Source: a virus. From it: a stretch of DNA of 62,162 nt. The notes under the pieces were generated by a model. The model had not been told where the DNA came from. It worked only from the letters and a program-made list of their open reading frames with translations, and did not search any database. How positions within the stretch are numbered: the first letter of the stretch is position 1; each line of letters begins with the position of its first letter. Below are positions 1-62,162 of this stretch, in pieces. A program made the translations under genes and the position numbers. The DNA lies in the IMG/VR virus record IMGVR_UViG_3300027963_002897, positions 1 to 62,162 of that record. One strand, 5' to 3'.

Positions 1-62
1 GATTCGAACCTTGGACCCCCTGGTCCCAAACCAGGTGCGCTACCAGACTGCGCTACACTCCG
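1..62 (-). tRNA. tRNA-Pro(TGG), 3' end cut by window edge
   Basis: Anticodon loop TTTGGGA closed by CCTGG/CCAGG gives anticodon TGG (codon CCA). The D-arm and 5' acceptor (CGGAGTG) are canonical; the T-arm is cut off at base 1. First of a large minus-strand array. Confidence 0.9.
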
Positions 63-65
63 AAA

Positions 66-140
66 TGGTTGCGGGTGACGGATTCGAACCGCCGATCTGG
101 AGCTTATGAGACTCCCGAGATTCCTCTTCTCCAACCCGCT
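66..140 (-). tRNA. tRNA-Met(CAT), initiator type
   Basis: Anticodon loop CTCATAA. Base 1 is A facing A72, so the first acceptor pair is a mismatch, the hallmark of bacterial initiator tRNA; remaining acceptor pairs match and CCA is encoded. A perfect 20-bp inverted repeat starts only 3 nt from its 5' end. Confidence 0.85.
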
Positions 141-143
141 ATA

Positions 144-237
144 ACTTTAATCAAATACACTTAATACTTTTCTCAACGGGGGTGTATCGTCCTTACCACC
201 TAGTACTATGTCTAGGCTAAGTGTATTTGATTAAAGT
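144..237 (-). ncRNA. Stem-loop RNA upstream of initiator tRNA
   Basis: Bases 144-163 and 218-237 are a perfect 20-bp inverted repeat around a 54-nt loop. The loop (minus strand) contains a smaller hairpin CCTAG/CTAGG with an 8-nt loop starting ACA. A similar element (5944-6021) lies upstream of the other CAT tRNA. Function unknown; it could be a processing signal or small RNA. A second hairpin (237-258, GTGTCTAGG/CCTAGACAC) follows the upstream gene. Confidence 0.5.
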
Positions 238-265
238 GTCTAGGTTTCCCTAGACACAATAATTG

Positions 266-838
266 TTAGATCAAGCCTTCTGCTTGTAGTGTTGCCACTA
301 CTTCATCAGTCAGAGGAATCTCTGTCTTGATGTTTAACTCAAGAATTTCGTCGTTGAGTTTTTGCTTCTGCTTCTTGAGATTCTTAATCTCAACTTTTGC
401 TTGATCTACCTGTTCAGCGCCAATAACACTAGTAGACACTGTGTCATCACGACCGTACAAACTTGCACGGCTTTCTTCCTTGCGGTTGCGGATTTTGTCC
501 AACTTGCCTTTGATAACTGCAATATCAGTAACAGAGTCACTGTTTGCAATTTCGTCTAGTTGGGTAATACGCTTGTCGATGAACGCTGCCTTTGCAAGAT
601 TCATATCAATGCCAGCACTGGCGTTTGCAGCACCAACTAGTCCACGAATGTTGTATAAAGCCAACAACAACTTTTGACGACGAGCGTCATTGGCAAACAA
701 CTTGTCATTTGCCTTTTGTAATTCAACTACAGGATCCTGGAACTCTGTAAGTTCAATAGTTTTCTCAACCTTAATGCTACGGATAGCATCGTTGATAGAA
801 CTTTGGATCGCGTTAGCTTTTCTCAATGTGATATTCAT
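266..838 (-). CDS. Hypothetical coiled-coil protein
   Basis: 190 aa, not recognised. The charged, Lys/Glu-rich sequence with long helical stretches (about residues 130-170 look like a coiled coil) suggests a structural or scaffolding role, but nothing fixes the function. Its ATG overlaps the stop of the upstream rpoZ (ATGA), so the two are translationally coupled and probably transcribed from the promoter at 1345-1373. Confidence 0.75.
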
Positions 839-1065
839 TCTCTCTGTCCTTTCTGTTTTCTTGGTAAACTATCGTACCATTCTTTTTTAGTATATTTGCC
901 TTCTTCAATTTCTCTCAACGCAGTAACCACTGTTGTTGCATCGGTTCCTTCAACTCTTTGCAGATGCCCGTTTTTTAATTCTCTTGCACGATGTGATGCC
1001 ATTAACACCAAATCAAATCTGTTTCCGACCATTTTGGCCGCTGCCTCTGAAGTATACCTAGCCAT
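835..1065 (-). CDS. rpoZ: RNA polymerase omega subunit
   Basis: 76 aa. The N-terminus [20 protein letters not shown] and the following [15 protein letters not shown] and [14 protein letters not shown] segments match bacterial omega (RpoZ), which helps assemble RNA polymerase around beta prime. An upstream in-frame ATG exists (1152), but the start at 1065 has an AGGAG site 4-5 nt away and gives the normal omega length. A phage copy implies replacement of the host subunit in polymerase, perhaps to retune transcription. It sits behind a long structured leader and a strong sigma70 promoter. Confidence 0.9.
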
Positions 1066-1344
1066 ATGGCTCCTTTTTAAATGACGGGTCGACGAAAGGT
1101 CAAGTAATAGACCGGACAATAGACAGGGGAGGTTTGTAATCTCCAGCGACAATGTGCAAAATACAATACACAGAGGTCTATATATTTCCGATTAACAAAT
1201 GACATTCTATTAGGGATCGGATCACATAAACACGGTCCAATTTCAAGTTGGATTGTAAGTATGGATTAGGCTTGGAGCCTAAACCTGTGTCTATCCTCAT
1301 CTACCCTTCGCTTCACCGGTTGTGTATTTCTACACAACAAAACT
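1066..1344 (-). promoter_or_regulatory. Long structured leader of rpoZ
   Basis: Between the promoter and rpoZ lie about 270 non-coding bases holding three clear hairpins on the minus strand: 1319-1338 (8 bp, GTTGTGTA arms), 1263-1285 (7 bp TTAGGCT arms plus two outer G-C pairs) and 1236-1252 (TCCAA/TTGGA). No convincing ORF is present. It may be a cis-regulatory RNA or independent small RNA; I could not match it to a known riboswitch. Confidence 0.5.
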
Positions 1345-1373
1345 ATTATATGATCTTTGTTGACAGATGTCAA
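1345..1373 (-). promoter_or_regulatory. sigma70-type promoter for rpoZ
   Basis: Minus strand TTGACA (1368-1373), 17-bp spacer, TATAAT (1345-1350): consensus boxes with ideal spacing. Confidence 0.8.
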
Positions 1374-1987
1374 CTCTTTTTTGGAACTAATTTAACGTCC
1401 CATGCCAATACAGTCCTGTGTCCTTGGCCACTCCACGGATAAACTGTGTGTGGAACATAACTTGGAAACATTACCATTGTTCCTGCTGTTGGCGTGTATC
1501 GCCATTGGTCTGAGAAAATAAAATTTGCCGGGTTTCGAATAACTGGCAATCTAAATTCTAGTTGAGAATCTGAAGTTTTTGAATTAGGATCTAATTCCGG
1601 AACTTCAATGTAAATGTTTCCACTTATATGAGCTTCGTGTGTATGCAATGCTTGATAATCGCCAGGCGATTGTTTAATAGTCCACGCACTGATTAATACA
1701 GGATCATAAACATTTAAATCATTGCGGCCACTTTGTGCTAGAATAGTATCTAACATCACTCTACAATTTGCTTCTACAAATTCTTTTAATACTGTAATGT
1801 CCAAATCAAATTCGCTGGGTAACAATTGTACCTGCTGTCCTCCACGAATACTGATATTAGGATTACCTTCATCGTTTAAATGAGATTTAGAGTGAGCCGT
1901 TTCTACCATTGCCTTGAACATGTTAAACAACTGTTCAGGAACCGTTTCAACACCCATTACTGTTGGATTAAAATACGCAAATTTCAT
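1370..1987 (-). CDS. 2OG-Fe(II) oxygenase-like protein
   Basis: 205 aa. The segment HTHEAHISGNIYIEVP around residue 117 and the late VPHTVYPW resemble the iron-binding histidines of phage 2-oxoglutarate/Fe(II) dioxygenases of the TIGR02466 kind, which hydroxylate protein or nucleotide substrates. The substrate is unknown. A second TIGR02466-like gene is at 44768-45424 and a HxD-type one at 2274-2798, so this phage carries at least three. The gene lies between tRNA-Thr and the rpoZ promoter. Confidence 0.7.
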   Translation of the reverse strand: MKFAYFNPTVMGVETVPEQLFNMFKAMVETAHSKSHLNDEGNPNISIRGGQQVQLLPSEFDLDITVLKEFVEANCRVMLDTILAQSGRNDLNVYDPVLISAWTIKQSPGDYQALHTHEAHISGNIYIEVPELDPNSKTSDSQLEFRLPVIRNPANFIFSDQWRYTPTAGTMVMFPSYVPHTVYPWSGQGHRTVLAWDVKLVPKKS

Positions 1988-2000
1988 ATGTACCTAAAAT

Positions 2001-2076
2001 TGGTGCCCCTTGTCCGACTCGAACAGACCACCTACTGATTACAAATCAGTTGCTCTACCAGATGAGCTAAAGGGGC
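2001..2076 (-). tRNA. tRNA-Thr(TGT)
   Basis: Loop TTTGTAA in stem ACTGA/TCAGT; acceptor GCCCCTT/AAGGGGC; CCA encoded. Confidence 0.95.
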
Positions 2077-2086
2077 GTAGTATTAC

Positions 2087-2284
2087 TTAGTCTTGTGAAC
2101 CACCTTCACTGTCATTAAAACAATCTTCTGTACTTAGAATGTCTTGATACTCGTTTTTGTCTGTACCTGTGTTATCTTCTACTTTTTTCTTCTTGCCAAA
2201 AATAAGATCGAACCTGTTATCAAACTCATCCTTGCTAACACTAAAAGGACGAGGCTTACTGCCCTTGCCTGCTTCATGCGCCAT
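2087..2284 (-). CDS. Small phage protein, MAHEAGKG N-terminus
   Basis: 65 aa. The start MAHEAGKGSKPRPFSVSKDE resembles a small conserved protein of T4-like phages of unknown function; a Lys-rich centre is followed by an acidic tail. Starts inside the 3' end of the upstream oxygenase gene (11-bp overlap), so translation is coupled. Confidence 0.75.
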   Translation of the reverse strand: MAHEAGKGSKPRPFSVSKDEFDNRFDLIFGKKKKVEDNTGTDKNEYQDILSTEDCFNDSEGGSQD

Positions 2285-2798
2285 CTTTAATCTCCGTTAG
2301 CCAACACTGGATAGTGTATCTAATATTGCCGTCATAGTTTACTGCTGAAGTACTATGCCGAACACCATTTCTCTGCCATATTGCTCGATTCTTTTGCGGA
2401 AGAATAGCTTTAATTTCGTCACCATCCTCGTACATTAGATATCCACCGTTATTCTCAGTCCATTTTTCATTTAGGTAAATGGTCATTGCGGCATCTAGAT
2501 GAGAATCTTCATGCCACGGTATATAACTAAATCGTGTCCAATAATAAAATCCAGCACAGACCGAATAATTCATTCCTGTCTTTTGATTAATAGTCGTTGT
2601 CAAATCTTTCATAACTTTTTCTTCATCGGGAATCCTATAAATTAATACAGGAAAACTATCAAGTACTACTTGATTGTTCCAACATTTGTGAGTTTTTAAA
2701 ACGTGTTCTCCACTATGATACATATCATAGCTGTAACTACGCATTTTTAAATACAAACTCTTATCTAAGAAATTATCAAATTTTATAACGTCTGACAT
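2274..2798 (-). CDS. 2OG-Fe(II) oxygenase (HxD type)
   Basis: 174 aa. WHEDSHLDA (HxD, about residue 100) gives the first two iron ligands, GVRHSTSAV the distal histidine, and the following RYTIQCW the 2-oxoglutarate-binding arginine: the double-stranded beta-helix dioxygenase signature. The start at 2798 is chosen because an upstream ATG (2840) would lie inside tRNA-Ala. The substrate is unknown; phage members are suspected to modify proteins or nucleic acid. Confidence 0.8.
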   Translation of the reverse strand: MSDVIKFDNFLDKSLYLKMRSYSYDMYHSGEHVLKTHKCWNNQVVLDSFPVLIYRIPDEEKVMKDLTTTINQKTGMNYSVCAGFYYWTRFSYIPWHEDSHLDAAMTIYLNEKWTENNGGYLMYEDGDEIKAILPQKNRAIWQRNGVRHSTSAVNYDGNIRYTIQCWLTEIKDGA

Positions 2799-2807
2799 AT
2801 TGACCTT

Positions 2808-2883
2808 TGGTGGAGGTGACAGGGATCGAACCTGCGACATCTTGCTTGCAAAGCAAACGCTCTCCCAACTGAGCTACACCCCC
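2808..2883 (-). tRNA. tRNA-Ala(TGC)
   Basis: Loop TTTGCAA, acceptor GGGGGTG/CACCTCC with the G3-U70 pair that marks alanine tRNA; CCA encoded. Confidence 0.95.
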
Positions 2884-2892
2884 GTGTTTTAC

Positions 2893-3063
2893 TTATTCTG
2901 CTTCTTTACGACCTTTAGAAATTCTTGGCACAACGGCCGCAGACAATTCTGCATCAATCATCATACGTTTATATTGATTACGCTGTTCAGATGAAGCACC
3001 TTTCATCAACGAAATCATACGCTTTACTGTCTTACTTAATTTAAATGTCTTACCTGGTTTCAT
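2893..3063 (-). CDS. Small basic phage protein
   Basis: 56 aa, starting MKPGKTFKLSKTVKRM with AAAGG upstream. Lys/Arg-rich and helical, as in small nucleic-acid- or ribosome-associated proteins; not recognised. Fills the space between tRNA-Ala and tRNA-Ser. Confidence 0.7.
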   Translation of the reverse strand: MKPGKTFKLSKTVKRMISLMKGASSEQRNQYKRMMIDAELSAAVVPRISKGRKEAE

Positions 3064-3083
3064 GTTTTACCTTTTTATAAAAA

Positions 3084-3169
3084 TGGCGGAGAGTATAGGA
3101 ATCGAACCTATCCACCCTTTCGGATGACGGTTTAGCAAACCGTTGCCTTAACCGCTCGGCCAACTCTCC
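3084..3169 (-). tRNA. tRNA-Ser(GCT)
   Basis: Loop TTGCTAA in stem ACGGT/ACCGT; long variable arm as expected for serine; acceptor GGAGAGT/ACTCTCC, discriminator G, CCA encoded. Confidence 0.95.
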
Positions 3170-3174
3170 AAATC

Positions 3175-3318
3175 TTATCTTGTAACCTTACGTATTAATT
3201 TATACCAATAATACTTTACACCGCGCCATGTTGGAATAAAATCCCAGTTGCCGCTATATCCGACTTCTTTAGGCATATTGCCGTATGCCTTGTGTAAGGT
3301 GTCTTCTTGTTTTGACAT
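3175..3318 (-). CDS. Small hypothetical protein
   Basis: 47 aa, starting MSKQEDTLHKAYGNMPKEVG after AGGAGAAGC. Aromatic- and Lys-rich C-terminus. An upstream in-frame ATG (3396) would run through tRNA-Val and is rejected. Not recognised. Confidence 0.65.
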   Translation of the reverse strand: MSKQEDTLHKAYGNMPKEVGYSGNWDFIPTWRGVKYYWYKLIRKVTR

Positions 3319-3335
3319 ACAGCTTCTCCTATTAT

Positions 3336-3411
3336 TGGTGGGTCGTGACAGTCTCGAACTGCCGACATTCTGCGTGTAAGGCAGACGCTCTACCAACTGA
3401 GCTAACGACCC
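3336..3411 (-). tRNA. tRNA-Val(TAC)
   Basis: Loop CTTACAC in stem TCTGC/GCAGA; acceptor GGGTCGT/ACGACCC; CCA encoded. Confidence 0.95.
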
Positions 3412-3416
3412 GTGAT

Positions 3417-3501
3417 TGGTGCGAGTGGCCGGAATCGAACCGGCACGACCGAAGCCGAGAGATTTTAAGTCTCTTGTGTCTACCTATTTCACCACACTCG
3501 C
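3417..3501 (-). tRNA. tRNA-Leu(TAA)
   Basis: Loop CTTAAAA in stem AGAGA/TCTCT; long variable arm; acceptor GCGAGTG/CACTCGC; CCA encoded. Confidence 0.95.
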
Positions 3502-3677
3502 TCTTTATGGTTACCATTAAAAAATAACATTACACCTTATAGGATGGGGCGGATTTCTGAGTGGAGTTCGATATTCCTCATAAGCCATTGCCCACGGTTT
3601 TATCAGAGGAGTAAGATGGCCCTATTCCTCATGAGTCTAAGCGTCCTTAGACGATTCCCGCTAATGCTATTTTTTAA
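3502..3677 (-). other. Unexplained spacer in the tRNA array
   Basis: 176 bases between two leucine tRNAs with no ORF of note. Holds a 7-bp hairpin (minus GTCTAAG, loop GACG, CTTAGAC, near 3640-3657) and a repeated TATTCCTCAT at about 3573 and 3624 (plus strand). It may be a decayed tRNA or small RNA; no cloverleaf could be built. Confidence 0.35.
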
Positions 3678-3761
3678 TGGTGCCCCAGGAGAGACTCGAA
3701 CTCTCACGCCTTGCGACATCGGCTTCTAAGACCGACGTGTCTACCATTCCACCACCGGGGC
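3678..3761 (-). tRNA. tRNA-Leu(TAG)
   Basis: Loop CTTAGAA in stem TCGGT/GCCGA; long variable arm; acceptor GCCCCGG/CTGGGGC; CCA encoded. Confidence 0.95.
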
Positions 3762-3807
3762 ATTTACTTTTAATTTTTAATGAACAGTATATATTGTACT
3801 GTCTTTC

Positions 3808-5418
3808 TTACTCTGTGTCAACCTCGTTAACATAAATTCTACTCTTTAAAAACTCATAATGGCTAGGCATCTTTGCAATCTTTCTTTCCATTACAACTTT
3901 ATTTGCATCTAATCGTTTTTTATAAATGTCGTATGCCTTGTTCATATCGGGATATGTTCTTCCGGCGAATTCTATAAATCTGCGACCGGCAGGTATATAC
4001 CCCATGCCTGCACTGATGTACAATAATCCTGCCAACTCTATTTGGAATTCTCGATCTCCAATTTGTTTGGCAAATTCACTGTAGCCGTCATTCATTGTTT
4101 GATCTAATCCCATTAGCACTTTCGAATAGTGCATGTTTTCTGTAACATGTCGCCAATACTCTGTATCGTTTCTAGACGATAGAGCATAATGCATAGACAC
4201 AAAGTCTTTGTATCCTAGGATTTCTTTTAACGACCTAGCATTGTACACATCAATGTCAAATTGATTCATTGTACAATTTTTCATTTGGAACGTGTCAATT
4301 AATCTTAAAATTGTGTTATGTGTAGTTAACAATCCTGTAGATTCCAACGGCTCAATAAATCCATTTGACAACCCAACAGCAACAACATTCTTGATCCAAG
4401 ATTGTTTATGAACACCATGACGTATTTTGATATGCTTAAAGACCGCAGCATTTGCTCGTTCTTTATTTGGACATATCATACGATCACTGGCAAGGTGTTT
4501 TCTAAATTGTTCTTCGGCTTGCTCTTTTGTAGCAAACTTACTAGAATATACGTATCCTGTGCCAATCCTATTCCACACAGGAATGTTCCATACCCAACCG
4601 TTGTCAATTGCAGTACAATTTGTTACAGATTCAAGTTCTCGTTCTTTATCGATGTATGGAATGTGTGTAGCAATTGCACTGTCATTCATGAGTGTATCAC
4701 TGAACGAAAGGAATTCCGATCCCATAGTTTCTTCAATCAGCATGGCTTTAAATCCTGTACAGTCAATGTACAGATCTGATTTTAATTTACTGCCATTTTT
4801 TGTTAGGATATAGTCTACAGAACCGTCTTCACAAAGAGGAATGTCAACCACATCATCTACAACATGCTTAACTCCTCTTGGCTTACAATAGTGTTCTCTA
4901 AGATAACGTCCAAACAATGCCGCATCAAAATGATAAGCAGTGTCGTATCTAAATCTAAAATTTTTAAGTTCGTTAAATTTATTATCAGTCATTTTGTTGG
5001 CATTGGTCATCCAAACATTTTCGTGATAATATTCAGCAAATGTATTACATTCTATTTCCGGATTCATACCTTTTGCCAAGTACCATTCCATTAATCCAAA
5101 ATCTTTATTGTCTAAAATTAAAGTTCCGAAAGGATAATGAAACGACACCGGCTTTTCTAGACGTTCTCTAAAATCTGTAAATTTAATAGAAGTTTTGTAT
5201 GTGGCATTACAGTGTGTCATCCAGTCGCTATCTTCTAACCCGATAGCATCAAGAAATATATTAAAAGCGGCTAACGTACTTTCGCCAACACCTATAATTC
5301 CTATGTCTTCAGATTCTACTAGTGTAATATCCAAATTTGGCATTTGAGCTATAAGCCCTGCCGCTGTCATCCAGCCGGCACTCCCACCACCTACAATTGT
5401 TATGCTTTTTATTTTCAT
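3808..5418 (-). CDS. Flavin-dependent (tryptophan-type) halogenase
   Basis: 536 aa, normal length for the family. The FAD-binding GGGSAGW is at residues 10-16 and the halogenase-specific WxWxIP appears as WVWNIP near residue 285, which separates these enzymes from plain monooxygenases. Family members use FADH2, O2 and halide to chlorinate, brominate or iodinate aromatic substrates. A cyanophage halogenase (VirX1) has been characterised, so a phage context is plausible; the substrate here is unknown. A stand-alone gene inside the tRNA array with its own promoter. Confidence 0.88.
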   Translation of the reverse strand: MKIKSITIVGGGSAGWMTAAGLIAQMPNLDITLVESEDIGIIGVGESTLAAFNIFLDAIGLEDSDWMTHCNATYKTSIKFTDFRERLEKPVSFHYPFGTLILDNKDFGLMEWYLAKGMNPEIECNTFAEYYHENVWMTNANKMTDNKFNELKNFRFRYDTAYHFDAALFGRYLREHYCKPRGVKHVVDDVVDIPLCEDGSVDYILTKNGSKLKSDLYIDCTGFKAMLIEETMGSEFLSFSDTLMNDSAIATHIPYIDKERELESVTNCTAIDNGWVWNIPVWNRIGTGYVYSSKFATKEQAEEQFRKHLASDRMICPNKERANAAVFKHIKIRHGVHKQSWIKNVVAVGLSNGFIEPLESTGLLTTHNTILRLIDTFQMKNCTMNQFDIDVYNARSLKEILGYKDFVSMHYALSSRNDTEYWRHVTENMHYSKVLMGLDQTMNDGYSEFAKQIGDREFQIELAGLLYISAGMGYIPAGRRFIEFAGRTYPDMNKAYDIYKKRLDANKVVMERKIAKMPSHYEFLKSRIYVNEVDTE

Positions 5419-5426
5419 ATCATTAT

Positions 5427-5455
5427 ATAGTACACGATAGTAATGAAAATGTCAA
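5427..5455 (-). promoter_or_regulatory. sigma70-type promoter for the halogenase
   Basis: Minus strand TTGACA (5450-5455), 17 bp, TACTAT (5427-5432), 9 bp before the start codon; an alternative TATAAT lies at 5422-5427 with longer spacing. Confidence 0.55.
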
Positions 5456-5459
5456 ATCC

Positions 5460-5551
5460 TGGTACCAGCGGAGGGGATCGAACCCTCTCAAGAACGCTAA
5501 TCTGGCGCTAAAAGTCTTATAAGGACTCTCTGACTTCCAAGTCTCGCTGGC
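5460..5551 (-). tRNA. Long-variable-arm tRNA with TAT anticodon
   Basis: Acceptor GCCAGCG/CGCTGGT, T-arm GAGGG/CCCTC with TTCGATC, CCA encoded. Anticodon stem GAGTC/GACTT closes the loop CTTATAA, giving TAT (codon AUA, isoleucine). But the variable region is about 24 nt, as in Ser/Leu/Tyr tRNAs, and the D-arm (GACT/AGTC, 4-nt loop) is minimal and lacks U8. Charging identity is therefore unclear. Confidence 0.7.
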
Positions 5552-5557
5552 ATTGTT

Positions 5558-5633
5558 TGGTGCTACCTCCAGGGATCGAACCTGGTTCAACGGTTCTTCA
5601 AACCGCCGCTATGACCACATCAGCTAAAGTAGC
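5558..5633 (-). tRNA. tRNA-Phe(GAA)
   Basis: Loop TTGAAGA in stem GCGGT/ACCGT; acceptor GCTACTT/AGGTAGC; CCA encoded. Confidence 0.93.
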
Positions 5634-5635
5634 AT

Positions 5636-5709
5636 TGGGTTGAACCGGGGAATCGAACCCTCTCTAACTGTTTCACAGACAGTTGTGCGACCACTACACT
5701 AGGAACAAC
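5636..5709 (-). tRNA. tRNA-His(GTG)
   Basis: Loop CTGTGAA in stem ACTGT/ACAGT; an extra 5' G faces C73 as in histidine tRNAs; CCA encoded. The acceptor stem has two U-U mismatches and the T-stem is imperfect, so it may be weak or decaying. Confidence 0.82.
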
Positions 5710-5711
5710 AT

Positions 5712-5788
5712 TGGCCGGCCCGGAGAGACTCGAACTCCCAACCTCTAGTTTCGAAGACTAGCACTCTAATCCATTGAGTTACGGACCG
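5712..5788 (-). tRNA. tRNA-Arg(TCG)
   Basis: Loop CTTCGAA in stem CTAGT/ACTAG; acceptor CGGTCCG/CGGGCCG, discriminator G, CCA encoded. Confidence 0.94.
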
Positions 5789-5792
5789 TTAT

Positions 5793-5866
5793 TGGCACCC
5801 GGAGTAAGAATCGAACTTACAATAGCAGAGTCAAAGTCTGTTGTGTTACCACTACACTATCCGGGA
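5793..5866 (-). tRNA. tRNA-Gln(TTG)
   Basis: Loop CTTTGAC in stem CAGA/TCTG; weak first acceptor pair (U-U) as is common for glutamine tRNAs, then CCCGGA/TCCGGG; CCA encoded. Confidence 0.9.
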
Positions 5867-5872
5867 TCAATA

Positions 5873-5947
5873 TGGTGGTAACGGCTGGATTCGAACCAGC
5901 ACCTTGCTCCGTATGAAGGAGGTGCACGACCATTATGCTACGTTACC
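5873..5947 (-). tRNA. tRNA-Met(CAT), elongator type (Ile2 not excluded)
   Basis: Loop TTCATAC in stem CTCC/GGAG; fully paired acceptor GGTAACG/CGTTACC; CCA encoded. A CAT anticodon could also be an Ile tRNA after lysidine modification. Its 5' end lies inside the inverted repeat 5944-6021. Confidence 0.88.
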
Positions 5948-6021
5948 ATATAAAAACACACTCACCCGAATGGACATATCCTGAGTTCCGCCTGCTGTCG
6001 GAAGTGTGTTTTTATATGGTA
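5944..6021 (-). ncRNA. Stem-loop RNA between tRNA-Lys and tRNA-Met
   Basis: 5944-5962 and 6003-6021 form a perfect 19-bp inverted repeat around a 40-nt loop. The stem takes in the 5' end of tRNA-Met and the CCA of tRNA-Lys, so stem and mature tRNAs are mutually exclusive. The loop begins with a TCCG/CGGA hairpin with an 8-nt loop starting ACA, as in the element at 144-237. Confidence 0.5.
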
Positions 6022-6090
6022 GGGGCACAGAGAATCGAACTCTGATTAATAGGTTAAAAGCCTACTACTTTGCCGTTAAGTTATACCCCC
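6017..6090 (-). tRNA. tRNA-Lys(TTT)
   Basis: Loop CTTTTAA in stem GTAGG/CCTAT; acceptor GGGGGTA/TGCCCCT; CCA encoded. Confidence 0.93.
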
Positions 6091-6144
6091 GACATCTTAT
6101 CACTCTTGTCACTACTCATGACAGATCTCCTTTTAAAAATAAAT

Positions 6145-6224
6145 TGTTGTAGTTTTACCAGTTAAACTATTGTAGCTGATTCTTAGTCTTGACTACAAGC
6201 TGGCTTCGAACCAGCAACACAACA
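6145..6224 (-). tRNA. Candidate circularly permuted tRNA (3' half precedes 5' half)
   Basis: On the minus strand a 3' half (anticodon-stem strand TGTTGT 6224-6219, perfect T-arm 6215-6199, acceptor TTGTAGT 6198-6192) is followed after 15 nt by a 5' half (acceptor GCTACAA 6176-6170, U8, D-arm GTTT/AAAC with GG in the loop 6167-6152, anticodon-stem strand ACAACA 6150-6145). Both the acceptor (7 bp, one G-U) and the anticodon stem (6 bp) pair across the halves. The anticodon loop is the break point, so decoding is uncertain. CCA is not encoded. It could instead be remnants of two tRNAs. Confidence 0.5.
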
Positions 6225-6228
6225 TGAT

Positions 6229-6303
6229 TGGTAGCCTATCTTGGGAACGATCCAAGGACCTATGCGTTATCAACACATTGCTCTACCACTGAGCTAATAG
6301 GCT
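6229..6303 (-). tRNA. tRNA-Ile(GAT) with atypical T-loop
   Basis: Loop TTGATAA in stem ATGTG/CGCAT; acceptor AGCCTAT/ATAGGCT; CCA encoded. The T-loop is ATCGTTC rather than TTCRANY, so the usual U54-A58 pair is swapped to A54-U58. Confidence 0.88.
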
Positions 6304-6510
6304 ATATTGAATTTGTAAGTAGTGCAACCATCGTTATATGCACCATTCACCCGTGTAATAAACTCGAGCGGGACTCGGTACGTCACTTGGGATTCATCCA
6401 GTCTGCCTCCTTTACAGGCCTCCGCCGTTCCCGGCAGGTGGGAGTTGAACCCAAAACCTTCTACTATACAGTACCTTCGAAGAATACTGAACAGCGTGAC
6501 TTCACTTGCT
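6294..6510 (-). ncRNA. tmRNA-like structured element, unresolved
   Basis: Not a normal tRNA. On the minus strand: a T-arm with GGGTTCAACTCCC (6440-6452, as in tmRNA); CTGCC (6437-6433) able to pair with GGCAG (6407-6403) after 25 nt; then CCCAAGTGACGTACCGAG, resembling the P2/PK1 entry of tmRNA; then a possible H-type pseudoknot (CGAG/CTCG at 6377-6365 and CCCG/CGGG at 6372-6369 with 6353-6350); then a possible tag frame from GCA at 6341. No G3-U70 pair and no ALAA-like tag end. A genuine permuted tmRNA lies at 44 kb, so this could be a diverged or dead copy, or something else. Confidence 0.3.
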
Positions 6511-6525
6511 GACACTTACAAAACT

Positions 6526-6615
6526 TGGCGGAAGCGGTGAGATTCGAACTCACGGACCTTTTACAGTCGTCTGTTTTCAAGACAGGTGCAATAAACCGGA
6601 CTCTGCCACACTTCC
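6526..6615 (-). tRNA. tRNA-Ser(TGA)
   Basis: Loop CTTGAAA with stem CTGT/ACAG; long variable arm; acceptor GGAAGTG/CGCTTCC, discriminator G, CCA encoded. Confidence 0.92.
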
Positions 6616-6621
6616 ATAACT

Positions 6622-6699
6622 TGGTACCCAAGGTCGGACTCGAACCGACACGATTCTCCTTTTGAGAGAGACGCCTCATACCAATTGGGCTACTTGGGC
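6622..6699 (-). tRNA. tRNA with CAA anticodon but short variable loop (Leu?)
   Basis: Loop CTCAAAA in stem TCTCT/GGAGA gives CAA (codon UUG). Acceptor GCCCAAG/CTTGGGT and T-arm are good and CCA is encoded, but the variable region is only 5 nt, whereas bacterial leucine tRNAs have a long arm. Amino-acid identity is therefore uncertain. Confidence 0.8.
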
Positions 6700-6703
6700 A
6701 TAC

Positions 6704-6781
6704 TGGAGTAGCGGGTGAGATTTGAACTCACGGTTTTACGGATTTGCAATCCGTTGCAATGGGCCACTCTGCCACCGCTAC
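6704..6781 (-). tRNA. tRNA-Cys(GCA)
   Basis: Loop TTGCAAA in stem ACGGA/TCCGT; acceptor GTAGCGG/CCGCTAC, discriminator U, CCA encoded. Confidence 0.94.
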
Positions 6782-6786
6782 ATGTT

Positions 6787-6860
6787 TGGCGTACCCCCAG
6801 AGACTCGAACTCCGACAAACGGTTTTGGAGACCGCTATGCTGCCATTACATCAGGGATAC
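6787..6860 (-). tRNA. tRNA-Trp(CCA)
   Basis: Loop CTCCAAA in stem GCGGT/ACCGT; acceptor GTATCCC/GGGGTAC, discriminator G, CCA encoded. Confidence 0.94.
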
Positions 6861-6865
6861 AAAAA

Positions 6866-6982
6866 GGTGCTCGCTGTTGGAATCGAACCAAACTGTTTAA
6901 CTCCGTATCTTCCTGGGGGCATTCACCTTTAGTCGACTTCGGGCTACTTGACACGATCCAGTGTAGTTAAACTTCAGCAAGC
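6866..6982 (-). ncRNA. Oversized tRNA-like element
   Basis: A 7-bp acceptor (GCTTGCT at the 5' end, AGCGAGC at the 3' end) and a T-arm (TTTGG/CCAAC, loop TTCGATT) enclose about 85 nt in which no standard D-arm or anticodon arm can be built. Total about 117 nt; the 3' end reads ACCT, so CCA is not encoded, unlike its neighbours. It may be an interrupted or degenerate tRNA, possibly the missing Gly or second Arg species. Confidence 0.45.
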
Positions 6983-6987
6983 ATAAT

Positions 6988-7062
6988 TGGTACTCGGTAC
7001 GAGAATCGAACTCGTCTTTCCGCCTTGAAAGGGCAGCGTCCTAACCGATAGACGAACCGAGC
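6988..7062 (-). tRNA. tRNA-Glu(TTC)
   Basis: Loop CTTTCAA in stem CTGCC/GGCGG; acceptor GCTCGGT/ACCGAGT; CCA encoded. Confidence 0.94.
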
Positions 7063-7070
7063 AAATTGTT

Positions 7071-7145
7071 TGGCTCCAGAGGCAGGGATCGAACCTACGA
7101 CCAATTGATTAACAGTCAACTGCACTACCGCTGTGCTACTCTGGA
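7071..7145 (-). tRNA. tRNA-Asn(GTT)
   Basis: Loop CTGTTAA in stem GTTGA/TCAAT; acceptor TCCAGAG/CTCTGGA, discriminator G, CCA encoded. Confidence 0.95.
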
Positions 7146-7153
7146 ATAATACT

Positions 7154-7230
7154 TGGCGGAAAAGACGGGACTCGAACCCGCGACTTCCTGCGTGACAGGC
7201 AGGCACTCTAACCAACTGAGCTACTTCTCC
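7154..7230 (-). tRNA. tRNA-Asp(GTC)
   Basis: Loop CTGTCAC in stem CCTGC/GCAGG; acceptor GGAGAAG/CTTTTCC, discriminator G, CCA encoded. Confidence 0.95.
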
Positions 7231-7236
7231 TAAACT

Positions 7237-7325
7237 TGGTGGAAGTGGTTGGATTCGAACCAACAATGTTTCTTATGTGGCGGATTTACAGTCCGTTGCC
7301 TTCAACCAATTCAGCACACACTTCC
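7237..7325 (-). tRNA. tRNA-Tyr(GTA)
   Basis: Loop CTGTAAA in stem ACGGA/TCCGC; long variable arm; acceptor GGAAGTG/CACTTCC; CCA encoded. First tRNA behind the array promoter. Confidence 0.95.
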
Positions 7326-7334
7326 ATTGAAATA

Positions 7335-7363
7335 ATTATAACACACTCCCGGCCGTTTGTCAA
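7335..7363 (-). promoter_or_regulatory. sigma70-type promoter of the tRNA array
   Basis: TTGACA (7358-7363), 17 bp, TATAAT (7335-7340), about 10 bp upstream of tRNA-Tyr. A consensus promoter suited to high stable-RNA output. Confidence 0.85.
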
Positions 7364-7406
7364 CAACCCGATAACAACTATGTTGTTAATTTAAGGAATG
7401 TGTGTA

Positions 7407-8030
7407 TTAAAGCGCACTGATAAATTTATAATACAAATCTGCTATCATTGTGTGTCCTTCTTTCGAAGGATGTCTACAAGGTAAAAACAAACGATTATCA
7501 TGTAATGAATCAAGATATGTAATTGGACCCATGCCGTCTATTGAAAAAAATCTTGTGTCGTTTGTAAAATCACTGCACATTATAGGATTTATATTTTGTA
7601 AATTCTTAATGTTTTCTGCTGTCGAATACACAAACTTGCATTTTAATTTATTCTTTAGGTATGTGTTTAGTGAAACTAGATTAGCTAGGCTAACTTCGTC
7701 TGAATAAAATCGTATGTAATAATCTTCAAACTCTTTGTATTGCGGCATTACAGTTTTAGAAAGATCGTTGCACCAGCCACGATTAATAAAACTATATTGT
7801 ACAATTACCAAATCGTTTTCTTGAATATTGTTGGATACGATATCTTGCATAACTTTACGAAAGATATGATGATTTGATCCACCTGGCCAACTTCTATTAA
7901 CAAACTCTAAATTAAGTTTGTCTGCAAGTGCAACACCAAACGAATTATCATCAATCCAGTTATCGTTGCTAGGATTTTTGGCTGTGCCAAATTTACCAAA
8001 GCTGCAAGCATATAAGAATAGTTTATCCAT
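7407..8030 (-). CDS. SGNH-hydrolase-like protein
   Basis: 207 aa. The N-terminal LFLYACSFGKFG takes the place of the GDSL nucleophile block, GGSN and the C-terminal RHPSKEGH resemble the Asn and His blocks of the SGNH/GDSL hydrolase fold, so an esterase or similar role is possible. The first block is divergent, so activity is uncertain. A perfect sigma70 promoter ends 6 bp before the start codon, which would give a leaderless mRNA. Confidence 0.6.
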   Translation of the reverse strand: MDKLFLYACSFGKFGTAKNPSNDNWIDDNSFGVALADKLNLEFVNRSWPGGSNHHIFRKVMQDIVSNNIQENDLVIVQYSFINRGWCNDLSKTVMPQYKEFEDYYIRFYSDEVSLANLVSLNTYLKNKLKCKFVYSTAENIKNLQNINPIMCSDFTNDTRFFSIDGMGPITYLDSLHDNRLFLPCRHPSKEGHTMIADLYYKFISAL

Positions 8031-8035
8031 ATGCT

Positions 8036-8064
8036 ATGATAACATAAAAAAGCAGACATGTCAA
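8036..8064 (-). promoter_or_regulatory. sigma70-type promoter abutting a start codon
   Basis: TTGACA (8059-8064), 17 bp, TATCAT (8036-8041). The expected transcription start is at or next to the ATG at 8030. Confidence 0.7.
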
Positions 8065-8084
8065 TACGCTTTAATACGATCTGA

Positions 8085-8189
8085 TTTTTCGTCCCACACA
8101 AGGGATTCCATCCTAGTCGCCGCCCGTTTGCTCCATGTTTAAAGTGCGGAGCCAGGACCTCGTTCCCTGTATATTCACACTTTGTGCTA
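8085..8189 (-). other. Possible structured RNA, unassigned
   Basis: No ORF of note. The minus strand can form an outer CAGGGA/TCCCTTG pairing and an inner GCTCC/GGAGC hairpin, with GGCGGCGACTAGGATGG between. It lies upstream of the SGNH-like gene but beyond its promoter, so it may belong to the upstream small-gene transcript. Confidence 0.3.
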
Positions 8190-8354
8190 TTAGTTTACAC
8201 TAAACGTTGGTGCTTTCGCTAACGCTTGGTGATACCGTGTAGCACGATCAAACTTATCTTGAATAAGTTTTTGAAGTTGCTCTTTTGTAAGAACTGCTTC
8301 ATAAGCCTGTTCAACGACACGTTCATTTAACTTTGTATAATCTATCTGTTTCAT
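8190..8354 (-). CDS. Small hypothetical protein
   Basis: 54 aa, starting MKQIDYTKLNERVVEQAYEA, helical, Gln/Lys-rich, no match known to me. An AAAGGA precedes the ATG. It lies directly after a terminator, so its promoter is not obvious; read-through is possible. Confidence 0.65.
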   Translation of the reverse strand: MKQIDYTKLNERVVEQAYEAVLTKEQLQKLIQDKFDRATRYHQALAKAPTFSVN

Positions 8355-8370
8355 TTTTTCCTTTATAAAA

Positions 8371-8401
8371 ACAAAAACCCTAGGGTTTTTAATCCTAGGG
8401 T
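8371..8401 (-). terminator. Rho-independent terminator
   Basis: Minus strand ACCCTAGG / CCTAGGGT hairpin (8377-8401) followed by a T-rich run; ends the transcript of the 8435-8581 gene. Confidence 0.7.
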
Positions 8402-8434
8402 CCTTGAAGTTTTGAAATGTTTCTAAGTTGTTAC

Positions 8435-8581
8435 TTAGTCATCCCATCCCTCCCGGACCCTGGTAATCTCTGTTGGTAAACGATCATTTGATAGACTATT
8501 AATCGCTAGCCAATAAGAGGGCATAAAGCCTCCCACCTGGGCTATGGATTTACAGTTTCTATGTAATGATACGTTTTGCAT
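8435..8581 (-). CDS. Small hypothetical protein
   Basis: 48 aa, starting MQNVSLHRNCKSIAQVGGFM, ending REGWDD. It has its own sigma70 promoter and terminator, which argues for an expressed mini-gene, but the function is unknown. AGAGAG sits upstream of the ATG. Confidence 0.6.
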   Translation of the reverse strand: MQNVSLHRNCKSIAQVGGFMPSYWLAINSLSNDRLPTEITRVREGWDD

Positions 8582-8612
8582 TTGTTTCTCTCTAATTCCT
8601 TAGTATGTTTCT

Positions 8613-8641
8613 ATTGTAACACCTTGTTTCACTGTTGTCAA
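8613..8641 (-). promoter_or_regulatory. sigma70-type promoter
   Basis: TTGACA (8636-8641), 17 bp, TACAAT (8613-8618); serves the 48-aa gene. Confidence 0.7.
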
Positions 8642-8753
8642 CCACTATTTGTTTTTTTGAACAAATGATTATCAACAACATGTGTATATTATATTGTCAG
8701 TTTATTTAGCTGTCAATGATTATTTCGCACTCAAATGTGGCTTTTTTGCAACA

Positions 8754-9008
8754 TTATTCTACAAACGATTCTTGCGAGATTAGTAAGTGCTTACCAATTT
8801 CAAAAAGACCAATACTGCCTGGAAGATCCATTGCACTAACGTGTATCTGTGCAATGCCATCGTCATCTAGACTACAGGCTACAAATTCTTTTATCTCTCC
8901 TGCCTCGACTGCATTTCTCATATACTCGAGAACATGAAGCATAGATTGTTTTTGTTCTTCTGCTTGAAGTTCATCTTTACGCTTTGGATTGATACTTACA
9001 ATTTCCAT
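8754..9008 (-). CDS. Hypothetical protein
   Basis: 84 aa, starting MEIVSINPKRKDELQAEEQK. N-terminal helix then a compact alpha/beta part with a DDDG turn. Immediately downstream of clpP (7-bp gap), so co-transcribed and possibly an accessory of the protease, but this is only context. Confidence 0.7.
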   Translation of the reverse strand: MEIVSINPKRKDELQAEEQKQSMLHVLEYMRNAVEAGEIKEFVACSLDDDGIAQIHVSAMDLPGSIGLFEIGKHLLISQESFVE

Positions 9009-9015
9009 AACATCC

Positions 9016-9588
9016 TCATTCTAAAATATAATCGGCTGCACCGTGTTCAATCATTTCGTGTGCTGTCATATATACATCGGTTGGTGGTAAAAGTCTTTTC
9101 TTAATATACGTTGGTGCTTTGCCTGTGGCTGCGACTAACACATTTGTCATACTGACATTCAGCATGTCGTTCTCTTTCATTTCGGCTTTGAGATCGTGAT
9201 ACTTGGCATCGCCGCCGCCACCTGCAAATTGATGACACATACAACTGGTATTCTGTGCAAGATAGCGTTCGCCTTTAGATCCAGATGCTGCAATTAAAAA
9301 TGCTGCACTCATTACAGTACCTATTCCAATTGTGCGTATTGGATATTCACTGCTATTCATAATGTCTATTAACGCCAATGCTTGATATAAATCACCGCCT
9401 GTGCTGTTAATGTACAGTGTTAGAAGTTTTTCAGCTTTAGTGTCAAGATTCTCGTAGGTGATCCATTTGATACACTTGGCAATATTTTCGGCTTCTATCT
9501 CGCCCGTAAGGAAAAATACCGAGTTTTTTAGTAGTGTGATGTCAATGCGATCATCTGCATTAAATTCTTCAATTTTACGGGCGGCCAT
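9016..9588 (-). CDS. clpP: ClpP-like serine protease
   Basis: 190 aa, normal ClpP length. The catalytic triad is readable: Ser in TVMSAAF (about 98), His in SCMCHQF (about 123) and Asp in PPTDVYM (about 171); STGGDLYQALALID matches the handle region. ClpP forms a double-heptamer protease fed by Clp ATPases; a phage copy may take part in prohead maturation or host-protein turnover. ClpS, the N-end-rule adaptor, is at 28391-28690, but no Clp ATPase is in this window. Confidence 0.9.
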   Translation of the reverse strand: MAARKIEEFNADDRIDITLLKNSVFFLTGEIEAENIAKCIKWITYENLDTKAEKLLTLYINSTGGDLYQALALIDIMNSSEYPIRTIGIGTVMSAAFLIAASGSKGERYLAQNTSCMCHQFAGGGGDAKYHDLKAEMKENDMLNVSMTNVLVAATGKAPTYIKKRLLPPTDVYMTAHEMIEHGAADYILE

Positions 9589-9637
9589 TTATGCTCCAAT
9601 TATACTTTACTTATCTAAATAATAGCATATTATATAT

Positions 9638-10009
9638 CTAGAAAACACCCACAATCCAACCGATAATCAAAATGTATGTTAGATAGTGTAGGGCTTGATC
9701 CGCCCCAAGCAAAAGCCAAAACTCACGATCAGCAGGAGTATACCCTTTATTCAATTGTTGTTTAGTCCAATCAATATGATAATGTAATATACCATCTACT
9801 AGTGCAGGAAGAATTCCTAACATTCCAAAAATTGGAAGCAAGATAAACCAAGTTCCTACAGCATGATAGGCTGCATGATCAATTCCGCCACGAGCTCCAT
9901 AAATTCCTTTTTCTGCAACCATATAAGAAAATTGGAGAGAAAAATCACATATGAAATGTTTAATTCCAAACAGAGCCAACAACAGAATAATCAACTCAGC
10001 TTCATTCAT
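9638..10009 (-). CDS. DUF3307-like membrane protein
   Basis: About 123 aa with several membrane segments. KHFICDFSLQF near the start, GGIDHAAYHA, a central HYHID and DQALHYL near the end are the spaced His/Asp motifs of DUF3307 proteins in phages and bacteria; function unknown. The chosen start forms an ATGA overlap with the upstream stop; upstream ATGs at 10024 and 10036 are possible. Confidence 0.75.
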   Translation of the reverse strand: MNEAELIILLLALFGIKHFICDFSLQFSYMVAEKGIYGARGGIDHAAYHAVGTWFILLPIFGMLGILPALVDGILHYHIDWTKQQLNKGYTPADREFWLLLGADQALHYLTYILIIGWIVGVF

Positions 10010-10275
10010 CTCCAAACGCCCCATTGATTGTCCCAATGTCTAGTATCGTAGACACTGAGCTCTAAAGCATATCCAAATAGTCCAATCATTAAGAATAGGC
10101 CCGGATGATCAATTTTACCCTGTCTTAATTCAAAATTAAAATCAACAACTTGATGTGTAGCGTATCCGTTAAATTCCCAAGCCTTAGTTGCTGAAAAAAG
10201 TAAGCCGTGTTTACAGAACAGTGTTCGCCACCGAGTACTCCACGGCCAATCTATTTTAAAATTGAGTGTTATCAT
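10006..10275 (-). CDS. Hypothetical phage protein
   Basis: 89 aa, starting MITLNFKIDWPWSTRWRTLF. Trp-rich, with a hydrophobic patch near residues 60-70. Coupled to both neighbours by 4-bp overlaps. Not recognised. Confidence 0.75.
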   Translation of the reverse strand: MITLNFKIDWPWSTRWRTLFCKHGLLFSATKAWEFNGYATHQVVDFNFELRQGKIDHPGLFLMIGLFGYALELSVYDTRHWDNQWGVWR

Positions 10276-10457
10276 TCTGATATAGGTCTAAATCGTTGTA
10301 AAAAACTTTCTAGGTAACAACTGTATTCACGATTTAATTCGTGATCTTGAACATTTTCTTTAATATAATGTACCCAGGTATGGCCTTCAAGTTCTATCAC
10401 GTGAATAACGTGAAATTTATCATCGCCGCCTGTCCACTTTGATCCTTCTTTGACCAT
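10272..10457 (-). CDS. Small hypothetical protein
   Basis: 61 aa, starting MVKEGSKWTGGDDKFHVIHV after an AGGAGAGCG site; an upstream in-frame ATG at 10538 lacks such a site and overlaps the preceding gene. Resembles small beta-rich phage proteins; function unknown. Confidence 0.7.
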   Translation of the reverse strand: MVKEGSKWTGGDDKFHVIHVIELEGHTWVHYIKENVQDHELNREYSCYLESFLQRFRPISE

Positions 10458-10465
10458 ACGCTCTC

Positions 10466-10870
10466 CTATTTGAAAGTTTCTAATGCATCTGTATCTACAT
10501 TCTCTACCATATGTATCATTAATCGATAAGCATCCCAAGCAGTCTTGACTGAATGGTTGTCACTAATCACAGTTGGAAACATATCTACCCACACTGCATT
10601 TTCTGGCTGACGATGACGATGCAGTCCTTGTCTACGTGGTTGCAGTATTTTATTTGTTTTCCAAAGATCCAAAGCTACAGATTGACATGCCGCTTCATCT
10701 AAACCGTAAAGATAATCATCATCACGATACATGTATTGTTCTATTACATTGGCAAGTTGTGGTTCGTCGTGAATAGATGTAGCGGCGATAATAAATGCCA
10801 CATCGTTAATACTCACATTGCCTTTAACAATATCACGGACGCAACGGCCCAAACTAAATCCGATTTTCAT
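10466..10870 (-). CDS. Conserved phage protein of unknown function
   Basis: 134 aa, starting MKIGFSLGRCVRDIVKGNVS. The opening resembles proteins of T4-like cyanophages and pelagiphages. Has its own strong promoter (10898-10926). Confidence 0.75.
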   Translation of the reverse strand: MKIGFSLGRCVRDIVKGNVSINDVAFIIAATSIHDEPQLANVIEQYMYRDDDYLYGLDEAACQSVALDLWKTNKILQPRRQGLHRHRQPENAVWVDMFPTVISDNHSVKTAWDAYRLMIHMVENVDTDALETFK

Positions 10871-10897
10871 GTGTAATCTTTCTTAATTGTATAATAC

Positions 10898-10926
10898 ATT
10901 ATAACATCATTCTGTGGTAAAGTCAA
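10898..10926 (-). promoter_or_regulatory. sigma70-type promoter
   Basis: TTGACT (10921-10926), 17 bp, TATAAT (10898-10903). The spacer end GAATGATGT nearly repeats in the promoter at 13984-14012. Confidence 0.8.
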
Positions 10927-10932
10927 TAAGTG

Positions 10933-11190
10933 TTATAGCCATCTTAGTGTAAAATTAACAGCGTCGACGGAATTTTCAAATATGAATTCACTTCCCTTTC
11001 TCTCATAATGATTCTTACAGTTTTTTTCAACCCATTCAAGAACGTCGACAGCCTGTTCTCGATTTTTGAATCTAGGAAGCAGTGTTCGTGTCCAGCCCAT
11101 TCCCACCAGCATACCCCAAAGTATCTCTTTGTCTATTTCACTTTGCATCTGTGTGCCAAGTTCATCTATGATTTGTTTTTCTAAGTTCAT
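10933..11190 (-). CDS. Small paralogue family protein 1
   Basis: 85 aa. C-terminal half carries WVEKNCKNH followed by FIFENSVDAVNFTLRW, the pattern W-x3-NC then FE-x3-DA-x2-F-x-L-(R/K)-W shared by neighbouring genes. Probably one small alpha/beta fold amplified by duplication; function unknown. The start at 11190 is in ATGA overlap with the upstream stop. Confidence 0.72.
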   Translation of the reverse strand: MNLEKQIIDELGTQMQSEIDKEILWGMLVGMGWTRTLLPRFKNREQAVDVLEWVEKNCKNHYERKGSEFIFENSVDAVNFTLRWL

Positions 11191-11447
11191 AGCCATCTTA
11201 ATTGAAATAATGTTACTTCAGTGTCGTCATGTATGTAAACAGTCCACATGGGATCCCCGCTGTTAAATCGATGTGTAACATCCGCAGTAGGACACATGCG
11301 ACTCATCCATTCTTCAAATTCAGTATCATCTTCAGGATAGACCCAACAGTACCAACCACGCGGCACACATATTTCTCCAAAGCGATTTCCGGGATTGATA
11401 GGCTTGGTGCCGTCATCAAAGCGCCAATAATTTACAATAGTTTTCAT
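11187..11447 (-). CDS. Small paralogue family protein 2 (divergent)
   Basis: 86 aa, starting MKTIVNYWRFDDGTKPINPG. Ends TVYIHDDTEVTLFQLRWL, the family C-terminal strand-helix, but the NC motif is replaced by MSRMC. ATGA overlaps at both ends. Confidence 0.68.
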   Translation of the reverse strand: MKTIVNYWRFDDGTKPINPGNRFGEICVPRGWYCWVYPEDDTEFEEWMSRMCPTADVTHRFNSGDPMWTVYIHDDTEVTLFQLRWL

Positions 11448-11713
11448 GACCATTTCATCGCAAACATCATTGCGTCTTCTGCATTTTCAAAATACCAAAC
11501 CCTACCTTCTTCTGCACTTAAATCGCGGAATTTGTTTTGACAGTTTTCTAAACACCAGGTAAGTTTTTCTGAAAATTCTATGTCGTTGTTTATAAGAACA
11601 GAATGATATGATGCCAATAACTCCATAAGTCGGATATCACCTTTTAGTACCTGTTCTGCTTTCATTGCTTTGAACAGTGTACTGGTTCTTGCCTCATATG
11701 GAGTACTGCTCAT
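11444..11713 (-). CDS. Small paralogue family protein 3
   Basis: 89 aa, with LTWCLENCQNKF and the terminal WYFENAEDAMMFAMKW, a clear copy of the family motif. Coupled to neighbours by 4-bp overlaps. Confidence 0.72.
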   Translation of the reverse strand: MSSTPYEARTSTLFKAMKAEQVLKGDIRLMELLASYHSVLINNDIEFSEKLTWCLENCQNKFRDLSAEEGRVWYFENAEDAMMFAMKWS

Positions 11714-12069
11714 TTACCGTGCCTCAACAACCATTCTGTTAATCGAGCGCCTTGCAGTTTTGCAGTGATAGCATATTTGTATCCGTAGTTCATATTGTCA
11801 GCCATTCGATGCCAACAAGGTGTTTCTACAGCGTGTTCCATAATCCATTTACCTTCTGCACTTTCTTGCCATTTGTATAATGGTTCGGCTGCATATAAAT
11901 CTGGATCTTCAACATCGCCCATTGTAAATTCGTGTACTGTGATTTCTCTAGTTTCTTCCACCCTTTCTCCTACCATTGTAAACCGGTATATAGTCTTGGT
12001 GGGTTTTGGTCCTAGAAAAACGTATTCTCGACCGTAGTCGTCTAATTCCCAAAGAATTTTTCTAGCCAT
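11710..12069 (-). CDS. Conserved phage protein of unknown function
   Basis: 119 aa, starting MARKILWELDDYGREYVFLG. Contains GKWIMEHAVETPCWHR and ends WLLRHGK. Overlaps the upstream nucleotidase gene by 28 bp. Looks like a conserved T4-type hypothetical; no function known. Confidence 0.72.
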   Translation of the reverse strand: MARKILWELDDYGREYVFLGPKPTKTIYRFTMVGERVEETREITVHEFTMGDVEDPDLYAAEPLYKWQESAEGKWIMEHAVETPCWHRMADNMNYGYKYAITAKLQGARLTEWLLRHGK

Positions 12070-12536
12070 TCTTTACACTCGGGCCAATCCCTATATACGT
12101 GAGCATGTCCGCCTGCAGATTCCCACTGCTGGCAATTGTCCGTTCTATCATCAATTAATATATCACCAGGTTGGCAGTGCTTCCATTTGTCTGTGCTATA
12201 CGGACCAATGAACACAGGAATATTTGGAAAGTGTTCGTGAGCCCACCATACCTTATCATTTACTGCCCATGGCATATCGTCGCCACGTGGCAACGCTGTT
12301 AGAAATCGTAAGTCAGTTCCAGGATGTGCAGCCACATAGTCACGACACCATTGCACTAACTCATTTGCTCCCTCTTTAAGAGGCAACTCGCGATAGAAAC
12401 GACTATGTTGTTTAAGCCTATTCCAATCTTCCTGCGGAATACGTTCTTCTTTTTTCTTCCATTTCATTTTTAGGAAATCTTGTGCTGAAGTGTACCAATC
12501 AGCTACAACATCGTCCATGTCTAGATATATAATCAT
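12042..12536 (-). CDS. 5'(3')-deoxyribonucleotidase-like HAD phosphatase
   Basis: 164 aa. HAD motifs in order: DMDDVVADW (motif I, nucleophile Asp), FLTALP (motif II) and ILIDDRTDNCQQW (motif IV). This set matches the NT5C/deoxyribonucleotidase group, which dephosphorylates deoxynucleoside monophosphates and so helps balance dNTP pools during phage replication, consistent with the RNR genes at 47.6-51 kb. ATGA overlap with the upstream gene. Confidence 0.82.
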   Translation of the reverse strand: MIIYLDMDDVVADWYTSAQDFLKMKWKKKEERIPQEDWNRLKQHSRFYRELPLKEGANELVQWCRDYVAAHPGTDLRFLTALPRGDDMPWAVNDKVWWAHEHFPNIPVFIGPYSTDKWKHCQPGDILIDDRTDNCQQWESAGGHAHVYRDWPECKEWLEKFFGN

Positions 12537-12793
12537 TTTAATTTAGTTCCCTCAGATGATCCAAATTTTAACATAAACATCATAGCATCATAATCATCTT
12601 CAAATTGAAAATAAAGTGCATGGTAATGTTCTTCACGCCACAATCCCCTACAGTTAGTTATGCACCATACGGCCATTTCTTCAACCTGGGCAAGTTTTAT
12701 TTCAGAAAAATTTACTCTGTAGGGGAATGTTGCTCTAGCACGAGTAGATAAAATCTCATGGATAGTGCCAATTTTAGTTTTTGCCGTTGCCAT
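12533..12793 (-). CDS. Small paralogue family protein 4
   Basis: 86 aa, with VWCITNCRGLW and FQFEDDYDAMMFMLKFG, the same motif pair as in 10933-11190 and 11444-11713. Function unknown. Confidence 0.72.
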   Translation of the reverse strand: MATAKTKIGTIHEILSTRARATFPYRVNFSEIKLAQVEEMAVWCITNCRGLWREEHYHALYFQFEDDYDAMMFMLKFGSSEGTKLK

Positions 12794-13079
12794 ATTTTAA
12801 CAAAAACATTGTTCGTTTTTCTTCATCGTAAAAATCCAAATGAACAGTATGCTGACTACGCTTGCCTTCGTACCATCCCATATCACCAAACAGATCGTCA
12901 GCCTCTGGAGATTTTACATATTCGGGATCTTTAATGTATTCTCTATGATCTCGAACTGTAAATCCTAAAACTTCTTTCATTTTTGATCTCATGAGATAAA
13001 CAGCAGGTTTTTCCTTCTGCTTGATCTTTAACAGTACATGTTTCCATTCATCTGGAGACATAACTACTGGCTTACTCAT
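12774..13079 (-). CDS. Small paralogue family protein 5 (divergent)
   Basis: 101 aa, starting MSKPVVMSPDEWKHVLLKIK. Ends HLDFYDEEKRTMFLLKYGN, matching the family tail but lacking the NC motif. Start chosen for its ATGA overlap with the upstream stop. Confidence 0.65.
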   Translation of the reverse strand: MSKPVVMSPDEWKHVLLKIKQKEKPAVYLMRSKMKEVLGFTVRDHREYIKDPEYVKSPEADDLFGDMGWYEGKRSQHTVHLDFYDEEKRTMFLLKYGNGKN

Positions 13080-13396
13080 GACCAAGTCCTATGATCTTCA
13101 GCTACCCATTCGGCTCCGTCATATTCGCCGATGTGCCATTTCACATCGCCTGGGATTTCAACCAATTTGAGATTGGAGTGAGTACCGTTAGCACCCATGC
13201 CTAGTTCTTTTACAATTTTAACTAGGTAAGGGTCGTCACGAGGAATTTCACGTTCGCTAAAACTTGGATCGGTGATACCTGCTAAGGCTTTGTAATCGTT
13301 GAAAGCACGAGTACTTAAACCAAACCCACCATAGCAGTCATTGATCACCACAGTTCTAAGACCTCGAAGAGCCTCCATGAACTTTTCAGCATCCAT
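13076..13396 (-). CDS. Conserved phage protein, NDCYGGFGLS motif
   Basis: 106 aa. VVINDCYGGFGLSTRAF near residue 17 and the end VKWHIGEYDGAEWVAEDHR form a pattern found in many phage and some bacterial hypothetical proteins. Function unknown. TAATG overlap with the upstream gene. Confidence 0.78.
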   Translation of the reverse strand: MDAEKFMEALRGLRTVVINDCYGGFGLSTRAFNDYKALAGITDPSFSEREIPRDDPYLVKIVKELGMGANGTHSNLKLVEIPGDVKWHIGEYDGAEWVAEDHRTWS

Positions 13397-13959
13397 TATT
13401 TGCCTTTCTTTTTCTTCTTAGATTTTTTATACGGAATATCATTCAACATGTTGTGTGCATCAATTGCTTCTCTCAACGCAATTTCAACAAGTTGGTTAAA
13501 TGTAATGTCACGTTCGTGTGCTAACTTCATCATAGTGAACATCATGTCGTCGTCTAGAGTAACTTCCATTTGAACACGAGTATCGTAAGCTTCACCGCTG
13601 ATGATGGCACGAGCTTTTTCTAAGAAATCTTCTACAACATCAAGATCAATGTAGTCTACTTCGTCCCATGCCTGATTTCCTAATTCTCCACGATCGTGAC
13701 TTTCTTCATCGTGCTGTGATTTGTAGTCTGGATTAATCATACGATAAGCACGGTTGTTGGTGTAATCGCAGATCTCCACTTCATAGACTGTTTGAAAGTC
13801 TGTATCAAAAATAACATTGGTACTCCAGCCTCCATCGCCGTGAATACCATTCCAAGCACTCAACATATGAGCCTTTGGTCCGTAGCAGTTCCAGCCGTAG
13901 TCACAGCCTTCTGTGATACGATAATTAACTAGTTCAAAATACTGTTGAAGGGTAACCAT
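13396..13959 (-). CDS. Hypothetical protein with RHH-like C-terminus
   Basis: 187 aa. N-terminal part GCDYGWNCYGPKAHMLSAWN is unassigned. About residues 130-168 (MEVTLDDDMMFTMMKLAHER then a helix ending ALREAIDAHN) look like a ribbon-helix-helix DNA-binding unit, and the tail is poly-Lys. First gene behind the promoter at 13984-14012, so possibly an autoregulator of the 10-14 kb run; this is inference. Confidence 0.7.
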   Translation of the reverse strand: MVTLQQYFELVNYRITEGCDYGWNCYGPKAHMLSAWNGIHGDGGWSTNVIFDTDFQTVYEVEICDYTNNRAYRMINPDYKSQHDEESHDRGELGNQAWDEVDYIDLDVVEDFLEKARAIISGEAYDTRVQMEVTLDDDMMFTMMKLAHERDITFNQLVEIALREAIDAHNMLNDIPYKKSKKKKKGK

Positions 13960-13983
13960 GCCAATCCTTTCATTATATAGTAT

Positions 13984-14012
13984 ATTATAGCATCATTCTT
14001 TGGGTTTGTCAA
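13984..14012 (-). promoter_or_regulatory. sigma70-type promoter
   Basis: TTGACA (14007-14012), 17 bp, TATAAT (13984-13989). It lies inside the 3' end of the upstream 47-aa gene. Confidence 0.85.
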
Positions 14013-14136
14013 CTTCGTTTTGGATTTTCTTTTCTTTATAAACGGGTTCGGGCAAATAAGGAGTGATCACATAGTAATTAGCACTCCACCACCCAATCGC
14101 TGAAAAGAACCCAACGACTATCCATTCTACTATCAT
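13993..14136 (-). CDS. Small membrane protein
   Basis: 47 aa. One membrane helix (MIVEWIVVGFFSAIGWW, then SANYYV) followed by a charged Lys/Glu tail. ATGA overlap with the upstream stop supports translation. Function unknown. Confidence 0.65.
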   Translation of the reverse strand: MIVEWIVVGFFSAIGWWSANYYVITPYLPEPVYKEKKIQNEVDKPKE

Positions 14137-14573
14137 TTTGGAACCTCATAAGTTTGGGCGAAAATATCTTTCTTCACTACTCCGTAATCTCCGGAACCGT
14201 GTTTTACAATGTAGTCTTCGCCTGCCTTGTAATTCAAATTGCCCCAGCTGGCTTTTACCACACCGTCGTGATCTGCCAGTTTGGCAATCTTATGGATCTT
14301 CTTAGGAGTAGCAGTTCCGTCTTTATTGTCGTCATAGTAGTCGGCAAACTTTTCTGCACTCACTGGATACTTCTCACCTTTAGGACCTGTAATGATCTTA
14401 TGGCCAGCTTGATAGTCCACAGGACCTTCTAGTGTATCTACAGTACCATTGGCAATGGCAGTTTTATAATGTATTGGAGTAGGATGCTTATAGGTATCAA
14501 AACTTCCTTTGTTAAACCAATCATCGGTAATACCTTCCATTGATTCCACGATGTTGATAAATTCTTTAATCAT
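14133..14573 (-). CDS. Hypothetical protein with two YxAG repeats
   Basis: 146 aa, starting MIKEFINIVESMEGI. Two copies of a short module: DYQAGHKIITGPKGEKYPV and NYKAGEDYIVKHGSGDYGVV, each followed by a helix with F and Y. Internal duplication of an SH3-like or PGDYG-type module is likely; function unknown. The EFINIVES start resembles capsid-targeting-type N-termini. SD AAAGGA favours this ATG over that at 14597. Confidence 0.68.
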   Translation of the reverse strand: MIKEFINIVESMEGITDDWFNKGSFDTYKHPTPIHYKTAIANGTVDTLEGPVDYQAGHKIITGPKGEKYPVSAEKFADYYDDNKDGTATPKKIHKIAKLADHDGVVKASWGNLNYKAGEDYIVKHGSGDYGVVKKDIFAQTYEVPK

Positions 14574-15027
14574 TTTGTTTTTCCTTTGTAAGTTCACACA
14601 TTAAAATAAAATGCTCGTAGGCCTTACGAACACCCTCATGCTTCATCAATTTGTCAGCTTCTTCCTGCATGGCCTTTACAGCCGCTTCCGAATGATCTCT
14701 AGCACTACCATAGGTCAACGGACATAGTTCATCGCCAAACTCTTTGGCCAGCTTCTCCCAGGCCTTCTTTTGTCCGGGGGTGATCGGAGTTCGTTGAGGT
14801 TTCATTTCGCTGCTTTTGCGCATGGATTCGCAGATAGCTTCTTCAGCAACACGCCCAGCAGCAATCATAGCGGCATAGTTTGGATCAATATTAAATCTGC
14901 GTGAGGTACCACCCGGATAGCTCATAACCAAGTGTGTGCCTTTGCTAAAACTGTCCAGAAAGTCGTTGTCGTATTCTGCTACAGGCACATACCTGCGTCC
15001 ACGTTTTTCGTAATAGATTTTTTTCAT
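14566..15027 (-). CDS. Conserved phage protein of unknown function
   Basis: 153 aa, starting MKKIYYEKRGRRYVPVAEYD, an opening I associate with hypothetical proteins of several T4-like phages. Mostly helical C-terminal half. An upstream ATG at 15060 would overlap the preceding gene more deeply. Confidence 0.72.
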   Translation of the reverse strand: MKKIYYEKRGRRYVPVAEYDNDFLDSFSKGTHLVMSYPGGTSRRFNIDPNYAAMIAAGRVAEEAICESMRKSSEMKPQRTPITPGQKKAWEKLAKEFGDELCPLTYGSARDHSEAAVKAMQEEADKLMKHEGVRKAYEHFILMCELTKEKQND

Positions 15028-15028
15028 T

Positions 15029-15424
15029 TTAATACAGTATTGGTTCGATTGTAGATTCATCTCGAAGAGCCAACATTACCTCTTCTTGTTCTGTAAAAAT
15101 CAATTGGTATTTTTCAAGAATAGCTCTGCGACTGTCTTCATCTAGATGAATCCACTCACTGACTCTGTTGTAACTGCTGTAGGCGTCTGGGGGCATACAA
15201 TCATTAATCCAACCTACCAAACACTTAAATGCTTCTACAGTATTAGCAGGATGGCTGTGTTGCATAGCCGCAAAGAAATCATTGGCTAACAACGAAGTAA
15301 AACAACTGCCAGGCTCGTAGCCATATACCAAATAGTTAGCCATCGGGTCAGCGAAGTCTCGAGGAACATCCCACTTAGAGAATGTTTCGTACAAGCGATT
15401 ACGACTATAAACAGTTATTTTCAT
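15029..15424 (-). CDS. Conserved phage protein of unknown function
   Basis: 131 aa, starting MKITVYSRNRLYETFSKWDV. NYLVYGYEPGSCFTSLLANDF is a conserved block in phage hypotheticals of this kind. ATGA overlap upstream. Confidence 0.75.
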   Translation of the reverse strand: MKITVYSRNRLYETFSKWDVPRDFADPMANYLVYGYEPGSCFTSLLANDFFAAMQHSHPANTVEAFKCLVGWINDCMPPDAYSSYNRVSEWIHLDEDSRRAILEKYQLIFTEQEEVMLALRDESTIEPILY

Positions 15425-15621
15425 TTTACGAACCGTGGCATGCCAGCATCTGAGCCAGCGTATTCAAAACTTGATAACATGGGCAACAGGCCAGCCAAAT
15501 TATTACTAGGATGTCTCTCAATTATAGGCATCTTGCCCTGGTCAACTAGCATGAAGTAGAGTTTGGTTGTACCTTCTTCAACTTGGTATTCAAAGATATA
15601 TTCTAAATCTTCTATAGTCAT
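15421..15621 (-). CDS. Small hypothetical protein
   Basis: 66 aa, starting MTIEDLEYIFEYQVEEGTTK. Not recognised. Coupled by 4-bp overlaps on both sides. Confidence 0.68.
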   Translation of the reverse strand: MTIEDLEYIFEYQVEEGTTKLYFMLVDQGKMPIIERHPSNNLAGLLPMLSSFEYAGSDAGMPRFVK

Positions 15622-15761
15622 TCTTCAACTCCGAGTTTCACTAACAATCCTTGTGAATTATGTATCTTGTGCAACGCCATGCGTTCGTTGTCCGGCACCA
15701 TGTCAGTCCAGTTGTGATACAACATAGACATTGTTATAACATAGGCTATTATTATTTTCAT
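15618..15761 (-). CDS. Small protein with hydrophobic N-terminus
   Basis: 47 aa, starting MKIIIAYVITMSMLYHNWTD. The first 15 residues could be a signal or membrane anchor. Stop overlaps the next ATG (ATGA). Function unknown. Confidence 0.6.
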   Translation of the reverse strand: MKIIIAYVITMSMLYHNWTDMVPDNERMALHKIHNSQGLLVKLGVEE

Positions 15762-15762
15762 A

Positions 15763-16050
15763 TCAGTGCAACTGTGAGTACCACCAATGTCCCCAAACTA
15801 CCAATATTGATACTATAACAATGACCTCTAACAGCTCAACATTGTTTCTCCTACGTTGAGTTTGATTGTTTAGATTGTCGTTGATTGTTTTGGCACATAT
15901 TTGGATAACAGACTGTGTGTGTTCTTCTCGAACTTTGTCAGCAAATGCTTCGAGAGCCTTTTCGCTAAAGGTATAGGTAATGCCTAGCTTAGGATCTTCC
16001 GCTCTACGGTTGGCCCAAATGTTAGCAAGAGATTTAGTCTGTTCTTTCAT
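15763..16050 (-). CDS. Small tail-anchored membrane protein
   Basis: 95 aa. A charged, helical N-terminal part and one C-terminal membrane segment (VIVIVSILVVWGHWW). Possible envelope factor; function unknown. ATGA overlap with the upstream gene. Confidence 0.68.
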   Translation of the reverse strand: MKEQTKSLANIWANRRAEDPKLGITYTFSEKALEAFADKVREEHTQSVIQICAKTINDNLNNQTQRRRNNVELLEVIVIVSILVVWGHWWYSQLH

Positions 16051-16268
16051 ATAATCTTTCCTAATCCTAAATAGATTAAAGTTTCCAATTCTGTTTGATA
16101 GTCTTGTCCAAGTCTGCGTTTTTCATAAATTGTCTGTAATACTTCTTTCCCATCACCGTAGTCCATAACACCCGAACCACGCGACTCTAATTCTTCAATT
16201 AGATCGTCTGTGTCAAAATCACCGAGATCTACATCCACTTCAACTTCTGTGTAAACTGTTTTGTACAT
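16047..16268 (-). CDS. Small acidic hypothetical protein
   Basis: 73 aa, starting MYKTVYTEVEVDVDLGDFDT. Acidic beta-rich start, helical end. Not recognised. Confidence 0.7.
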   Translation of the reverse strand: MYKTVYTEVEVDVDLGDFDTDDLIEELESRGSGVMDYGDGKEVLQTIYEKRRLGQDYQTELETLIYLGLGKII

Positions 16269-17128
16269 TATACTTCCAATACTATGTTAGGGTTCCAACC
16301 AGTGTCCTCGCTGTAACCGTCGTTTTCGTAACCACGTGGGTTACATACTACTCGTGTCTCACCGATCACATAATCAAAAGGATGATGAGTGTGTCCGTGT
16401 GTCCACAGTTTAATCTGTGGGTGATCCAAAATAAACTCACTCAAGTCACTGTGGTAGCCACCGTTCATCAGTGTCTCGTGAGCATAAATCGGGTGTACAC
16501 TTTGGAAACTAGGCGAATGATGTCCGACCACAACACACTGTTTGTCTTTGTGTTCCTGCACCATCAGCTTGATGTAGGCCAGTGTCCGGTCGTGACGGAT
16601 AGCAACATCCAACGCACTCATGGGCGCATAATTTCTTTTGTCGTTTCGAATGATACGGAAGTCGTTCATCATACCTTCAATGGCATGCATTGTAAGCGGA
16701 TCACGCCGGTTCATGTTGGTCCAAAGCGTTCCGCCAACAAACACAACATCATCAATAATCTTTGTATCCTGTTCTAACATATACATGTTAGGATACTTGG
16801 CAAGTTCTTCGCGCATATAGTCAATACCAGCGTAAAACTTGCCGTTATAGAATTCATGATTGCCCATGATGTAGATAACATGCGGGAACTGAAAACTGCA
16901 ACGCTTGAAGAAATCTCTATAGCGTTGAGCTGCCGTCTGCCTACGACCTAGCCCAGTGCTGTTAGCAATGGCAGCTTGATCGGCAGTATTATTTGGTTCA
17001 GGATGATCATGTAGATCTTGGGCAATACAAATATCGCCTCCCAAAATCAACACATCACATCCATCATCATTTGTGATGTTGATATCGCTGAATTCTAGGT
17101 GTAAATCGGATACAAGTTTGATTTTCAT
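16268..17128 (-). CDS. Metallophosphoesterase
   Basis: 286 aa. Calcineurin-like motifs in order: SDLHLEF, GGDI, GNHEFY, GHHSPS and THGHTH, which supply the two-metal site. Substrate unknown; phage relatives act on nucleotides, RNA or cyclic nucleotides. Start at 17128 (MKIKLVSDLHLEF) places the first motif at the usual distance. Leads the 14-17 kb minus operon from a promoter at 17157-17185. Confidence 0.85.
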   Translation of the reverse strand: MKIKLVSDLHLEFSDINITNDDGCDVLILGGDICIAQDLHDHPEPNNTADQAAIANSTGLGRRQTAAQRYRDFFKRCSFQFPHVIYIMGNHEFYNGKFYAGIDYMREELAKYPNMYMLEQDTKIIDDVVFVGGTLWTNMNRRDPLTMHAIEGMMNDFRIIRNDKRNYAPMSALDVAIRHDRTLAYIKLMVQEHKDKQCVVVGHHSPSFQSVHPIYAHETLMNGGYHSDLSEFILDHPQIKLWTHGHTHHPFDYVIGETRVVCNPRGYENDGYSEDTGWNPNIVLEV

Positions 17129-17156
17129 GGCTGTCACTTTGCGGAAATATACGTAT

Positions 17157-17185
17157 ATTATAGCATCACTTTAATTTCTTGTCAA
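17157..17185 (-). promoter_or_regulatory. sigma70-type promoter
   Basis: TTGACA (17180-17185), 17 bp, TATAAT (17157-17162). It is divergent from a TAAATACT late-type element on the plus strand near 17193. Confidence 0.85.
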
Positions 17186-17227
17186 TTGGTTAAATACTCA
17201 TATTAAACAACAGAGCGGGGCGAAAAA

Positions 17228-17509
17228 ATGAGCGATATTTTTAAAATAATTGGTGATTTGGGCATGCCTGTAGCCGCGGCGTTAGCTGGTGGCTATTTTG
17301 TATACTTAACCATTAAGTTACTATTGCAGGGCGTACTTGGATCAATTAAAGGTATGGCTGGTATTATCACTGCTCTAGACAATCGTGTAAAAACCATGAA
17401 TCACGATGTTATACGTATTGATGCTGTTGTATCTAATGCACTAGGACTAAAACCGGATGTAGACCGTATCGCACGAGCAGACGGCAAGAATGATGCAAGG
17501 AGAGATTAA
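17228..17509 (+). CDS. Membrane protein with C-terminal coil, copy 1
   Basis: 93 aa. One membrane segment (PVAAALAGGYFVYLTIKLLL), then a helix with LDNRVKTMNHDVIRIDAVV. The same plan occurs in 17853-18203, so the two are paralogues. Starts the only plus-strand block in the first 60 kb; a TAAATACT element at 17193 suggests late expression, as for holin or envelope proteins. Confidence 0.72.
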   Translation: MSDIFKIIGDLGMPVAAALAGGYFVYLTIKLLLQGVLGSIKGMAGIITALDNRVKTMNHDVIRIDAVVSNALGLKPDVDRIARADGKNDARRD

Positions 17510-17709
17510 TGAGACATTATGATTACGATTGGGATTTAGAACCCTGGGGCATTACATTTGACCCTGAACTAAACATAGACAAGTTAGGATGGAAGAGCGG
17601 TGACTATTTTAAAATCACTAACGTTAACGGACGAGCCATGTTAGTCAAATGCGATCCGTTGGTAAAATTTATTAAAGAAGGGGAGAATGCAATTGAGCAA
17701 ATGGGATAA
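17509..17709 (+). CDS. Hypothetical protein
   Basis: 66 aa, starting MRHYDYDWDLEPWGITFDPE. Trp/Tyr-rich, soluble. TAATG overlap with the upstream gene. Not recognised, though similar small proteins occur in T4-like marine phages. Confidence 0.68.
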   Translation: MRHYDYDWDLEPWGITFDPELNIDKLGWKSGDYFKITNVNGRAMLVKCDPLVKFIKEGENAIEQMG

Positions 17710-17842
17710 CTGGTACGATAGCTTACCACAACACACAAAAGAATATTTAAAAACACAACCGTTATGGCACGATAAAGATGTAGCATTTTTTGTCAGTATT
17801 GCATTAGTGGTAGGTTTTTTCTTTGGGTATATTGCCCACTAA
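17687..17842 (+). CDS. Small tail-anchored membrane protein
   Basis: 51 aa from ATG, or 49 aa from a TTG at 17693 that has the better spacing from GGGGAG. Ends with a membrane helix (VAFFVSIALVVGFFFGYIAH). Overlaps the upstream gene. A possible holin-like or envelope component. Confidence 0.62.
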   Translation: MQLSKWDNWYDSLPQHTKEYLKTQPLWHDKDVAFFVSIALVVGFFFGYIAH

Positions 17843-17852
17843 GGAGTAGTAT

Positions 17853-18203
17853 ATGGATCCAGTAGAATTAGTTAACAAGTATGGCTTCCCAATTGTTATG
17901 GCGGTTGGGATGGGTTTCATTATCAAGTACGTTTGGGAATGGGCTACCAAAGAAGTTAAGCCGGTTATCTCAGATGCCAATACTGTGTTGATTGCTCTAA
18001 TCGATCGTATTCGTATGTTGGACAATGACTTGATTCGTTTAAATCAAAAAGTTAATACTGTGCTACATCTACGTGGTAAGATGATTGAAGGCGATCGTGT
18101 TATGGAAACAGCGTTAACTGAAGCACAGGCTAATAAGAAGTTCCACGAAGCTATGGACGAAGCCGATAAGATCAGCAAGAAAGAAGCAGCAGGCGGCAGT
18201 TAA
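17853..18203 (+). CDS. Membrane protein with C-terminal coil, copy 2
   Basis: 116 aa. Membrane segment FPIVMAVGMGFIIKYVWEW then LIDRIRMLDNDLIRLNQKVN, matching copy 1 in plan and motif (LDN-x-(D/V)-x3-R-x-N/D). AAGGAG upstream. The stop overlaps the convergent minus-strand DD-peptidase gene by 4 bp. Confidence 0.72.
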   Translation: MDPVELVNKYGFPIVMAVGMGFIIKYVWEWATKEVKPVISDANTVLIALIDRIRMLDNDLIRLNQKVNTVLHLRGKMIEGDRVMETALTEAQANKKFHEAMDEADKISKKEAAGGS

Positions 18204-18922
18204 TTTTTAGCAGCAATAAACTCAGCTTCGGGAATACGTGTATGTGTATTCTTACTGCCTAGCACCACAACAATTCTAGATCCTATATCTGTATCAATCA
18301 TTAACACAATGCAGCCTCCTGAAGCATTAATAAATCCTGTTTTACTAACAACAAAATCGTGACGCTTGCCTATGATGGGATTTGTGTTACGGAATACGAA
18401 CCATTTCTTTCTGATTTTAATCTTAACTTCACTTGTGCGTGAGGCTAACACGATTTCGGGATATTTTGCAGCTTCTAAAACCACTGTGATCAATTCTTTA
18501 GCAGTGCTGACATTCATAACACTTAGTCCGCTAGATTCAACAAAATGAGTTTTTGTTAATCCTAAAGATTCCATCTTGTGATTCATGGCTCTTACACATT
18601 GAGCAGAACCACCGGGATAGTGTTTACATAAATCTAGACTTGCTTGATTATCCGATTTAACTAATGCCAGCTGTATCATCTCGCCACGAGTATATGGCTT
18701 GATGTACTCATCGAGATCTTGTCGAGCATCTAATACCACCATCGCTGTAACAAGTTTAGTAATACTGGCAATGCTACGCTGTTGCGAAACATTTTCACCT
18801 TCTATGATATTACCTTTGGAGTCTGCCACTAACCAACTTTTGGCAGTGACATTTAGAGCAAATACTGAATTACTTAGTAGTAGCCCTAAAAATACCATCC
18901 CAATCTTTTGGAAGTTTAGCAT
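18200..18922 (-). CDS. D-alanyl-D-alanine peptidase, S11/PBP7 type
   Basis: 240 aa with a signal peptide (FLGLLLSNSVFA). The penicillin-binding triad is SITK, SDN and KTG in that order, as in low-molecular-mass DD-carboxy/endopeptidases such as PBP7. It would trim peptidoglycan cross-links in the periplasm. Last gene of the curli-like operon and overlapping the cyclase gene by 53 bp; it may open the wall for the secretion apparatus or aid lysis. Confidence 0.87.
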   Translation of the reverse strand: MLNFQKIGMVFLGLLLSNSVFALNVTAKSWLVADSKGNIIEGENVSQQRSIASITKLVTAMVVLDARQDLDEYIKPYTRGEMIQLALVKSDNQASLDLCKHYPGGSAQCVRAMNHKMESLGLTKTHFVESSGLSVMNVSTAKELITVVLEAAKYPEIVLASRTSEVKIKIRKKWFVFRNTNPIIGKRHDFVVSKTGFINASGGCIVLMIDTDIGSRIVVVLGSKNTHTRIPEAEFIAAKN

Positions 18923-20927
18923 TCTTCATTTCCTCACACCGTTCTATCCATAATTCGTATGAGTGATCCATCTGTCTATCAAAAGAACCCATTAAGTTTT
19001 TACTCATGGTAATTGCTTGATCAAATTTCTGAGCTCTATATGATTGTAACATTTGATTATGGTTTAGTCTAGCTGCCTGATAAGCAGCCATATCTACTCC
19101 GTCTGTGAGTAATGGTGTGTAAATTCGCAAGCCAACTGTTTTACCTTTAACAGCAATGTTGTCTAGCTCTAGTGTAAAGATTTCATCCTTTACAAGTTCA
19201 TTAGTGTTAGGGCCAATAATTAGCAATACACCATATGACTTTGTTTGTCCTTCTAAACGTGCGGCAGTACTTACGCTGTCGCCTAGTACGTCATAGCCAA
19301 ATTTACTCTTGGCTCCAATATTACCAATTAGTGTTTCGCCTGTGTTAACACCTGCGCCCATACCAACTGGAGGTTTACCTTTGGCAGTAAGCTCTTTGTT
19401 AAACTCTTCAATTGCTTTAATCATTTGCTGTGCTGTGCGAACAGCCGTATAAGCATGACGTGGGTCATCTAACGGAGCACCGTGTATGTGTAGGCTGGCA
19501 TCTCCAATAAACTTAATCAATGTGCCATCATTCTTTAGTACAGGAATACTCAACGCTGTCATATAGTCATTCATGATTTGTGTTAGGCCTTCCACATCAT
19601 CGCCAAAACTTTCACCTAGTGTAGTAAAGCCACGTAAGTCAGTCATAACAATTGAAAGTTCTTTACGCTCCCCACCTAATTTAATAAGCTCGGGATTCTT
19701 TTGTAGTCGTTCTACGATAGTGGGATTTACATATGATCCAAATTGCTTTTTAATCTGTTGCTTTTGAAGGAACTCACTTACAAACTTAACCCCGTAGGCA
19801 TGCAAAGCGACCAGGACTGTGCAAACTGCAAAGGCAGTAGCATCAAATAAGAATAAAAAGTTAGTGAAAGCATACTGACTGCCAACAATGCCGCCAACAA
19901 CCAATACAACGACCGACGCAAGTCCAACATAAGTCCACCTTGTTAAAAATAGTAATAATAATCCTGCGGCTAGAATAGCAACAATCTCTAAACCATCTGC
20001 ATAGTCTGGACGTTGTATAACAACTCCGTTAGCCATAGTGGCAATTACACCGGCTTGTACTTCGTGCGGAAAAACAGCCCCTATACTTGTTGGTACCGGA
20101 TTCGCAATGCCGGCAGCAGTGGGCCCTACTACAACAATAGCACCACCAAAGTCTTTTGGTAAATTAGTTAACGATACTGATTTACTCTGCTGACTCCAAT
20201 CAATCCATATACGACCAAGATTGTCTGTATTGATAATTCCAACTTCTCCAGCAAGCCTCATTTTCTCAACACCACCTTCATTAAGTTTAATCTGGAAGGT
20301 ATCGTTGCCTGTGGCAACACGTAATGCCTCTAGTGCCAGTCCAGGATACAGTTTATCATTGACTGCAACGATCAGCGGAACTCGACGATTAACACCATCT
20401 ACTTCTGGGAGTGTGTTCACAATACCAACACCAGCAGCTGATTTTTCTAGTTGTGGTACGTTGGCAATAAGTCCTGGGTATTGTACAATTTGATCCAACC
20501 ACTCCGGACCTAACACAGCACTGCCTGGAACACGCGGTGTATTCTTTGTTTTGTCGCTAGGTACAGATCCTAAAACGACAGGATACTTTTTAAGTATGGC
20601 ACTAAGATCTCCATCTCCACCAGTACGATCGCGCTCAGCCATAAGCACGTTGAGCACAACAAGGCCAGCGTTACGATGATAAAGGTCTTCAATAATTTCA
20701 GCATAGTTAACCCTCGGTAGTGGCCACTGGCCATATTTGTCTAATGCGGCTTCGTCTATGTTGACCGTATAGATGTTGTTCTGAGTGGGGGCTTTGGCTG
20801 TGATCAGTGTGTCAAAGTAGCGTAGTCTTACACTTTCTACAAAGCTAGGATCGGCGATTCTTATACTTATAATAAGTGCCAATGTTAATAGGGCAGTCCA
20901 CGGACTTAGAAGGAGTTTTTTTAGCAT
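18870..20927 (-). CDS. CHASE2-domain adenylate/guanylate cyclase
   Basis: 685 aa. N-terminal membrane anchor, then a periplasmic CHASE2 domain (TVNIDEAALDKYGQWPLPR near residue 50), three membrane helices around residue 340-400, and a class III cyclase domain (MTDLRGFTTL with metal Asp, TLIKFIGDA with purine-reading Lys and second Asp, YDVLGDSVSTAARLE). Lys plus Asp argue for cAMP. The usual transition-state Asn of VNxAAR is Ser here, so activity may be reduced. Start chosen at 20927, 3 bp after a TAAATAT late-type element. Confidence 0.88.
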   Translation of the reverse strand: MLKKLLLSPWTALLTLALIISIRIADPSFVESVRLRYFDTLITAKAPTQNNIYTVNIDEAALDKYGQWPLPRVNYAEIIEDLYHRNAGLVVLNVLMAERDRTGGDGDLSAILKKYPVVLGSVPSDKTKNTPRVPGSAVLGPEWLDQIVQYPGLIANVPQLEKSAAGVGIVNTLPEVDGVNRRVPLIVAVNDKLYPGLALEALRVATGNDTFQIKLNEGGVEKMRLAGEVGIINTDNLGRIWIDWSQQSKSVSLTNLPKDFGGAIVVVGPTAAGIANPVPTSIGAVFPHEVQAGVIATMANGVVIQRPDYADGLEIVAILAAGLLLLFLTRWTYVGLASVVVLVVGGIVGSQYAFTNFLFLFDATAFAVCTVLVALHAYGVKFVSEFLQKQQIKKQFGSYVNPTIVERLQKNPELIKLGGERKELSIVMTDLRGFTTLGESFGDDVEGLTQIMNDYMTALSIPVLKNDGTLIKFIGDASLHIHGAPLDDPRHAYTAVRTAQQMIKAIEEFNKELTAKGKPPVGMGAGVNTGETLIGNIGAKSKFGYDVLGDSVSTAARLEGQTKSYGVLLIIGPNTNELVKDEIFTLELDNIAVKGKTVGLRIYTPLLTDGVDMAAYQAARLNHNQMLQSYRAQKFDQAITMSKNLMGSFDRQMDHSYELWIERCEEMKNAKLPKDWDGIFRATTK

Positions 20928-20928
20928 C

Positions 20929-20940
20929 CGATATTTATCT
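20929..20940 (-). promoter_or_regulatory. Late-type TAAATAT element at the cyclase start
   Basis: Minus GATAAATATCGG lies directly before the ATG at 20927, like elements before 27166, 34963, 41771 and 60858. Confidence 0.4.
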
Positions 20941-20941
20941 G

Positions 20942-21649
20942 TTAAAACTTGGTGTAGGACCAACCTGAACCACAAGGGCTGCATTGTATATTCATTCCTG
21001 CCTGATCGGGAGTATATGGATTAGTTTGGTTAACCGTAACTCCTGCTCCTGTTGCACCATTAAACTGTAAATTAAAAACTTTATCGCTGCCTGCTCCGCC
21101 TTGTTGTAATGCTGTAACTGTGTTGCCATTGTTTGTAGCATTGTTTGGATTTGTGACTGTGAATGAGTGTGAGCCTGCACCTTGCTGTGTTATACCTATA
21201 TTATTTCCAGTACCGATCATATTCTGTATACTTGCATTATGATTTCCAGTTCCATCTTGTTGTATGTTAAATGTATTGCTGACTCCGGATTTTAATTCTA
21301 TGCTGGCTGTTTTTGCAGCACCTTGTTGTGTGATTGTAAACGTATTGTAATCAACATCAGAAGTTGTACCGGCTTTGATGGTAGCACTGTTTCCACTACC
21401 ATCTTGCACGATCGTGATGGTATTACTTGATCCTATTTGTTCTATGTCAATGGTATTGTCAGCCGCATATACTCTTCCTGACATTAAAGATATTATAAAA
21501 ATAATAATAAATGGGAATGAAAATAGACCGAAAGCAATTATACATCCTTGTATTATTTGTTTTTTATATAAGGCTTGTTTTTCTGCGTGAAATCTTCGCC
21601 AGTATTCTATTATTCTATCATAATGATCGTCGTATCTTGTTCTGTTCAT
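20942..21649 (-). CDS. Curlin-repeat protein with membrane anchor
   Basis: 235 aa. An N-terminal cytoplasmic part and a hydrophobic signal anchor (about residues 37-56), then repeats rich in N, Q, G and T such as IEQIGSSNTITIVQDGSGN and FNIQQDGTGNHNASIQN, the strand-turn-strand pattern of CsgA/CsgB curlins (X6-Q-X-G-X2-N-X-A/T-X3-Q). Likely an amyloid-forming subunit; the long basic N-terminus before the signal is unusual. The last residues hold two Cys. Confidence 0.8.
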   Translation of the reverse strand: MNRTRYDDHYDRIIEYWRRFHAEKQALYKKQIIQGCIIAFGLFSFPFIIIFIISLMSGRVYAADNTIDIEQIGSSNTITIVQDGSGNSATIKAGTTSDVDYNTFTITQQGAAKTASIELKSGVSNTFNIQQDGTGNHNASIQNMIGTGNNIGITQQGAGSHSFTVTNPNNATNNGNTVTALQQGGAGSDKVFNLQFNGATGAGVTVNQTNPYTPDQAGMNIQCSPCGSGWSYTKF

Positions 21650-22776
21650 TTCTGTATCAGCGTTATAACTGTGCTGCCTCCGCTGTTAACACGATTCTTA
21701 AAGTCTAGTACTCCCTGTGTCATATAAATGGTTGAATTTTGTGTTGTAGGTACTGTTACGATCATGTTATTACTGCCATCGTCACGTGCTAATGTTACTT
21801 TAGGTTCTTGAACATCTACGGTAATACCTGTAATAGCTTGCCAGTCTGGCAATAGCCTATTGCTGGTAGTATTCAACATATTCAATTGTGCTTTCATTTG
21901 CGCATCTAGAATATCTAGGATGTTAGCAAGAAAAGTTTGATCAAGAAAATTTCGAGCCAGCTTGTCTTGGAAAACTTCTTTTTCTTGATCATCTAAGACA
22001 TTAACTAATCCCTGCTCTTTAAGGAAGTCTATGTCTAAGGCAGTTTTCATTTCCATCTTGCCTTGATGTTTATTTTGATGTTGATCGAGTTCTGGTGGCG
22101 GTGCAACAATTAACATATTATTGATGGCACCTTCGCTGAGTTTAAGTATAGCAGGAGGTGTAGGTATTGCACTTCTACTGTCAACTCTGGTGGCTTGGAA
22201 GGGCTTGTTTAGTATGACCTGCCCTGCATCACTTTCTACAGTGATTTCGCCAGTTTTACAGATGGCTTCAATATCCTGTACAGTTCGAGTATTGCGATCA
22301 CTAGGACAGCTAGGTAATAAAATAATTGTGCTACGTCCTAGCTCATCTACTGTGGCAGTGAAATCAGTACCACGAACTGATACCGTGGCACTTGGTGTAT
22401 TGACAGACACTGCCTGTGGACTATTTTTAGCAATCTGTCCAGATGCATAGCGCACGGTGCCTAAAGCCATATTAAGAGCTACTTTACCGGATTTGCTTTT
22501 TGGATCATAGACAAAATCATCAATAACTAATTTTGAATTTTCGTTGACCTGTACTCTGGTCTGATCTTCAAATGTTATTCCGATTTTGCCCTGTGTAGTC
22601 CGTACTGCATCCTGCATCTCCACTCCAGTGCCTTTGACTCCTATCACCTTCTGTGATTTCCTCTCCACAGTCGCGGCTGCGTTCAATTGCTCTGTGATAG
22701 TCCCTATCCCTGCGTAGCTCTGAGATATAGGCAACAACAGCCCGCATAGTAGTAGCGTCCATAATTTAGTCTCCAC
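21646..22776 (-). CDS. FecR-domain periplasmic protein
   Basis: 376 aa with signal peptide (LLLCGLLLPISQSYAG). The FecR-type beta domain runs about residues 25-155 (VQVNENSKLVIDDFVYDPKS, GTVRYASG, TPSATVSVRGTDF). FecR domains bind or sense surface structures and often accompany curli-like or ECF systems. ATGA overlap with the following curlin gene. In this setting it could scaffold or sense the fibre. Confidence 0.85.
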   Translation of the reverse strand: METKLWTLLLCGLLLPISQSYAGIGTITEQLNAAATVERKSQKVIGVKGTGVEMQDAVRTTQGKIGITFEDQTRVQVNENSKLVIDDFVYDPKSKSGKVALNMALGTVRYASGQIAKNSPQAVSVNTPSATVSVRGTDFTATVDELGRSTIILLPSCPSDRNTRTVQDIEAICKTGEITVESDAGQVILNKPFQATRVDSRSAIPTPPAILKLSEGAINNMLIVAPPPELDQHQNKHQGKMEMKTALDIDFLKEQGLVNVLDDQEKEVFQDKLARNFLDQTFLANILDILDAQMKAQLNMLNTTSNRLLPDWQAITGITVDVQEPKVTLARDDGSNNMIVTVPTTQNSTIYMTQGVLDFKNRVNSGGSTVITLIQK

Positions 22777-22785
22777 AGTGTGCCT

Positions 22786-23694
22786 TTATCGTGACGGTAA
22801 TGTTAACAATGGAACCAGTGCACCTTGACTAACATTAACGCTGTTACCACTGCCGTTAATCTTAATCTTAGCTTCTTGCCCTGTACCGGATGATCCTTGA
22901 TTGACTCCGATAAAGTTAGTGTCTCCTGTAATTCCTAAACTGATACTGTTATTGTTACCGTTTTGTACAAGTTGTATTTGGTTGTCATTACCAGCCAATG
23001 TTGACCCACTGGTATATCCGCCAATAGTAATACCGTTACCTGTGCCAGTTTGTTCTATGCCAAATATATTACCATATCCGCTGGTGCTGATACCGATGGT
23101 ATTACTATCACCGGTAGTTGAGATAGTAGTTGAGTTACTACCAACTGTTCCGGATTTCGTAATGTTTTGTATGTTATCATCACCTGCTATAGTAGAAATA
23201 ACACTGTCACCGTCGCCTGAAGTAGTAACAGATACTTCGTTACGAGCACCAGTTACACGAGATTGCAGGACAGTACTGTTACCACTTTGTGTTATGTCTA
23301 TTAGGTTACTTGCGCCGCTGTTTTTAATGAATGCTTGTGCGCTGTCACCGGTTATATTATAATTGATAGTGGTATTACGTTGTCCAGATTCTGTCGATCC
23401 AGCAGACTGCAGAGAAAGGGTATTCCCCGAACCAACTTGATTAATCTGTAGTTGTGTATTATCACCGGATACTGTGGCGGCATCAACTCCGCGAACACCC
23501 GGTGCATTGTTTACTATGCCTTTGACTGTGTTACCTGCACCATCTTGGGTGATATTAACTACAGCATTATCACCACTTTGATCAATGTAGATACTGTTGT
23601 CAACGGCATGGCCCAGTGATGGCATCGCAGCCAACACCAGAATTGTGAGTAATTTTCTCGACAACCCACCAGCGCCTTTGATTCTTGTTTTCAT
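22786..23694 (-). CDS. Curlin-repeat protein (CsgA/CsgB-like)
   Basis: 302 aa with signal peptide (LLTILVLAAMPSLGHA). Some ten curlin-type repeats with the spacing N-x-I-x-I-x-Q-x-G-x-x-N, for example IYIDQSGDNAVVNITQDGAGN and IEQTGTGNGITIGG. Such repeats stack into functional amyloid after CsgG-dependent export. Roughly twice the length of E. coli CsgA. Stop is 10 bp before the FecR ATG; start overlaps the upstream sORF (ATGA). Confidence 0.88.
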   Translation of the reverse strand: MKTRIKGAGGLSRKLLTILVLAAMPSLGHAVDNSIYIDQSGDNAVVNITQDGAGNTVKGIVNNAPGVRGVDAATVSGDNTQLQINQVGSGNTLSLQSAGSTESGQRNTTINYNITGDSAQAFIKNSGASNLIDITQSGNSTVLQSRVTGARNEVSVTTSGDGDSVISTIAGDDNIQNITKSGTVGSNSTTISTTGDSNTIGISTSGYGNIFGIEQTGTGNGITIGGYTSGSTLAGNDNQIQLVQNGNNNSISLGITGDTNFIGVNQGSSGTGQEAKIKINGSGNSVNVSQGALVPLLTLPSR

Positions 23695-23825
23695 TTATTT
23701 TCATTATTAGGATAATAAATTCCTAATGTCGCTCCTGTTTTTATGTTATGTTTCCTTTTTAATTCCTTTCTCTCATTTAAAAAGCATTCTCTGCTTAAAA
23801 TATTTACTGAGGTAACAGCAATCAT
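23691..23825 (-). CDS. Small ORF coupled to the curlin gene
   Basis: 44 aa, starting MIAVTSVNILSRECFLNERK, basic and Asn-rich. GCGGAG sits upstream of the ATG, and its TGA overlaps the curlin ATG, so it may serve as a translational leader or encode a small factor. Not recognised. Confidence 0.5.
   Translation of the reverse strand: MIAVTSVNILSRECFLNERKELKRKHNIKTGATLGIYYPNNENK
23799..23809 (-). promoter_or_regulatory. Late-type TAAATAT element in the curli leader
   Basis: Minus AGTAAATATTT, about 105 bp before the curlin start. Upstream (23860-23893) a TTAATTTTTTACAC unit is repeated. Confidence 0.35.
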
Positions 23826-23893
23826 TATGCTCCGCTGTTATTTTTCCGTTACTATAAGGTGTAAAAAAATTAACAGTGTAAAAAATTAACACC

Positions 23894-25123
23894 TTATTTC
23901 ACTTCCTCTAAATGTTCTGCGCGGACCCACCCGCCTCGTTTCTCACTGTCTGTCACTCTTAACCAACCTTCGCTGCCTGGTTGAATTACATTTACCATGG
24001 TGCCTTTCTTAAACTGCCAAGTTTTTTGACTCTTCTCATCTGGCTCTTTGTAAATGTACTGTGCTTCTGTTAATCTACGTTGTCCAAATAAAGGTCTAGG
24101 TTCTATTTTTTCTTCAACGGCCTTACTTTCTCTTTTGTTTCCTTCATCAGCCTTTCTGCTGTTGGACTCAGTCGCCGATCTTGTGGGTACGGGACTTGGC
24201 TGGGCGGCAACTGCTTGGGGGGTTTGATTTTGAACCACGACATCTTTCTTTTCCTCCACTTTTATTTCACTGCTGATAACCGGTGCTTTTGGTTCTATTT
24301 TTGATATTACCACAGCCACAGGAGTATCTACTTTATATTCCCATATACCTTTGGTTACACCTTCTTTAATCAATTCGACCACTGCCATTTCCACAGCGGC
24401 TTTTACTGCGTAGGTTCCGGGCTCATTGATAGTCAATCCTGCTTCTGCTTCAAATGCCTGTGTGCCTGCATCAAAAAACTTCAATGCTGTGGCACTGTCA
24501 GATGTGCTTAGGATAGTCTTTTGTACTGTAACTGTGGCCAGTACTTTACCTGTGTTTACACTAACAGCACGTAGGCTAACTGTGACTGTATCCTGGCTCC
24601 ATTGTGTCTGTTTACCTATGCCAAATATACGCATACCAGCACCACCGCTGGTAGTTGTTGTATCATAGCCAACCAATCCACCTTCTAAGATCATACCAGC
24701 AAACTGCATGGGCATCAAGGGTTTGGCATTGGCTCCTTCATAGGCTTCACGCATCTGGCGAATGATAGTACGCTCTTTAGTTAGGTTATCAATACCCACA
24801 CGCTCTACTACTTCGAACCAACGACCTCGGCCAACATTCTGGAGTGCCTGTATTAGGAATGTTTCTGCACCTTGTGTAACTGCTGTTGATAAACTGGCCA
24901 CGTTAGCCTGTGGACGTCTTTGACCTGTTTTGTCAGCAAAACTGTATACTGCTACACTGATAGGTTTACCAGCAGACGGTGCCTGTATCTCGTCAAATTC
25001 TTTCTTGACTGCTTTTCTCTGCGTTGTCAGTGTTGGATCTGTTTCATTCAACCCGGTGCTTTGGATTATGGCACATCCGCTCAACATTGAAACTATCACG
25101 AGTGTTAGTAGAGTCTTTTTCAT
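23894..25123 (-). CDS. csgG: CsgG-type curli secretion lipoprotein with SH3 tail
   Basis: 409 aa. Lipobox MLSGC at residues 14-18, then the CsgG core (VAVYSFADKTGQRRP, FLIQALQNVGRGRWFEVVER, ILEGGLVGYDTTTTSGGAG with the transmembrane hairpins, SLRAVSVNTGKV). CsgG forms a nine-fold outer-membrane pore that exports curlins. Unlike E. coli CsgG it has a roughly 130-residue extension: a Pro/Lys linker and a terminal SH3-like domain (about 345-409), which may bind peptidoglycan. Confidence 0.92.
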   Translation of the reverse strand: MKKTLLTLVIVSMLSGCAIIQSTGLNETDPTLTTQRKAVKKEFDEIQAPSAGKPISVAVYSFADKTGQRRPQANVASLSTAVTQGAETFLIQALQNVGRGRWFEVVERVGIDNLTKERTIIRQMREAYEGANAKPLMPMQFAGMILEGGLVGYDTTTTSGGAGMRIFGIGKQTQWSQDTVTVSLRAVSVNTGKVLATVTVQKTILSTSDSATALKFFDAGTQAFEAEAGLTINEPGTYAVKAAVEMAVVELIKEGVTKGIWEYKVDTPVAVVISKIEPKAPVISSEIKVEEKKDVVVQNQTPQAVAAQPSPVPTRSATESNSRKADEGNKRESKAVEEKIEPRPLFGQRRLTEAQYIYKEPDEKSQKTWQFKKGTMVNVIQPGSEGWLRVTDSEKRGGWVRAEHLEEVK

Positions 25124-25124
25124 A

Positions 25125-25565
25125 TTACTGGAATTGGAACTGTCCTAATGGAACTGTAATTGTTGTTTGATTACCTACAGTATCAGTGACTGTGAGATAA
25201 ACATTTGAACTGTCTTTGTTCCAAAATATAGTATTACCTTCAAAGTTCAGTGTACCACTGGTACTACCTCCATTGGCAAACATAGCTGTGGCTAAGTTTT
25301 GACTTATCTGCGCATATATTCTAGATTCCAAGTTGTTCATAAACTTGGCTAAGTTAGTGTTCTTTTCGTCAGCTTTGGCTTTTTCTAAAGCTGCTTGAAT
25401 ATCTTTTTTAACCTGTGCTTGACGTGTGAATTCTTGATTCTCTATGGTAAGCACGTGAGAACTGTAGCCCGAGCCGTTAAAGCTGGGACTTTTAAATCCG
25501 AAGTCTAGGGGTGCAGCAATGCTCGCAAGAGGAAACGCTGCTAATAATACTAATACGTTTTTCAT
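25125..25565 (-). CDS. csgF: CsgF-like curli assembly factor
   Basis: 146 aa with signal peptide ending ASIAA. The mature start PLDFGFKSPSFNGSGYSSH matches the CsgF N-terminus (FxFRNPxFGG) that plugs into the CsgG pore, and the C-terminal VYLTVTDTVGNQTTITVPLG the conserved beta part. First gene of the operon and 1 bp from csgG. Confidence 0.88.
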   Translation of the reverse strand: MKNVLVLLAAFPLASIAAPLDFGFKSPSFNGSGYSSHVLTIENQEFTRQAQVKKDIQAALEKAKADEKNTNLAKFMNNLESRIYAQISQNLATAMFANGGSTSGTLNFEGNTIFWNKDSSNVYLTVTDTVGNQTTITVPLGQFQFQ

Positions 25566-25589
25566 CGAAACCGCTCCCGGTAATCCGTA

Positions 25590-25602
25590 TTAGTATTTAA
25601 GT
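25590..25602 (-). promoter_or_regulatory. Late-type TAAATACT element before csgF
   Basis: Minus ACTTAAATACTAA, about 25 bp upstream of the csgF ATG, resembling the T4 late -10 TATAAATA. Confidence 0.5.
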
Positions 25603-25642
25603 AAGTGCTTTTGGGAATTAAGTTGCTAGATTATATTGGAGT

Positions 25643-27166
25643 TTAATCGAATCTAAAACTGATCTTTTTAGATGGTCTTGCGTTAGATGTATAGTGTTCA
25701 GCATCAATAACAATGTTGCCATTGAATCTTGGAGGCCAAACTACATCAAATTTACTAAAGACTATGCCAGCGGGTGATTTTTCAGTGTAGGTGTACACCT
25801 GTACCATTGACGCTTTGTTTAAAACTGCTTTGAAAAAATCAGTTAGTAATCGAGAGTTTTTATTAAGATCGGCGGCTAACAGTTTAGCACAGCACCCTAA
25901 CAAATGATATCCCATTTGCCATTTAGGGTTATTGAGATCAACACCTCGATTAGATATCACTTCCTCGCCTGCCTTATTTTTTACTATAGATCCTTTGATA
26001 ATTTTAGCATTATAAACTCTGGACAAATTTGGAAAGTTTTGTAAATCTTGAAGTGTACCTGTACCTTTACCGTATATTTCCTGTATGTAGTTTTTCTCAT
26101 CATCGTTGATAATACCAATATCAGGAAGAGCGCAGGCTGCTAATATACCCGGAATAGCTTCGTTTGTATGCAGTGTCTCTAATGCAGGAAGAAGAGCTGC
26201 ATATTTTTTATAGAATTTGGTATTTGGTCCAAAATCGTCCGGGTACTTATCTAAGGTTTCCATAGCACCAGTTAAGCTGGCCGCTGCACCACCACTTTTA
26301 TTTTTACTGCTGATGATGATCTTAGTCCCTTCTGCCCATAAAAATGAGTCGCCTATCTTTTCTCCAAATGCACCAAACGATGCTTCGTTAAAACTAGACC
26401 AAGATAGCCCTAACGGTCCTAACAGATTTTTCTCTGCGGCAGCGTAATCTCCGCTAACACGTTTGTTTAATGCTAATGCTATAGGGGCAGCAGTTTCACC
26501 AAAAACAACTTCAATTTGATCGGCGTACTGATCTAGATTAGGAACAGCTCCGGTATCGTTCATTAGGTCATCAAGTAAAGCAGGCAATCCTACTTTTAAA
26601 TTTTGAGGGAATGATGCAGGTCTTGAATTTAAATTTTGTGCAACTAATCCTGGAAGACCTGCAATCGGATATTTTCCGGGTTTTACAAAATCATAAGGAC
26701 TGATTTTTATTTCTGCAGCCTTGGCAGTTGCTGATTTACCCTTACCAGTTTGTACCCAGCCAGTTTCTTTTGAAAATTCAGAAGTTTGCCAATATAGGGG
26801 AGGATGTACTGGTTTCTTTTGTTTGTAAAACTTAACAAATGCAATCTTAGTGTTTGGGTCACCGATTACAACAACCATAGCTGCGGCGGTGCCTTTGTTA
26901 CCGCCAACGTATTTTTGTACCGTTGCACCTTGTTGTTGCAGATACGCATCGATGTCTGCTTTCATTAGATCTGTAACAATCGTTTCTGGATTTTCAGGAT
27001 CAGGTTCGTAATTTAAACGGGCGTCTTGCGGAAATACTGCAACGTTAATTAAATCGTAGGTATTGTTGCCGTTGATGAATTGGATCTGTGCTCCAGACTT
27101 CTTTTCCAACATGCGATCCCACATACCACCCTGGGCTTCAACTAAAAGGAATTCAAATGCTCTCAT
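25643..27166 (-). CDS. Large hypothetical protein, capsid-targeting-like N-terminus
   Basis: 507 aa, starting MRAFEFLLVEAQGGMWDRML. The M-R-x-F-E-F-x-x-x-E start resembles the T4 capsid-targeting sequence (EFIAE), which directs internal proteins into the prohead and is cut after Glu by the prohead protease. The body is mixed alpha/beta with no domain I recognise. TAAATATT lies 4 bp before the ATG. Could be an injected internal protein. Confidence 0.7.
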   Translation of the reverse strand: MRAFEFLLVEAQGGMWDRMLEKKSGAQIQFINGNNTYDLINVAVFPQDARLNYEPDPENPETIVTDLMKADIDAYLQQQGATVQKYVGGNKGTAAAMVVVIGDPNTKIAFVKFYKQKKPVHPPLYWQTSEFSKETGWVQTGKGKSATAKAAEIKISPYDFVKPGKYPIAGLPGLVAQNLNSRPASFPQNLKVGLPALLDDLMNDTGAVPNLDQYADQIEVVFGETAAPIALALNKRVSGDYAAAEKNLLGPLGLSWSSFNEASFGAFGEKIGDSFLWAEGTKIIISSKNKSGGAAASLTGAMETLDKYPDDFGPNTKFYKKYAALLPALETLHTNEAIPGILAACALPDIGIINDDEKNYIQEIYGKGTGTLQDLQNFPNLSRVYNAKIIKGSIVKNKAGEEVISNRGVDLNNPKWQMGYHLLGCCAKLLAADLNKNSRLLTDFFKAVLNKASMVQVYTYTEKSPAGIVFSKFDVVWPPRFNGNIVIDAEHYTSNARPSKKISFRFD

Positions 27167-27175
27167 AGCTAATAT

Positions 27176-27859
27176 TTAGCTGATTTCAGGAAACAGGCAT
27201 TCCTGTATGAAATGCTGTACATCATCCTCACTTAACCCTAAACTAACCATTACACGCGGAGTGTGTGGATTTTGCTTCTGATTATGGGCATAAAAGTTTT
27301 GATTTTTAGTGGTATTTTTGACAGTATTATTGCTCTTAGCTACTTCTTGCAGATATACGCTGGTAGTAAGTTTGGCTAGATCTGTAATCTGATCTAATTC
27401 TTCTTGTTTTTGTACATTACCCGCAGCTACCATAAAAGGAGTAAAGATACGTTCGGCCCAGTCTGGAAGTTTGCGAGTTCGATTCCATTCTAATCGTGTT
27501 ACCTCTCCAGCGAACCATTCTATGAGGGGATGATCTTTATCGCCCGCTGGACTAAAATCGTGGAAGCATCCAGTGATCTTGTTCTTACCAGCAATAACGT
27601 CAAAACCAAAAATAGGAGCAGGATTATGTGTATGTGGAAAGATGCAACAATGCATCATCCAGAGTCCTTTGGATTCCCTAGCATCCACAACATCAACGTG
27701 AGCGCGACGATAACTGTCACTGGTCCAAACACGATTAACCCAACCAGGCTGATTAAAGCGATCCATACCCGGCTCAAAGATTTCTTTTCCTGTTGCATCA
27801 AAACTACTCTCTAAAAGGTGCTGAATTTCAATCAGCGTGTCCCAAACATTACTCTCCAC
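27176..27859 (-). CDS. Ferredoxin-dependent bilin reductase (PcyX/PebS-like)
   Basis: 227 aa. RRAHVDVVDARESKGLW, MHCCIFPHTHNPAPIFGFDV and GCFHDFSPAGD match the substrate-pocket strands of ferredoxin-dependent bilin reductases (PcyA, PebS, PcyX), which reduce biliverdin to phycobilins. Its gene overlaps heme oxygenase by 11 bp, the same pairing as in oceanic phages that make bilins. Bilin use in a non-photosynthetic host is unexplained. Confidence 0.85.
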   Translation of the reverse strand: MESNVWDTLIEIQHLLESSFDATGKEIFEPGMDRFNQPGWVNRVWTSDSYRRAHVDVVDARESKGLWMMHCCIFPHTHNPAPIFGFDVIAGKNKITGCFHDFSPAGDKDHPLIEWFAGEVTRLEWNRTRKLPDWAERIFTPFMVAAGNVQKQEELDQITDLAKLTTSVYLQEVAKSNNTVKNTTKNQNFYAHNQKQNPHTPRVMVSLGLSEDDVQHFIQECLFPEIS

Positions 27860-28394
27860 GGTACAAATCTCGCATCATCTTAATAGCGTATTCAAACGCT
27901 ACACGAGCTTCGTCTCCAAGGTCGTCAGTGAGTGTTACTCGAATAGCCGTCTTCATAGCGTCGGCATTTTCAAAATCATAGAACTTGCCACTGCTAATGT
28001 GTGCTACTTGTTTCTTAATGATTTGACCACCGAATAGGTCGCCCATATGGCGGCAGTATAGATGCGCTTTAATAAGATGTTTACGGAGTTCATCGTTGCC
28101 TAGTTTGTGCAAGTATGCTTGATACTCTAATGTACTAGGTGTTAGATAGCAATAACTGCCATCATCTAGTTCTAGAAAGTCTGCATGGATAGCACGTAGA
28201 CGAGGAAGGTCGGGCATTGTAACAAGGAATCCTTGACGCTGACAATACCACTCAATAGGATCGTATACTGCTAGTAAGTTGTAAAGATAATTTCTGTAGT
28301 CTTGTTTTTCAATTTTGCCACTTAATAGCAATTTGGCAAATTTTGTTAATTCTGCTTCGTGATGTAGGTCTTTTGTGATTTCTCGTAAACTCAT
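27849..28394 (-). CDS. ho1: Heme oxygenase
   Basis: 181 aa. KDLHHEAE near residue 10 holds the proximal heme ligand, and HMGDLFGGQ near residue 117 matches the HO GDLSGGQ helix. Cleaves heme to biliverdin, CO and iron, feeding the reductase next door and releasing iron. ATGA overlap with upstream clpS. Confidence 0.88.
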   Translation of the reverse strand: MSLREITKDLHHEAELTKFAKLLLSGKIEKQDYRNYLYNLLAVYDPIEWYCQRQGFLVTMPDLPRLRAIHADFLELDDGSYCYLTPSTLEYQAYLHKLGNDELRKHLIKAHLYCRHMGDLFGGQIIKKQVAHISSGKFYDFENADAMKTAIRVTLTDDLGDEARVAFEYAIKMMRDLYRGE

Positions 28395-28690
28395 TCTTGT
28401 TCTACCTGTATGCGTAATGGTGAGCCGTTTGCTCTAGCGATATTTGTTGCTTCAATGCCTCGCTGTTCTGCAATTTCGAAAGTGTATACACCTGCTACGG
28501 CACTGCCCGAATTATGTATTTCTAAAGTGATTTCTTTTGCTCTAGATTCTGTGTGTTTGAAAACGCCCGTAAGCAATTCAATAACTAACTCCATAGGAGT
28601 TTGATCGTCGTTGAGAAAGATTACTTTCCACATTTTTGGTGGCTGTAAATTTACTACAACTTTCTCTTCAATTTTCACGTCTGTGGTCAT
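28391..28690 (-). CDS. clpS: ClpS N-end-rule adaptor
   Basis: 99 aa. WKVIFLNDDQTPMELVIELL, then VAGVYTFEIAEQRG are the ClpS signatures; the NDDxTPME loop recognises N-terminal aromatic/Leu residues and hands them to ClpA-ClpP. Pairs functionally with the phage ClpP at 9 kb. Confidence 0.92.
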   Translation of the reverse strand: MTTDVKIEEKVVVNLQPPKMWKVIFLNDDQTPMELVIELLTGVFKHTESRAKEITLEIHNSGSAVAGVYTFEIAEQRGIEATNIARANGSPLRIQVEQE

Positions 28691-28708
28691 ATTAACTCCG
28701 TTGGATAT

Positions 28709-28730
28709 AAAGGGAGGTTCCCCTCCCTTT
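28709..28730 (-). terminator. Rho-independent terminator
   Basis: AAAGGGAGG / CCTCCCTTT hairpin after the small heat-shock gene. Confidence 0.7.
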
Positions 28731-28737
28731 AATTATA

Positions 28738-29181
28738 TTACTTAATGTCTACAATGTCAATGATTTTTGGCTTAGCAGATTCTGGAATATTGCGTACCAA
28801 TTTAACGACTAACATACCGTTTTCGATTTGAGCACCAGTAACTTCAATGTGCTCAGCAAGTGGAAACTCGCGAGCAAAGTCACGTGTGGCTAAACCACGA
28901 TGTAGATAGACAACTTCGGGATCTTCGTGACGAATTGATTCTTCGCCCTCTCCCTTGATTACAAGAACTGTATTTTCAACAGTAACAGAAATTTCTGATT
29001 TTTTAAATCCTGTAACAGCAACCTGTATCTCATACTGATTTTCACCAGTCTTGATAATGTTGTGTGGAGGATAGTTGTTAGACATTTGGTTAGCAAATCT
29101 GCGCTCCATTTGATCGAACATAGTGTCAAAGCCAACCAAGGCTCTGCTTAGTGAGTCAAGTCTTGTTAATTGATTGTTCAT
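28738..29181 (-). CDS. Small heat-shock protein (Hsp20/IbpA-like)
   Basis: 147 aa. Alpha-crystallin domain with YEIQVAVTGFKKSEISVTVE and the GLATRDFAREFPL and NGMLVVKLVR strands; the partner-binding I-x-I/V motif is near the C-terminus. Holds unfolding proteins for DnaK. ATG at 29181 chosen for AAGGAGACC; an ATG at 29208 lacks this. Follows dnaK. Confidence 0.92.
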   Translation of the reverse strand: MNNQLTRLDSLSRALVGFDTMFDQMERRFANQMSNNYPPHNIIKTGENQYEIQVAVTGFKKSEISVTVENTVLVIKGEGEESIRHEDPEVVYLHRGLATRDFAREFPLAEHIEVTGAQIENGMLVVKLVRNIPESAKPKIIDIVDIK

Positions 29182-29239
29182 TATGGTCTCCTTATAAAGT
29201 AAGAACAATGGGGGCCTCGAAAGTACCCCCTATAATAAC

Positions 29240-31141
29240 TTAGTCTGCTTTCTTCTCTGTGAATGTAGCGTCAACTATGTCATCTTGTGGCTGAGGTTGT
29301 GCTTCTGCTTGTGCTTCTGCTTGTTCCTTAGCCTGTTTTTTATCTAACAATGCTTTCATTGCTGGATAAACTTTTGCAAGCTCTTCTGTAATCTTTTCAG
29401 CATCATCACCTTTGGAGGCTTCTTCTACTGAAGCGATTGCAGTTTCAAGCTCGGTAATTTCTGTTTCTGTTAGTTCAGAACGGAACTCTTCAAGATCCTT
29501 TCTAACTTCGTGTAATTGAGAATCGGCTTGGTTGCGTGTTTCGATAAGAGTACGTTGTTTCTTATCTGATTCCGCATTGGCTTCTGCATCACGAATCATA
29601 GCTTGGATTTCATCGTCACTTAAACCACTGTTAGATTTAATAGTGATCTTGTTTTCCTTGCCTGTGTTTTTATCTTTAGCACTAATGTGCATGATTCCGT
29701 TAGCATCGATATCAAATGTAACTTCAATCTGAGGCTGTCCTCTACGTGCTGGAGCAATACCGTCTAGTTTAAATTCACCTAACAGTTTATTGTACTGCAC
29801 AAGCTCACGCTCGCCTTGGAACACTTTAATGTCCACTGCTGGTTGATTGTCTTCAGCAGTACTAAATGTCTGGCTAGCCTTAGTTGGGATAGTTGTATTC
29901 TTTTGAATCAACTTGGCCATTACGCCACCCATTGTTTCGATACCAACGCTTAGTGGTGTAACATCTAACAACAGTACGTCTTTGCGATCACCACCTAACA
30001 CTGCACCTTGTACTGCGGCACCTGCGGCAACTGCTTCGTCTGGGTTAACATCCTTACGTGGTGCTTTACCAAATAACTTCTCTACAGTTTCCTGTACCTT
30101 AGGCATACGTGTCATACCACCAACAAGGATAACTTCGTCAATGTCTACGGCAGTCACTTTAGCATCTGCCATTGCTGTCTTACATGGCCCAACACTTCGT
30201 TGAATTAATTCGTCAACTAACTGTTCTAGTTTGCTGCGATTTAATTTTACTGCTAGGTGTTTTGGTCCACTTGCGTCTGCTGTAATATATGGCAGGTTAA
30301 CATCTGTTTGGCTTGAACTAGATAACTCAATCTTAGCCTTTTCAGCACTATCTTTCAAACGCTGTAATGCCAATACATCTTTGCTTAGATCAATACCTGA
30401 TTCTTTCTTAAATTCATCAATCAAGTGATCCATAATACGTTGGTCGAAATCTTCACCGCCGAGGAATGTGTCACCATTGGTAGAGAGAACCTCAATTTGC
30501 TTCTCACCGTCCACGTTAGCAATTTCAATGATAGATACATCAAAAGTACCACCACCAAGGTCATACACAGCCACTTTACGATCTGTTTTGTCATTTTTAT
30601 CTACTCCGTATGCTAATGCAGCCGCAGTAGGTTCATTGATAATACGTAAAACTTCTAAGCCTGCAATCTTACCTGCATCCTTAGTCGCCTGACGTTGGCT
30701 GTCGTTGAAGTAAGCTGGTACTGTAATAACAGCTTGTGTTACTTCTTCTCCCAAATAGTCTTCAGCAGTCTTTTTCATCTTACGAAGGACTTCAGCAGAA
30801 ATTTGTGGAGGTGCTAAATCTTTGTTATTTGCTTTTACCCAAGCATCGCCGTTTTCAGCTTCAACAATTTGATAAGGCATCAAGTCGATGTCTTTTTGCA
30901 CAGCTTCTTCTTTGAACTTACGTCCAATAAGACGCTTGCTTGCGTAAATTGTATTTGTGGGATTTGTTACTGCTTGACGCTTTGCTGTTGCACCAACTAA
31001 AATTTCATTGTCAGTATATGCAACAATACTAGGAGTAGTCCTTGCGCCTTCTGAGTTTTCAATTACTTTAGCTTTACCATTTTCGATAACAGCTACACAT
31101 GAGTTTGTGGTACCCAAGTCGATACCGATGATCTTAGACAT
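29240..31141 (-). CDS. dnaK: Hsp70 chaperone DnaK
   Basis: 633 aa, full length. Starts [20 protein letters not shown]; nucleotide-binding domain motifs [20 protein letters not shown] and [12 protein letters not shown], substrate domain [17 protein letters not shown], and the acidic C-terminal tail ending TFTEKKAD. No DnaJ or GrpE is seen here, so host cochaperones are presumed. A complete dnaK is rare in phages. Confidence 0.96.
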
Positions 31142-31223
31142 ATTTCATCTCCTTATAAAGTAAGATCTAATTAGGCTCTATGCCCTGTAATTTGCCATAT
31201 AGTACAAACTACGATTTTATTTA

Positions 31224-31802
31224 TCATTGACGTGCCAAAGGCGAAAACAATTTTCCGTCAAAACTACTGGCAGATCTGAGTTTTTTGTAGACATTTTGGA
31301 CGCCTACTGCTTGATTCCAGGCATCTTCCAACGCATGATGTTTAAGCACCGGAGGACGTTCTGGATTAACACCAATATCAAACAATGTACGGGTATCGCG
31401 AACTTCCCAAAATTGCCAAGGAATAGCTTTACCTATTTTTCTAAATAAATGCTCGCAAATAATGATGTCAAAGCCAGCCCCGTGACTCCATACCCGTTTT
31501 GCGCCCCAGCAAAATTTATACAATTGAGTCATAGCATCTTCAATCGAAATCCTGCCGTCTGGGCTAAACGCTTCATCTTGTGCTGCTTGACTTTGGCTAG
31601 CCCACCAATCTAATGTAGCTTGACTAACTGTGCAACCGTAATGGTCGCAACTGTCAAGGTCAACTTTTACATAGAATTTTTGGCAAGTAGGTTCTTCAAC
31701 ATCCATACCAAAAGGATCAAACTTAACTGCTCCAATTGTGAGTATAGTTGCCGATGGAAGAACATCAAGTGTTTCTAGGTCAATCATTACGTCTGTATTC
31801 AT
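31224..31802 (-). CDS. dexA: 3'-5' exonuclease (DexA-like)
   Basis: 192 aa. DEDD-type catalytic residues: MIDLETLD (D, E), WSHGAGFDIII (D) and KHHALEDAWNQA (H, D). T4 DexA and relatives degrade DNA 3' to 5' during host takeover or trimming. The sigma70 promoter at 31809-31837 ends 7 bp before the ATG, so the mRNA may be leaderless. Confidence 0.85.
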   Translation of the reverse strand: MNTDVMIDLETLDVLPSATILTIGAVKFDPFGMDVEEPTCQKFYVKVDLDSCDHYGCTVSQATLDWWASQSQAAQDEAFSPDGRISIEDAMTQLYKFCWGAKRVWSHGAGFDIIICEHLFRKIGKAIPWQFWEVRDTRTLFDIGVNPERPPVLKHHALEDAWNQAVGVQNVYKKLRSASSFDGKLFSPLARQ

Positions 31803-31808
31803 TATACT

Positions 31809-31837
31809 ATTATACTTTCTCTGTTTAAAACAGTCAA
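31809..31837 (-). promoter_or_regulatory. sigma70-type promoter for dexA
   Basis: TTGACT (31832-31837), 17 bp, TATAAT (31809-31814). Confidence 0.75.
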
Positions 31838-31840
31838 TGG

Positions 31841-32866
31841 TTATTTTAAAAATACATCATTAATCTGTCTACCGACTTTGATAAATGTTGTACACTTTGA
31901 TAATTGTTTTAAACTTGGAGCACCGACGTATGTACAGGTACTGCGTAGTCCTCCGAGTAAATCCAATACAGTTCGAACAACAGGCCCTTTGTATAATAAC
32001 TCTACTGTTCGACCTTCTGAACTTCTATACTCTGCAACACCGCCACTGTGCTTTTCCATAGCTGTGTCTGAGCTCATTCCGTAAAATGTAATTTTATTGT
32101 CTTTAACTTCGCCCCCACCTTCATCGTGTCCGGCAAGCATACCACCTAACATTACGAAATCAGCGCCTGCCCCGAAAGCCTTAGCAACGTCCCCAGGACA
32201 AGTGCATCCGCCGTCAGCCACAATGTGTCCACCAAGACCGTGAGCGGCATCGGCACATTCAATGATAGCACTAAGCTGTGGGTAGCCCACACCAGTTTGG
32301 ATACGAGTAGTACAAACACTACCAGGGCCAATGCCCACTTTAACAATATCTGCGCCACGTAAGATTAACTCCTGTGTCATGTCTGCGGTAACCACGTTAC
32401 CTGCAATAATTGTATGGCTAGGGAACTTTGCTCTAACTTTAGCAACAAAGTCTCCAAAGTATTCACTGTATCCGTTCGCTACATCGATGCAGATAAACTT
32501 GATACTATACATCCCAGTCAATATAATATTTAATCTATCAAAATCATCATCACTGATGCCGGTACTAACTGCATAGTGTTCATGTTTTCCTTGCTTATTG
32601 AATTTGGCCCAATTATCAATGTCTGTATTATAATTCTTAACTAGGCAGGTAAACATCGAGTGTTCTTGTAATGCAAGAGCCATTTCAAATGTTCCAACAC
32701 CGTCCATGTTAGAGGCCATTACAGGAACGCCTGTCCATTCTTTTTGACTATGTTTGAATTTATACTTACGAGTAAGGTCTACGTTTTTCCTACTAGAAAG
32801 GGTAGATCTTTTTGGACGGATAAGCACATCTTTGAAGTCTAGCTTGACTTCGTCTTCGATACGCAT
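31841..32866 (-). CDS. guaC: GMP reductase
   Basis: 341 aa, typical GuaC length and lacking the CBS domains of IMP dehydrogenase. [20 protein letters not shown] carries the catalytic Cys, and [14 protein letters not shown] and [10 protein letters not shown] the substrate site. Converts GMP to IMP with NADPH, redirecting guanine nucleotides, probably for adenine-rich phage DNA synthesis. Confidence 0.93.
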
Positions 32867-32878
32867 TTGAAACCTTTC

Positions 32879-33118
32879 TTAAAATAATTTTGGCGGCAAT
32901 GATTGTGACTTTAACTGTTTACGCCAACGTGCTTTTGCTGCACCTTTTTTGCGTTTACGTTCAGTTGTTGGTTTTTCGTAGAATTCTTTTTTTCTTAATG
33001 CGTCAAGCACCCCAGATTCTTCAACTTTCTTTTTAAATCGGCGCAGAGCCTGAGTGATGTTTTCATTCTCTTTTAGGGTTACGGTATTGCCTTTTAATCT
33101 ATTCTCAAATTTAGCCAT
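32879..33118 (-). CDS. rpsU: Ribosomal protein bS21
   Basis: 79 aa. [20 protein letters not shown] and the Lys/Arg-rich helix with [20 protein letters not shown] match bacterial S21. bS21 sits near the anti-Shine-Dalgarno site and aids initiation; phage copies have been reported in aquatic phages and may favour phage mRNAs. Overlaps the upstream gene by 8 bp. Confidence 0.93.
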
Positions 33119-33494
33119 TTTGATTTATTACATTCTCCAGTAAGTTATGAATTTGATCAGTATTATATATAGCACAATTATTAGCTGCTGTCAACGATCT
33201 GAGAATTCCAAAATAGTGCGAATTCTTTTGCGCAGCCATATATCCAACAATAATTTCATTTTCGCTATCTGCATTAAAAATAATAAGTTGGCTTTTTAGC
33301 TTTTTATCTAATAGCCAATCGATGTTATCTTTTGAATTCCACATATAAGAAATAATTGTGGTATCTCCAGTTAAACGATTTAGTGCATCTGAAATTAATT
33401 GAGTTTGTTCGCTATTGAGATCTACTAATAATATTCTAATACCGTCTATTAATATATCGTCTGGAGGAGTGACTAAAATAACCTTATCTGTCAT
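33111..33494 (-). CDS. Conserved T4-like phage protein
   Basis: 127 aa. [19 protein letters not shown] and [20 protein letters not shown] are blocks I recall from marine T4-like phages, next to other core genes. A response-regulator-like alpha/beta fold is possible. Function unknown. Confidence 0.75.
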
Positions 33495-33496
33495 TG

Positions 33497-34963
33497 TTAA
33501 TCTTTCTTAACATCTTTGATCCGAGTCCAAATTGTATTTTCGCCTTGTTCAGCATTTTGTATGTAACTTGCTAGTCTTGTCGAGTTTTCTTTATCTGTTG
33601 ATTGCCCACTCGTTCCATCCACGTCGTTACCTTTTTTTTTGAGCTCAACTTGTTCCATGGCCCATTTAGCAGCTTCTTCGGCAGCATCATTATCTGAAAA
33701 GTCTGGTTGAACTTTTAGATATTCGTCCCACGGAAGTACTTTAATGGCACCTCTTTCAAATAGTCGTCTTTGTAATTTTAACGAACTATCTGGATTGTCA
33801 GCCTTCCATAAAGTCATAGCTTCTTTTTCTGAGTCTGCAGCCTTGTCTAATATATCCTGTTCGGATTCTTCTTCCACTGCTTTCTCAGCTTCTTCAATCA
33901 TTCTGTTCCATTGTTCGAGTGGTATACCTTCAACCCCTTCTTCTTGCTTTTCCTCAGGCGCCGTTATATCACCTCCTAGTGCGGTCGGCTGTGTTTCGCT
34001 TGGAACTTCGTCTGTGTGTGTAGGTGTTGTGCCCCAGTCCGGTGCTGGATTATATGTTGCTGAAGGGAATGGCCAAAATGTGCTGGCTGGCGGTGTATCT
34101 AATGCTTCAATTTCTTCTTCTGTAAAAGGACGAGTGTCTTCGTCTTTTGGGGGAACGATACCCATGGCCGCTTGATCTTCTTCTTGTTTGCGGAACCATT
34201 GGAAACTGTATTGGCTAGCTAACAATAGGATAACAGCCAGCGGATCAAATACCATAACAATAATAATGATCACTGCACGTACTGCTTTTTCTAAAAGATT
34301 TTGATCTGGATTATCGCCATATAACAAAGCGGCAATATATTTGATTGGCCCTACTTCTGCTTCTACTTTGCGTACTTCAGCGGCAATTGGGGCACGTTCT
34401 TCATTAAGGGCGGCAATCGCTTTCTGTTCGGACGCAATGTCGGATTGAAGACGTACACGTTCTTTTTGCTGGCTGCGTCTAATAGCAACTGCTTTCTCAG
34501 CACCTTTTTCATCACTGCTTCGACCCATAACTTGGTCCACAGCTTCGTCCATCTGTTTAAGCGCCTTGCGGTTCGCATCTATGTTATCTCTTGCTGTTTT
34601 AATTTTTTCATCGTATATGGCAATCTTACTTTGTACATCACCACTGACAATATTTTGATCTAAATGTGCTTTGCTTAGGTATCCAAAAATACCCATAGAG
34701 GTAATTACCATCAATATAGCAATAGCAGAGATAAGATAGGCCTTGATTGCTCTCGGAGCAATAGTCCAATTAAGTTTTAGCCAAACAGTGGCAACCAGTT
34801 TGCTGACTTCTAGTGCTACTCCCATAATCATAATAGGAACAGCAGCCGCCGCAAAAATGGAAACTAGGCCTGCAACACTATACCATACAGCCACAGCACT
34901 AACACTGAGACCGCTGAATAATGTCAGCCAGGCTATTATCTTATCGCTTGAATTTATTTTCAT
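33497..34963 (-). CDS. Multi-pass membrane protein with central coiled coil
   Basis: 488 aa. Three membrane helices in residues 10-105, a long charged coiled coil (about 125-205), another membrane segment near 230-250, and a disordered acidic Pro-rich C-terminal half. Similar architecture occurs in T4-like marine phages. Perhaps an envelope-spanning late protein; TAAATATT is 5 bp before the ATG. Confidence 0.72.
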   Translation of the reverse strand: MKINSSDKIIAWLTLFSGLSVSAVAVWYSVAGLVSIFAAAAVPIMIMGVALEVSKLVATVWLKLNWTIAPRAIKAYLISAIAILMVITSMGIFGYLSKAHLDQNIVSGDVQSKIAIYDEKIKTARDNIDANRKALKQMDEAVDQVMGRSSDEKGAEKAVAIRRSQQKERVRLQSDIASEQKAIAALNEERAPIAAEVRKVEAEVGPIKYIAALLYGDNPDQNLLEKAVRAVIIIIVMVFDPLAVILLLASQYSFQWFRKQEEDQAAMGIVPPKDEDTRPFTEEEIEALDTPPASTFWPFPSATYNPAPDWGTTPTHTDEVPSETQPTALGGDITAPEEKQEEGVEGIPLEQWNRMIEEAEKAVEEESEQDILDKAADSEKEAMTLWKADNPDSSLKLQRRLFERGAIKVLPWDEYLKVQPDFSDNDAAEEAAKWAMEQVELKKKGNDVDGTSGQSTDKENSTRLASYIQNAEQGENTIWTRIKDVKKD

Positions 34964-34966
34964 GAA

Positions 34967-35410
34967 CTAATATTTATCGTTAACCCACTGCCATCTATTG
35001 TTAATGTCATCAAAACAGGCAGTTGCGGTCATTGTTTTTTCCACGTTGTATGCAATAGCCTGTATATGTACTCTCCGACAATATCCATTACCATTAGGCC
35101 ATGTCATTACCGGTACTGCAAAACCACTCGCATCGTCTTGATACCACGATACCTTTTGTCCGTTGTCGGCAAACATAATTGCATGATTGATCGACGAGTG
35201 ATATGATTCGTTCTGTACAGCACTTAAAGTTTTAAACCAACCAAAACTAAAATCAGATACACGATTAATAAATCCGCCTGCACGATATTCGAAGAACCTA
35301 GGCTCATTCGCTTCTACCGCGGCAGCGTTAAAACTAACGGCCAGCAGTATTAACGATTTCCCAACTACCGTCCGGCTTTTGGCAACTAATGCCTTTGCGT
35401 TGAACATCAT
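34967..35410 (-). CDS. Secreted protein, surface-antigen-like
   Basis: 147 aa with signal-like N-terminus (LILLAVSFNAAAVEA). SWYQDDASGFAVPVMTWPN and YCRRVHIQAIAYNVEKTMTA resemble the C-terminal part of bacterial 17-kDa surface-antigen proteins. Location: periplasm or outer membrane. Start overlaps the upstream lipoprotein gene by 77 bp, so a later start is possible. Confidence 0.65.
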   Translation of the reverse strand: MMFNAKALVAKSRTVVGKSLILLAVSFNAAAVEANEPRFFEYRAGGFINRVSDFSFGWFKTLSAVQNESYHSSINHAIMFADNGQKVSWYQDDASGFAVPVMTWPNGNGYCRRVHIQAIAYNVEKTMTATACFDDINNRWQWVNDKY

Positions 35411-35690
35411 AGTTTCCTTGTTTCATCCAATATTGAAATTCACCGCAGTTAGCAGCCATCCCTAATCGAACTTCAGCTAATCGCTTAATTTGATCGTCTG
35501 TACACTCAACTGTGGTTTCGCTGTTTACACGTTCACTATTTTGAGTCTTGATGGTTTGACTGGTATGGCAGTACTGTGGCTTTTGTGCCTGTACCTTTGG
35601 CGCTGACGAACATCCTGATAGTAATGATAATACACCCACCATTACAATTATCAATAGCCAAAGATATTCCTTGACGCGATATGGATGCAT
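35334..35690 (-). CDS. Putative lipoprotein
   Basis: 118 aa. Signal segment LWLLIIVMVGVLSLLSGCSS with lipobox LSGC, then a Gln/Thr-rich stalk. Small phage lipoproteins near endolysins can be outer-membrane spanins, which is a possibility here. 1-bp overlap with the next upstream gene. Confidence 0.72.
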   Translation of the reverse strand: MHPYRVKEYLWLLIIVMVGVLSLLSGCSSAPKVQAQKPQYCHTSQTIKTQNSERVNSETTVECTDDQIKRLAEVRLGMAANCGEFQYWMKQGNYDVQRKGISCQKPDGSWEIVNTAGR

Positions 35691-36163
35691 TATTGTTTTA
35701 CTTTCGCTTCTTCAATCAATTGATCAAATACCGCTTTCTTCATTTCAAGACGAACATAAGTGTAATGACGTCCACTCATTGTGAAATGACCTTTTTCGGA
35801 TTTTACATGACGGCGGATAGCAGTATCTTGAACTTTATACGAAATCAGTGTACGAGTAGTTTTCTTGTCGTCCTTGATATCGATAGTAGTTTCGCTATTA
35901 ACAGTACCGTTGATGCGTTTTGCAAAGTTGTTCATTGCAATTGCATCCATTTGTTCTTCTGCGGCTTGTGCATAAGATGATTCGCCTGCGCCACAAGCAT
36001 AGACATAATCTTCTTTCCACCAAAACCAACCTTTGACGCCTTCTTGAGCGCAATCCTGATACCAGCTTGGCTGAGCATAAGTTTTACGATCTTGAATGTC
36101 TTTCATTCCGGCGCAACCAACCAGTGCTGCCATTAGCGGAGCAATAAGTAGAGCCTTTTTCAT
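35690..36163 (-). CDS. Putative lipoprotein, LPP20-like
   Basis: 157 aa. Lipobox LVGCAG near residue 15. ACGAGESSYAQAAEEQMDAI followed by a helix resembles the LPP20 lipoprotein family. Outer-membrane location expected. Driven by the promoter at 36203-36231. Confidence 0.75.
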   Translation of the reverse strand: MKKALLIAPLMAALVGCAGMKDIQDRKTYAQPSWYQDCAQEGVKGWFWWKEDYVYACGAGESSYAQAAEEQMDAIAMNNFAKRINGTVNSETTIDIKDDKKTTRTLISYKVQDTAIRRHVKSEKGHFTMSGRHYTYVRLEMKKAVFDQLIEEAKVKQ

Positions 36164-36202
36164 AATGTGCCTTTCTGTGTGTGAAATATTAACAACAACT
36201 AT

Positions 36203-36231
36203 AGTATAGCATCACCACTGTCCGAAGTCAA
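36203..36231 (-). promoter_or_regulatory. sigma70-type promoter
   Basis: TTGACT (36226-36231), 17 bp, TATACT (36203-36208). Confidence 0.75.
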
Positions 36232-36248
36232 TGGTGATGTTTACCAAA

Positions 36249-36566
36249 TTATTTGAAGAAGATCAATGCCAACATTACTGACTGAACAATAAATCCAAAT
36301 CCAATAGTAATCAAGTTAAGCATGTCCTTTTGAACTGCGGCTTTGATAAAGAGCAAAGATAGAGCTGCCCAAACTAGCAGTACCAAATCAATTCCAGGAG
36401 CACGATCAGTTAATCCGCTCATGATTGCCAAAAATGTAGGAATAGTTGATGCATGTAATACCATTACAGCCATCCAACCCAACGTCTCGGAAGAGATGTG
36501 CGAGAACTTGTTTGCTACAAAATCTTTGAACTTCGTGATATCAAAATTAAAATTAAATTTTTCCAT
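36249..36566 (-). CDS. Three-helix membrane protein, holin candidate
   Basis: 105 aa. Amphipathic N-terminus, then three predicted membrane helices (about 33-52, 60-78, 84-104). Overlaps the start-side of an endolysin gene (36553), so a holin or antiholin role is the natural guess, unproven. Confidence 0.65.
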   Translation of the reverse strand: MEKFNFNFDITKFKDFVANKFSHISSETLGWMAVMVLHASTIPTFLAIMSGLTDRAPGIDLVLLVWAALSLLFIKAAVQKDMLNLITIGFGFIVQSVMLALIFFK

Positions 36567-37119
36567 TTTGCGAACTTACCTTTCCTCTGTAAAAAATATG
36601 GTTGCCAATCTTGCCTATCTTTTCAAAACCCCATCTTGGATTCACATAGTCTGCATGATAGTATAATGCATCTTTGAGAACATCAAGTTTGAAGCCTTCT
36701 AAAAGAACTTTTTTAGCAACAGCCATAGACTCGTCATAAGCCGCGGCATTTATTGGACGTGTTTTAGTAGCAGAATCGCAGAACCATGAGAACTGGCACA
36801 CAACTCTTTCCATTATAACACTCTTTTGATAAATTACCCCGCATACATCCGTGGCAAACTTGCCCGAATTAACGCGATTCATTACAACCTGTGCTACTGC
36901 AACTTTACCTTCGAAGGGCTCATAACCTGCTTCTCGATAAATGTTCATGGCCATACAATCAAGTTGTTTTTCGCGGGTTTTGATTGATACAACGTCGGAA
37001 GAATAAAGTCCACCATTATCCTTTAACAGCTGAAATTTTGTGGTAGTGATTGACTGTACTAATACAGCTACTACCATGATACCTATAAACATAGATATCA
37101 AACGTATAGTTCTATCCAT
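36553..37119 (-). CDS. SleB-type cell-wall hydrolase (endolysin)
   Basis: 188 aa. CMAMNIYREAGYEPFEGKVA then VAQVVMNRVNSGKF matches the Hydrolase_2/SleB fold, with the catalytic Glu in YREAG. The N-terminal hydrophobic helix (ISMFIGIMVVAVLVQSI) would export it as a signal-anchor endolysin. Probable lysis enzyme; neighbours include lipoproteins and a holin candidate. Confidence 0.85.
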   Translation of the reverse strand: MDRTIRLISMFIGIMVVAVLVQSITTTKFQLLKDNGGLYSSDVVSIKTREKQLDCMAMNIYREAGYEPFEGKVAVAQVVMNRVNSGKFATDVCGVIYQKSVIMERVVCQFSWFCDSATKTRPINAAAYDESMAVAKKVLLEGFKLDVLKDALYYHADYVNPRWGFEKIGKIGNHIFYRGKVSSQNGKI

Positions 37120-37158
37120 AGTGTTTTTCTCCTTTCACTTGGTGTGATCAAACAACAA

Positions 37159-37403
37159 TCACATTACATTAAGGGAGTAAACTTCACGAGGCTCAATTAA
37201 AGAACCCTGGGTTCGTGTAGTTGTCTCCATTAGCCACCACAGCTCATAACTTGTGGTACCTTTGGCGAACTTGGCTTCCCGAATCTCACGGGTTTCTCAT
37301 TGGCCAAGACTCGCGGATCAGTATCAAAACTTGTTACTAACACTGACCTACTATCTTGTTTCTTTGCGAAACGTATAATATATAGTCGATAAATTGGATT
37401 CAT
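37159..37403 (-). pseudogene. Frameshifted conserved phage gene
   Basis: Two frames join into one plausible protein: from 37403 frame 1 reads MNPIYRLYIIRFAKKQDSRS and on to DTDPRVLANE, while the frame that ends at 37159 reads TREIREAKFAKGTTSYELWW and on to VYSLNVM. The switch is at about 37296-37302 (AATGAGAAACC), equal to one missing base or a -1 slip. Either a sequencing or assembly indel, a real mutation or frameshifting. Confidence 0.55.
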
Positions 37404-37419
37404 ATACTAAAATATGGCT

Positions 37420-37812
37420 CTAACGTCTCATTTTGGAAATATCTACAGCTTGTTCACTGCTAAACACCGGTACCGCATTACTTTTATGCATAGTAGCAAT
37501 TCCCTTTACCATAGTTCCTGTATAAACTTTAGGTGCTGGCATTGTACAAGCCCCGCCTGTAAATGGCAAACTTGGGTGTTTGACATCAGTACCAAAACGT
37601 GAATATGGTTTATTATCTGGTTTCCAAACTTCGGCAGTCAGAGCACGTTTGCGTTTCTTTTCTTCTGCTTCAATGCCCCAACGCTTCATAAACTCTTTCC
37701 AAGATTCTTCCTGTTCGCGAGCTTTGCGGGCGTGATCTGCTGAAGCAAATTTTTTCTTACCCTTTTTCTTGCCTGTGGTTGAAAGCCACGGACCTTCTAA
37801 GTGCATACTCAA
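37420..37812 (-). CDS. Conserved phage protein of unknown function
   Basis: 130 aa, starting MSMHLEGPWLSTTGKKKGKK. A Lys-rich helical first half (including WKEFMKRWGIEAEEKKRKR) and a Pro/Gly second half. I recall similar proteins in pelagiphages and cyanophages. Possibly DNA- or virion-associated. Confidence 0.72.
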   Translation of the reverse strand: MSMHLEGPWLSTTGKKKGKKKFASADHARKAREQEESWKEFMKRWGIEAEEKKRKRALTAEVWKPDNKPYSRFGTDVKHPSLPFTGGACTMPAPKVYTGTMVKGIATMHKSNAVPVFSSEQAVDISKMRR

Positions 37813-37843
37813 AATAGACTCCTAACTTGTTTACTATAGAACT

Positions 37844-37872
37844 ATTATACAGTCTTTTGTTAAATTAGTCAA
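37844..37872 (-). promoter_or_regulatory. sigma70-type promoter
   Basis: TTGACT (37867-37872), 17 bp, TATAAT (37844-37849); overlaps the groES stop and serves the 130-aa gene. Confidence 0.78.
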
Positions 37873-38152
37873 CCACTGCGTAGATCTCGTCTTCTCGTAG
37901 AACCAAAAGATCTTCACCTTCAATTTTAACAGCTAACCCTGCATTTGGATAATACATCACTGTGTCATCGGCCTTGACTGCTATAGGAATAACCACTCCT
38001 TCTTTGGTTGTTCGTCCTTCACCGACTCGCAACACCAGTCCTTTTGGAGTATGAACATCATCACCTGTAAGCACAACTAGTCCACCTGCAGTTGTTCTAT
38101 CACTTTCAATTTTTCTAATTATTACACGGTCGCCCAAAACTGATACAATCAT
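37865..38152 (-). CDS. groES: GroES-type co-chaperonin
   Basis: 95 aa. VLGDRVIIRKIESDRTTAGG, the mobile-loop region, then GEGRTTKEGVVIPIAVKADD and EDLLVLREDEIYAVVD match Cpn10. Likely replaces host GroES to enlarge or adapt the GroEL cage for the capsid protein, as T4 gp31 does. No GroEL is present here. Confidence 0.92.
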   Translation of the reverse strand: MIVSVLGDRVIIRKIESDRTTAGGLVVLTGDDVHTPKGLVLRVGEGRTTKEGVVIPIAVKADDTVMYYPNAGLAVKIEGEDLLVLREDEIYAVVD

Positions 38153-38162
38153 ATATTTTCCT

Positions 38163-38573
38163 TTATTTTGTTTTATTGGCTAATTCTTTATAACCATTAT
38201 AAGTCGGATGAACTGTATCCGAACTGCGTTCAACTCCTCGAGCATCGATAACCCAGTCGTTGTATTTTCGAGCAACTTCCCAAACTGCCTTGCGTTTTGT
38301 TTCTTTAATGTTTGGAATGATCCAATAAACTCGATCGGCAGTGACCAGTTGTCGCAATGTATCCAATTCTTCAAATGTGTTGATTTTTTCAGTGTCATTG
38401 CTGCCTAGACTGATGATAACATTCTTTGCTGCGGTAGCACCTTTGGTATAGAACACATGCCTATTAACATAGTCGTAACTGTTGATACCCGATTTAGCAT
38501 AGGTTACACATTCCTTACGGATCTGACCTACGCCTACTGCAAGGCTGTCGCCTAGAATCAAACATTCTAACAT
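38163..38573 (-). CDS. SGNH/GDSL hydrolase
   Basis: 136 aa. GDSLAVGVG (nucleophile Ser), ISLGSNDTE (Asn block) and DTVHPTYNGY (Asp/His) complete the SGNH triad. An esterase or deacetylase role, perhaps on polysaccharide. Start at 38573 has GGAGG; upstream ATGs at 38597 and 38645 would cross the promoter. Confidence 0.8.
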   Translation of the reverse strand: MLECLILGDSLAVGVGQIRKECVTYAKSGINSYDYVNRHVFYTKGATAAKNVIISLGSNDTEKINTFEELDTLRQLVTADRVYWIIPNIKETKRKAVWEVARKYNDWVIDARGVERSSDTVHPTYNGYKELANKTK

Positions 38574-38604
38574 TAGTCCTCCGAAAATTTCAATCATAAA
38601 ACAT

Positions 38605-38633
38605 ATTATAGCATCGTTATAAATTTTAGTCAA
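38605..38633 (-). promoter_or_regulatory. sigma70-type promoter
   Basis: TTGACT (38628-38633), 17 bp, TATAAT (38605-38610), for the SGNH hydrolase. Confidence 0.8.
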
Positions 38634-38638
38634 GAAAA

Positions 38639-38657
38639 AGCCCACCGAAGTGGGCCT
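38639..38657 (-). terminator. Rho-independent terminator after pqqA
   Basis: Minus GGCCCAC TTCG GTGGGCT followed by TTTTTC. Confidence 0.8.
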
Positions 38658-38676
38658 TTAATATGTTAAGAACAAA

Positions 38677-38748
38677 TTACTTGTTCATTACATACATAGT
38701 TACTTCAAAACCAAAGCGCATTTCTGTAGCTGCTGGTGTTGTCCACAT
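38677..38748 (-). CDS. pqqA: PqqA, precursor peptide of pyrroloquinoline quinone
   Basis: 23 aa: MWTTPAATEMRFGFEVTMYV then MNK. Matches short PqqA peptides of Pseudomonas/methylotroph type (MW-T/K-x-P ... R-x-G-F-E-V-T-x-Y), with Glu15 and Tyr19 in the E-x3-Y spacing that PqqE cross-links to form PQQ. GAGGAG lies 7 bp before the ATG; its own promoter, 130-nt leader and terminator show a dedicated transcript. No pqqB-E here, so host enzymes would process it. PQQ is the cofactor of methanol and other quinoprotein dehydrogenases. Confidence 0.88.
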   Translation of the reverse strand: MWTTPAATEMRFGFEVTMYVMNK

Positions 38749-38881
38749 AGTATTTCTCCTCGTTTATAAAAGTCTTGCAGTTTATAAACTCATATCAGTG
38801 GAGATATCGATCGTTTGATAAAGGTCCACCTTGAGGCCTATTAGTACTACGGCAACGGTTGTCTGTTGTCCTTAGTACTTA
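38749..38881 (-). promoter_or_regulatory. Structured leader of pqqA
   Basis: About 130 nt with an AGTACTA / TAGTACT inverted repeat near its 5' end, an ATATC/GATAT hairpin and the palindrome AGTTTATAAACT before the SD. Could be a cis-regulatory RNA; not matched to a known class. Confidence 0.4.
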
Positions 38882-38887
38882 TATATT

Positions 38888-38916
38888 ATTATATGACAAC
38901 CCCACCTAAAAGTCAT
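38888..38916 (-). promoter_or_regulatory. Promoter for pqqA
   Basis: ATGACT (38911-38916), 17 bp, TATAAT (38888-38893). Confidence 0.6.
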
Positions 38917-38973
38917 ACGTAAAATCATTAAAAGGAGTTAGTGGTAGTACTGGTTACGGATTCCAGCGATACC

Positions 38974-39984
38974 TTATCTTGTACCCGATTTTTCTATTAA
39001 GTTGTCTTTAAATATTTGCCAAGCACGTTCCCAAGTCCAACGACTGCTGCCTTCTAATACTCGATTACGGTCAAGTAACAATGCAGAGTCAACGGCCTGC
39101 TTTAGATCTTCGTTCATACAGCCAGTAATACCTTCATCCACTACATCTAATGGACCTTGGCATGGATATGCAGCCACTGGAGTGCCACAGGCCATGGCTT
39201 CAATCATGACTAGTCCGAACGTTTCCCAACGACTAGGGAACACAAAGCAATCTGCCATGGCAAAGTATTTGGCTAGTTCTTCACCACGCTTGGCTCCTAC
39301 AAATTTTACATCAGGATACTGTGCCTTATACTCTTCCAGCATAGGACCATCGCCTACCATGAACTTGACACCCTCGTAAGGCATTTCAAAAAACGCTTCT
39401 AAGTTCTTTTCTTTACTTACACGGCTAACGCATACTAATATAGGACCATTTACCACTGTGCCAGTACGCTGACTTGGATTAAATATAGCACGGTCAACAC
39501 CGCGTGTCCATGGAATAACATCTCCATCGAATCCGTGGGCTTGTAATTCTTTAACCATGGTGTCGGTAGTGGTCAACACCTTGCCTGCGTGTTTGTGGAA
39601 CCAGCGTACTAGAGGCCAAGTAAGTGCCTCAGGGATTCCAAATAGGGCTCTAAGTCCTTCAGGGAACTTAGTATGATAAGCAGTATTGTACCGAAGATTA
39701 TGTTTTGAAAGATATTTTCTAGCAGACAGACCAACAGGACCCTCTGTGGCAATATGGTAATAATCCGCACCTGCCGCCTCAATCTTCTTGCCCATCTGCC
39801 TGGTAAGGGCAATCTTGACTTCGTTGTAGCCAGGACAATCAAAGTAGCGGAAGTCCCCGGGAGTAATGTAAACAACGCTATAACCATCCAGAACCGCACA
39901 AGCCTCGATGTTTTTGTAAGTTGTGACAACGCCATTGATCTGCTCCGGTAAGTTATCTGTAATAATTAAAATCTTTTTTGTCAT
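38974..39984 (-). CDS. agt: GT4 glycosyltransferase, Agt-like
   Basis: 336 aa. N-terminal ITDNLPEQINGVVTTYKN, central LVCVSRVSKEKNLEAFFEMP, and the E-x7-E motif in ETFGLVMIEAMACGTPVAAY mark a retaining GT-B family 4 enzyme. The opening resembles enzymes that glycosylate diacylglycerol or mannose lipids. With the PlcP-like gene two genes upstream it matches the plcP-agt pair that swaps phospholipid for glycolipid. Overlaps the upstream ATP-grasp gene by 4 bp. Confidence 0.82.
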   Translation of the reverse strand: MTKKILIITDNLPEQINGVVTTYKNIEACAVLDGYSVVYITPGDFRYFDCPGYNEVKIALTRQMGKKIEAAGADYYHIATEGPVGLSARKYLSKHNLRYNTAYHTKFPEGLRALFGIPEALTWPLVRWFHKHAGKVLTTTDTMVKELQAHGFDGDVIPWTRGVDRAIFNPSQRTGTVVNGPILVCVSRVSKEKNLEAFFEMPYEGVKFMVGDGPMLEEYKAQYPDVKFVGAKRGEELAKYFAMADCFVFPSRWETFGLVMIEAMACGTPVAAYPCQGPLDVVDEGITGCMNEDLKQAVDSALLLDRNRVLEGSSRWTWERAWQIFKDNLIEKSGTR

Positions 39985-40871
39985 TGAATCTTTAACTTTA
40001 TAAAATCTACAATACGCTGTGCCATATCCTGCCCACAGTACCGGTCCATACCTTCAAATCCTGGACTTGAATTAGCTTCACATATCTTGTAGCCGTCCTT
40101 ATCAAACAACAAGTCAACTCCTGCTATTTGTAGACCTAGCACACGAGCTGTTTCTCTTGCAAGATAATCCACTTCGTCTGTTATCTCAAACAGTTCAGCA
40201 GTGCCGCCTTGACTGATGTTGGCACGAAAATCGCCCTCAACACCTATACGTTTCATTGCCACTACACTTTTGCCACCAATGACCCACACACGCAGATCAG
40301 TACCAGGCTGTGCATCCACAAACTCCTGTATGATCATGGTTTTCTTTAGGCTGATACTGCTCAACAAACTCATAAGGCTTACAAAGTCTTTTTTGGTTTG
40401 GCATAGGTGTACTGTCTTGCCTTTGCTACCGCTGGTGGCTTTGACCACACAGGGAAACCCTATTTCTTTTTCAATAAGCTCGATGTCAACATCACCGTTG
40501 ACCAGTATGGTTTTTGGGATTGGCAAGTTCTCTTTGACCAACAACTGGCTGGTTAGTAACTTGTCTGATACACGACTTATGCTGTCGGCATCGTTGATCA
40601 CAGGTATACCAAACTTTTCAATTTGACGCATTACCGAACGTGTAAAATAGTTGGTGCCTGCACCTGTTCTGCTTAAGACTAGGTCAGGTAATTCAATTTT
40701 TTCGCCTTTGTATCGTATACTCTTGGCACTGCTACGACTGACAATAATGTCAAAATATTTGGGTTCAAGAACTTGTCCACGCAAGCCGTTCTTTTTTAAA
40801 CATGCCAATAATTGTTGATTTTCGTATGCATCAATATTTGAAGCATAGTGCAATATCCATACTTGTTTCAT
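39981..40871 (-). CDS. RimK-like ATP-grasp ligase
   Basis: 296 aa. ATP-grasp elements: FPCVVKATSGSKGKTVHLCQ, QEFVDAQPGTDLRVWVIGGK, and the metal-binding end KICEANSSPGFEGMDRY. RimK-type enzymes add glutamate or other amino acids to proteins or small molecules. Between plcP- and agt-like genes it may act on a lipid head group or protein; this is inference. Confidence 0.85.
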   Translation of the reverse strand: MKQVWILHYASNIDAYENQQLLACLKKNGLRGQVLEPKYFDIIVSRSSAKSIRYKGEKIELPDLVLSRTGAGTNYFTRSVMRQIEKFGIPVINDADSISRVSDKLLTSQLLVKENLPIPKTILVNGDVDIELIEKEIGFPCVVKATSGSKGKTVHLCQTKKDFVSLMSLLSSISLKKTMIIQEFVDAQPGTDLRVWVIGGKSVVAMKRIGVEGDFRANISQGGTAELFEITDEVDYLARETARVLGLQIAGVDLLFDKDGYKICEANSSPGFEGMDRYCGQDMAQRIVDFIKLKIQ

Positions 40872-41023
40872 TACTCAGCCGTTTCTTCAAAGTTTTCGTC
40901 GATTTCTAAATCAAAATCTTCAGGTAGGTCTTCTTCGTCTATGGGTGCTACTACTTCAGTCTGAGTAGGTGGGTTAAAAGCACTGAACCAAGCCAACGGA
41001 TTGAAAATATTAAACCACATCAT
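40871..41023 (-). CDS. Small acidic protein
   Basis: 50 aa, starting MMWFNIFNPLAWFSAFNPPT, with an aromatic, membrane-associating start and a strongly acidic tail. AAGGAG upstream; TAATG overlap with the ATP-grasp gene. May be an accessory of the lipid-modification operon. Confidence 0.62.
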   Translation of the reverse strand: MMWFNIFNPLAWFSAFNPPTQTEVVAPIDEEDLPEDFDLEIDENFEETAE

Positions 41024-41771
41024 CTTTCTCCTTTGTCCATGTAATTATCTCCCAGACTCCATCATGGTGCTCAACTAAGGCTGTGCATGACTCTACCCAA
41101 TCCCCGTCATTCATATAGATGATGCCGTCTATGGTTTTTATTTCAGCGTGATGAATGTGTCCACATATCACACCATCATAGCCACGCTTCTTGCAGTAGC
41201 CTGCTAGATTTTTTTCGAATTGAAACATAAAGTCACTGGCCTTCTTGACTCTATGCTTGAGATATTTACTAAGGCTCCAGTACCCGAAGCCTAATTTATG
41301 TCGTATCCAATTAAACTTGCTGTTCCAGTCTAACACTAGGTCGTATAACTTATCACCCAGAAATGCAAGCCAAGGAGCAAGACGAGTAATACCGTCAAAT
41401 AAATCACCATGTGTAACCAAATAGTGTTTGCCATCTGCACCTATATGTTCTGTTTGATTTTGTATCTCAATAAGACCAAATGAAAAACCATAAGGTATCA
41501 TTGGTCTTAAGAATTCGTCGTGATTGCCGGCGACGAATACCACTCGTGTGCCACGCTTGGCGTGTCCTAGTACACGGCGTACTACGTTGGTGTGCGATTG
41601 TTTCCAACGCCATTTGTTTTGTTGGATCTTCCAGGCATCAATGATATCACCAACGAGGTAGAGAGTGTCGCATGAATTATGCTTGAGAAAATTATTGAGC
41701 TGTTCCGCCTTGCAGTCTTTTGTACCTAAGTGGACGTCACTCACAAAAATACTACGGTAAGTTTTTTGCAT
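41010..41771 (-). CDS. plcP: PlcP-like metallophosphoesterase (phospholipase C)
   Basis: 253 aa. Motifs SDVHLGTKDCKAEQL, LVGDIIDAWKI, GNHDEF, THGDLFDG and GVICGHIHHAEI, ending NDGDWVESCTALVEHHDG. This is the COG2908 branch that includes LpxH relatives and PlcP, the Mn-dependent enzyme that cuts phospholipids to diacylglycerol in phosphate-starved bacteria. Linkage to a GT4 gene favours PlcP over LpxH. TAAATATT 4 bp before the ATG. Confidence 0.82.
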   Translation of the reverse strand: MQKTYRSIFVSDVHLGTKDCKAEQLNNFLKHNSCDTLYLVGDIIDAWKIQQNKWRWKQSHTNVVRRVLGHAKRGTRVVFVAGNHDEFLRPMIPYGFSFGLIEIQNQTEHIGADGKHYLVTHGDLFDGITRLAPWLAFLGDKLYDLVLDWNSKFNWIRHKLGFGYWSLSKYLKHRVKKASDFMFQFEKNLAGYCKKRGYDGVICGHIHHAEIKTIDGIIYMNDGDWVESCTALVEHHDGVWEIITWTKEKDDVV

Positions 41772-41823
41772 AGCAATATTTACCGTAGTATCGCTGTTTA
41801 AAGATTACGTTTGTGTTACGAAA

Positions 41824-41982
41824 CTAAATCCTTACTAGTACCCACTTAGCTGTAAATGGTTTACCTTCGGCCTTATGTTTCAGTATCTTAGCGAACTCTT
41901 TTTTACGAAGTTCGGAAACCGTTTCTGTATCATGGTCGACGCAAGCCCTGTACAGTTTAGCTAATAGCTTTTTCTGTTTCAT
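41824..41982 (-). CDS. Small basic hypothetical protein
   Basis: 52 aa, starting MKQKKLLAKLYRACVDHDTE. Helical and Lys-rich. A strong AAGGAGG lies 8 bp upstream of the ATG. Not recognised. Confidence 0.7.
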   Translation of the reverse strand: MKQKKLLAKLYRACVDHDTETVSELRKKEFAKILKHKAEGKPFTAKWVLVRI

Positions 41983-42006
41983 GGTTGTGTCCTCCTTATA
42001 CTTTAT

Positions 42007-42513
42007 TTAACTGTTTAATACCTTTGCAACACTATTCATTACACTGGCAATACGACCAATGTCACGAAGCTGTTCTACTGTGTAGCCTTCTGTCTTTAGA
42101 GTTTCGTAATGTGCTTTAACACAGAAATGACACTTGCCCACAATACTAGCTGCCAAACTAAATGCTTCAAAGTTTGATTTAGTAGTTCCACCGTGACTAG
42201 CAATAGCATTCATACGTAAGCCAGCTGGTAGGCCTTTTAGAGCAGGATCATCAGCCATTTCGACATATGGATACCATACATTGTTCTGTGCCATAATGCT
42301 TGCGGCAGTCATTGCTGACTCTGCATACACCGGAGCATCTGCTAACAAGATGCTTAATACCTTACCGTTACCAGTTGCAGCCAATGCGGCTACAGCACAA
42401 CCCATAGCAACATCAGCATCTAATGTACTACGCAAAAGAACAGCATCAAGATTTAACTTGGTGTCCTTTGCGTAGTCTGGCAACGCTTCTTTGATAGCGT
42501 CATTGAATGCCAT
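42007..42513 (-). CDS. ahpD: AhpD-type alkyl hydroperoxidase
   Basis: 168 aa. The redox pair CHFC near residue 130 with downstream His (KAHYET) is the AhpD/CMD active site; the MNAIASHGGTTKSNFEAFSL helix also fits. Works with the adjacent peroxiredoxin (1-bp overlap) to remove peroxides. Confidence 0.92.
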   Translation of the reverse strand: MAFNDAIKEALPDYAKDTKLNLDAVLLRSTLDADVAMGCAVAALAATGNGKVLSILLADAPVYAESAMTAASIMAQNNVWYPYVEMADDPALKGLPAGLRMNAIASHGGTTKSNFEAFSLAASIVGKCHFCVKAHYETLKTEGYTVEQLRDIGRIASVMNSVAKVLNS

Positions 42514-43070
42514 TATAGTGTCTCTCCACCAACTGTACGGTTACAAGCGCAAAGCTCGCCAGTTTGTAGCGCATCTAATACACGAAGTGTTTCTTCTGGG
42601 CTACGACCAACGTTCAAGTTGTTAACAGTTACGTGTTGGATAACGTTCTCTGGATCAACGATGAATGTTGCGCGAAGTGCGGCACCTGCTGGAGCGTAGA
42701 ACACACCAAGCTGTTCGATCAAGCTCAAGTTGTCGCCAGTTTCTGGATTGTAACGCTGTGTGTCAGCAAATTGTGTGTGAGTAATTTTCTTTAAATCAGC
42801 GTGGGCATTTTGCCAGCTAACTTTACAGAACTCGTTGTCTGTTGAACCTGTGAGCAATACAGCGTCACGGTCAGCAAAGTCACCTGCTAGTTTGTCATAG
42901 GCTACAATTTCTGTAGGGCAAACGAATGTGAAATCCTTTGGATAGTAAACGATTACTTTCCACTTGCCAGCAAATGACTCATCTGTAATTTCAAAGAAAG
43001 CATCTTCTGGCTGTCCTGGCTTAACTCCAGTAACTGCGAATTTTTCTAATTTATGTCCAACTGTTTTCAT
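42513..43070 (-). CDS. ahpC: Peroxiredoxin (AhpC-type)
   Basis: 185 aa. DFTFVCPTEIVAYDKL contains the peroxidatic Cys; GELCACNRTVGGETL near the end gives a candidate resolving Cys. With AhpD it forms a peroxide-defence pair, which may protect the phage RNR and host during infection. Promoter-like TTGATT...TATAAT lies upstream near 43125-43155. Confidence 0.92.
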   Translation of the reverse strand: MKTVGHKLEKFAVTGVKPGQPEDAFFEITDESFAGKWKVIVYYPKDFTFVCPTEIVAYDKLAGDFADRDAVLLTGSTDNEFCKVSWQNAHADLKKITHTQFADTQRYNPETGDNLSLIEQLGVFYAPAGAALRATFIVDPENVIQHVTVNNLNVGRSPEETLRVLDALQTGELCACNRTVGGETL

Positions 43071-43205
43071 ATCTTCTCCTTGTGTGTGTTGAAAACTTCT
43101 ACAACTCTGTGTTGTATGTGTATATTATATATCCTATTAAAAACTAAAATCAATAGGTTTTTGCAATAATTATTTCTATAACGCTAATTGAAAAAATCAA
43201 TAACA

Positions 43206-43225
43206 AAAGGACCCGAAGGTCCTTT
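43206..43225 (-). terminator. Rho-independent terminator
   Basis: AAAGGACC / GGTCCTTT hairpin after the outer-membrane protein gene. Confidence 0.75.
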
Positions 43226-43247
43226 TTGTGTTTTGAATCTAATTAGA

Positions 43248-43808
43248 TTAGAAACGATGGATGTATCCAACTTTAGTGATGTTTTGCTCACTGTCGCCAC
43301 GTTGTTGATCGTAACCAACATAGACAGTGCTTGTCTTGTTTAGGTCGTAACCTAACTTGCTGCGCCATGTGCGAGTTGTATCATTACGATTGTCACTGAA
43401 TGTATCTTGGAAACGATATCCAACACTCAATGCCAAACCTGGCACAAATGTAATTGGAGCAACAACACCTGGCTCAACTGAATAGTAGCTGTAACCACTT
43501 GCACCGCTAACAAACTTTTCACCAACTGCTACGCGAGTGTAAGCAGAAACTGGACCAACTGGAACAGCGCCTGTTAAACCTGCTTCATAGCGGGTGGACA
43601 AAACGTTAGTATTGTCAGTGCGATAGTTTTTGACTACGATATCACCTGCAAAGTTTTTATTAATTGATTCTTTTACTCCCAATTCATAAACTCTTTGATC
43701 TGCGGTGGTTCCTTGGCCATTGGCATTTTGAGCTTCGATACGAACCTCTGCCGCTGTTGCTGTAAATGCTGCCAGCGCCAAGATAGTCGCTAATGTAATT
43801 TTCTTCAT
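43248..43808 (-). CDS. Outer-membrane beta-barrel protein
   Basis: 186 aa with a signal peptide (ATILALAAFTATAAE), alternating amphipathic strands and a terminal Phe (GYIHRF), the outer-membrane insertion signature. About eight strands. A phage-encoded porin-like protein could mask receptors (superinfection exclusion) or alter permeability. Single-gene transcript with its own promoter near 43850 and terminator. Confidence 0.82.
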   Translation of the reverse strand: MKKITLATILALAAFTATAAEVRIEAQNANGQGTTADQRVYELGVKESINKNFAGDIVVKNYRTDNTNVLSTRYEAGLTGAVPVGPVSAYTRVAVGEKFVSGASGYSYYSVEPGVVAPITFVPGLALSVGYRFQDTFSDNRNDTTRTWRSKLGYDLNKTSTVYVGYDQQRGDSEQNITKVGYIHRF

Positions 43809-43881
43809 TTTTAATTCCTTTTATAATAATGACTTAACGTCATTAAACAGTATATAGCGTATTGCTGATAAAAGTCAAGAA

Positions 43882-43904
43882 AAAGCGGCATTTTAAGCCG
43901 CTTT
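43882..43904 (-). terminator. Terminator after tmRNA
   Basis: AAAGCGGC / GCCGCTTT hairpin followed on the minus strand by TTTTTC. Confidence 0.8.
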
Positions 43905-43906
43905 TT

Positions 43907-44210
43907 GGTGGTTTCTGTTACGAGGTATATCCTACCCTAAGCAGTGTTTAGGCTGCTAATGCGTATTCGCTTGAGTTTGCGTTTACTTGTTTTACGCTGA
44001 TAACGTCAGTCGTCTCTCGTGTTGCCGTCTCTACTATCTACCCCTGTCGAAACCATGGCAGGCCCATTATGAAGTATACTCACGTTTCTGATGTCTCTGT
44101 TGGCTATGTGCCAACCGAATATACTTTATGGTGGACCTGGCGGGAGTCGAACCCGCGTCCAGAAGTCCTTCGCTTTGAAGGGATTACAACAATTCTTTTA
44201 TTTAACCAAC
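43907..44210 (-). ncRNA. ssrA: Circularly permuted (two-piece) tmRNA
   Basis: The acceptor piece comes first: T-arm GCGGG TTCGACT CCCGC and CAGGTCC-A-CCA, ending at 44129. After a 63-nt spacer the coding piece starts at 44065 with GGGCCTGCCATGGTTTCGAC. The two pair as GGGCCTG/CAGGTCC with G3-U70, the alanine identity pair. The tag frame 43980-43948 reads GCA...TAA, giving ANSSEYALAA. tmRNA rescues stalled ribosomes and tags products for Clp proteolysis. Directly follows cspA, so likely co-transcribed. Confidence 0.93.
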
Positions 44211-44414
44211 TTACGCTGGATAAATGTTTGCAGCCTGCTTGCCTTTGGGGCCTTGCACAACTTCAAAACTTACGTTTTGATTTTCTTGCAAGACTTTAAA
44301 ACCTGAAGTCTGAATTGCAGAGTAATGAGCAAATAAATCCTCACCACCTTCGTCTGGAGTAATAAACCCAAAACCTTTGGTTTCATTAAACCATTTTACT
44401 TTACCTGTTGCCAT
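44211..44414 (-). CDS. cspA: Cold-shock protein
   Basis: 67 aa. [20 protein letters not shown] and DLFAHYSAI hold the RNP1 and RNP2 RNA-binding motifs. An RNA chaperone that opens mRNA structure. Its stop abuts the tmRNA acceptor piece, so one transcript probably carries both; a TTGACA box is near 44489. Confidence 0.95.
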
Positions 44415-44468
44415 TTACTTATTTTCCTTAGTTATTAAAATTGCTGTGTGTAGTATATTTAAACATCT

Positions 44469-44771
44469 TTAGGCTGTGATGTCAACCTCTTTCTTTTCTT
44501 TTTGGACTAACTTGTCCGGTCTTATAGGTTCTAGCCACGTGTCTGGAATATATGCTTTTGGCGTATCGCCGTACATGTTGCTCAATCCAAATTCAGTAGA
44601 TATCCACCAAAAATGATCGGTAATCTGTGCTTTGCACGAAACGCCACGAAAATCAAATTCTTCACCCTGTTTGAAATGTCCAATGTATTTTTCTACCAAT
44701 ACAGTTTTACCTATATTGCTAGGACGTAGACTCATTATAATTTTGGCTAGATCGCCTTTTTCACATTTCAT
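44469..44771 (-). CDS. Hypothetical protein
   Basis: 100 aa, starting MKCEKGDLAKIIMSLRPSNI. Beta-rich, with DHFWWISTEFGL and WLEPIRPDKLV. Looks like small phage SH3-like proteins; function unknown. ATGA overlap with the upstream oxygenase. Confidence 0.7.
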   Translation of the reverse strand: MKCEKGDLAKIIMSLRPSNIGKTVLVEKYIGHFKQGEEFDFRGVSCKAQITDHFWWISTEFGLSNMYGDTPKAYIPDTWLEPIRPDKLVQKEKKEVDITA

Positions 44772-45424
44772 AGAGTTAATGTATTAATTGCACCGCCTGA
44801 GGTGCCTCTTGGGAATAGATTAAATGCTAGAGTATATCTAGTTTTGCCTTTAACATTTGGATCTACTGAGTGGGATACCTGAGATGGGAATAACAACAGA
44901 TCATTTTTCAAAGGCTGCATTCCAAAATTTTGAATATTGTAGATATTCATTTTACTTTGATCTTCGGAATCTTCAAAATTGTGACCAATTTCAATCAACG
45001 GATTGAATAGATTCATATGAGTCCTATCTTTATGGAATATGATGTCTCCGGTATTTTGTTCAATTTCGATATAGTAAACTCCGCTGAGTATACTGCTGCC
45101 GTGCCAGTGTGGTTGACTAAAATCATCTTTGTAGTGTCGATTGACCCAACTGTTTTCCATTTCAAAAGTCATGACTTTTTTACAGTCTAAATAATCATAG
45201 ACAAAGTGATTGACTTTGTTCATGATCTTTTCTTTCAATAGTGCAAGCTCTGGACAATTGAGAATATATTTGTTTACTGAATAATCTCCATTGCCGTAAG
45301 GCATACGTTCAAATTCTGTATTCTCAATAAAGTCTCTCATATCTTTTGCTAGACTTCCGAGATTGGTTCTATACAGCGGAGTAGCAAATAACGGTATTAC
45401 TTCAAAATTGTTTACTTGAGCCAT
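44768..45424 (-). CDS. 2OG-Fe(II) oxygenase, TIGR02466-like
   Basis: 218 aa. QPHWHGSSILSGVYYIEI and SQVSHSVDPNVKGKTRYTLA provide the iron His and the 2OG-binding Arg of this phage dioxygenase family. Substrate unknown. Overlaps the upstream membrane-protein gene by 13 bp. Confidence 0.8.
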   Translation of the reverse strand: MAQVNNFEVIPLFATPLYRTNLGSLAKDMRDFIENTEFERMPYGNGDYSVNKYILNCPELALLKEKIMNKVNHFVYDYLDCKKVMTFEMENSWVNRHYKDDFSQPHWHGSSILSGVYYIEIEQNTGDIIFHKDRTHMNLFNPLIEIGHNFEDSEDQSKMNIYNIQNFGMQPLKNDLLLFPSQVSHSVDPNVKGKTRYTLAFNLFPRGTSGGAINTLTL

Positions 45425-45822
45425 CCTACCTTTTCTCCATTGTCAATTCTTCGTTGGTGTTCTTCAACACTCCCAGGAAAACGCCAAGCCCAAATGGCAA
45501 CAAGGGCCATAAACATTGCAGTATAAACAATCCCACGTGTAGGTACTCCTCCAGTAAACATTAATATCAAACTCAAACTCATCATGCCTAGCATAAAAAA
45601 TTTCATCTTAGTAGGAAATACACGCTTCTCACCCCAATTGGTCAAGAACGGTCCAAACAACGGATGATTATAAATCCAGCGATGCATACGCTCACTGCCT
45701 TTGCTAAAGCAATAGGCTGCAAACACCACGAACGGTGAATAAGGAATGCCCGGAGTAATGACTCCGATGTATGCCATGCCTAAGGATAAAAATCCTAGGC
45801 AAGTCCAAAGAAATTTTTTCAT
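45412..45822 (-). CDS. DUF454 (YbaN-like) inner-membrane protein
   Basis: 136 aa. Two N-terminal membrane segments, then SERMHRWIYNHPLFGPFL and a later membrane pair, matching DUF454 proteins such as YbaN. Inner membrane; function unknown, linked in bacteria to heme or lipid context. Confidence 0.78.
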   Translation of the reverse strand: MKKFLWTCLGFLSLGMAYIGVITPGIPYSPFVVFAAYCFSKGSERMHRWIYNHPLFGPFLTNWGEKRVFPTKMKFFMLGMMSLSLILMFTGGVPTRGIVYTAMFMALVAIWAWRFPGSVEEHQRRIDNGEKVGWLK

Positions 45823-45827
45823 GTTTA

Positions 45828-46856
45828 TTATTCCGATAGTTGAATCAAGCCATATCCGTTGGCTTTTGTTTTTGTTTCGCGTTTGTCGTTTAAGAACGTC
45901 ATTACCTTTGTTGGGTCTTTCGGAGACCTTTGAGGAACAGCAAAACTAATATGTATCCAAGGCAGTCCCGATCCTGTCGTTTTGTATTCTAACAACAATT
46001 GATCAAATGGCACATTATCACGGACCCATACGGCTATGTTGAAGTATTCTGATTTAGGAACTCCGCGAAACTGGATGTCTGCTGCTTGTCCTTTTCCGTG
46101 TTGAGTTGTTGAATCTTCTCTATAGGTGTTGGTAATAAATGCGTTTGGATATTTTTTCCTAATTGGTTCGATAGTATTGATAGCCAAAAGTTTTAAATTT
46201 TCAACTATGGTTTTAGTAGGTAATCCAGATGCACTAGGAGCAGATACAGGATGATCGAAAACTACACCCGGAGTTCTAGTCAACTGCCCAAGGGTGTAAT
46301 TTGGACTTAGTTGAAGACTGTTAGGGAACGTAGTTCCTACATCGCCCGCTGAAGTTGTTGCAGGTGCTTTGTTTTTAGTAACACTACCGGAAGTTTTTCC
46401 TGTAGCCTTAACAGCATCTTCTCTTTCAACTTCGCGAGCATCTACAGTGCCAGATTTGGCCTTGGAACTAAAATAAGCCGAACCTGGGCCACTACCGGCC
46501 CTTGGTCCACCACGAGATGCAGGTGGTGTATCGGCTTCTGCCTCATCTCCGCTTACTACAGCTCGAACACTAGGAGTATCAGTGTCGACATCAGTACCAA
46601 CAAATACATTTCCACTGCCGCCTACACGCACCTTGCCATCGTTATCTGAGTTGTCTGTAAAGTTAACAGGCTTCTTATGAGCAAAGACATTTCCACTACC
46701 GTTCGCAGTAGTGGTGGTTCCTGGGCTATATCGTACTAGACTGGTGTCAACACTGGCCAACAGGTCATTAGCATATACTGTGCTGTTGCCATCAGTGTTA
46801 GCGACCTTTCCGCCGCCACTGTTTGAATCTGTTAGGCGTTGGATTGGTTTTACCAT
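45828..46856 (-). CDS. PAAR-like spike fused to M15 peptidase
   Basis: 342 aa. Residues 1-95 hold repeats of the GSGNVFxxxxPV kind (PAAR-like, tip of the tail spike), followed by a disordered Thr/Ser linker. The C-terminal 150 residues show QHGKGQAADIQF and PWIHISF, the Zn His/Asp/His set of M15A/peptidase domains. Probably a tail-tip protein that cleaves peptidoglycan during entry. Confidence 0.78.
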   Translation of the reverse strand: MVKPIQRLTDSNSGGGKVANTDGNSTVYANDLLASVDTSLVRYSPGTTTTANGSGNVFAHKKPVNFTDNSDNDGKVRVGGSGNVFVGTDVDTDTPSVRAVVSGDEAEADTPPASRGGPRAGSGPGSAYFSSKAKSGTVDAREVEREDAVKATGKTSGSVTKNKAPATTSAGDVGTTFPNSLQLSPNYTLGQLTRTPGVVFDHPVSAPSASGLPTKTIVENLKLLAINTIEPIRKKYPNAFITNTYREDSTTQHGKGQAADIQFRGVPKSEYFNIAVWVRDNVPFDQLLLEYKTTGSGLPWIHISFAVPQRSPKDPTKVMTFLNDKRETKTKANGYGLIQLSE

Positions 46857-46857
46857 G

Positions 46858-47148
46858 TTAGGCTAATTTAATACCTGTGGTACCTTGAAGGTAGCTGTTT
46901 GAAAATTCTTTTTCAGTAGCATCGATAATTGTCACAGTACCTTTTGACAATTTTACATCTTTTTCATTGCTGACTGTGAATAGGTATGGAGCCATACCGA
47001 GTCCTTGTTGTCCCATGGTCAACACCATAGGTCTGTTTAATTTATAATACTCGCCGGTTTCTTCAACTAACTTGGCTATAATTTCTTCTCCAGAAGTTAG
47101 TTTGATTGTAACTACTTCACCGGGTGCTGCACCTTTGTCTATTAACAT
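46858..47148 (-). CDS. Conserved phage protein, Sm-like beta fold possible
   Basis: 96 aa. GEVVTIKLTSGEEIIAKLVE resembles an Sm/Lsm-type strand pattern; similar small proteins occur in marine T4-like phages near baseplate or RNR genes. Function unknown. Confidence 0.68.
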   Translation of the reverse strand: MLIDKGAAPGEVVTIKLTSGEEIIAKLVEETGEYYKLNRPMVLTMGQQGLGMAPYLFTVSNEKDVKLSKGTVTIIDATEKEFSNSYLQGTTGIKLA

Positions 47149-47149
47149 A

Positions 47150-47374
47150 TTATCCTTGTAAATGCTTTTTTAATTCGTTAAACCCACCGATTAGATTTTC
47201 ATCTAAAAAAATCTGTGGTACTGTCCTTGCTGTTGGTACTGCTTCTAATAAATCTTCTCTAGTAAACCCGTAACCAATTTTCTTTTCTTCAAACTCAATG
47301 CCCTTCATTTTGAGTAAACCTTTAGCTTGCTCACAATAAGGACAATTATCCTTACTCCATACTATCGCTCTCAT
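47150..47374 (-). CDS. Glutaredoxin
   Basis: 74 aa. Active site CPYC at residues 11-14 and the cis-Pro/GG element TVPQIFLDENLIGGFNEL. It likely donates electrons to the phage ribonucleotide reductase just upstream. Confidence 0.93.
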   Translation of the reverse strand: MRAIVWSKDNCPYCEQAKGLLKMKGIEFEEKKIGYGFTREDLLEAVPTARTVPQIFLDENLIGGFNELKKHLQG

Positions 47375-47389
47375 ACTTCTTTCCTTTAC

Positions 47390-47557
47390 TTAATTTGAAT
47401 ATATAACACTTCCGTTCTTATCTACAACACGAACAACTATCATACCTTTATTTTTATAACTCATAGCGGCAGACATGGCCGCTTGCTCACTACCATAACT
47501 TCCGATAGTTGTCCAAGATTCATAAGGATTGTGTCTTTTGAACTGTGCTTTGTACAT
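47390..47557 (-). CDS. Small conserved protein
   Basis: 55 aa, starting MYKAQFKRHNPYESWTTIGS. One alpha/beta unit. Located between nrdB and glutaredoxin, directly behind a TTGACT...TATAAT-type promoter near 47570-47600 inside the nrdB end. Function unknown. Confidence 0.68.
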   Translation of the reverse strand: MYKAQFKRHNPYESWTTIGSYGSEQAAMSAAMSYKNKGMIVVRVVDKNGSVIYSN

Positions 47558-47563
47558 AATATA

Positions 47564-48664
47564 TTATATAGCAGGAAGGGAGTCGTAGTCAAGATTTTCT
47601 CCCATTACTCCGATGACATAATTTGTTGATTCGGATTCTTGTAGTGCTGTTTGCTTATTGCTGGTATTAACGTGTTTGTTAAACCAAGGAATTGGTGTGG
47701 ATTTTGGCGCAGGACTATTATACTTGATGCCGATATCCTTAAGTGCTCCTACTGCTGTATAATCTACAAAATCACGTAGAATGTTAGCGTTCAATCCAAT
47801 TACTGGTCCCATCTTAAACAAATAGCTTGCCCAATCTTTTTCTTCGCGAATCACATCCATATATAGTTGATATACTTCTTGTTCGCATTCTAATTTAGCT
47901 TCGGCAAAACGACTGTCTTCCTTGACAACTTGATTAATCAAATAAGCTGTCCAGCCCTTGTGTAACAGCTCGTCTTGCAGGATTAATTGGATGATATTGC
48001 CATTGCCCATAAAGATTTTGTTTTCAACCATTGCTAAACTTGTAGCGAACGATACCATAAAGCGGAAAGCTTCTAAAGCATAAGACGCATGTAACGCCAT
48101 GTAGATTGCTTTGACATGTTCTTTTTCAGTGATAGCTTCGCCTAGTTGTTTACGGCAATTGATAACGTGTAATGCTTCATAGTAGTTGCCTACGCTTGAT
48201 GCCATGTCAATAATTTCTTTAGTATCGTGAATAGTGTTAAACACATCTTTGGGTACATTGTAAATGTTACGAATGATGTGACTGTAGCTCTTACTATGAA
48301 TATTAGTTTCAAAGAATGTCCAATTGTATACCAATGCTTCAAGTTCTGGCAAAGATACTACAGGCATGAAGATTTGACTTGGGCCACGTCCTTGTAAACT
48401 GTCTAATGCGGTTTGACGCAACAAATTACTTGTAAAAATATGTTTAACTGCATCACTAGCATCTTTGAAGTCATTAGAATCTTTGGTAAGACTAATCTCT
48501 TCTGGTTGCCAAAAGAAGCCACGTGCTGTTGCTTCGAAGTCGGCAATCTTTTTGTATTTGACTTCTTCAAAGCGTTGAATAGTAACTGGACCTGCTGGGT
48601 CTAGAAACATTTTACGACTTAGGTAGTCTGTCTTTGTGTTTAGGTTGTATTGTGCTTTACTCAT
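47564..48664 (-). CDS. nrdB: Ribonucleotide reductase class Ia, beta subunit
   Basis: 366 aa. Di-iron ligands lie in EALVYNWTFFETNIHSKSYS and YALEAFRFMVSFA/QDELLHKGW, and radical Tyr is expected before the second helix. The C-terminus (VIGVMGENLDYDSLPAI) would dock in NrdA. Supplies the tyrosyl radical for dNTP synthesis. Directly behind nrdA. Confidence 0.95.
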   Translation of the reverse strand: MSKAQYNLNTKTDYLSRKMFLDPAGPVTIQRFEEVKYKKIADFEATARGFFWQPEEISLTKDSNDFKDASDAVKHIFTSNLLRQTALDSLQGRGPSQIFMPVVSLPELEALVYNWTFFETNIHSKSYSHIIRNIYNVPKDVFNTIHDTKEIIDMASSVGNYYEALHVINCRKQLGEAITEKEHVKAIYMALHASYALEAFRFMVSFATSLAMVENKIFMGNGNIIQLILQDELLHKGWTAYLINQVVKEDSRFAEAKLECEQEVYQLYMDVIREEKDWASYLFKMGPVIGLNANILRDFVDYTAVGALKDIGIKYNSPAPKSTPIPWFNKHVNTSNKQTALQESESTNYVIGVMGENLDYDSLPAI

Positions 48665-51003
48665 TATAACTTACATGCCTCGCAATCTTCATCTTCTATT
48701 AATTCTCTTTCATTATGAAATCCATTATAATGGACTTCTGGTGTAGCTTCTTGCACTGCTTTACTACCTGCTTTGTTAATCAGACTGTAGTAGAATGTTT
48801 TCAATCCCCATACGTGTGCCTGCATTAAGTTTTTAGCAATCAATGTAGTTGGCACCTTACGATCCGCAAAGTGTGCTGGATTATAGAATGTGTTGGTACT
48901 AATACTTTGATCTACATAGGCTGCTAATACTGCCGCAGTCTTTAGATATCCGTCACAGTCTTTTTGTTCCCACATCAGTTGATATTTGTTCTTGAGCTTA
49001 TGATACTCAGGGACAACTTGGACAAAGGAACCTGCTTTGCTTTCCTTAACTGAAATAAGCGACATAGGCATTTCGATGCCATTAGTGCTATTAATGACCA
49101 CACTACTACTTTCAACAGGGGCAATAGCCATAAGTGTTGCATTTCTAACTCCGTGTACTCTCATTTGTTCACGCAATGGTTCCCAATCGAGTTCAGGTTT
49201 AAAGTCTGCTAGATCGTTAACACCGTTAGCGCGGCGCTCCCAAGGAAACTCGCCCTTGCCGTATCGTGTATGTGCGCTATGCAGACAAGGGCCACGTTCT
49301 TTGGCAAGTTCAACTGTTGCTTCTGTTAGGTAGTAGGCTTGATGCTCCATCCATGTCTTAACATCTTGTAGTGCATCTTTGTCACCATACTTGAGTCCAC
49401 GCTTGGCATGCCAATATGCAAGATTAGTAACACCAATGCCTAGTGGTTGGATTTCGTCGTTGCTGAGTTTACTTTGAATACTTAAAAAATCTTGGTAGTC
49501 AAGGATGTTACACAGGCTACGCTGTAGAATCCTACAAGCTCTACGCATATCCTCTGGGTTTCGGAACGATCCCCAGTTGATAGATCCCAGTGTACATAAC
49601 GCTATGCGCCCCGCATCGTCGTCTAATCTCTTAAATGGACGTGTGGGTAATAGAATCTCACAGCACAAGTTACTTTGATAAATCGCATGATATTCTGGAT
49701 CAAAAGGTCCTTGATTCATTACATTATCAATGAATACGAGATATATTCGACCCGTGTCTGTGCGTTCCTTCAGTATACCACCCTTGAAAACTTCTTCAGC
49801 ACTAAGAACTTTTTTTCTTAGGTCTTTACGCTTTTCATATTTTACATATAATTCTTCAAATAGATCTACATCTTTATAGAATGCTTCATATAAGTCAGGT
49901 ACTTCATTTGGATCAAAGAATGTTATATTCTCTTTGTTCTTGAAACGTCTCCAGAAGAAAGCAGACAAGACAACACCATAGTCCATGTGTCTTACCCTTG
50001 TTTCCTCAGTTCCTTGATTGTTCTTAAGTACGATGAGATCATCAAACTGATGGTGCCAAATAGGATAAAAAACTGTCGCAGACGCATTACGGATTCCTCC
50101 TTGTGAGCAACTACGTAAGTCGCCAAACCACTTTTTCAGGAATGGGATCATACCAGTATGTTGAATCTCGCCACCTCTGATGGGACTACCTAATGAACGT
50201 AAGCGACCAATCTCCAAGCCGATACCAGCTCGCTTGGCCGCATACTTGGCCATCATCTCTCCAGAAGCAAATATGCTATCCAGATCGTCGTCACTGCGGA
50301 TAAGCACACAACTAGAAAACTGTTTAGTAGGAGTGCCAAGCCCAGCCAGCACAGGTGTAGCAAGAGTAAACAAACCATCGGATGCCGCTGTATAGTATTC
50401 TTTAATGTAACGCATTCTTGCACTATTCGGCTCTTCCTTATGGAAGACAGTTGCTGCCGCAACCATGTATCTAATTTGTGGAGTTTCATAAGTTTCTTTT
50501 GTTGCTCTATTTTTAACAAGGTACTTCTCAATTAACTGCTCAATGGCTGCGTATGAATATGTTTCATCCTTTTCGTGATCCAACATATCATCCATCTTGT
50601 TCCAATCGTCTTCACTATACCACTCTAACAGCTCTGGTGTGTATAGACCCACTTCGACATTTCGTTTCACAATAGAATAAAGGTGGGGAACGGTATAACT
50701 GCCATACACATCTTTTCTCAGCATTGACAATCGTTGCTTGCCTGCTACATATTGGTAATTGGTATGGCCAACATCTGGATTTTGTTCAACATCGATAAGA
50801 TCAACAATAGCACGTAATGTAATACCATCAATCTCTTCAGTGGTAATACCATCATAAAAATGTAGTTGCGCTTTAATCTCAATCATGCTCTGACTAACGT
50901 CAGCTATTCCCTTACATACTTTTGCTACCTGAGCTTGCCATTTCTCAATCATTAACGGCTCTTTTGTACCATTTCTTTTAATTACGGTAATTGTCATTGT
51001 CAT
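48664..51003 (-). CDS. nrdA: Ribonucleotide reductase class Ia, alpha subunit
   Basis: 779 aa. N-terminal ATP-cone (ITVIKRNGTKEPLMIEKWQA), active-site FSSCVLIRSDDDLDS and NLCCEILLPT, and a terminal CEACKL redox pair recharged by glutaredoxin. Reduces NDPs to dNDPs. Overlaps nrdB by 1 bp. A TATAAATAT element near 51038-51048 suggests late or middle transcription. Confidence 0.96.
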   Translation of the reverse strand: MTMTITVIKRNGTKEPLMIEKWQAQVAKVCKGIADVSQSMIEIKAQLHFYDGITTEEIDGITLRAIVDLIDVEQNPDVGHTNYQYVAGKQRLSMLRKDVYGSYTVPHLYSIVKRNVEVGLYTPELLEWYSEDDWNKMDDMLDHEKDETYSYAAIEQLIEKYLVKNRATKETYETPQIRYMVAAATVFHKEEPNSARMRYIKEYYTAASDGLFTLATPVLAGLGTPTKQFSSCVLIRSDDDLDSIFASGEMMAKYAAKRAGIGLEIGRLRSLGSPIRGGEIQHTGMIPFLKKWFGDLRSCSQGGIRNASATVFYPIWHHQFDDLIVLKNNQGTEETRVRHMDYGVVLSAFFWRRFKNKENITFFDPNEVPDLYEAFYKDVDLFEELYVKYEKRKDLRKKVLSAEEVFKGGILKERTDTGRIYLVFIDNVMNQGPFDPEYHAIYQSNLCCEILLPTRPFKRLDDDAGRIALCTLGSINWGSFRNPEDMRRACRILQRSLCNILDYQDFLSIQSKLSNDEIQPLGIGVTNLAYWHAKRGLKYGDKDALQDVKTWMEHQAYYLTEATVELAKERGPCLHSAHTRYGKGEFPWERRANGVNDLADFKPELDWEPLREQMRVHGVRNATLMAIAPVESSSVVINSTNGIEMPMSLISVKESKAGSFVQVVPEYHKLKNKYQLMWEQKDCDGYLKTAAVLAAYVDQSISTNTFYNPAHFADRKVPTTLIAKNLMQAHVWGLKTFYYSLINKAGSKAVQEATPEVHYNGFHNERELIEDEDCEACKL

Positions 51004-51042
51004 TCGATATACGCCTCTACTTTATTCTATTTGGTTTGATAT

Positions 51043-51468
51043 TTATAAACTATCGTCTAGTTGCCAAACCATGTTGGTTTGAACTCCGCTTAGTTTATCA
51101 AAATCAACTACGTTTTTGTATTCCAGATTTAATACTTTAGAATGATCCACTACTAAAAAGTACTTAGGTGACTTTTCATTGGGAAGCATAGACGTATGTA
51201 TCTCGCAATTGGTTTTCATAAACCGCTGTGTTAATTTAATAGTATACAGCATTCCAAGAGCGATTGCAAGATCGTCATACCGATCATCCAGAACTAAATG
51301 CCATGGATCAGGCCATTCGGATGGTTTGGTTGGATTTAAGTACGGATTAACAAACGGAGCATGACTCCAAAATTCAGCAACATCTTCTAAAGGACTATTG
51401 CTGAGTTCCAGCCTATTTCTAAATTCTTTCCATTCGGTTAATCTACTAGTGCCGTATTGATCAAACAC
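51043..51468 (-). CDS. Conserved T4-like phage protein
   Basis: 141 aa, with DDLAIALGMLYTIKLTQRFM, a block common to T4-like marine phage proteins near tail genes. Function unknown. Overlaps the fibre gene by 8 bp. Confidence 0.75.
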   Translation of the reverse strand: MFDQYGTSRLTEWKEFRNRLELSNSPLEDVAEFWSHAPFVNPYLNPTKPSEWPDPWHLVLDDRYDDLAIALGMLYTIKLTQRFMKTNCEIHTSMLPNEKSPKYFLVVDHSKVLNLEYKNVVDFDKLSGVQTNMVWQLDDSL

Positions 51469-53032
51469 CGTACGCTAGGTCGTATGATAATAGACCGGTA
51501 GCGCCGCTAGTTGGATTCTTATAACCTAACACCACCGTTTCGTTGCCAGTTACGGCATCGTTATTAGCAAGTACAGCAGTAAATTCAAAATTGGTCATTG
51601 TGGTTCCTCCTGGATCTGAAACTAGTGATGGTGAATATTGATATTCGTCAGTTATAGCAACTTTAGTTGAATCTGAACTAACTGATAAAGTTAATTTTCC
51701 TGTGCGTGTGTGAGTTCCTAATTTTAGGAAATATTTAATCGCGTATGATTTATTCTGTGCCGACAATACAGTAAGAGATGTTGTACTCACAGTGTATGAA
51801 ATTTCAGAATAGTTTCTGTTAACAAATACAGAATAATCACTGTTGTACACTTCGGTAATAGCAGTTACAGAAGATGGATACAAAGGATTACTTTGTACAG
51901 TATTATAATTTAACTGTGCTCTATCGTTTGAGCAATTGATTAATACATTACCGGTTTTTTCACCAAAATATACGATTGGATACAACGGTATAGTTGGCGA
52001 GTTCGCATTACCGCAGTTGATAAATGTTGTGTCTGTAATTATAGTATAACGACCGTATGTAGATTTAAACGCCTGAGCATATATTTCTTCAAATGTACAA
52101 TCGTTAAGTTTCCAATTATTATCCTGTCCAGTAACACCGTTGATTAATATACCTGTGTGATTTATAAAAAATTTACAATTGCTAAATTTAATTTCAGTTG
52201 AGAATACAACATCTTGAATACACTTAACGCTCAACGAATTACTTAAAAAATTACAATTTCTAAAAGTCACATTGGTAGTTTTTGTTCCACTGCTAGTGTT
52301 TTGCCAAAATACTGCGGGTGGCGCAACATTGATATCTGATATAACGTCTATAAGATCATATTCACCTTCGAATGTAACGTCTTCAAAGATACTGTCAGCA
52401 ACACCGGACAATACTACCTGTCCAGAAGAACGAATAATTTTAATATTTGAAATACGAACATTACGTGGTCGGTTGACACTATTGAAGCTGATTAACTCTT
52501 GACCATCGCTAGTTACAAATTGAATGTTATTGGTATCAATGTTTAACACAACACCAGTTGGAGTTTCTCCTTTGATGATAGTTCCGCTTGGTATTTTTAA
52601 ATCTCTCAAGAATAGATACTCACCGTTTGGAACGGTCAATACTTTTTTATAATTAGGGTTTGTGTTTTGAAATAGCTCTGAAAATGCAAGTTCAAATGCA
52701 TCAGTACAATCTGTACTGCCATCACCAACAGCACCGAAGTCCACAACCGAAACGTATTCGTCTAGTTTTCCTTGCAGGCTTCTTGGTAAGCTGTCTATAA
52801 AACCAGGAGCAAATTGATAGCTGGATGCTAGTTCTAATAGATTATCATGCTCTGTAATAATCTTAGTATTTCCAACGTATGGAGCGCCTTCAGCTACAGA
52901 ACCATTACCAATATACAGTTCTTGTGAATCGACTGCCCACGCAAACTCAGCCGAGCTTAGTTGTGGGATCCCACTGTTAGAATTCTTTTGTCCTCTGCGG
53001 ACCTGTATTTTTGATATCTGTACGACAGCCAT
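51461..53032 (-). CDS. Tail-fibre-type protein with pectate-lyase-like helix
   Basis: 523 aa. N-terminal VQISKIQVRRGQKNSNSGIP and SAEFAWAVDSQELYIGNGSV are the phage trimerising start seen in Mtd-type and other tail proteins; VVDFGAVGDGSTDCTDAFEL is the entry of the pectate-lyase superfamily beta-helix, which fills about residues 95-400. Likely host-surface binding or polysaccharide cleavage. A TAAATACT element is at 53051-53062. Confidence 0.85.
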   Translation of the reverse strand: MAVVQISKIQVRRGQKNSNSGIPQLSSAEFAWAVDSQELYIGNGSVAEGAPYVGNTKIITEHDNLLELASSYQFAPGFIDSLPRSLQGKLDEYVSVVDFGAVGDGSTDCTDAFELAFSELFQNTNPNYKKVLTVPNGEYLFLRDLKIPSGTIIKGETPTGVVLNIDTNNIQFVTSDGQELISFNSVNRPRNVRISNIKIIRSSGQVVLSGVADSIFEDVTFEGEYDLIDVISDINVAPPAVFWQNTSSGTKTTNVTFRNCNFLSNSLSVKCIQDVVFSTEIKFSNCKFFINHTGILINGVTGQDNNWKLNDCTFEEIYAQAFKSTYGRYTIITDTTFINCGNANSPTIPLYPIVYFGEKTGNVLINCSNDRAQLNYNTVQSNPLYPSSVTAITEVYNSDYSVFVNRNYSEISYTVSTTSLTVLSAQNKSYAIKYFLKLGTHTRTGKLTLSVSSDSTKVAITDEYQYSPSLVSDPGGTTMTNFEFTAVLANNDAVTGNETVVLGYKNPTSGATGLLSYDLAYGV

Positions 53033-53056
53033 AGATGTATACCCTTGTTAGAGTAT

Positions 53057-53758
53057 TTATCTTCCTAGACTATAGTACTCCTCTACCTTGCTGAGCCAAG
53101 CGTCCTGCCACTTGTTAAAGTCCTTAGGCTCTAGTGTAAACTGCTGATATTCAAAAGCACGGCTACACATAAAGATAACACCTTTTTTAATGTCTGTGCC
53201 GTATACTTCATTATGTGCTAATATATAAGCCATTAGTTGTAGATAGTAATCTTCTACCCATTCTGCTTTTTTAGGTTTGTTAGTTTGCTTATAATCCATA
53301 ACCGCTGGTTCATCTTCATGTACACCAACTAGGTCAGTTGTGCCAGAAAATAAACCCGGAAAATATAAACTCTGTTCCATTGCCCAAATTTCATTTACTT
53401 TAGCAAGGCCGTTTTCGATAATGACATCTGCCATTTTATTAGCCTGTATATGAACAGGTGCGCCACCAGGCTGTCTTTGCTCACCAACTACAAACCTTTC
53501 TAAGTTGGCATGCATTGCTGTGCCAACCCCTGCAGCTTCTGTGGTAATCTGCTGTGCTTTAGCATGTCCAATCCTATCACGCCATTCATTCAAATGGGTC
53601 ATGTCTTTAGTAGCACTAAGGATAGTAGTAACACTCGGTAGGCTTTCGCCGTCGGGTGTTAGGTAGACACGTTTACGTGTTACAGGATCATTAACCTGTT
53701 TACAGTTTTTATATTGGAATCGTTCAATGAACGGTGGTGGAGTATAATTAGTAGTCAT
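53057..53758 (-). CDS. PD-(D/E)XK exonuclease (Cas4/RecB-like)
   Basis: 233 aa. GVGTAMHANLERFV, SGTTDLVGVHEDEPAVMDYK and YYLQLMAYIL give the His, Asp, (D-Y-K) and Gln-Tyr motifs of RecB/Cas4-type nucleases common in marine T4-like phages; probably for recombination or host DNA degradation. Promoter TTGACA/TAATAT at 53766-53794. Confidence 0.87.
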   Translation of the reverse strand: MTTNYTPPPFIERFQYKNCKQVNDPVTRKRVYLTPDGESLPSVTTILSATKDMTHLNEWRDRIGHAKAQQITTEAAGVGTAMHANLERFVVGEQRQPGGAPVHIQANKMADVIIENGLAKVNEIWAMEQSLYFPGLFSGTTDLVGVHEDEPAVMDYKQTNKPKKAEWVEDYYLQLMAYILAHNEVYGTDIKKGVIFMCSRAFEYQQFTLEPKDFNKWQDAWLSKVEEYYSLGR

Positions 53759-53765
53759 TCTGTAT

Positions 53766-53794
53766 ATATTACAGGAATGATTTTAGTTTGTCAA
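53766..53794 (-). promoter_or_regulatory. sigma70-type promoter
   Basis: TTGACA (53789-53794), 17 bp, TAATAT (53766-53771). Confidence 0.65.
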
Positions 53795-54159
53795 GCCTGA
53801 GCAGCTAATTGTTGCGGTGCAGCCGATGCTGCCATTTTATCTACTTGATCTTGGCTAGTTTCGCCAGACTTTTGGGGACTTTGTTCTTGATCGTCTGGAG
53901 CACCAGGAACATTTAAGTTAATACCGTCTTGGTTAAAGTCTTTAACCAATGACTGCACAACTGGGTTAGAATCGTATATGGCTTTGAATGTTTCGTAATC
54001 GGCAGCAAGTTCTACTCCGCTGGTTTGAAATATTTTATTAAGTCCATTCCAATTTAGCTGACTACCCGCACCTTTGCTAGATGCACGACCAATGTAGTTT
54101 TTTAAAACTACAATTAGTTTATCAGTAGGATCGTTTTCAACAAACTCAAAAAATCTCAT
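53791..54159 (-). CDS. Putative internal protein with MRFFEF start
   Basis: 122 aa, starting MRFFEFVENDPTDKLIVVLK. The first ten residues match the capsid-targeting-like pattern (see 25643-27166). Helical middle, Gln/Ala-rich C-terminus. Coupled by 4-bp overlap to the next upstream gene. Confidence 0.7.
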   Translation of the reverse strand: MRFFEFVENDPTDKLIVVLKNYIGRASSKGAGSQLNWNGLNKIFQTSGVELAADYETFKAIYDSNPVVQSLVKDFNQDGINLNVPGAPDDQEQSPQKSGETSQDQVDKMAASAAPQQLAAQA

Positions 54160-54542
54160 TTTATCTGTGCCAATTGTTGTTGCAACTGTTGTAGTTCCTG
54201 TTGCTTTGCTTTGATTTGATCTTGTACTTCTTTCTTTTGAGCCATTACCTGTTGTGCTTGAGCCGCAGGATCTTGTTCGCCACCTGCTCCGGCTGCTCCG
54301 GCAACCTGTTGAGCAACATTACTAACTCCTTGTCCAACAGCTTGTGCGCCTTTCTGAACAGCTCCGCCAACCGCTTTTGCCCCTTGTACTGCGGCATTGC
54401 CAACACCTTTGGCTACTGCGGCACCACCACGTAAGGCAGCACCTCCAACCGCGGCAACACCGCGAGCAGCACCCAGCAATGCTGGAAGTATTTCGTCTAA
54501 CTGCTCACGTTCTTTGTCAGAGACAAATTCGTTTAATTTCAT
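54156..54542 (-). CDS. Ala/Gly/Gln-rich putative internal or core protein
   Basis: 128 aa, starting MKLNEFVSDKEREQLDEILP. Low-complexity stretch of Ala, Gly, Val and Gln (about 25-95), then a Lys/Gln coiled coil. Such composition fits a prohead scaffold or packaged protein. ATGA overlaps at both ends. Confidence 0.7.
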   Translation of the reverse strand: MKLNEFVSDKEREQLDEILPALLGAARGVAAVGGAALRGGAAVAKGVGNAAVQGAKAVGGAVQKGAQAVGQGVSNVAQQVAGAAGAGGEQDPAAQAQQVMAQKKEVQDQIKAKQQELQQLQQQLAQIK

Positions 54543-56227
54543 CCTGCTAATACTTTTAGTAATTGATTACTGCGGTCAATTGATTCACGCTTGGCACGAC
54601 CTGCTTCTTCCGATCCGCCTGCTGCTGGTTCAGCTGCTGCAAAATCATCAAGCCCTGCATCAGAACCAAACTCATCACCGCCTGCGTTCATTGCATCTGG
54701 AGCTGCTGGAGCTGCTACGTCACCACCGAACTCGTCTCCACCTTCTGCACCTGGCTCACCACCAAGCATTTCTGCCGATTGCTCTTCACCAGTTAAAGCA
54801 CGTACACCACTTGATAGTGTTTCGCGTGTAGATTTTAGATTTTCTAGAGCTTGTTGAATCGTTGGAGCAACTGCACTGATAAATGCTTTTGCTTTTTCTT
54901 GACCCATTTCGTCACGGATAGAATCTCCTAGTGTTAGGAGTGTATCATTTTCCATTCCTGAAAGTTCTTCGATCCAACGGCCTACTCTGTCTACCATTGT
55001 TTTTGCGGTTACGATTGCAGATGCTTGCTGAATCTCACCTTCTCTTAAGTTACTCATATTATCTCCTGTTTGTTCTTTGTTTTCGTAGTTGATGCTTTCA
55101 GTTGCAGGTTCGCCTGTAACATGAACTGTCCATTTCTTACCTGTGGCTTCTGATTTCTTAGCGGCCCAAGTTTGTAGTTGACGGAAGTGAGTTTTTTCAG
55201 CCATGTCGTCTGCATGACGACCACGACCCTTAAATACCTTCCATTGTTTACCATTGACTGCTACAGCAAAGTTGTTAGCTGGTTCTGTATCACCTTCGTC
55301 CCAATCTCTTTCTTGACGGCCCATTCCGGTCACGCTGCTGTCATAATCTCTTTGGTATGCATCACGCCCGGTAGCTTCGCCTACATCATGAGCTTGTCTT
55401 TGTAGCCATTTGTAAGCACTGATCATTTCACCTGGAAAATCTTCATCATAGTTAAACATATAGTTGGCACGTTTTTTGTTGCCACCTACCATTTTAACAA
55501 CATGGGGGAACGCTGCTTTTAAAATATCATCTTCGTCGTCGAGGTCTGGATTCTCAGCATAGACATCTTGGGCAATGCTCATGTCGCTGTGTGGACTGTC
55601 ACCTTCCATCTCAATGCTTTCATCGTGTCCAGCAAAACCGTAATCTTCATCGCTGCCATGTCCAGCACTTGCTAGAGCATACGCATCATCAGTATCGCCG
55701 CCTTCGTCGTCTGGTTGCCCAAATCCTTCACCGAAGTCGCTGACAATACGATCCATTAAACGATTTTCGATCTCTTCAAAATCATCATCTGGGTGTAAAC
55801 CTGTTTCTGAAGTAATATCTTCAATCTGACTCTGTACCCACTTGCCTGCATCGCTATCGATATCGCTCATTAGATCATATAAAGCATCATAATCTTCTTC
55901 GTCTGCAATCTTGCCTAAAACTGTTTCTTTGTCTTCAGATTCTTCTTGAAATGTATTGTCTACAATGTGTTCTTCTCGATCCATTAACTCTGCAACAATA
56001 GCATCATGCATCCATTGTGCTTTGGTTAATGCTTCGTTTTCGATAGTTTCGTTGAACCCACTTTCTCCGCGAGCTGTATGAATCTGAGTACGTAATTTGT
56101 TACGAGCATCTTCTAGTTTTTCTGTGTCAAAAGTTTCAAAATTTAACTTTTGTCCAAAAACTTTATCGATGCTTTCGTTGATCCGTTTACTTGATCTATT
56201 AAATTTAAAAAGGTCCGTTGTTTTCAT
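54539..56227 (-). CDS. Large acidic phage protein, possible core/scaffold
   Basis: 562 aa, starting MKTTDLFKFNRSSKRINESI. Very acidic middle (Asp/Glu-rich, about 85-225), an alpha/beta insert near 330-390 (NNFAVAVNGKQWKVFKGRGR), then a helical and Ala/Glu-rich tail. An internal ATG at 55057 has AGGAG and could yield a 172-aa C-terminal product. Architecture suggests a prohead core or internal protein, not proven. AATAAATACT near 56254. Confidence 0.7.
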   Translation of the reverse strand: MKTTDLFKFNRSSKRINESIDKVFGQKLNFETFDTEKLEDARNKLRTQIHTARGESGFNETIENEALTKAQWMHDAIVAELMDREEHIVDNTFQEESEDKETVLGKIADEEDYDALYDLMSDIDSDAGKWVQSQIEDITSETGLHPDDDFEEIENRLMDRIVSDFGEGFGQPDDEGGDTDDAYALASAGHGSDEDYGFAGHDESIEMEGDSPHSDMSIAQDVYAENPDLDDEDDILKAAFPHVVKMVGGNKKRANYMFNYDEDFPGEMISAYKWLQRQAHDVGEATGRDAYQRDYDSSVTGMGRQERDWDEGDTEPANNFAVAVNGKQWKVFKGRGRHADDMAEKTHFRQLQTWAAKKSEATGKKWTVHVTGEPATESINYENKEQTGDNMSNLREGEIQQASAIVTAKTMVDRVGRWIEELSGMENDTLLTLGDSIRDEMGQEKAKAFISAVAPTIQQALENLKSTRETLSSGVRALTGEEQSAEMLGGEPGAEGGDEFGGDVAAPAAPDAMNAGGDEFGSDAGLDDFAAAEPAAGGSEEAGRAKRESIDRSNQLLKVLAG

Positions 56228-56260
56228 ATTTGTATGGGTCCAGATTGATGTAGTATTTAT

Positions 56261-56689
56261 TCAGAACGAAGCCAAAGTTTCCGCCCGAACCTTGGCAGCT
56301 ATTACCCTATCTCGACTCTCGCTATATCTAGCCCATAGCACGTCTGAGCGGTCGTAATCCTGGTTATTCACTGCTTTTTGGTACTGTGTCCTTAGCATTT
56401 GGCTTTCAATAAACCAACGCCCGTATTCTTGATCTGCCCTGTAGATCACATCACATTGCGGATTGCTTTTGTACCTTGCCAACATGTTAGCCAGCTTGAT
56501 AGCTACTTTATTTAGACTAATTTCTTTGTAAAGCATCTCTTGATTTCTCCACAGGTATTTCAATGCGCCATTGCTGACTATCTTTACATCGCCAACAAGA
56601 ATTCCGTCCTCAACCTTAACAGGTAAGATTGGGGCTTTTTGGATTGCAGAGCGTATGGTCTGCTCTAGACGTTTTGAAATATCAGTCAT
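56261..56689 (-). CDS. Coiled-coil phage protein
   Basis: 142 aa, starting MTDISKRLEQTIRSAIQKAP. Helical throughout with YGRWFIESQMLRTQYQKAVN. Conserved type in marine T4-like phages; function unknown. Confidence 0.72.
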   Translation of the reverse strand: MTDISKRLEQTIRSAIQKAPILPVKVEDGILVGDVKIVSNGALKYLWRNQEMLYKEISLNKVAIKLANMLARYKSNPQCDVIYRADQEYGRWFIESQMLRTQYQKAVNNQDYDRSDVLWARYSESRDRVIAAKVRAETLASF

Positions 56690-56696
56690 AAAAAAA

Positions 56697-56713
56697 AGGA
56701 CCTATGGTCCTTA
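56697..56713 (-). terminator. Rho-independent terminator
   Basis: AAGGACC / GGTCCTT followed by TTTTTTTT on the minus strand; ends the 56733-57122 transcript. Confidence 0.8.
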
Positions 56714-56732
56714 TTTAAGTATGTATATAATG

Positions 56733-57122
56733 TCACTTAAAGAAGCTGGACAATGCTGTTGCGTGTCCTGACATAAAACCTAGTACAGCAATACCACCGG
56801 CTGTCATATAAACCCATTTGGTTTTAAATTGTTCTAATTCTTTAATCTTTTTATCTAATGCTGCGTGACTGTCTTGGTCTTCTGCATGTAATTTGTTTGC
56901 GTGTTCAAAATACTTTGAGCTGTTGTTACGATACTCTTCCTGCATCTTTTCTAGCTTGTCTGCTAGTAGGTCACGAGTCTGATCCAGACAGTCGTGCATA
57001 TCTTTGACATCAACTTTGAGGTCAATTAATTTTTCGTTGATATTATCAACCTGCGTCTCTAGTACGCTTACACGCTCTGGTATTGCCGCTAGTTGTGCGA
57101 CAGCTTCTTTCGTTGTGGCCAT
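56733..57122 (-). CDS. Coiled-coil protein with C-terminal membrane anchor
   Basis: 129 aa. A long heptad coiled coil (about 15-95) and one membrane helix (WVYMTAGGIAVLGFMSGHAT). Resembles hemolysin-XhlA-like or spanin-type phage proteins in plan. Function unknown. Confidence 0.72.
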   Translation of the reverse strand: MATTKEAVAQLAAIPERVSVLETQVDNINEKLIDLKVDVKDMHDCLDQTRDLLADKLEKMQEEYRNNSSKYFEHANKLHAEDQDSHAALDKKIKELEQFKTKWVYMTAGGIAVLGFMSGHATALSSFFK

Positions 57123-57215
57123 TATGGCTATGTTCCTTGTATGTTAAGTCAAGTGCTCGCTCCGAGCCATGTGCCTAAGTTAGTAACTGCCTAATGTGTG
57201 CCTTTGATAAAGTAT

Positions 57216-57620
57216 TTATCCTGATTGTGTTGTTTCATATATCCACGTATTGGGTTTCTCCCCAATCGTTTTGAACACAGCCGGATTAATGTCTATACTA
57301 TTATTTAGCTCAACCACCACAGGAACGCCATTTAGGTCATCTAATAGTAATCCTACAGGGTCTGTGCCTTTTAAAAACAAGTAATCTCGTTCAGTTTCAA
57401 ATTCCCATATCCAGTGGTTAGCCTTGCCAACCATAGGATGTGGTAGTCGTCCAGTGTTTAATTCTGGATCTTGTTCCCATGCTACGTTTGCACGAAGTCC
57501 AATGGCCTGTATCAAGCAGTTGAAATTTGCCTGCTGTCCTAGTTTAAGTCTGTTGGTTTCTTGACGAGAAGGATTAGTTCTTGTGATGTCAACAAATGTG
57601 ATTATTTTATATCGTGCCAT
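57216..57620 (-). CDS. Conserved phage protein, possibly virion
   Basis: 134 aa, starting MARYKIITFVDITRTNPSRQ. NHWIWEFETERDYLFLKGTD and a beta-rich end. I associate it with hypothetical proteins of pelagiphages and cyanophages. A TAAATAATAT element touches the ATG. Confidence 0.7.
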   Translation of the reverse strand: MARYKIITFVDITRTNPSRQETNRLKLGQQANFNCLIQAIGLRANVAWEQDPELNTGRLPHPMVGKANHWIWEFETERDYLFLKGTDPVGLLLDDLNGVPVVVELNNSIDINPAVFKTIGEKPNTWIYETTQSG

Positions 57621-57655
57621 GATATTATTTAAGTCAAGATACTAGAGCCAACAAA

Positions 57656-57675
57656 AAAGGACCTTTCGGTCCTTT
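57656..57675 (-). terminator. Rho-independent terminator
   Basis: AAAGGACC TTTC GGTCCTTT (plus strand reading); a T run follows on the minus strand after the structural gene 57704-58132. Confidence 0.8.
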
Positions 57676-57703
57676 AATGCTTCCCATCCCTGAGAATTAA
57701 CTA

Positions 57704-58132
57704 TTAAGCAATAGTTGTTGCTGTTGGTGATAGTGCTGTTACAGTAGTTGCAGCTGATGCATTTAGAGCAGCGTTGATAGCAGATTCTAATAGACCGAAT
57801 CCACCGTTTGCAGTGTTACCGCTGTCTGCTGATTGTGCTGTATCGCTAGAAATAGCGGCTACAAAACCGCCTGCTGCTGGGGCACCAACGTAGTATACTT
57901 CGCCGAAGCCTTGTAGTACGTTAACTGCTTTCTGAAACAAGCTGTTTGACAAGGTGTAAGACAATGTGCTTGTAGCACCGTCTTGATAACGCATGTCGTT
58001 TGATCCGCCTGTTACAGCCACTTTGATAAATGTTAGATCACGTGTACCAAATTGTGAAAATGTACCTGGGTTTTTGTAAGCATTAGCGCCTACTGTTGTT
58101 GAACCAACTGTTGTTGTTAAGATTGATGGCAT
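57704..58132 (-). CDS. Putative virion surface or decorating protein
   Basis: 142 aa, Gly/Ala/Thr-rich and beta-prone, starting MPSILTTTVGSTTVGANAYK. NPGTFSQFGTRDLTFIKVAV resembles an abundant structural protein family of marine T4-like phages. A dedicated transcript with strong SD (AAAGGAG), a leader hairpin (AGTCCCG/CGGGACT, 58154-58170) and a terminator suggests high expression. Confidence 0.75.
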   Translation of the reverse strand: MPSILTTTVGSTTVGANAYKNPGTFSQFGTRDLTFIKVAVTGGSNDMRYQDGATSTLSYTLSNSLFQKAVNVLQGFGEVYYVGAPAAGGFVAAISSDTAQSADSGNTANGGFGLLESAINAALNASAATTVTALSPTATTIA

Positions 58133-58217
58133 AATAAGTTCTCCTTTTAATATAGTCCCGCTCCGGGACTGCCAATATTATTTATATTGGTTTGAAAAAA
58201 TCAGGGGTTTAGAGCTA

Positions 58218-59315
58218 TTAATCGGCTCTAAACGGAGTCCAACGATCACGTGGTACTAGTTTTGTACCTGCTGCGACATAGCCTTCACCGCCTGGTTTGC
58301 CACCAGTGCTTTGTTCTATTTCGCCACTGGCAGCATCAAGCTCACGAATTACTTCGTCTTTGGCCGCCATGATCTCACGTACTAGTTCAAACAGCAGATC
58401 CAGTACTCCGGGATGAGCATCGCTGTGGGCTTTTATCTTAGCTGCTTTAGCAGGGGTTTTTTGTTCAAATGCTAGGAAAGCATCTGTGTTGATATTGTCT
58501 AGCTGTTTTGCTTTTGATTGATTGTTAACAAATGTGTAAATTTCACCTTGCAAATAACCCATACCTGCAACTGGTGCTAACAGATTATTAATTGCCTGTT
58601 GATTCTTAGCCAACGCTTCAATCTTAGTAATATTATCTGCACCCACAGCAGGTCTATGGCTAACACTGGTTAGTCCAAATACTGCCAATTGCGGGTTACC
58701 AGCAAACTGATCAGGGTCTGTAAAGTCCTCCCCACTTTTGTCTCCAAAGTATCCAAAGAACTTGTGGGCTGCTACAGCCACTTTTGCCTTGATCAATTTC
58801 TGATAGTAAGGACTGCCAACTCGTACACTGTAGGTGGTTTGATTAGGAGTAAAGCTGATCTTACCGTCTGCACCAGAATAAGGTTTTCCTGGATGGAATA
58901 GTATGTCACCGTAGACATATCCACGGAAGTCTGCCGGAGTAGCCGCTTCAAAAACAGGCCACATATCTGCCATATCGCTGGCAAACTTTTCACGCCAGTC
59001 TTCACCTTTACCACGACTCATGATAAATGATTTAAGTTCTTCTGGGCTAGAGCTTTTGCCTTCTTCACGTCCCCAGTTGTTCTTACCAACCATACGGAAT
59101 GTGCCATCGTCCTCTCGTCCCCAATATACAGTAGGATTGCCGTCCCACTTGATAGTAATGCTGGTGCCTGGACTGGCTAGATCTTTCAGGATCTTAATGG
59201 CTTTGTGAGCACCGTTGGCTTCGGTGAATACTAGATCCTCGAGATGGTTGAACTCGCGTCCTACTTTCTTAGGAGCAGGTGCTTCGTCCTCGGTTAAAAA
59301 TTCCCAAAATCTCAT
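58218..59315 (-). CDS. Ligase-like nucleotidyltransferase (DUF6267-like)
   Basis: 365 aa, starting MRFWEFLTEDEAPAPKKVGR. After a capsid-targeting-like start, TIKWDGNPTVYWGR carries the K-x-D-G motif I of covalent nucleotidyltransferases (DNA/RNA ligases, capping enzymes); FRGYVYGDILF resembles motif III, GGEGYVAAG motif IV and TKLVPRDRW motif V. Possibly a packaged RNA or DNA ligase. Overlaps the partner nucleotidyltransferase gene by 4 bp. Confidence 0.75.
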   Translation of the reverse strand: MRFWEFLTEDEAPAPKKVGREFNHLEDLVFTEANGAHKAIKILKDLASPGTSITIKWDGNPTVYWGREDDGTFRMVGKNNWGREEGKSSSPEELKSFIMSRGKGEDWREKFASDMADMWPVFEAATPADFRGYVYGDILFHPGKPYSGADGKISFTPNQTTYSVRVGSPYYQKLIKAKVAVAAHKFFGYFGDKSGEDFTDPDQFAGNPQLAVFGLTSVSHRPAVGADNITKIEALAKNQQAINNLLAPVAGMGYLQGEIYTFVNNQSKAKQLDNINTDAFLAFEQKTPAKAAKIKAHSDAHPGVLDLLFELVREIMAAKDEVIRELDAASGEIEQSTGGKPGGEGYVAAGTKLVPRDRWTPFRAD

Positions 59316-60124
59316 TTTACTATTTCAATCATTTGACGCATCCAACCAATCGATCCTGGTTGGTAGCTTTCTACTTGATTAGACTTAGGTAATTCGATAC
59401 CTTGACGTCCCAATGTTTCTCGGGCACCTGCAACTAGTTCTTCGTAGTTGGGTAATTTTTTAATGTAGTTTAGAATAGCATCTACTGATTTAATATCTTT
59501 AACAGTGGCTGTCTGTCCTAACAGCTCTTTGGCTATTTGATTCCAATCATTGCCATTGGGTAGCAGTTCATCTGTCTGCGGATCAAGTAGTCCATGTTTA
59601 GGACTGTACTTCATACCACGAGCACGAGCAATACTGCTTAATACAATATGACGATGTTCTCCACGATATGTATCGCTACCACCAATCATACTGCCTTGCT
59701 GGAACTTGGGATTAGCTGAAAACATAAAGTCAGCCTGCACAAATCCATTGGCTGCATCGCCTTTGATAGGCACTTTCCAGTGTACATTATCGCCGCTTAG
59801 TTTGATATTCTCTTTGCCAAAGTGTGCAATCAACTTGTCAGCAAATTCTTTCTTATCAACTTCTTTAGCGTCAACACTTAGATCTAAATCTCCAGAACTG
59901 TTTTTTTCAAATGTTCCGTCTTCGTGTGATTTACGTCCGGTAGTTCCTAACCACTTGACTGGCTTCTTATCGTCTAGATCTTTTTCTTTAGTAAAGTCTA
60001 GTCCTGTGATCTTTTCAATGTAGGCAACTGTTTCTTCAACATCAGCTGTAGCTATGCGCTGAGTCAAGGGCTTTTTATCAGCCCCTTTAAAAACGTTACC
60101 GCCTTCTAATAATGCTTTACTCAT
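59312..60124 (-). CDS. Pol-beta-type nucleotidyltransferase
   Basis: 270 aa. EKNSSGDLDLSVDAKE gives G-S/S-x-D-x-D and FVQADFMF the third acidic residue of the DNA polymerase beta nucleotidyltransferase fold, so transfer of a nucleotide to RNA, DNA or protein is expected. Start at 60124 (MSKALLEGGN). Coupled to the ligase-like gene downstream. Confidence 0.78.
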   Translation of the reverse strand: MSKALLEGGNVFKGADKKPLTQRIATADVEETVAYIEKITGLDFTKEKDLDDKKPVKWLGTTGRKSHEDGTFEKNSSGDLDLSVDAKEVDKKEFADKLIAHFGKENIKLSGDNVHWKVPIKGDAANGFVQADFMFSANPKFQQGSMIGGSDTYRGEHRHIVLSSIARARGMKYSPKHGLLDPQTDELLPNGNDWNQIAKELLGQTATVKDIKSVDAILNYIKKLPNYEELVAGARETLGRQGIELPKSNQVESYQPGSIGWMRQMIEIVK

Positions 60125-60407
60125 CTTTATTCTCATTGAGTTGTTGTTGTTTCTTTTGTTTTCTATCTTCCACTATTTTACGGATACCTCTACTGAATTT
60201 AGCAGTATCTTGCCCTTTGATAGAATTAATAAATCGGCGCTCTAGTTCAGACGCATCTTCAGGGGAATAGTGCTTATGGATACTTTCTAGTAAATTAATA
60301 GCAGAATTGATAATGTTAGTGGCACGGCTTTCAAATAGAGAGTCTTTGTTACGGACTTCTGCTATATCATTCAGTTCTTGCAATATTGATCTTGTTCTAA
60401 TTTTCAT
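60117..60407 (-). CDS. Small helical phage protein
   Basis: 96 aa, starting MKIRTRSILQELNDIAEVRN, with a Lys/Gln-rich tail. Coupled to the nucleotidyltransferase gene (8-bp overlap). TAAATACT at 60424-60431 and a sigma70-type promoter at 60452-60480 lie upstream. Function unknown. Confidence 0.7.
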   Translation of the reverse strand: MKIRTRSILQELNDIAEVRNKDSLFESRATNIINSAINLLESIHKHYSPEDASELERRFINSIKGQDTAKFSRGIRKIVEDRKQKKQQQLNENKDE

Positions 60408-60451
60408 ATGCCTTTCCCAGTGTAGTATTTACCCTCTGTACATCATTTGAT

Positions 60452-60480
60452 ATTATACACTGTTTGTTCTATTTAATCAA
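60452..60480 (-). promoter_or_regulatory. sigma70-type promoter
   Basis: TTGATT (60475-60480), 17 bp, TATAAT (60452-60457), for the 96-aa gene. Confidence 0.65.
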
Positions 60481-60499
60481 GTTGTAACACTTCTCATGG

Positions 60500-60509
60500 T
60501 AAATACTGA
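60500..60509 (+). promoter_or_regulatory. Late-type TAAATACT element, plus strand
   Basis: GGTAAATACT on the plus strand, about 42 bp upstream of the 59-aa gene at 60551; with the minus-strand elements this makes a divergent promoter region (60408-60550). Confidence 0.4.
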
Positions 60510-60550
60510 GTAGAAACAAACGTTACTACACACACTTACAGAGGAAAAAA

Positions 60551-60730
60551 ATGAAAGCCCTATCAAACAGAATGTTGAGCATTCTGGAACGTTTAAGTGA
60601 AATGTTCCCAGGATCCAGCTATCAAACCCGTTTAGATCAATATCTAAGCACCAAAGGCATTACCGATGCCGCACAGTTGGAAAACTACATCCAGCAATAC
60701 AACTACTCTCAAAAGGAGCAATATCTATGA
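60551..60730 (+). CDS. Small hypothetical protein (weakly DUF3563-like)
   Basis: 59 aa, starting MKALSNRMLSILERLSEMFP, with RLDQYLSTKGITDAAQLENY, vaguely like DUF3563 proteins of proteobacteria. AGAGGA upstream. ATGA overlap with the next gene. Confidence 0.65.
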   Translation: MKALSNRMLSILERLSEMFPGSSYQTRLDQYLSTKGITDAAQLENYIQQYNYSQKEQYL

Positions 60731-60846
60731 AAAAAGTATTAAACGCAATCTGGTTATTTTTAGTAGCATTTGGCGAAGCACGTTATGCGGCTAGTCTTGC
60801 TCGTCAAGGCCGTGTAGCAGAAGCCAAAGCTGTATACGGCGCTTGA
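60727..60846 (+). CDS. Small membrane-prone protein
   Basis: 39 aa, starting MKKVLNAIWLFLVAFGEARY, then a basic Ala-rich helix (AASLARQGRVAEAKAVYG). AAAAGGAG upstream inside the preceding gene. The pair with the 59-aa gene resembles small proteins of beta-proteobacteria. Confidence 0.62.
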   Translation: MKKVLNAIWLFLVAFGEARYAASLARQGRVAEAKAVYGA

Positions 60847-60857
60847 TAAATATTGGC

Positions 60858-61433
60858 ATGAACTTAGTGTATATTCACGGAGCAAATGCCACCAGCGAAA
60901 GTTTCAACTATATTAGAAGTAAATTAGGCGACGGAGTAGATATCAACTACGACAGTCGCAATGGGTTTGAAAATAACCTTAAAGACATGCAGTTAACACT
61001 ACAAGGTCATAAGGACCTAGTGTTTGTTGCACACAGTCTAGGAGGCATATACAGTTTGCATTTGGCCAACTCAATGCCCACTGCTGTTAAAGGTGCTGTT
61101 ACTCTAAGCACACCCTATGGTGGTGCCGAAGTAGCGGACTATGCCCAATACTTTTTACCGTTCAGTAGACTAATGCGTGACATTGGTCCTAGTTCGTGGG
61201 TAATGAAGCAGGCTAGGAACATCAAGATACAGCATCCCTGGACCAACATTGTAACAGTCAAAGGACAAAGTCCGTTTATGCATGAACCCAATGACGGCGT
61301 GGTAACCATTGCCAGTCAGAAGCATCACAAAGATATGGAATTAGTAGAAGTAGACTGCAACCACTATGAAGTAGTGCTCAGTGACCAAGTGGTTGGACTT
61401 ATCAAAGAACGAGTAAAAAAGTTCCGGAAATAA
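60858..61433 (+). CDS. Alpha/beta hydrolase (lipase/esterase-like)
   Basis: 191 aa. VYIHGANATSESF (oxyanion), VFVAHSLGGIYSL (nucleophile Ser), EPNDGVVTI (Asp) and DCNHYEVVLS (His) form the hydrolase triad. The start at 60858 lies 4 bp after TAAATATT, as in other late genes here; an upstream ATG at 60843 is possible. Possible lipid or ester cleavage late in infection. Confidence 0.82.
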   Translation: MNLVYIHGANATSESFNYIRSKLGDGVDINYDSRNGFENNLKDMQLTLQGHKDLVFVAHSLGGIYSLHLANSMPTAVKGAVTLSTPYGGAEVADYAQYFLPFSRLMRDIGPSSWVMKQARNIKIQHPWTNIVTVKGQSPFMHEPNDGVVTIASQKHHKDMELVEVDCNHYEVVLSDQVVGLIKERVKKFRK

Positions 61434-61524
61434 GTTGTTTTTCTGTCGCAGAGCATATATAATAAGTTAACAGCGAAAAAGAAGTAGTTGTTAATTTACA
61501 GACATTAACACACAGGAGATTATT

Positions 61525-61797
61525 ATGTCAAACACATTCGAAGCACCAAAGCTACCAGAAGTTAAATTCAACAAGAACGGATACGAAATCCGTACAGACA
61601 TCTTGGGCATGGCCAAGAGCCTAGTACAAGACGACTTCCACGCCAAATTCCAAGGCTGGGAAATGACTGCTACTCGTGACGAGAAGACTGGTCAAATCGT
61701 TAGTAAAGTTGAAATGCCACAGTTCCCAGGACTTGATAAAGTTCTAGAAACAGCTGAAAAGATGTATGCATTTGTAAATAGTGGTACTAAGAAGTAA
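61525..61797 (+). CDS. Conserved phage protein of unknown function
   Basis: 90 aa, starting MSNTFEAPKLPEVKFNKNGY. ILGMAKSLVQDDFHAKFQGW is a block I recall from pelagiphage hypotheticals. Strong CAGGAGATT site and a terminator behind. Possibly abundant. Confidence 0.72.
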   Translation: MSNTFEAPKLPEVKFNKNGYEIRTDILGMAKSLVQDDFHAKFQGWEMTATRDEKTGQIVSKVEMPQFPGLDKVLETAEKMYAFVNSGTKK

Positions 61798-61836
61798 TTA
61801 GTTATCGCATAGCGATTTATATACATTAGAGAAAAG

Positions 61837-61859
61837 AAAAGCACCTTCGGGTGCTTTTT
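61837..61859. terminator. Bidirectional rho-independent terminator
   Basis: AAAAGCACC TTCG GGTGCTTTTT between the convergent plus-strand gene and the desaturase. Confidence 0.8.
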
Positions 61860-61860
61860 C

Positions 61861-62162
61861 TTATGTGCGTAGGTTGGCTAGACCTACTAGTCTAAACAGG
61901 CCTAACCACATCCAGCCTATGTCAAATTCAAACCAACGGCGGCTTAACTTAACACTTGCAGGATTGAGATGATGGTTATTGTGAAGCTCCTCACCGCCCA
62001 CAACAATACCCCAAGGAATAATATTGCGGCTGTGATCATTGCTAGTTCCGTTCTTATATCCATACCAATGTCCTATTCCATTAATAACACCTGCGGCCCA
62101 GAATGGGATCCATATCATTTGAATACCCCACACTACCAGTCCCCACGGTCCAAAGAGCAAGC
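61861..62162 (-). CDS. Fatty-acid desaturase, C-terminal part (cut by window edge)
   Basis: About 99 residues visible. GEELHNNHHLNPAS is the third histidine box of membrane acyl-CoA/acyl-lipid desaturases and lies between membrane segments; the N-terminal boxes are beyond the window. It would introduce double bonds into membrane lipids, in line with the phage plcP/agt-like genes. Confidence 0.85.
   Translation of the reverse strand, partial: LLFGPWGLVVWGIQMIWIPFWAAGVINGIGHWYGYKNGTSNDHSRNIIPWGIVVGGEELHNNHHLNPASVKLSRRWFEFDIGWMWLGLFRLVGLANLRT

Follow-up and report, generated by a model that had tools for sequence, protein, structure and literature searches.

Why lytic phages carry surface-amyloid machinery has been a question since 2020, and the closest described systems belong to pelagiphages. 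Their type VIII secretion (T8SS) module, found in HTVC008M, pelagimyophages, and HTVC023P-type podophages (PMC9599517, PMC7029224), lacks CsgE and was reported in 2022 to encode CsgF, CsgG, two curlins, FecR, and a cyclase in that order (PMC9599517); the podophage form adds a histidine kinase before csgF. The Methylophilales phage Melnitz holds the same six genes in order (PMC9004378). Its paper described the curlin genes as missing and clumping as absent from infected cultures (PMC9004378), whereas the sequence record, contrary to the paper, annotates two curlins. The E. coli csgBAC/csgDEFG system shares the CsgG pore, CsgF, and curlin repeats. Burkholderia BiofilmReg (PMC5192318) pairs a LysM-FecR periplasmic protein with a CHASE2 histidine kinase in a biofilm context, with a kinase and response regulator as output instead of a cyclase, and without curli genes.

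Operon architecture and distribution

The window, the whole 62,162-nucleotide stretch analysed here (positions 1 to 62,162 of IMG/VR record IMGVR_UViG_3300027963_002897), contains seven genes in a single direction on the minus strand (25565-18200), as established by ORF reading and Pfam. The order is CsgF, CsgG, curlin 1, FecR, curlin 2, CHASE2 cyclase, and S11 DD-endopeptidase (Table 1). All seven genes named in the original prediction are present with Pfam support, forming the self-contained, envelope-directed set that it described, in which a second-messenger enzyme accompanies the amyloid subunits. The overlaps it mentioned exist at three junctions (FecR/curlin 2, 4 bp; curlin 2/cyclase, 43 bp; cyclase/peptidase, 53 bp) but not between CsgG and curlin 1, which are separated by a 199-bp gap; CsgF/CsgG and curlin 1/FecR are spaced by 1 bp and 9 bp, respectively. 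The record is classed as viral and encodes 23 tRNAs and a tmRNA. The gene upstream of csgF (25643-27166) has neither a Pfam family above cut-off nor a PHROG, and a near-identity search of annotated phages returned no match.

Table 1. Genes and DNA elements of the curli operon
Feature	Position	Strand	Details
CsgF, secreted curli-pore partner	25125..25565	-	146 aa; signal peptide by eye; Pfam CsgF E 1.5e-15
CsgG outer-membrane secretion pore lipoprotein	23894..25123	-	LSGC lipobox by eye; Pfam CsgG 1e-48
Curlin-repeat subunit 1	22786..23694	-	302 aa; signal peptide by eye; Pfam Curlin_rpt 1.6e-6
FecR-domain periplasmic protein	21646..22776	-	Pfam FecR 1.2e-11
Curlin-repeat subunit 2	20942..21649	-	235 aa; Pfam Curlin_rpt 1.1e-9, two stretches
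CHASE2 membrane adenylate cyclase	18870..20984	-	Pfam CHASE2 7e-38; Guanylate_cyc 1.6e-16
S11 PBP7/PbpG-like murein DD-endopeptidase	18200..18922	-	Pfam Peptidase_S11 5.8e-37; SITK, SDN, KTG motifs
Late-type promoter element TAAATACT	25592..25599	-	27 bp upstream of csgF
TAAATA late-type element before curlin 1	23801..23806	-	unchanged in 21/21 aligned gaps
Palindromic unit TGTTAATTTTTTTACA before curlin 1	23860-23875	-	TGT-N10-ACA; array 23860..23891
Tandem second unit TGTTAATTTTTTACA before curlin 1	23877-23891	-	degenerate, N9

Gene order and direction are those of the pelagiphage module, likewise without CsgE. The window differs in its branch, which is probably freshwater, in the SH3 domain on CsgG, the peptidase, and the tandem TGT-N10-ACA sites, and no histidine kinase was recognised upstream of csgF. 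Its cyclase is about 38% identical to that of HTVC008M; CsgG and the cyclase are about 44-45% identical to those of Melnitz, which has neither the SH3 tail nor a peptidase behind the cyclase. Compared with E. coli curli, CsgE was not found, CsgD and CsgC are unseen in the operon, and FecR and the CHASE2 cyclase are additional.

The six-gene order is kept in all 48 non-redundant loci holding all six genes, as well as in cultured HTVC008M and Melnitz, confirming the conservation in related phages proposed as a check of the original prediction: the whole operon, not the pore alone, stays intact across a wide comparison. Several large curli contigs carry a T4-type gp23 capsid gene. The six-gene core is already known and not new here, and the earlier claim that only CsgG was known in marine phages fails against the order published in 2022. 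New features are the CsgG SH3 tail, the peptidase after the cyclase, a Ser-for-Asn cyclase with an independently varying catalytic domain, a curlin 2-cyclase slot with cargo, and the tandem TGT-N10-ACA plus TAAATA before curlin 1. Also new is a large further phage branch with the curli operon, probably freshwater, which widens the system beyond marine SAR11/OM43 phages. Genes, catalytic residues, and DNA elements are now named precisely enough for testing.

Among the bacterial CsgG loci examined, only two contigs of one Rhodobacteraceae bin have the same six genes. These contigs have very different read depths and may be phage sequence binned with the bacterium; at the other loci, FecR and the cyclase are not nearby.

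Pore, putative envelope sensing, and DD-endopeptidase

CsgG matches E. coli CsgG structures in the PDB (E ~1e-45), and a Foldseek search with its predicted structure returned CsgG (9e-17) together with an SH3 match. The predicted extra SH3 tail is borne out at about residues 346-409 (Pfam SH3_4 2.8e-8), joined to the pore part by a disordered linker of ~75 residues, with AF2 pLDDT values mostly 93-95 in SH3 and ~39 in the linker. The domain is present in 44/78 loci, and its association with the peptidase (10/20 against 5/23) is suggestive only. CsgE is the normal gate of the curli pore. CsgE (PF10627) had no match in the window or in 22 related records, with E. coli detected as the control. 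Because CsgE is dispensable for curli in E. coli (PMC7029224) and absent from alphaproteobacterial curli modules (PMC9599517), its absence does not exclude membership in the curli/type VIII family.

The FecR family is named after iron-citrate signalling. The window protein ends in a six-stranded beta domain (AF2) that resembles the PupR signalling domain (Foldseek 1.7e-4). No match listed from 289 alphaproteobacterial genomes covers this C-terminal part, and the domain has been seen only in phage versions so far. Its identification as a curlin was rejected, with no PDB sequence match and an hhalign probability of 6%; the FecR-curlin hhalign score, though weak, exceeds all 30 shuffles. FecR adjoins a CHASE2 cyclase in 4/30 bacterial loci read, and likewise in Oricola.

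The cyclase retains the metal-binding Asp (D449, D495), substrate (K491, D565), and R576 residues, with S572 at the transition-state Asn position. Across 39 phage cyclases, the metal-binding Asp, Lys, and Arg are invariant, while the Asn position holds Ser in 28 and Asn in 11; bacterial CHASE2 cyclases keep Asn in all whose motif was read. Since the usual transition-state Asn is missing, activity and product are uncertain. The catalytic domain varies independently of the sensor among the phages compared. A search of phage records for a phage-encoded cAMP receptor found none.

The DD-endopeptidase resembles PBP7/PbpG (PDB 6muq, 6azi) in its S11 family, three active-site motifs, and signal peptide, but is phage-encoded and scores under the NCBIfam equivalog cut-off. 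Its SxxK, SxN, and KTG motifs are intact in every full-length copy, and with the invariant cyclase residues the enzymes therefore look selected for function. The peptidase follows the cyclase in 15/43 informative loci, sits elsewhere in other curli phages, and also occurs in phage records without CsgG. It is thus an accessory gene outside the conserved operon core, not an integral part as first proposed. Inspection of peptidase carriers for holin or spanin linkage revealed unnamed small, partly membrane proteins as neighbours.

Curlins, DNA elements, and cargo slot

Both curlins, as putative amyloid subunits, carry N-x5-Q repeats; curlin 1 also matches NCBIfam CsgB (9.8e-8), under that model's cut-off. 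The TAAATACT-type count across the window is unremarkable (7 versus 3.7 expected). At -45 to -20 of csgF, TAAATAC occurs in 30/76 non-redundant loci against 0.26 expected, upholding the predicted late-type element ahead of the operon, and TAAATA occurs in 26/62 csgG-curlin gaps against 3.7 expected. Lying shortly before operon genes, these elements would fit a T4-like late promoter. TGT-N10-ACA is found in 24/27 long csgG-curlin gaps, at a density of 11.1/kb versus 0.49/kb elsewhere, and TGT/ACA pairs at other spacings reach ≤2.6/kb. RNAalifold gave no pairs in the gap and Rfam nothing credible; the tandem units are therefore read as DNA palindromes.

Between curlin 2 and the cyclase lies a slot with autotransporter-like proteins in 13 loci and a plcP-agt-like lipid-remodelling pair in about 20, and glycosyltransferases lie in or near the operon. 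This cargo points to surface display, favouring it over release; the membrane lipids of the host may likewise be rebuilt by these phages.

Proposed function and alternative explanations

Judging from sequence, we consider it probable that a T4-like phage here encodes a type VIII (curli) secretion operon for late expression, one that combines surface amyloid with envelope sensing. Late in infection, the CsgG/CsgF pore would export curlins, which would polymerise into amyloid on the outer membrane of the infected cell. From the periplasm, FecR would signal the state of secretion or of the envelope to the sensor, CHASE2, and the cyclase would raise cAMP, reprogramming the host via the cAMP receptor that the host itself encodes. 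Anchoring of the pore to the cell wall is a possible role of the SH3 tail, and the DD-endopeptidase may either relax crosslinks near the pore or simply act in lysis. The purpose we infer is aggregation or superinfection exclusion: in the least certain step, the coat would keep neighbouring cells together as next hosts and/or block competing phages. Gene identities, fixed order, position-conserved late-type elements, FecR-CHASE2 recurrence, envelope cargo, and gp23 count for this reading; the lack of clumping with Melnitz, no CsgE, no cAMP receptor, the missing Asn, and the weak FecR-curlin resemblance count against it. A bolder version, which we regard as rather speculative, sees the operon as a modular platform with which lytic T4-like phages remodel the cell surface, its fixed curli core carrying a cargo slot that different phages fill with autotransporter-like proteins or the lipid-remodelling pair. 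A feedback loop would complete it, the cyclic nucleotide from the phage cyclase acting via a host CRP-type regulator on the tandem TGT-N10-ACA sites before the amyloid gene; the Ser-for-Asn enzyme might make an unusual product.

Superinfection exclusion alone, with the amyloid coat, glycolipids, and autotransporter-like proteins masking receptors on cells that do not aggregate, is a possible though less likely account; the plcP-agt-like pair, the glycosyltransferases, and the unclumped Melnitz cultures agree with it, but late expression comes late for blocking competitors. The Melnitz authors' proposal of lysis timing, with CsgG/CsgF as a gated pore or pinholin-like trigger and the peptidase opening the wall (PMC9004378), draws on the peptidase directly behind the cyclase here and in other loci, the small membrane-anchored phage genes flanking it on the opposite strand, and the missing CsgE gate. 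It appears unlikely: it leaves the two conserved curlins, present in the Melnitz record after all, FecR, the CHASE2 cyclase, and the autotransporter and lipid cargo unexplained, the peptidase is separable from the operon, and the window has a second endolysin-like gene (45828-46856, PHROG lysis match). An ungated CsgG pore admitting nutrients or macromolecules to the infected cell (PMC7029224, PMC9599517) would suit the absence of CsgE and the name of FecR, but CsgF and strictly conserved curlins would then be needless, and FecR accompanies CHASE2, while neither a sigma factor nor a TonB transporter gene adjoins it within the operon; we hold this to be very improbable.

Bacterial contamination or assembly chimerism, raised with the original prediction, has a negligible probability. 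The genes are of bacterial origin, but synteny in other phages rules chimerism out: cultured phages share the order, as do dozens of independent viral contigs, of which several carry gp23. The base composition of the operon also matches that of the remaining window.

Conservation of the curli operon across phages

The seven genes, on the minus strand from 25565 to 18200, encode in order CsgF, CsgG with an SH3 tail, curlin 1, FecR, curlin 2, a CHASE2 cyclase and an S11 peptidase. A signal peptide or lipobox is visible by eye in CsgF, CsgG, both curlins, FecR and the peptidase, so all products are predicted to be extracytoplasmic except the membrane and catalytic parts of the cyclase. Searching the collected loci, most of them virus contigs, with profiles yielded 78 CsgG loci after removal of redundancy (all below 95% identity; best 80 per scan), and frequencies apply to relatives of the window CsgG rather than to all 544 contigs. 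The first six genes keep identical order and direction in 48/48 non-redundant loci holding all six; most of the remaining loci are truncated where their contig stops. IMG/VR contigs may be fragments. This synteny, together with a T4-type gp23 capsid on several curli contigs and the operon's presence in cultured phages, excludes assembly chimerism with a bacterial genome. The window itself, 62 kb long, comes from a virus record. Two contigs of a Rhodobacteraceae bin (L127, L128) also carry the whole operon and may be phage contigs caught in that bin.

The operon lies behind a late-type element. In 30 of 76 loci TAAATAC is found 45-20 bp upstream of csgF, against 0.26 expected from its overall frequency, a placement that is clearly non-random, with a p-value that is not literal because the loci share descent. 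Same-letter control words occur there in 0-3 loci, except AAATACT, which overlaps the motif. The DD-peptidase, originally counted in the set, directly follows the cyclase in 15 of 43 informative loci, sits elsewhere in further curli phages and is also present in records without CsgG; it is thus accessory. Its nearest solved relatives are PBP7-type murein DD-endopeptidases, with SxxK, SxN and KTG kept in every full-length copy.

Pelagimyophage curli genes and the "sibling capture" idea were reported in 2020 (PMC7029224). In 2022 the complete set, FecR and adenylate cyclase included, was described as transferred between phage families and as expressed according to ocean metatranscriptomes (PMC9599517). 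The window operon is therefore a variant of a known system. The window branch differs in its SH3 tail, peptidase, cyclase residues, FecR C-terminus, cargo slot (between curlin 2 and the cyclase) and TGT-N10-ACA elements.

Distinctive domains and DNA elements

The SH3 tail (residues 346-409) follows a 75-residue disordered linker, is modelled by AF2 with pLDDT mostly 93-95 and occurs in 44 of the 78 loci; Foldseek matched the CsgG model to CsgG and to an SH3 structure, and the tail may act as a wall tether. In its N-terminal part, FecR is similar to the signalling domain of PupR. The C-terminal 60 residues of FecR, predicted to form six regular strands, weakly resemble curlin and are uncovered by the matches listed across 289 alphaproteobacterial genomes; we would guess at a sensor handling curlin.

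Cyclase residues D449, K491, D495 and R576 are invariant in 39/39 phage cyclases. The variable pair is Asp565 and Ser572 in 28, Thr and Asn in 10 and Ser and Asn in one; bacterial CHASE2 cyclases in which the motif was read all have Asn. Two related loci diverge from the window independently in the CHASE2 and catalytic domains (87% and 52% identity in L072, 57% and 88% in L115), which indicates domain replacement. A free-standing protein of ~100 residues, absent from the window, lies upstream of csgF in 19 non-redundant loci (e.g., L069:9183-9482); homologous to the last ~100 cyclase residues (hhalign 98.9%, E 1e-17), it is possibly a regulatory fragment.

The csgG-curlin 1 gap holds two or three tandem TGT-N10-ACA units ~45 bp before TAAATA. 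Of 27 long gaps, 24 contain such units, whose density is 11.1/kb there versus 0.49/kb elsewhere, with strong enrichment limited to N10 spacing; of the window copies, one is intact and one is short by a base. CRP/FNR-type sites have this format, but the half-site here differs from TGTGA, and the phage records searched yielded no cAMP receptor.

Cargo slot and possible roles

Some phages carry in the slot a secreted protein whose C-terminal barrel ends in an aromatic residue, found in 13 loci by profile. Two members match Pfam Autotransporter (1e-10 and 2e-14); four others fall short of that family in Pfam scans, and their barrel is assigned by homology to these two. Synechococcus phages DSL-LC02/03 encode a relative. 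The slot region of ~20 loci holds an LpxH-like phosphoesterase, accompanied in most by a GT4 glycosyltransferase and in some by a RimK-like ligase; the window trio is 91%, 44% and 72% identical to that of L025. Pelagibacter phage Mosig has a phosphoesterase 50% identical. Bacterial phosphoesterase and glycosyltransferase relatives adjoin in 19 of 20 loci, the plcP-agt lipid-remodelling arrangement (PMC4796936, PMC9239053), and by homology and context the phage pair are likely plcP-agt-like enzymes replacing phospholipids by glycolipids.

Judged by their families, CsgG and CsgF would export curlins for amyloid assembly, while FecR and CHASE2 would couple periplasmic sensing to cAMP output. FecR-CHASE2 pairing recurs in bacteria, and Sinorhizobium CHASE2 cyclases answer an outside protein via an outer-membrane protein (PMC13001267), making envelope sensing plausible. 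In the Methylophilales phage Melnitz, the curli genes were interpreted as a lysis-timing pore with curlins missing (PMC9004378), whereas its record annotates two curlin-repeat proteins. Surface cargo in the slot argues against a purely lysis or uptake role; the purpose may be either aggregation or superinfection exclusion.

Other genes of the window

The window also encodes ribonucleotide reductase, tail-spike and virion-protein matches, and tRNAs covering many amino acids. Family searches gave no assignment for the 507-aa protein. This phage branch is probably freshwater, judging by its type of tmRNA and by what is generally known of samples of this kind. Relatives of the PHROG 18771 proteins flank the operon in many loci and, by look only, appear holin-like.

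Features in the window and in related CsgG loci (L handles)
Feature	Location	Strand	Remarks
tRNA array, 23 genes and a partial tRNA at the edge	window 1-7325	-	
Tryptophan halogenase-like gene	window 3808-5418		within tRNA-array region
Two related small proteins, PHROG 18771 (unknown function)	window 17228-18203	+	N-terminal membrane helix; facing operon end
Tandem TGT-N10-ACA units, then TAAATA	window 23801-23891	-	between csgG and curlin 1
507-aa protein	window 25643-27166	-	upstream of csgF; start MRAFEFL
LpxH-like phosphoesterase, GT4 glycosyltransferase, RimK-like ligase	window 38974-41771	-	outside operon
Same set	L025:14535-17159, L109:15382-18202, others		in curli region
Permuted betaproteobacterial-type tmRNA	window 43857-44242	-	tag ANSSEYALAA
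Autotransporter-like outer-membrane proteins	L103:3868-6153, L117:15168-17201, also L110, L087, L062, L100, L111, L088, L105, L078, L086		variable N-terminal passengers

Follow-up and report, generated by a model that had tools for sequence, protein, structure and literature searches.

A viral operon pairing a PlcP-type phosphoesterase with an Agt-like glycosyltransferase, predicted to remodel host lipids under phosphate starvation

The stretch of DNA analyzed here, hereafter the window, is a virus fragment of 62,162 nucleotides (62 kb) from IMG/VR, whose ORF list contains four minus-strand ORFs forming a cassette (Table 1). The gene order described in an earlier note made from the sequence alone, i.e. 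plcP, a small acidic protein, an ATP-grasp enzyme, and agt, was confirmed, and its outer ends (41771 and 38974) are exact. From plcP to the GT4 gene, successive ORFs share 14, 1, and 4 nt, an arrangement seen in translationally coupled operons. A family scan identified Metallophos in plcP, RimK ATP-grasp (159 bits) in the third gene and GT4/Glycos_transf_1 (80/77 bits) in the last, and no family in the 50-aa peptide. When compared with six relatives, all four ORFs look protein-coding and constrained, with closest-pair dN/dS values of ∼0.04 for plcP, ∼0.03 for the ATP-grasp gene, 0.2 for the GT4 gene, and 0.4 for the acidic peptide (overall range of the latter 0.07-0.4). A stem-loop with a T run, located beyond the GT4 gene, is the probable transcript end of the cassette. 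The desaturase previously listed in support of a lipid theme is real, although cut by the window end. This fragment scores 22 bits with PF00487, under the cut-off, and its tail (HNNHH...ANLRT/AKLRT) is identical in type to that of complete phage desaturases, but it lies 20 kb from the cassette and is not part of it.

Table 1. Features of the cassette and its surroundings (positions in the window)
Feature	Position	Strand	Evidence
plcP-like metallophosphoesterase, predicted phospholipase C, 253 aa	41010..41771	-	SDVH, GDI, GNHD, HGD, GHIH motifs; grouping with bacterial PlcP
50-aa peptide with WF-rich hydrophobic N terminus and acidic C-terminal tail, last residue Glu	40871..41023	-	homologues and constraint
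RimK-type ATP-grasp ligase, 296 aa	39981..40871	-	TIGR00768 score; 7QYR match; constraint
Agt-like GT4, predicted diacylglycerol glycosyltransferase, 336 aa	38974..39984	-	GTcp residues; bacterial homologues adjoining plcP
Pho-box-like direct repeat CGTAACACAAACGTAAT, weak copy of the motif preceding phage plcP/pstS	41804..41820	-	comparison of relatives
52-aa ORF directly upstream of plcP, kept in many relatives	41824..41982	-	before plcP in 26/59 GT4 loci
Stem-loop GCCCACTTCGGTGGGC with a downstream T run	38640..38655	-	sequence
Fatty-acid desaturase, C-terminal part, truncated by window end; outside operon	61861..62160	-	PF00487

In bacteria, PlcP yields diacylglycerol (DAG) from phospholipids, Agt glycosylates this DAG, and both genes respond to phosphate starvation (PMC4796936, PMC8528852, PMC8231724). 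They are known to occur in the same operon behind a Pho box (PMC4796936, PMC8528852). The phosphoesterase of the window is ∼50-60% identical to bacterial PlcP, its best bacterial relative reaching 61%. A large record of Sinorhizobium meliloti contains a single homologue, 47% identical to the window protein and presumably corresponding to the PlcP known from this species. The metal-binding motifs SDxH, GNHD, HGD, and GHIH are intact in 112/112 phage sequences. Homologues 53% identical to the phage protein are also found on three Pseudomonas aeruginosa plasmids (NZ_CP137508.1, CP075839.1, and NZ_CP042268.1).

Databases name such proteins UDP-2,3-diacylglucosamine diphosphatase, i.e. LpxH, which would make this a cassette producing or editing lipid A/LPS. 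LpxH shares the calcineurin-like superfamily and metal-binding motifs with the phage protein, and the LpxH models do return weak scores. However, these scores are far under both family cut-offs (47.2 versus 134 bits for NF003743 and 34.3 versus 190.35 bits for TIGR01854), and solved LpxH chains match at a mere 24 bits. GNHD is present in all 112 phage sequences and in 69/70 bacterial PlcP, whereas all 21 LpxH sampled have GNRD; likewise, PlcP has GHIH where LpxH has GHTH. The phage proteins cluster in a single clade (support 97-98) adjacent to bacterial PlcP in trees built from 95 and 96 sequences, and LpxH is separated with full support in both, on a branch of ∼4 changes per column in the drawn tree. 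An AU test did not reject the constraint placing phage proteins and LpxH on one side (p = 0.89), this constraint being equal, with LpxH as outgroup, to phage PlcP as sister to bacterial PlcP. The trees are thus compatible with phage PlcP either nested within bacterial PlcP or sister to it. Finally, the two genes co-exist. Among Gammaproteobacteria, 51/56 genomes have an LpxH above cut-off, and about a dozen of these same genomes carry a separate PlcP scoring <50 bits with the LpxH model. In Alphaproteobacteria, LpxH passes its cut-off in 0/96 genomes and PlcP is found in 70/190. Distance, motif, and co-occurrence all set the phosphoesterase apart from LpxH, and the reading of the earlier note thus withstood its own check against LpxH. 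We rejected an LpxH identity on the basis of the model scores, GNHD, the separate branch, and the presence of both genes within the same genomes, and a lipid A/LPS cassette is hardly credible. The protein is PlcP-type, with a predicted phospholipase C activity.

The GT4 enzyme was compared with GTcp from SAR11, in which Ala changes of G16, G82, G85, H104, R163, R190, K195, D256, T257, F258, G259, E264, or W320 abolish activity, and in which T162 lies within the modeled DAG site (PMC8231724). The window GT4 keeps all these residues, including H104, R163, and W320 of the DAG site, with the sole exception of D256, which is conservatively replaced by Glu (E254). This pattern is nearly invariant across 74 phage GT4 sequences, position 256 being Glu in 73/74 of them and Asp in 55/56 bacterial sequences. 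In GTcp, D256E causes the loss of >90% of activity, and MshA carries Glu at the equivalent position (PMC8231724). Because MshA has Glu there, we view this replacement as a reason for caution rather than as a refutation of a role in DAG glycosylation. In a search blind to plcP, 33 of the 47 bacterial genomes with a match to the window GT4 encode this homologue immediately behind plcP and in the same orientation (counted by hand). The enzyme is thus predicted to be an Agt-like DAG glycosyltransferase.

PlcP relatives are encoded on at least 599 IMG/VR contigs, and synteny was analyzed in the closest 80, one of which is a contig of 525 kb. In 76/80 of these viral loci, a glycosyltransferase is encoded within the next two genes after plcP, belonging to GT4 in 30 loci and to the GT2 family in 46. 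Starting from the GT4 instead, plcP is found just before it in all 55 new viral loci with upstream sequence, these loci being the closest ones and partly redundant; the remaining 4 of the 59 loci start inside or at the GT4 gene. In bacteria, a GT4 is encoded behind plcP in at least 49/75 loci. Given these counts, the gene order in the cassette is not due to chance. Desaturases are encoded within six genes of plcP in up to 17 of the 80 closest viral loci. In one relative (L104), the gene right behind plcP, ATP-grasp, and GT4 (7880-8485, minus strand) has a weak match to Mpo1-like 2-hydroxy fatty acid dioxygenases (20.3 bits, cut-off 24) and is perhaps a further lipid gene.

The region in front of plcP contains a Pho-box-like element. 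The direct repeat GT[CA]A-N7-GT[CA]A is present in 45/109 of the last-100-nt regions before plcP versus 25/1600 control windows, almost only at a period of 11 and on the sense strand. A stricter version (GT[CA]AY-N6-GT[CA]AY), expected at 0.002 per region under a first-order model, is found before 44/114 viral plcP and 6/6 phage pstS genes, as compared with 9/1962 unlabeled genes and 0/76 GT4 genes. This same motif, GTAAY half-sites included, precedes 13/19 bacterial pstS genes (background 54/1200). Some plcP genes have textbook Pho boxes, such as TTGTCACATATTTGTCAT in L072 and TTGTCACTAATTTGTCAC in L076. In most plcP regions with a box, TAAATA follows the repeat at exactly 11 or 21 nt. The layout is that of a PhoB box, with half-sites of about 7 nt at an 11-nt period in front of a -10 element. 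No box is present in 67/111 plcP regions, in many of them because plcP lies inside a longer operon. In the window, a weaker form of the repeat (CGTAAC/CGTAAT) occupies the conserved position and is followed by GATACT 11 nt on (41787-41792) and by TAAATA 21 nt on (41777-41782). Plain E. coli Pho-box scoring of the window alone finds no box (best score 11 of 18), and the repeat is visible only across relatives. The weak window copy and the plcP regions lacking a box count against PhoB control, as does the frequent failure of PhoB to bind boxes predicted in phages (PMC10976474). Judged by the comparison of relatives, the viral plcP operon is apparently under the control of the host phosphate-starvation regulator PhoB, whose binding is predicted.

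Seven of the viral loci (L048, L069, L071, L157, L159, L160, and L170) encode pstS near plcP, and each complete pstS among them has a Pho-box-like repeat just upstream. The identity of phage PstS was confirmed by model score (397.8 bits, cut-off 339). Its closest bacterial relative (76%) is in a genome, G400, whose own PlcP is nearest to that of the Burkholderiales bacterium Mitsuaria (78%). The window itself encodes a complete permuted two-piece tmRNA of betaproteobacterial type (43857-44242, minus strand; RF01850 154 bits, RF04321 141 bits; tag ANSSEYALAA). The Burkholderiales-like relatives of PstS/PlcP agree with this tmRNA type, and the hosts appear to be betaproteobacteria. Two-piece tmRNAs are known in aquatic phages (PMC9004378). 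In four loci (L044, L073, L076, and L080), an Ala/Glu/Val-rich protein of family C46 is encoded behind plcP-GT2, and its gene has its own Pho-box-like repeat in 4/4 cases, the strict motif included; a phage phosphate regulon may thus have a further, new member in this gene. At the plcP start in the window (41771-41783) and in relatives, no more than 5-6 nt separate the end of the TAAATA element from the start codon. This element may be a T4-type late promoter, which would leave the transcript almost without a leader. A Pho-like repeat was also seen in front of a GDSL-type gene (38163-38645), as a single period-11 match in the window. Since it is absent before the corresponding genes of relatives and located at the end of a PqqA-like ORF, it was dropped.

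The ATP-grasp enzyme belongs to the RimK-family α-L-glutamate ligases, as assessed by its TIGR00768 score (213.9 bits, cut-off 143.4), a full-length ATP-grasp fold, and an EANSSPGF motif. Its best solved relatives are RimK-type ligases, with a match of 164 bits to the α-L-glutamate ligase 7QYR. Unlike characterized members, it scores below all equivalog cut-offs, including that for ribosomal S6 glutamate ligase RimK (NF007764, 160.7 versus 331 bits), and it is placed in a lipid operon. It is strongly constrained (dN ∼0.04 and dS at least 0.6 among six relatives). The earlier note regarded its presence as unusual and suggested that it could make an aminoacylated or other lipid. No ATP-grasp gene adjoins any of the 75 bacterial plcP loci, on which ground we rejected it as a component of the bacterial operon, and its closest alphaproteobacterial relatives (38-40% identity) adjoin unrelated genes. 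In the viral loci it proved to be an optional insert outside the fixed core, and nothing linking it to a lipid was found. Homologues of the acidic peptide are confined to six contigs near the window (L094-L099), always between plcP and the ATP-grasp gene.

Whether this ligase glutamylates a protein, either the acidic peptide or ribosomal protein S6, with no role in lipid chemistry, is in our view evenly balanced. Acidic tails are what RimK and LysX modify, and the tail of the peptide, ending in Glu, resembles such substrates. The family assignment and nearest structures of the ligase are those of RimK-type enzymes, the peptide occurs only alongside the ligase, and relatives of the ligase exist in phages with no plcP nearby (L108, L109, and L113). 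On the other hand, the peptide is missing from 10 of the 16 plcP-linked ATP-grasp loci. Moreover, the ligase gene directly follows plcP (or plcP and the peptide) in 16/21 viral relatives and lies between plcP and a glycosyltransferase of either type in 14/21, a constant position that favors a connection with the pathway. Taurine amide provides a precedent for an amidated glucuronosyl lipid, although a literature search on this point gave nothing useful. A broader proposal, in which phages run their own small phosphate regulon (plcP-GT, pstS, and others) via host PhoB and the ligase makes an amino-acid-amidated glycolipid, e.g. on glucuronosyl-DAG, replacing acidic phospholipid, is tentative and rather doubtful.

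Taken together, these findings make it probable that this phage operon carries out phosphate-starvation lipid remodeling under host PhoB control, converting phospholipid to DAG and then to glycolipid. The correspondence to the bacterial pair acting under phosphate stress, noted earlier, is supported by the residues, the synteny, and the Pho-box-like element, the activities being predicted. In an infected cell short of phosphate, active host PhoB would bind the Pho-box-like repeat and switch on plcP and the downstream genes. PlcP would split host phospholipid by a phospholipase C-type reaction into DAG and a phospho-alcohol. Because PlcP releases a phospho-alcohol, host phosphatases would have to finish the job by freeing its phosphate. 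The glycosyltransferase, an Agt-like GT4 here and a GT2 in other phages, would move a sugar from a UDP-sugar onto DAG, and the resulting phosphorus-free glycolipid would keep the membrane intact while the freed phosphorus feeds phage DNA. In a subset of phages, the RimK-type ligase would modify an acceptor with an amino acid, probably glutamate. This model builds on the identities of the genes, their catalytic residues and order in the operon, their conservation across many phages, and a Pho-box-like motif also found at phage pstS; the activities, PhoB binding, the benefit to the phage, and the role of the ligase are what it predicts.

It could be argued that the glycolipid mainly alters the membrane or surface, hindering superinfecting phages, resisting antimicrobials, or providing membrane lipid, with phosphate release being incidental. 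Indeed, PlcP has a glycosyltransferase as its fixed partner, desaturases are encoded near many cassettes, and lipid changes in the membrane have been reported to affect phage adsorption (PMC9804370, citing unpublished data of its authors). The Pho-box-like control common to phage pstS points instead to phosphate supply. Such a promoter favors phosphate economy over receptor masking, and we consider a primarily surface-directed purpose quite unlikely.

The cassette resembles the PlcP-Agt operons of Phaeobacter MED193 and SAR11 HTCC7211 (PMC4796936) and P. aeruginosa (PA3219-PA3218, PMC8528852), with a GT4 harboring DAG-glycosyltransferase residues directly behind PlcP and a Pho-box-like element in front. 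It differs by being phage-borne, by the optional insertion of a RimK-type ATP-grasp and an acidic peptide, by the use of GT2 in place of GT4 in many phages, and by Glu for Asp256. Phosphorus genes of phages under host PhoBR, such as cyanophage pstS (PMC10976474), similarly have a Pho-box-like promoter, beside or close to pstS, but the target here would be membrane phospholipid rather than uptake, and the hosts are apparently betaproteobacteria. plcP is absent from a published overview covering 17 kinds of phosphorus genes in phages (PMC10987575), and no description of plcP as a viral auxiliary metabolic gene was found in the open-licence literature searched. A study of Lake Baikal viruses lists lpxH together with stearoyl-CoA desaturase (PMC9611531). 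In the cultured Pelagibacter phage Mosig, plcP is named UDP-2,3-diacylglucosamine hydrolase and adjoins a phosphate ABC transporter gene; the paper on this genome does not discuss the plcP-type gene. The lpxH naming in viral annotations is a likely reason why phage plcP went unnoticed. These findings suggest that large freshwater phages carrying this gene pair can strip phosphorus from the membranes of their hosts. If true, membrane lipid joins the phosphorus sources mined by viruses, beside the known phage phosphate-uptake genes, and infection would alter the lipids of phosphate-limited freshwater bacteria, thereby influencing grazing, the adsorption of phages, and phosphorus cycling. This would also explain phage genes labeled lpxH in databases.

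Several other genes of the window were identified. Just behind the GT4 gene, a PqqA-like peptide of 23 aa (MWTTPAATEMRFGFEVTMYVMNK, with an EVTMY motif) is encoded at 38677-38748 (minus strand), and similar peptides are found in >12 relatives; PqqA has been reported in a Baikal phage of methylotrophs (PMC7678222). An ahpD-ahpC peroxide-defence pair (42007-43070, minus strand) lies just upstream of the cassette, and is near plcP in a number of relatives. The minus strand also encodes a tryptophan-halogenase-like protein (3808-5418; phrog_2928, 492 bits) and a GMP reductase scoring above its equivalog cut-off (31841-32866; 550.6 bits), and 23 tRNA genes are located at the start of the window.
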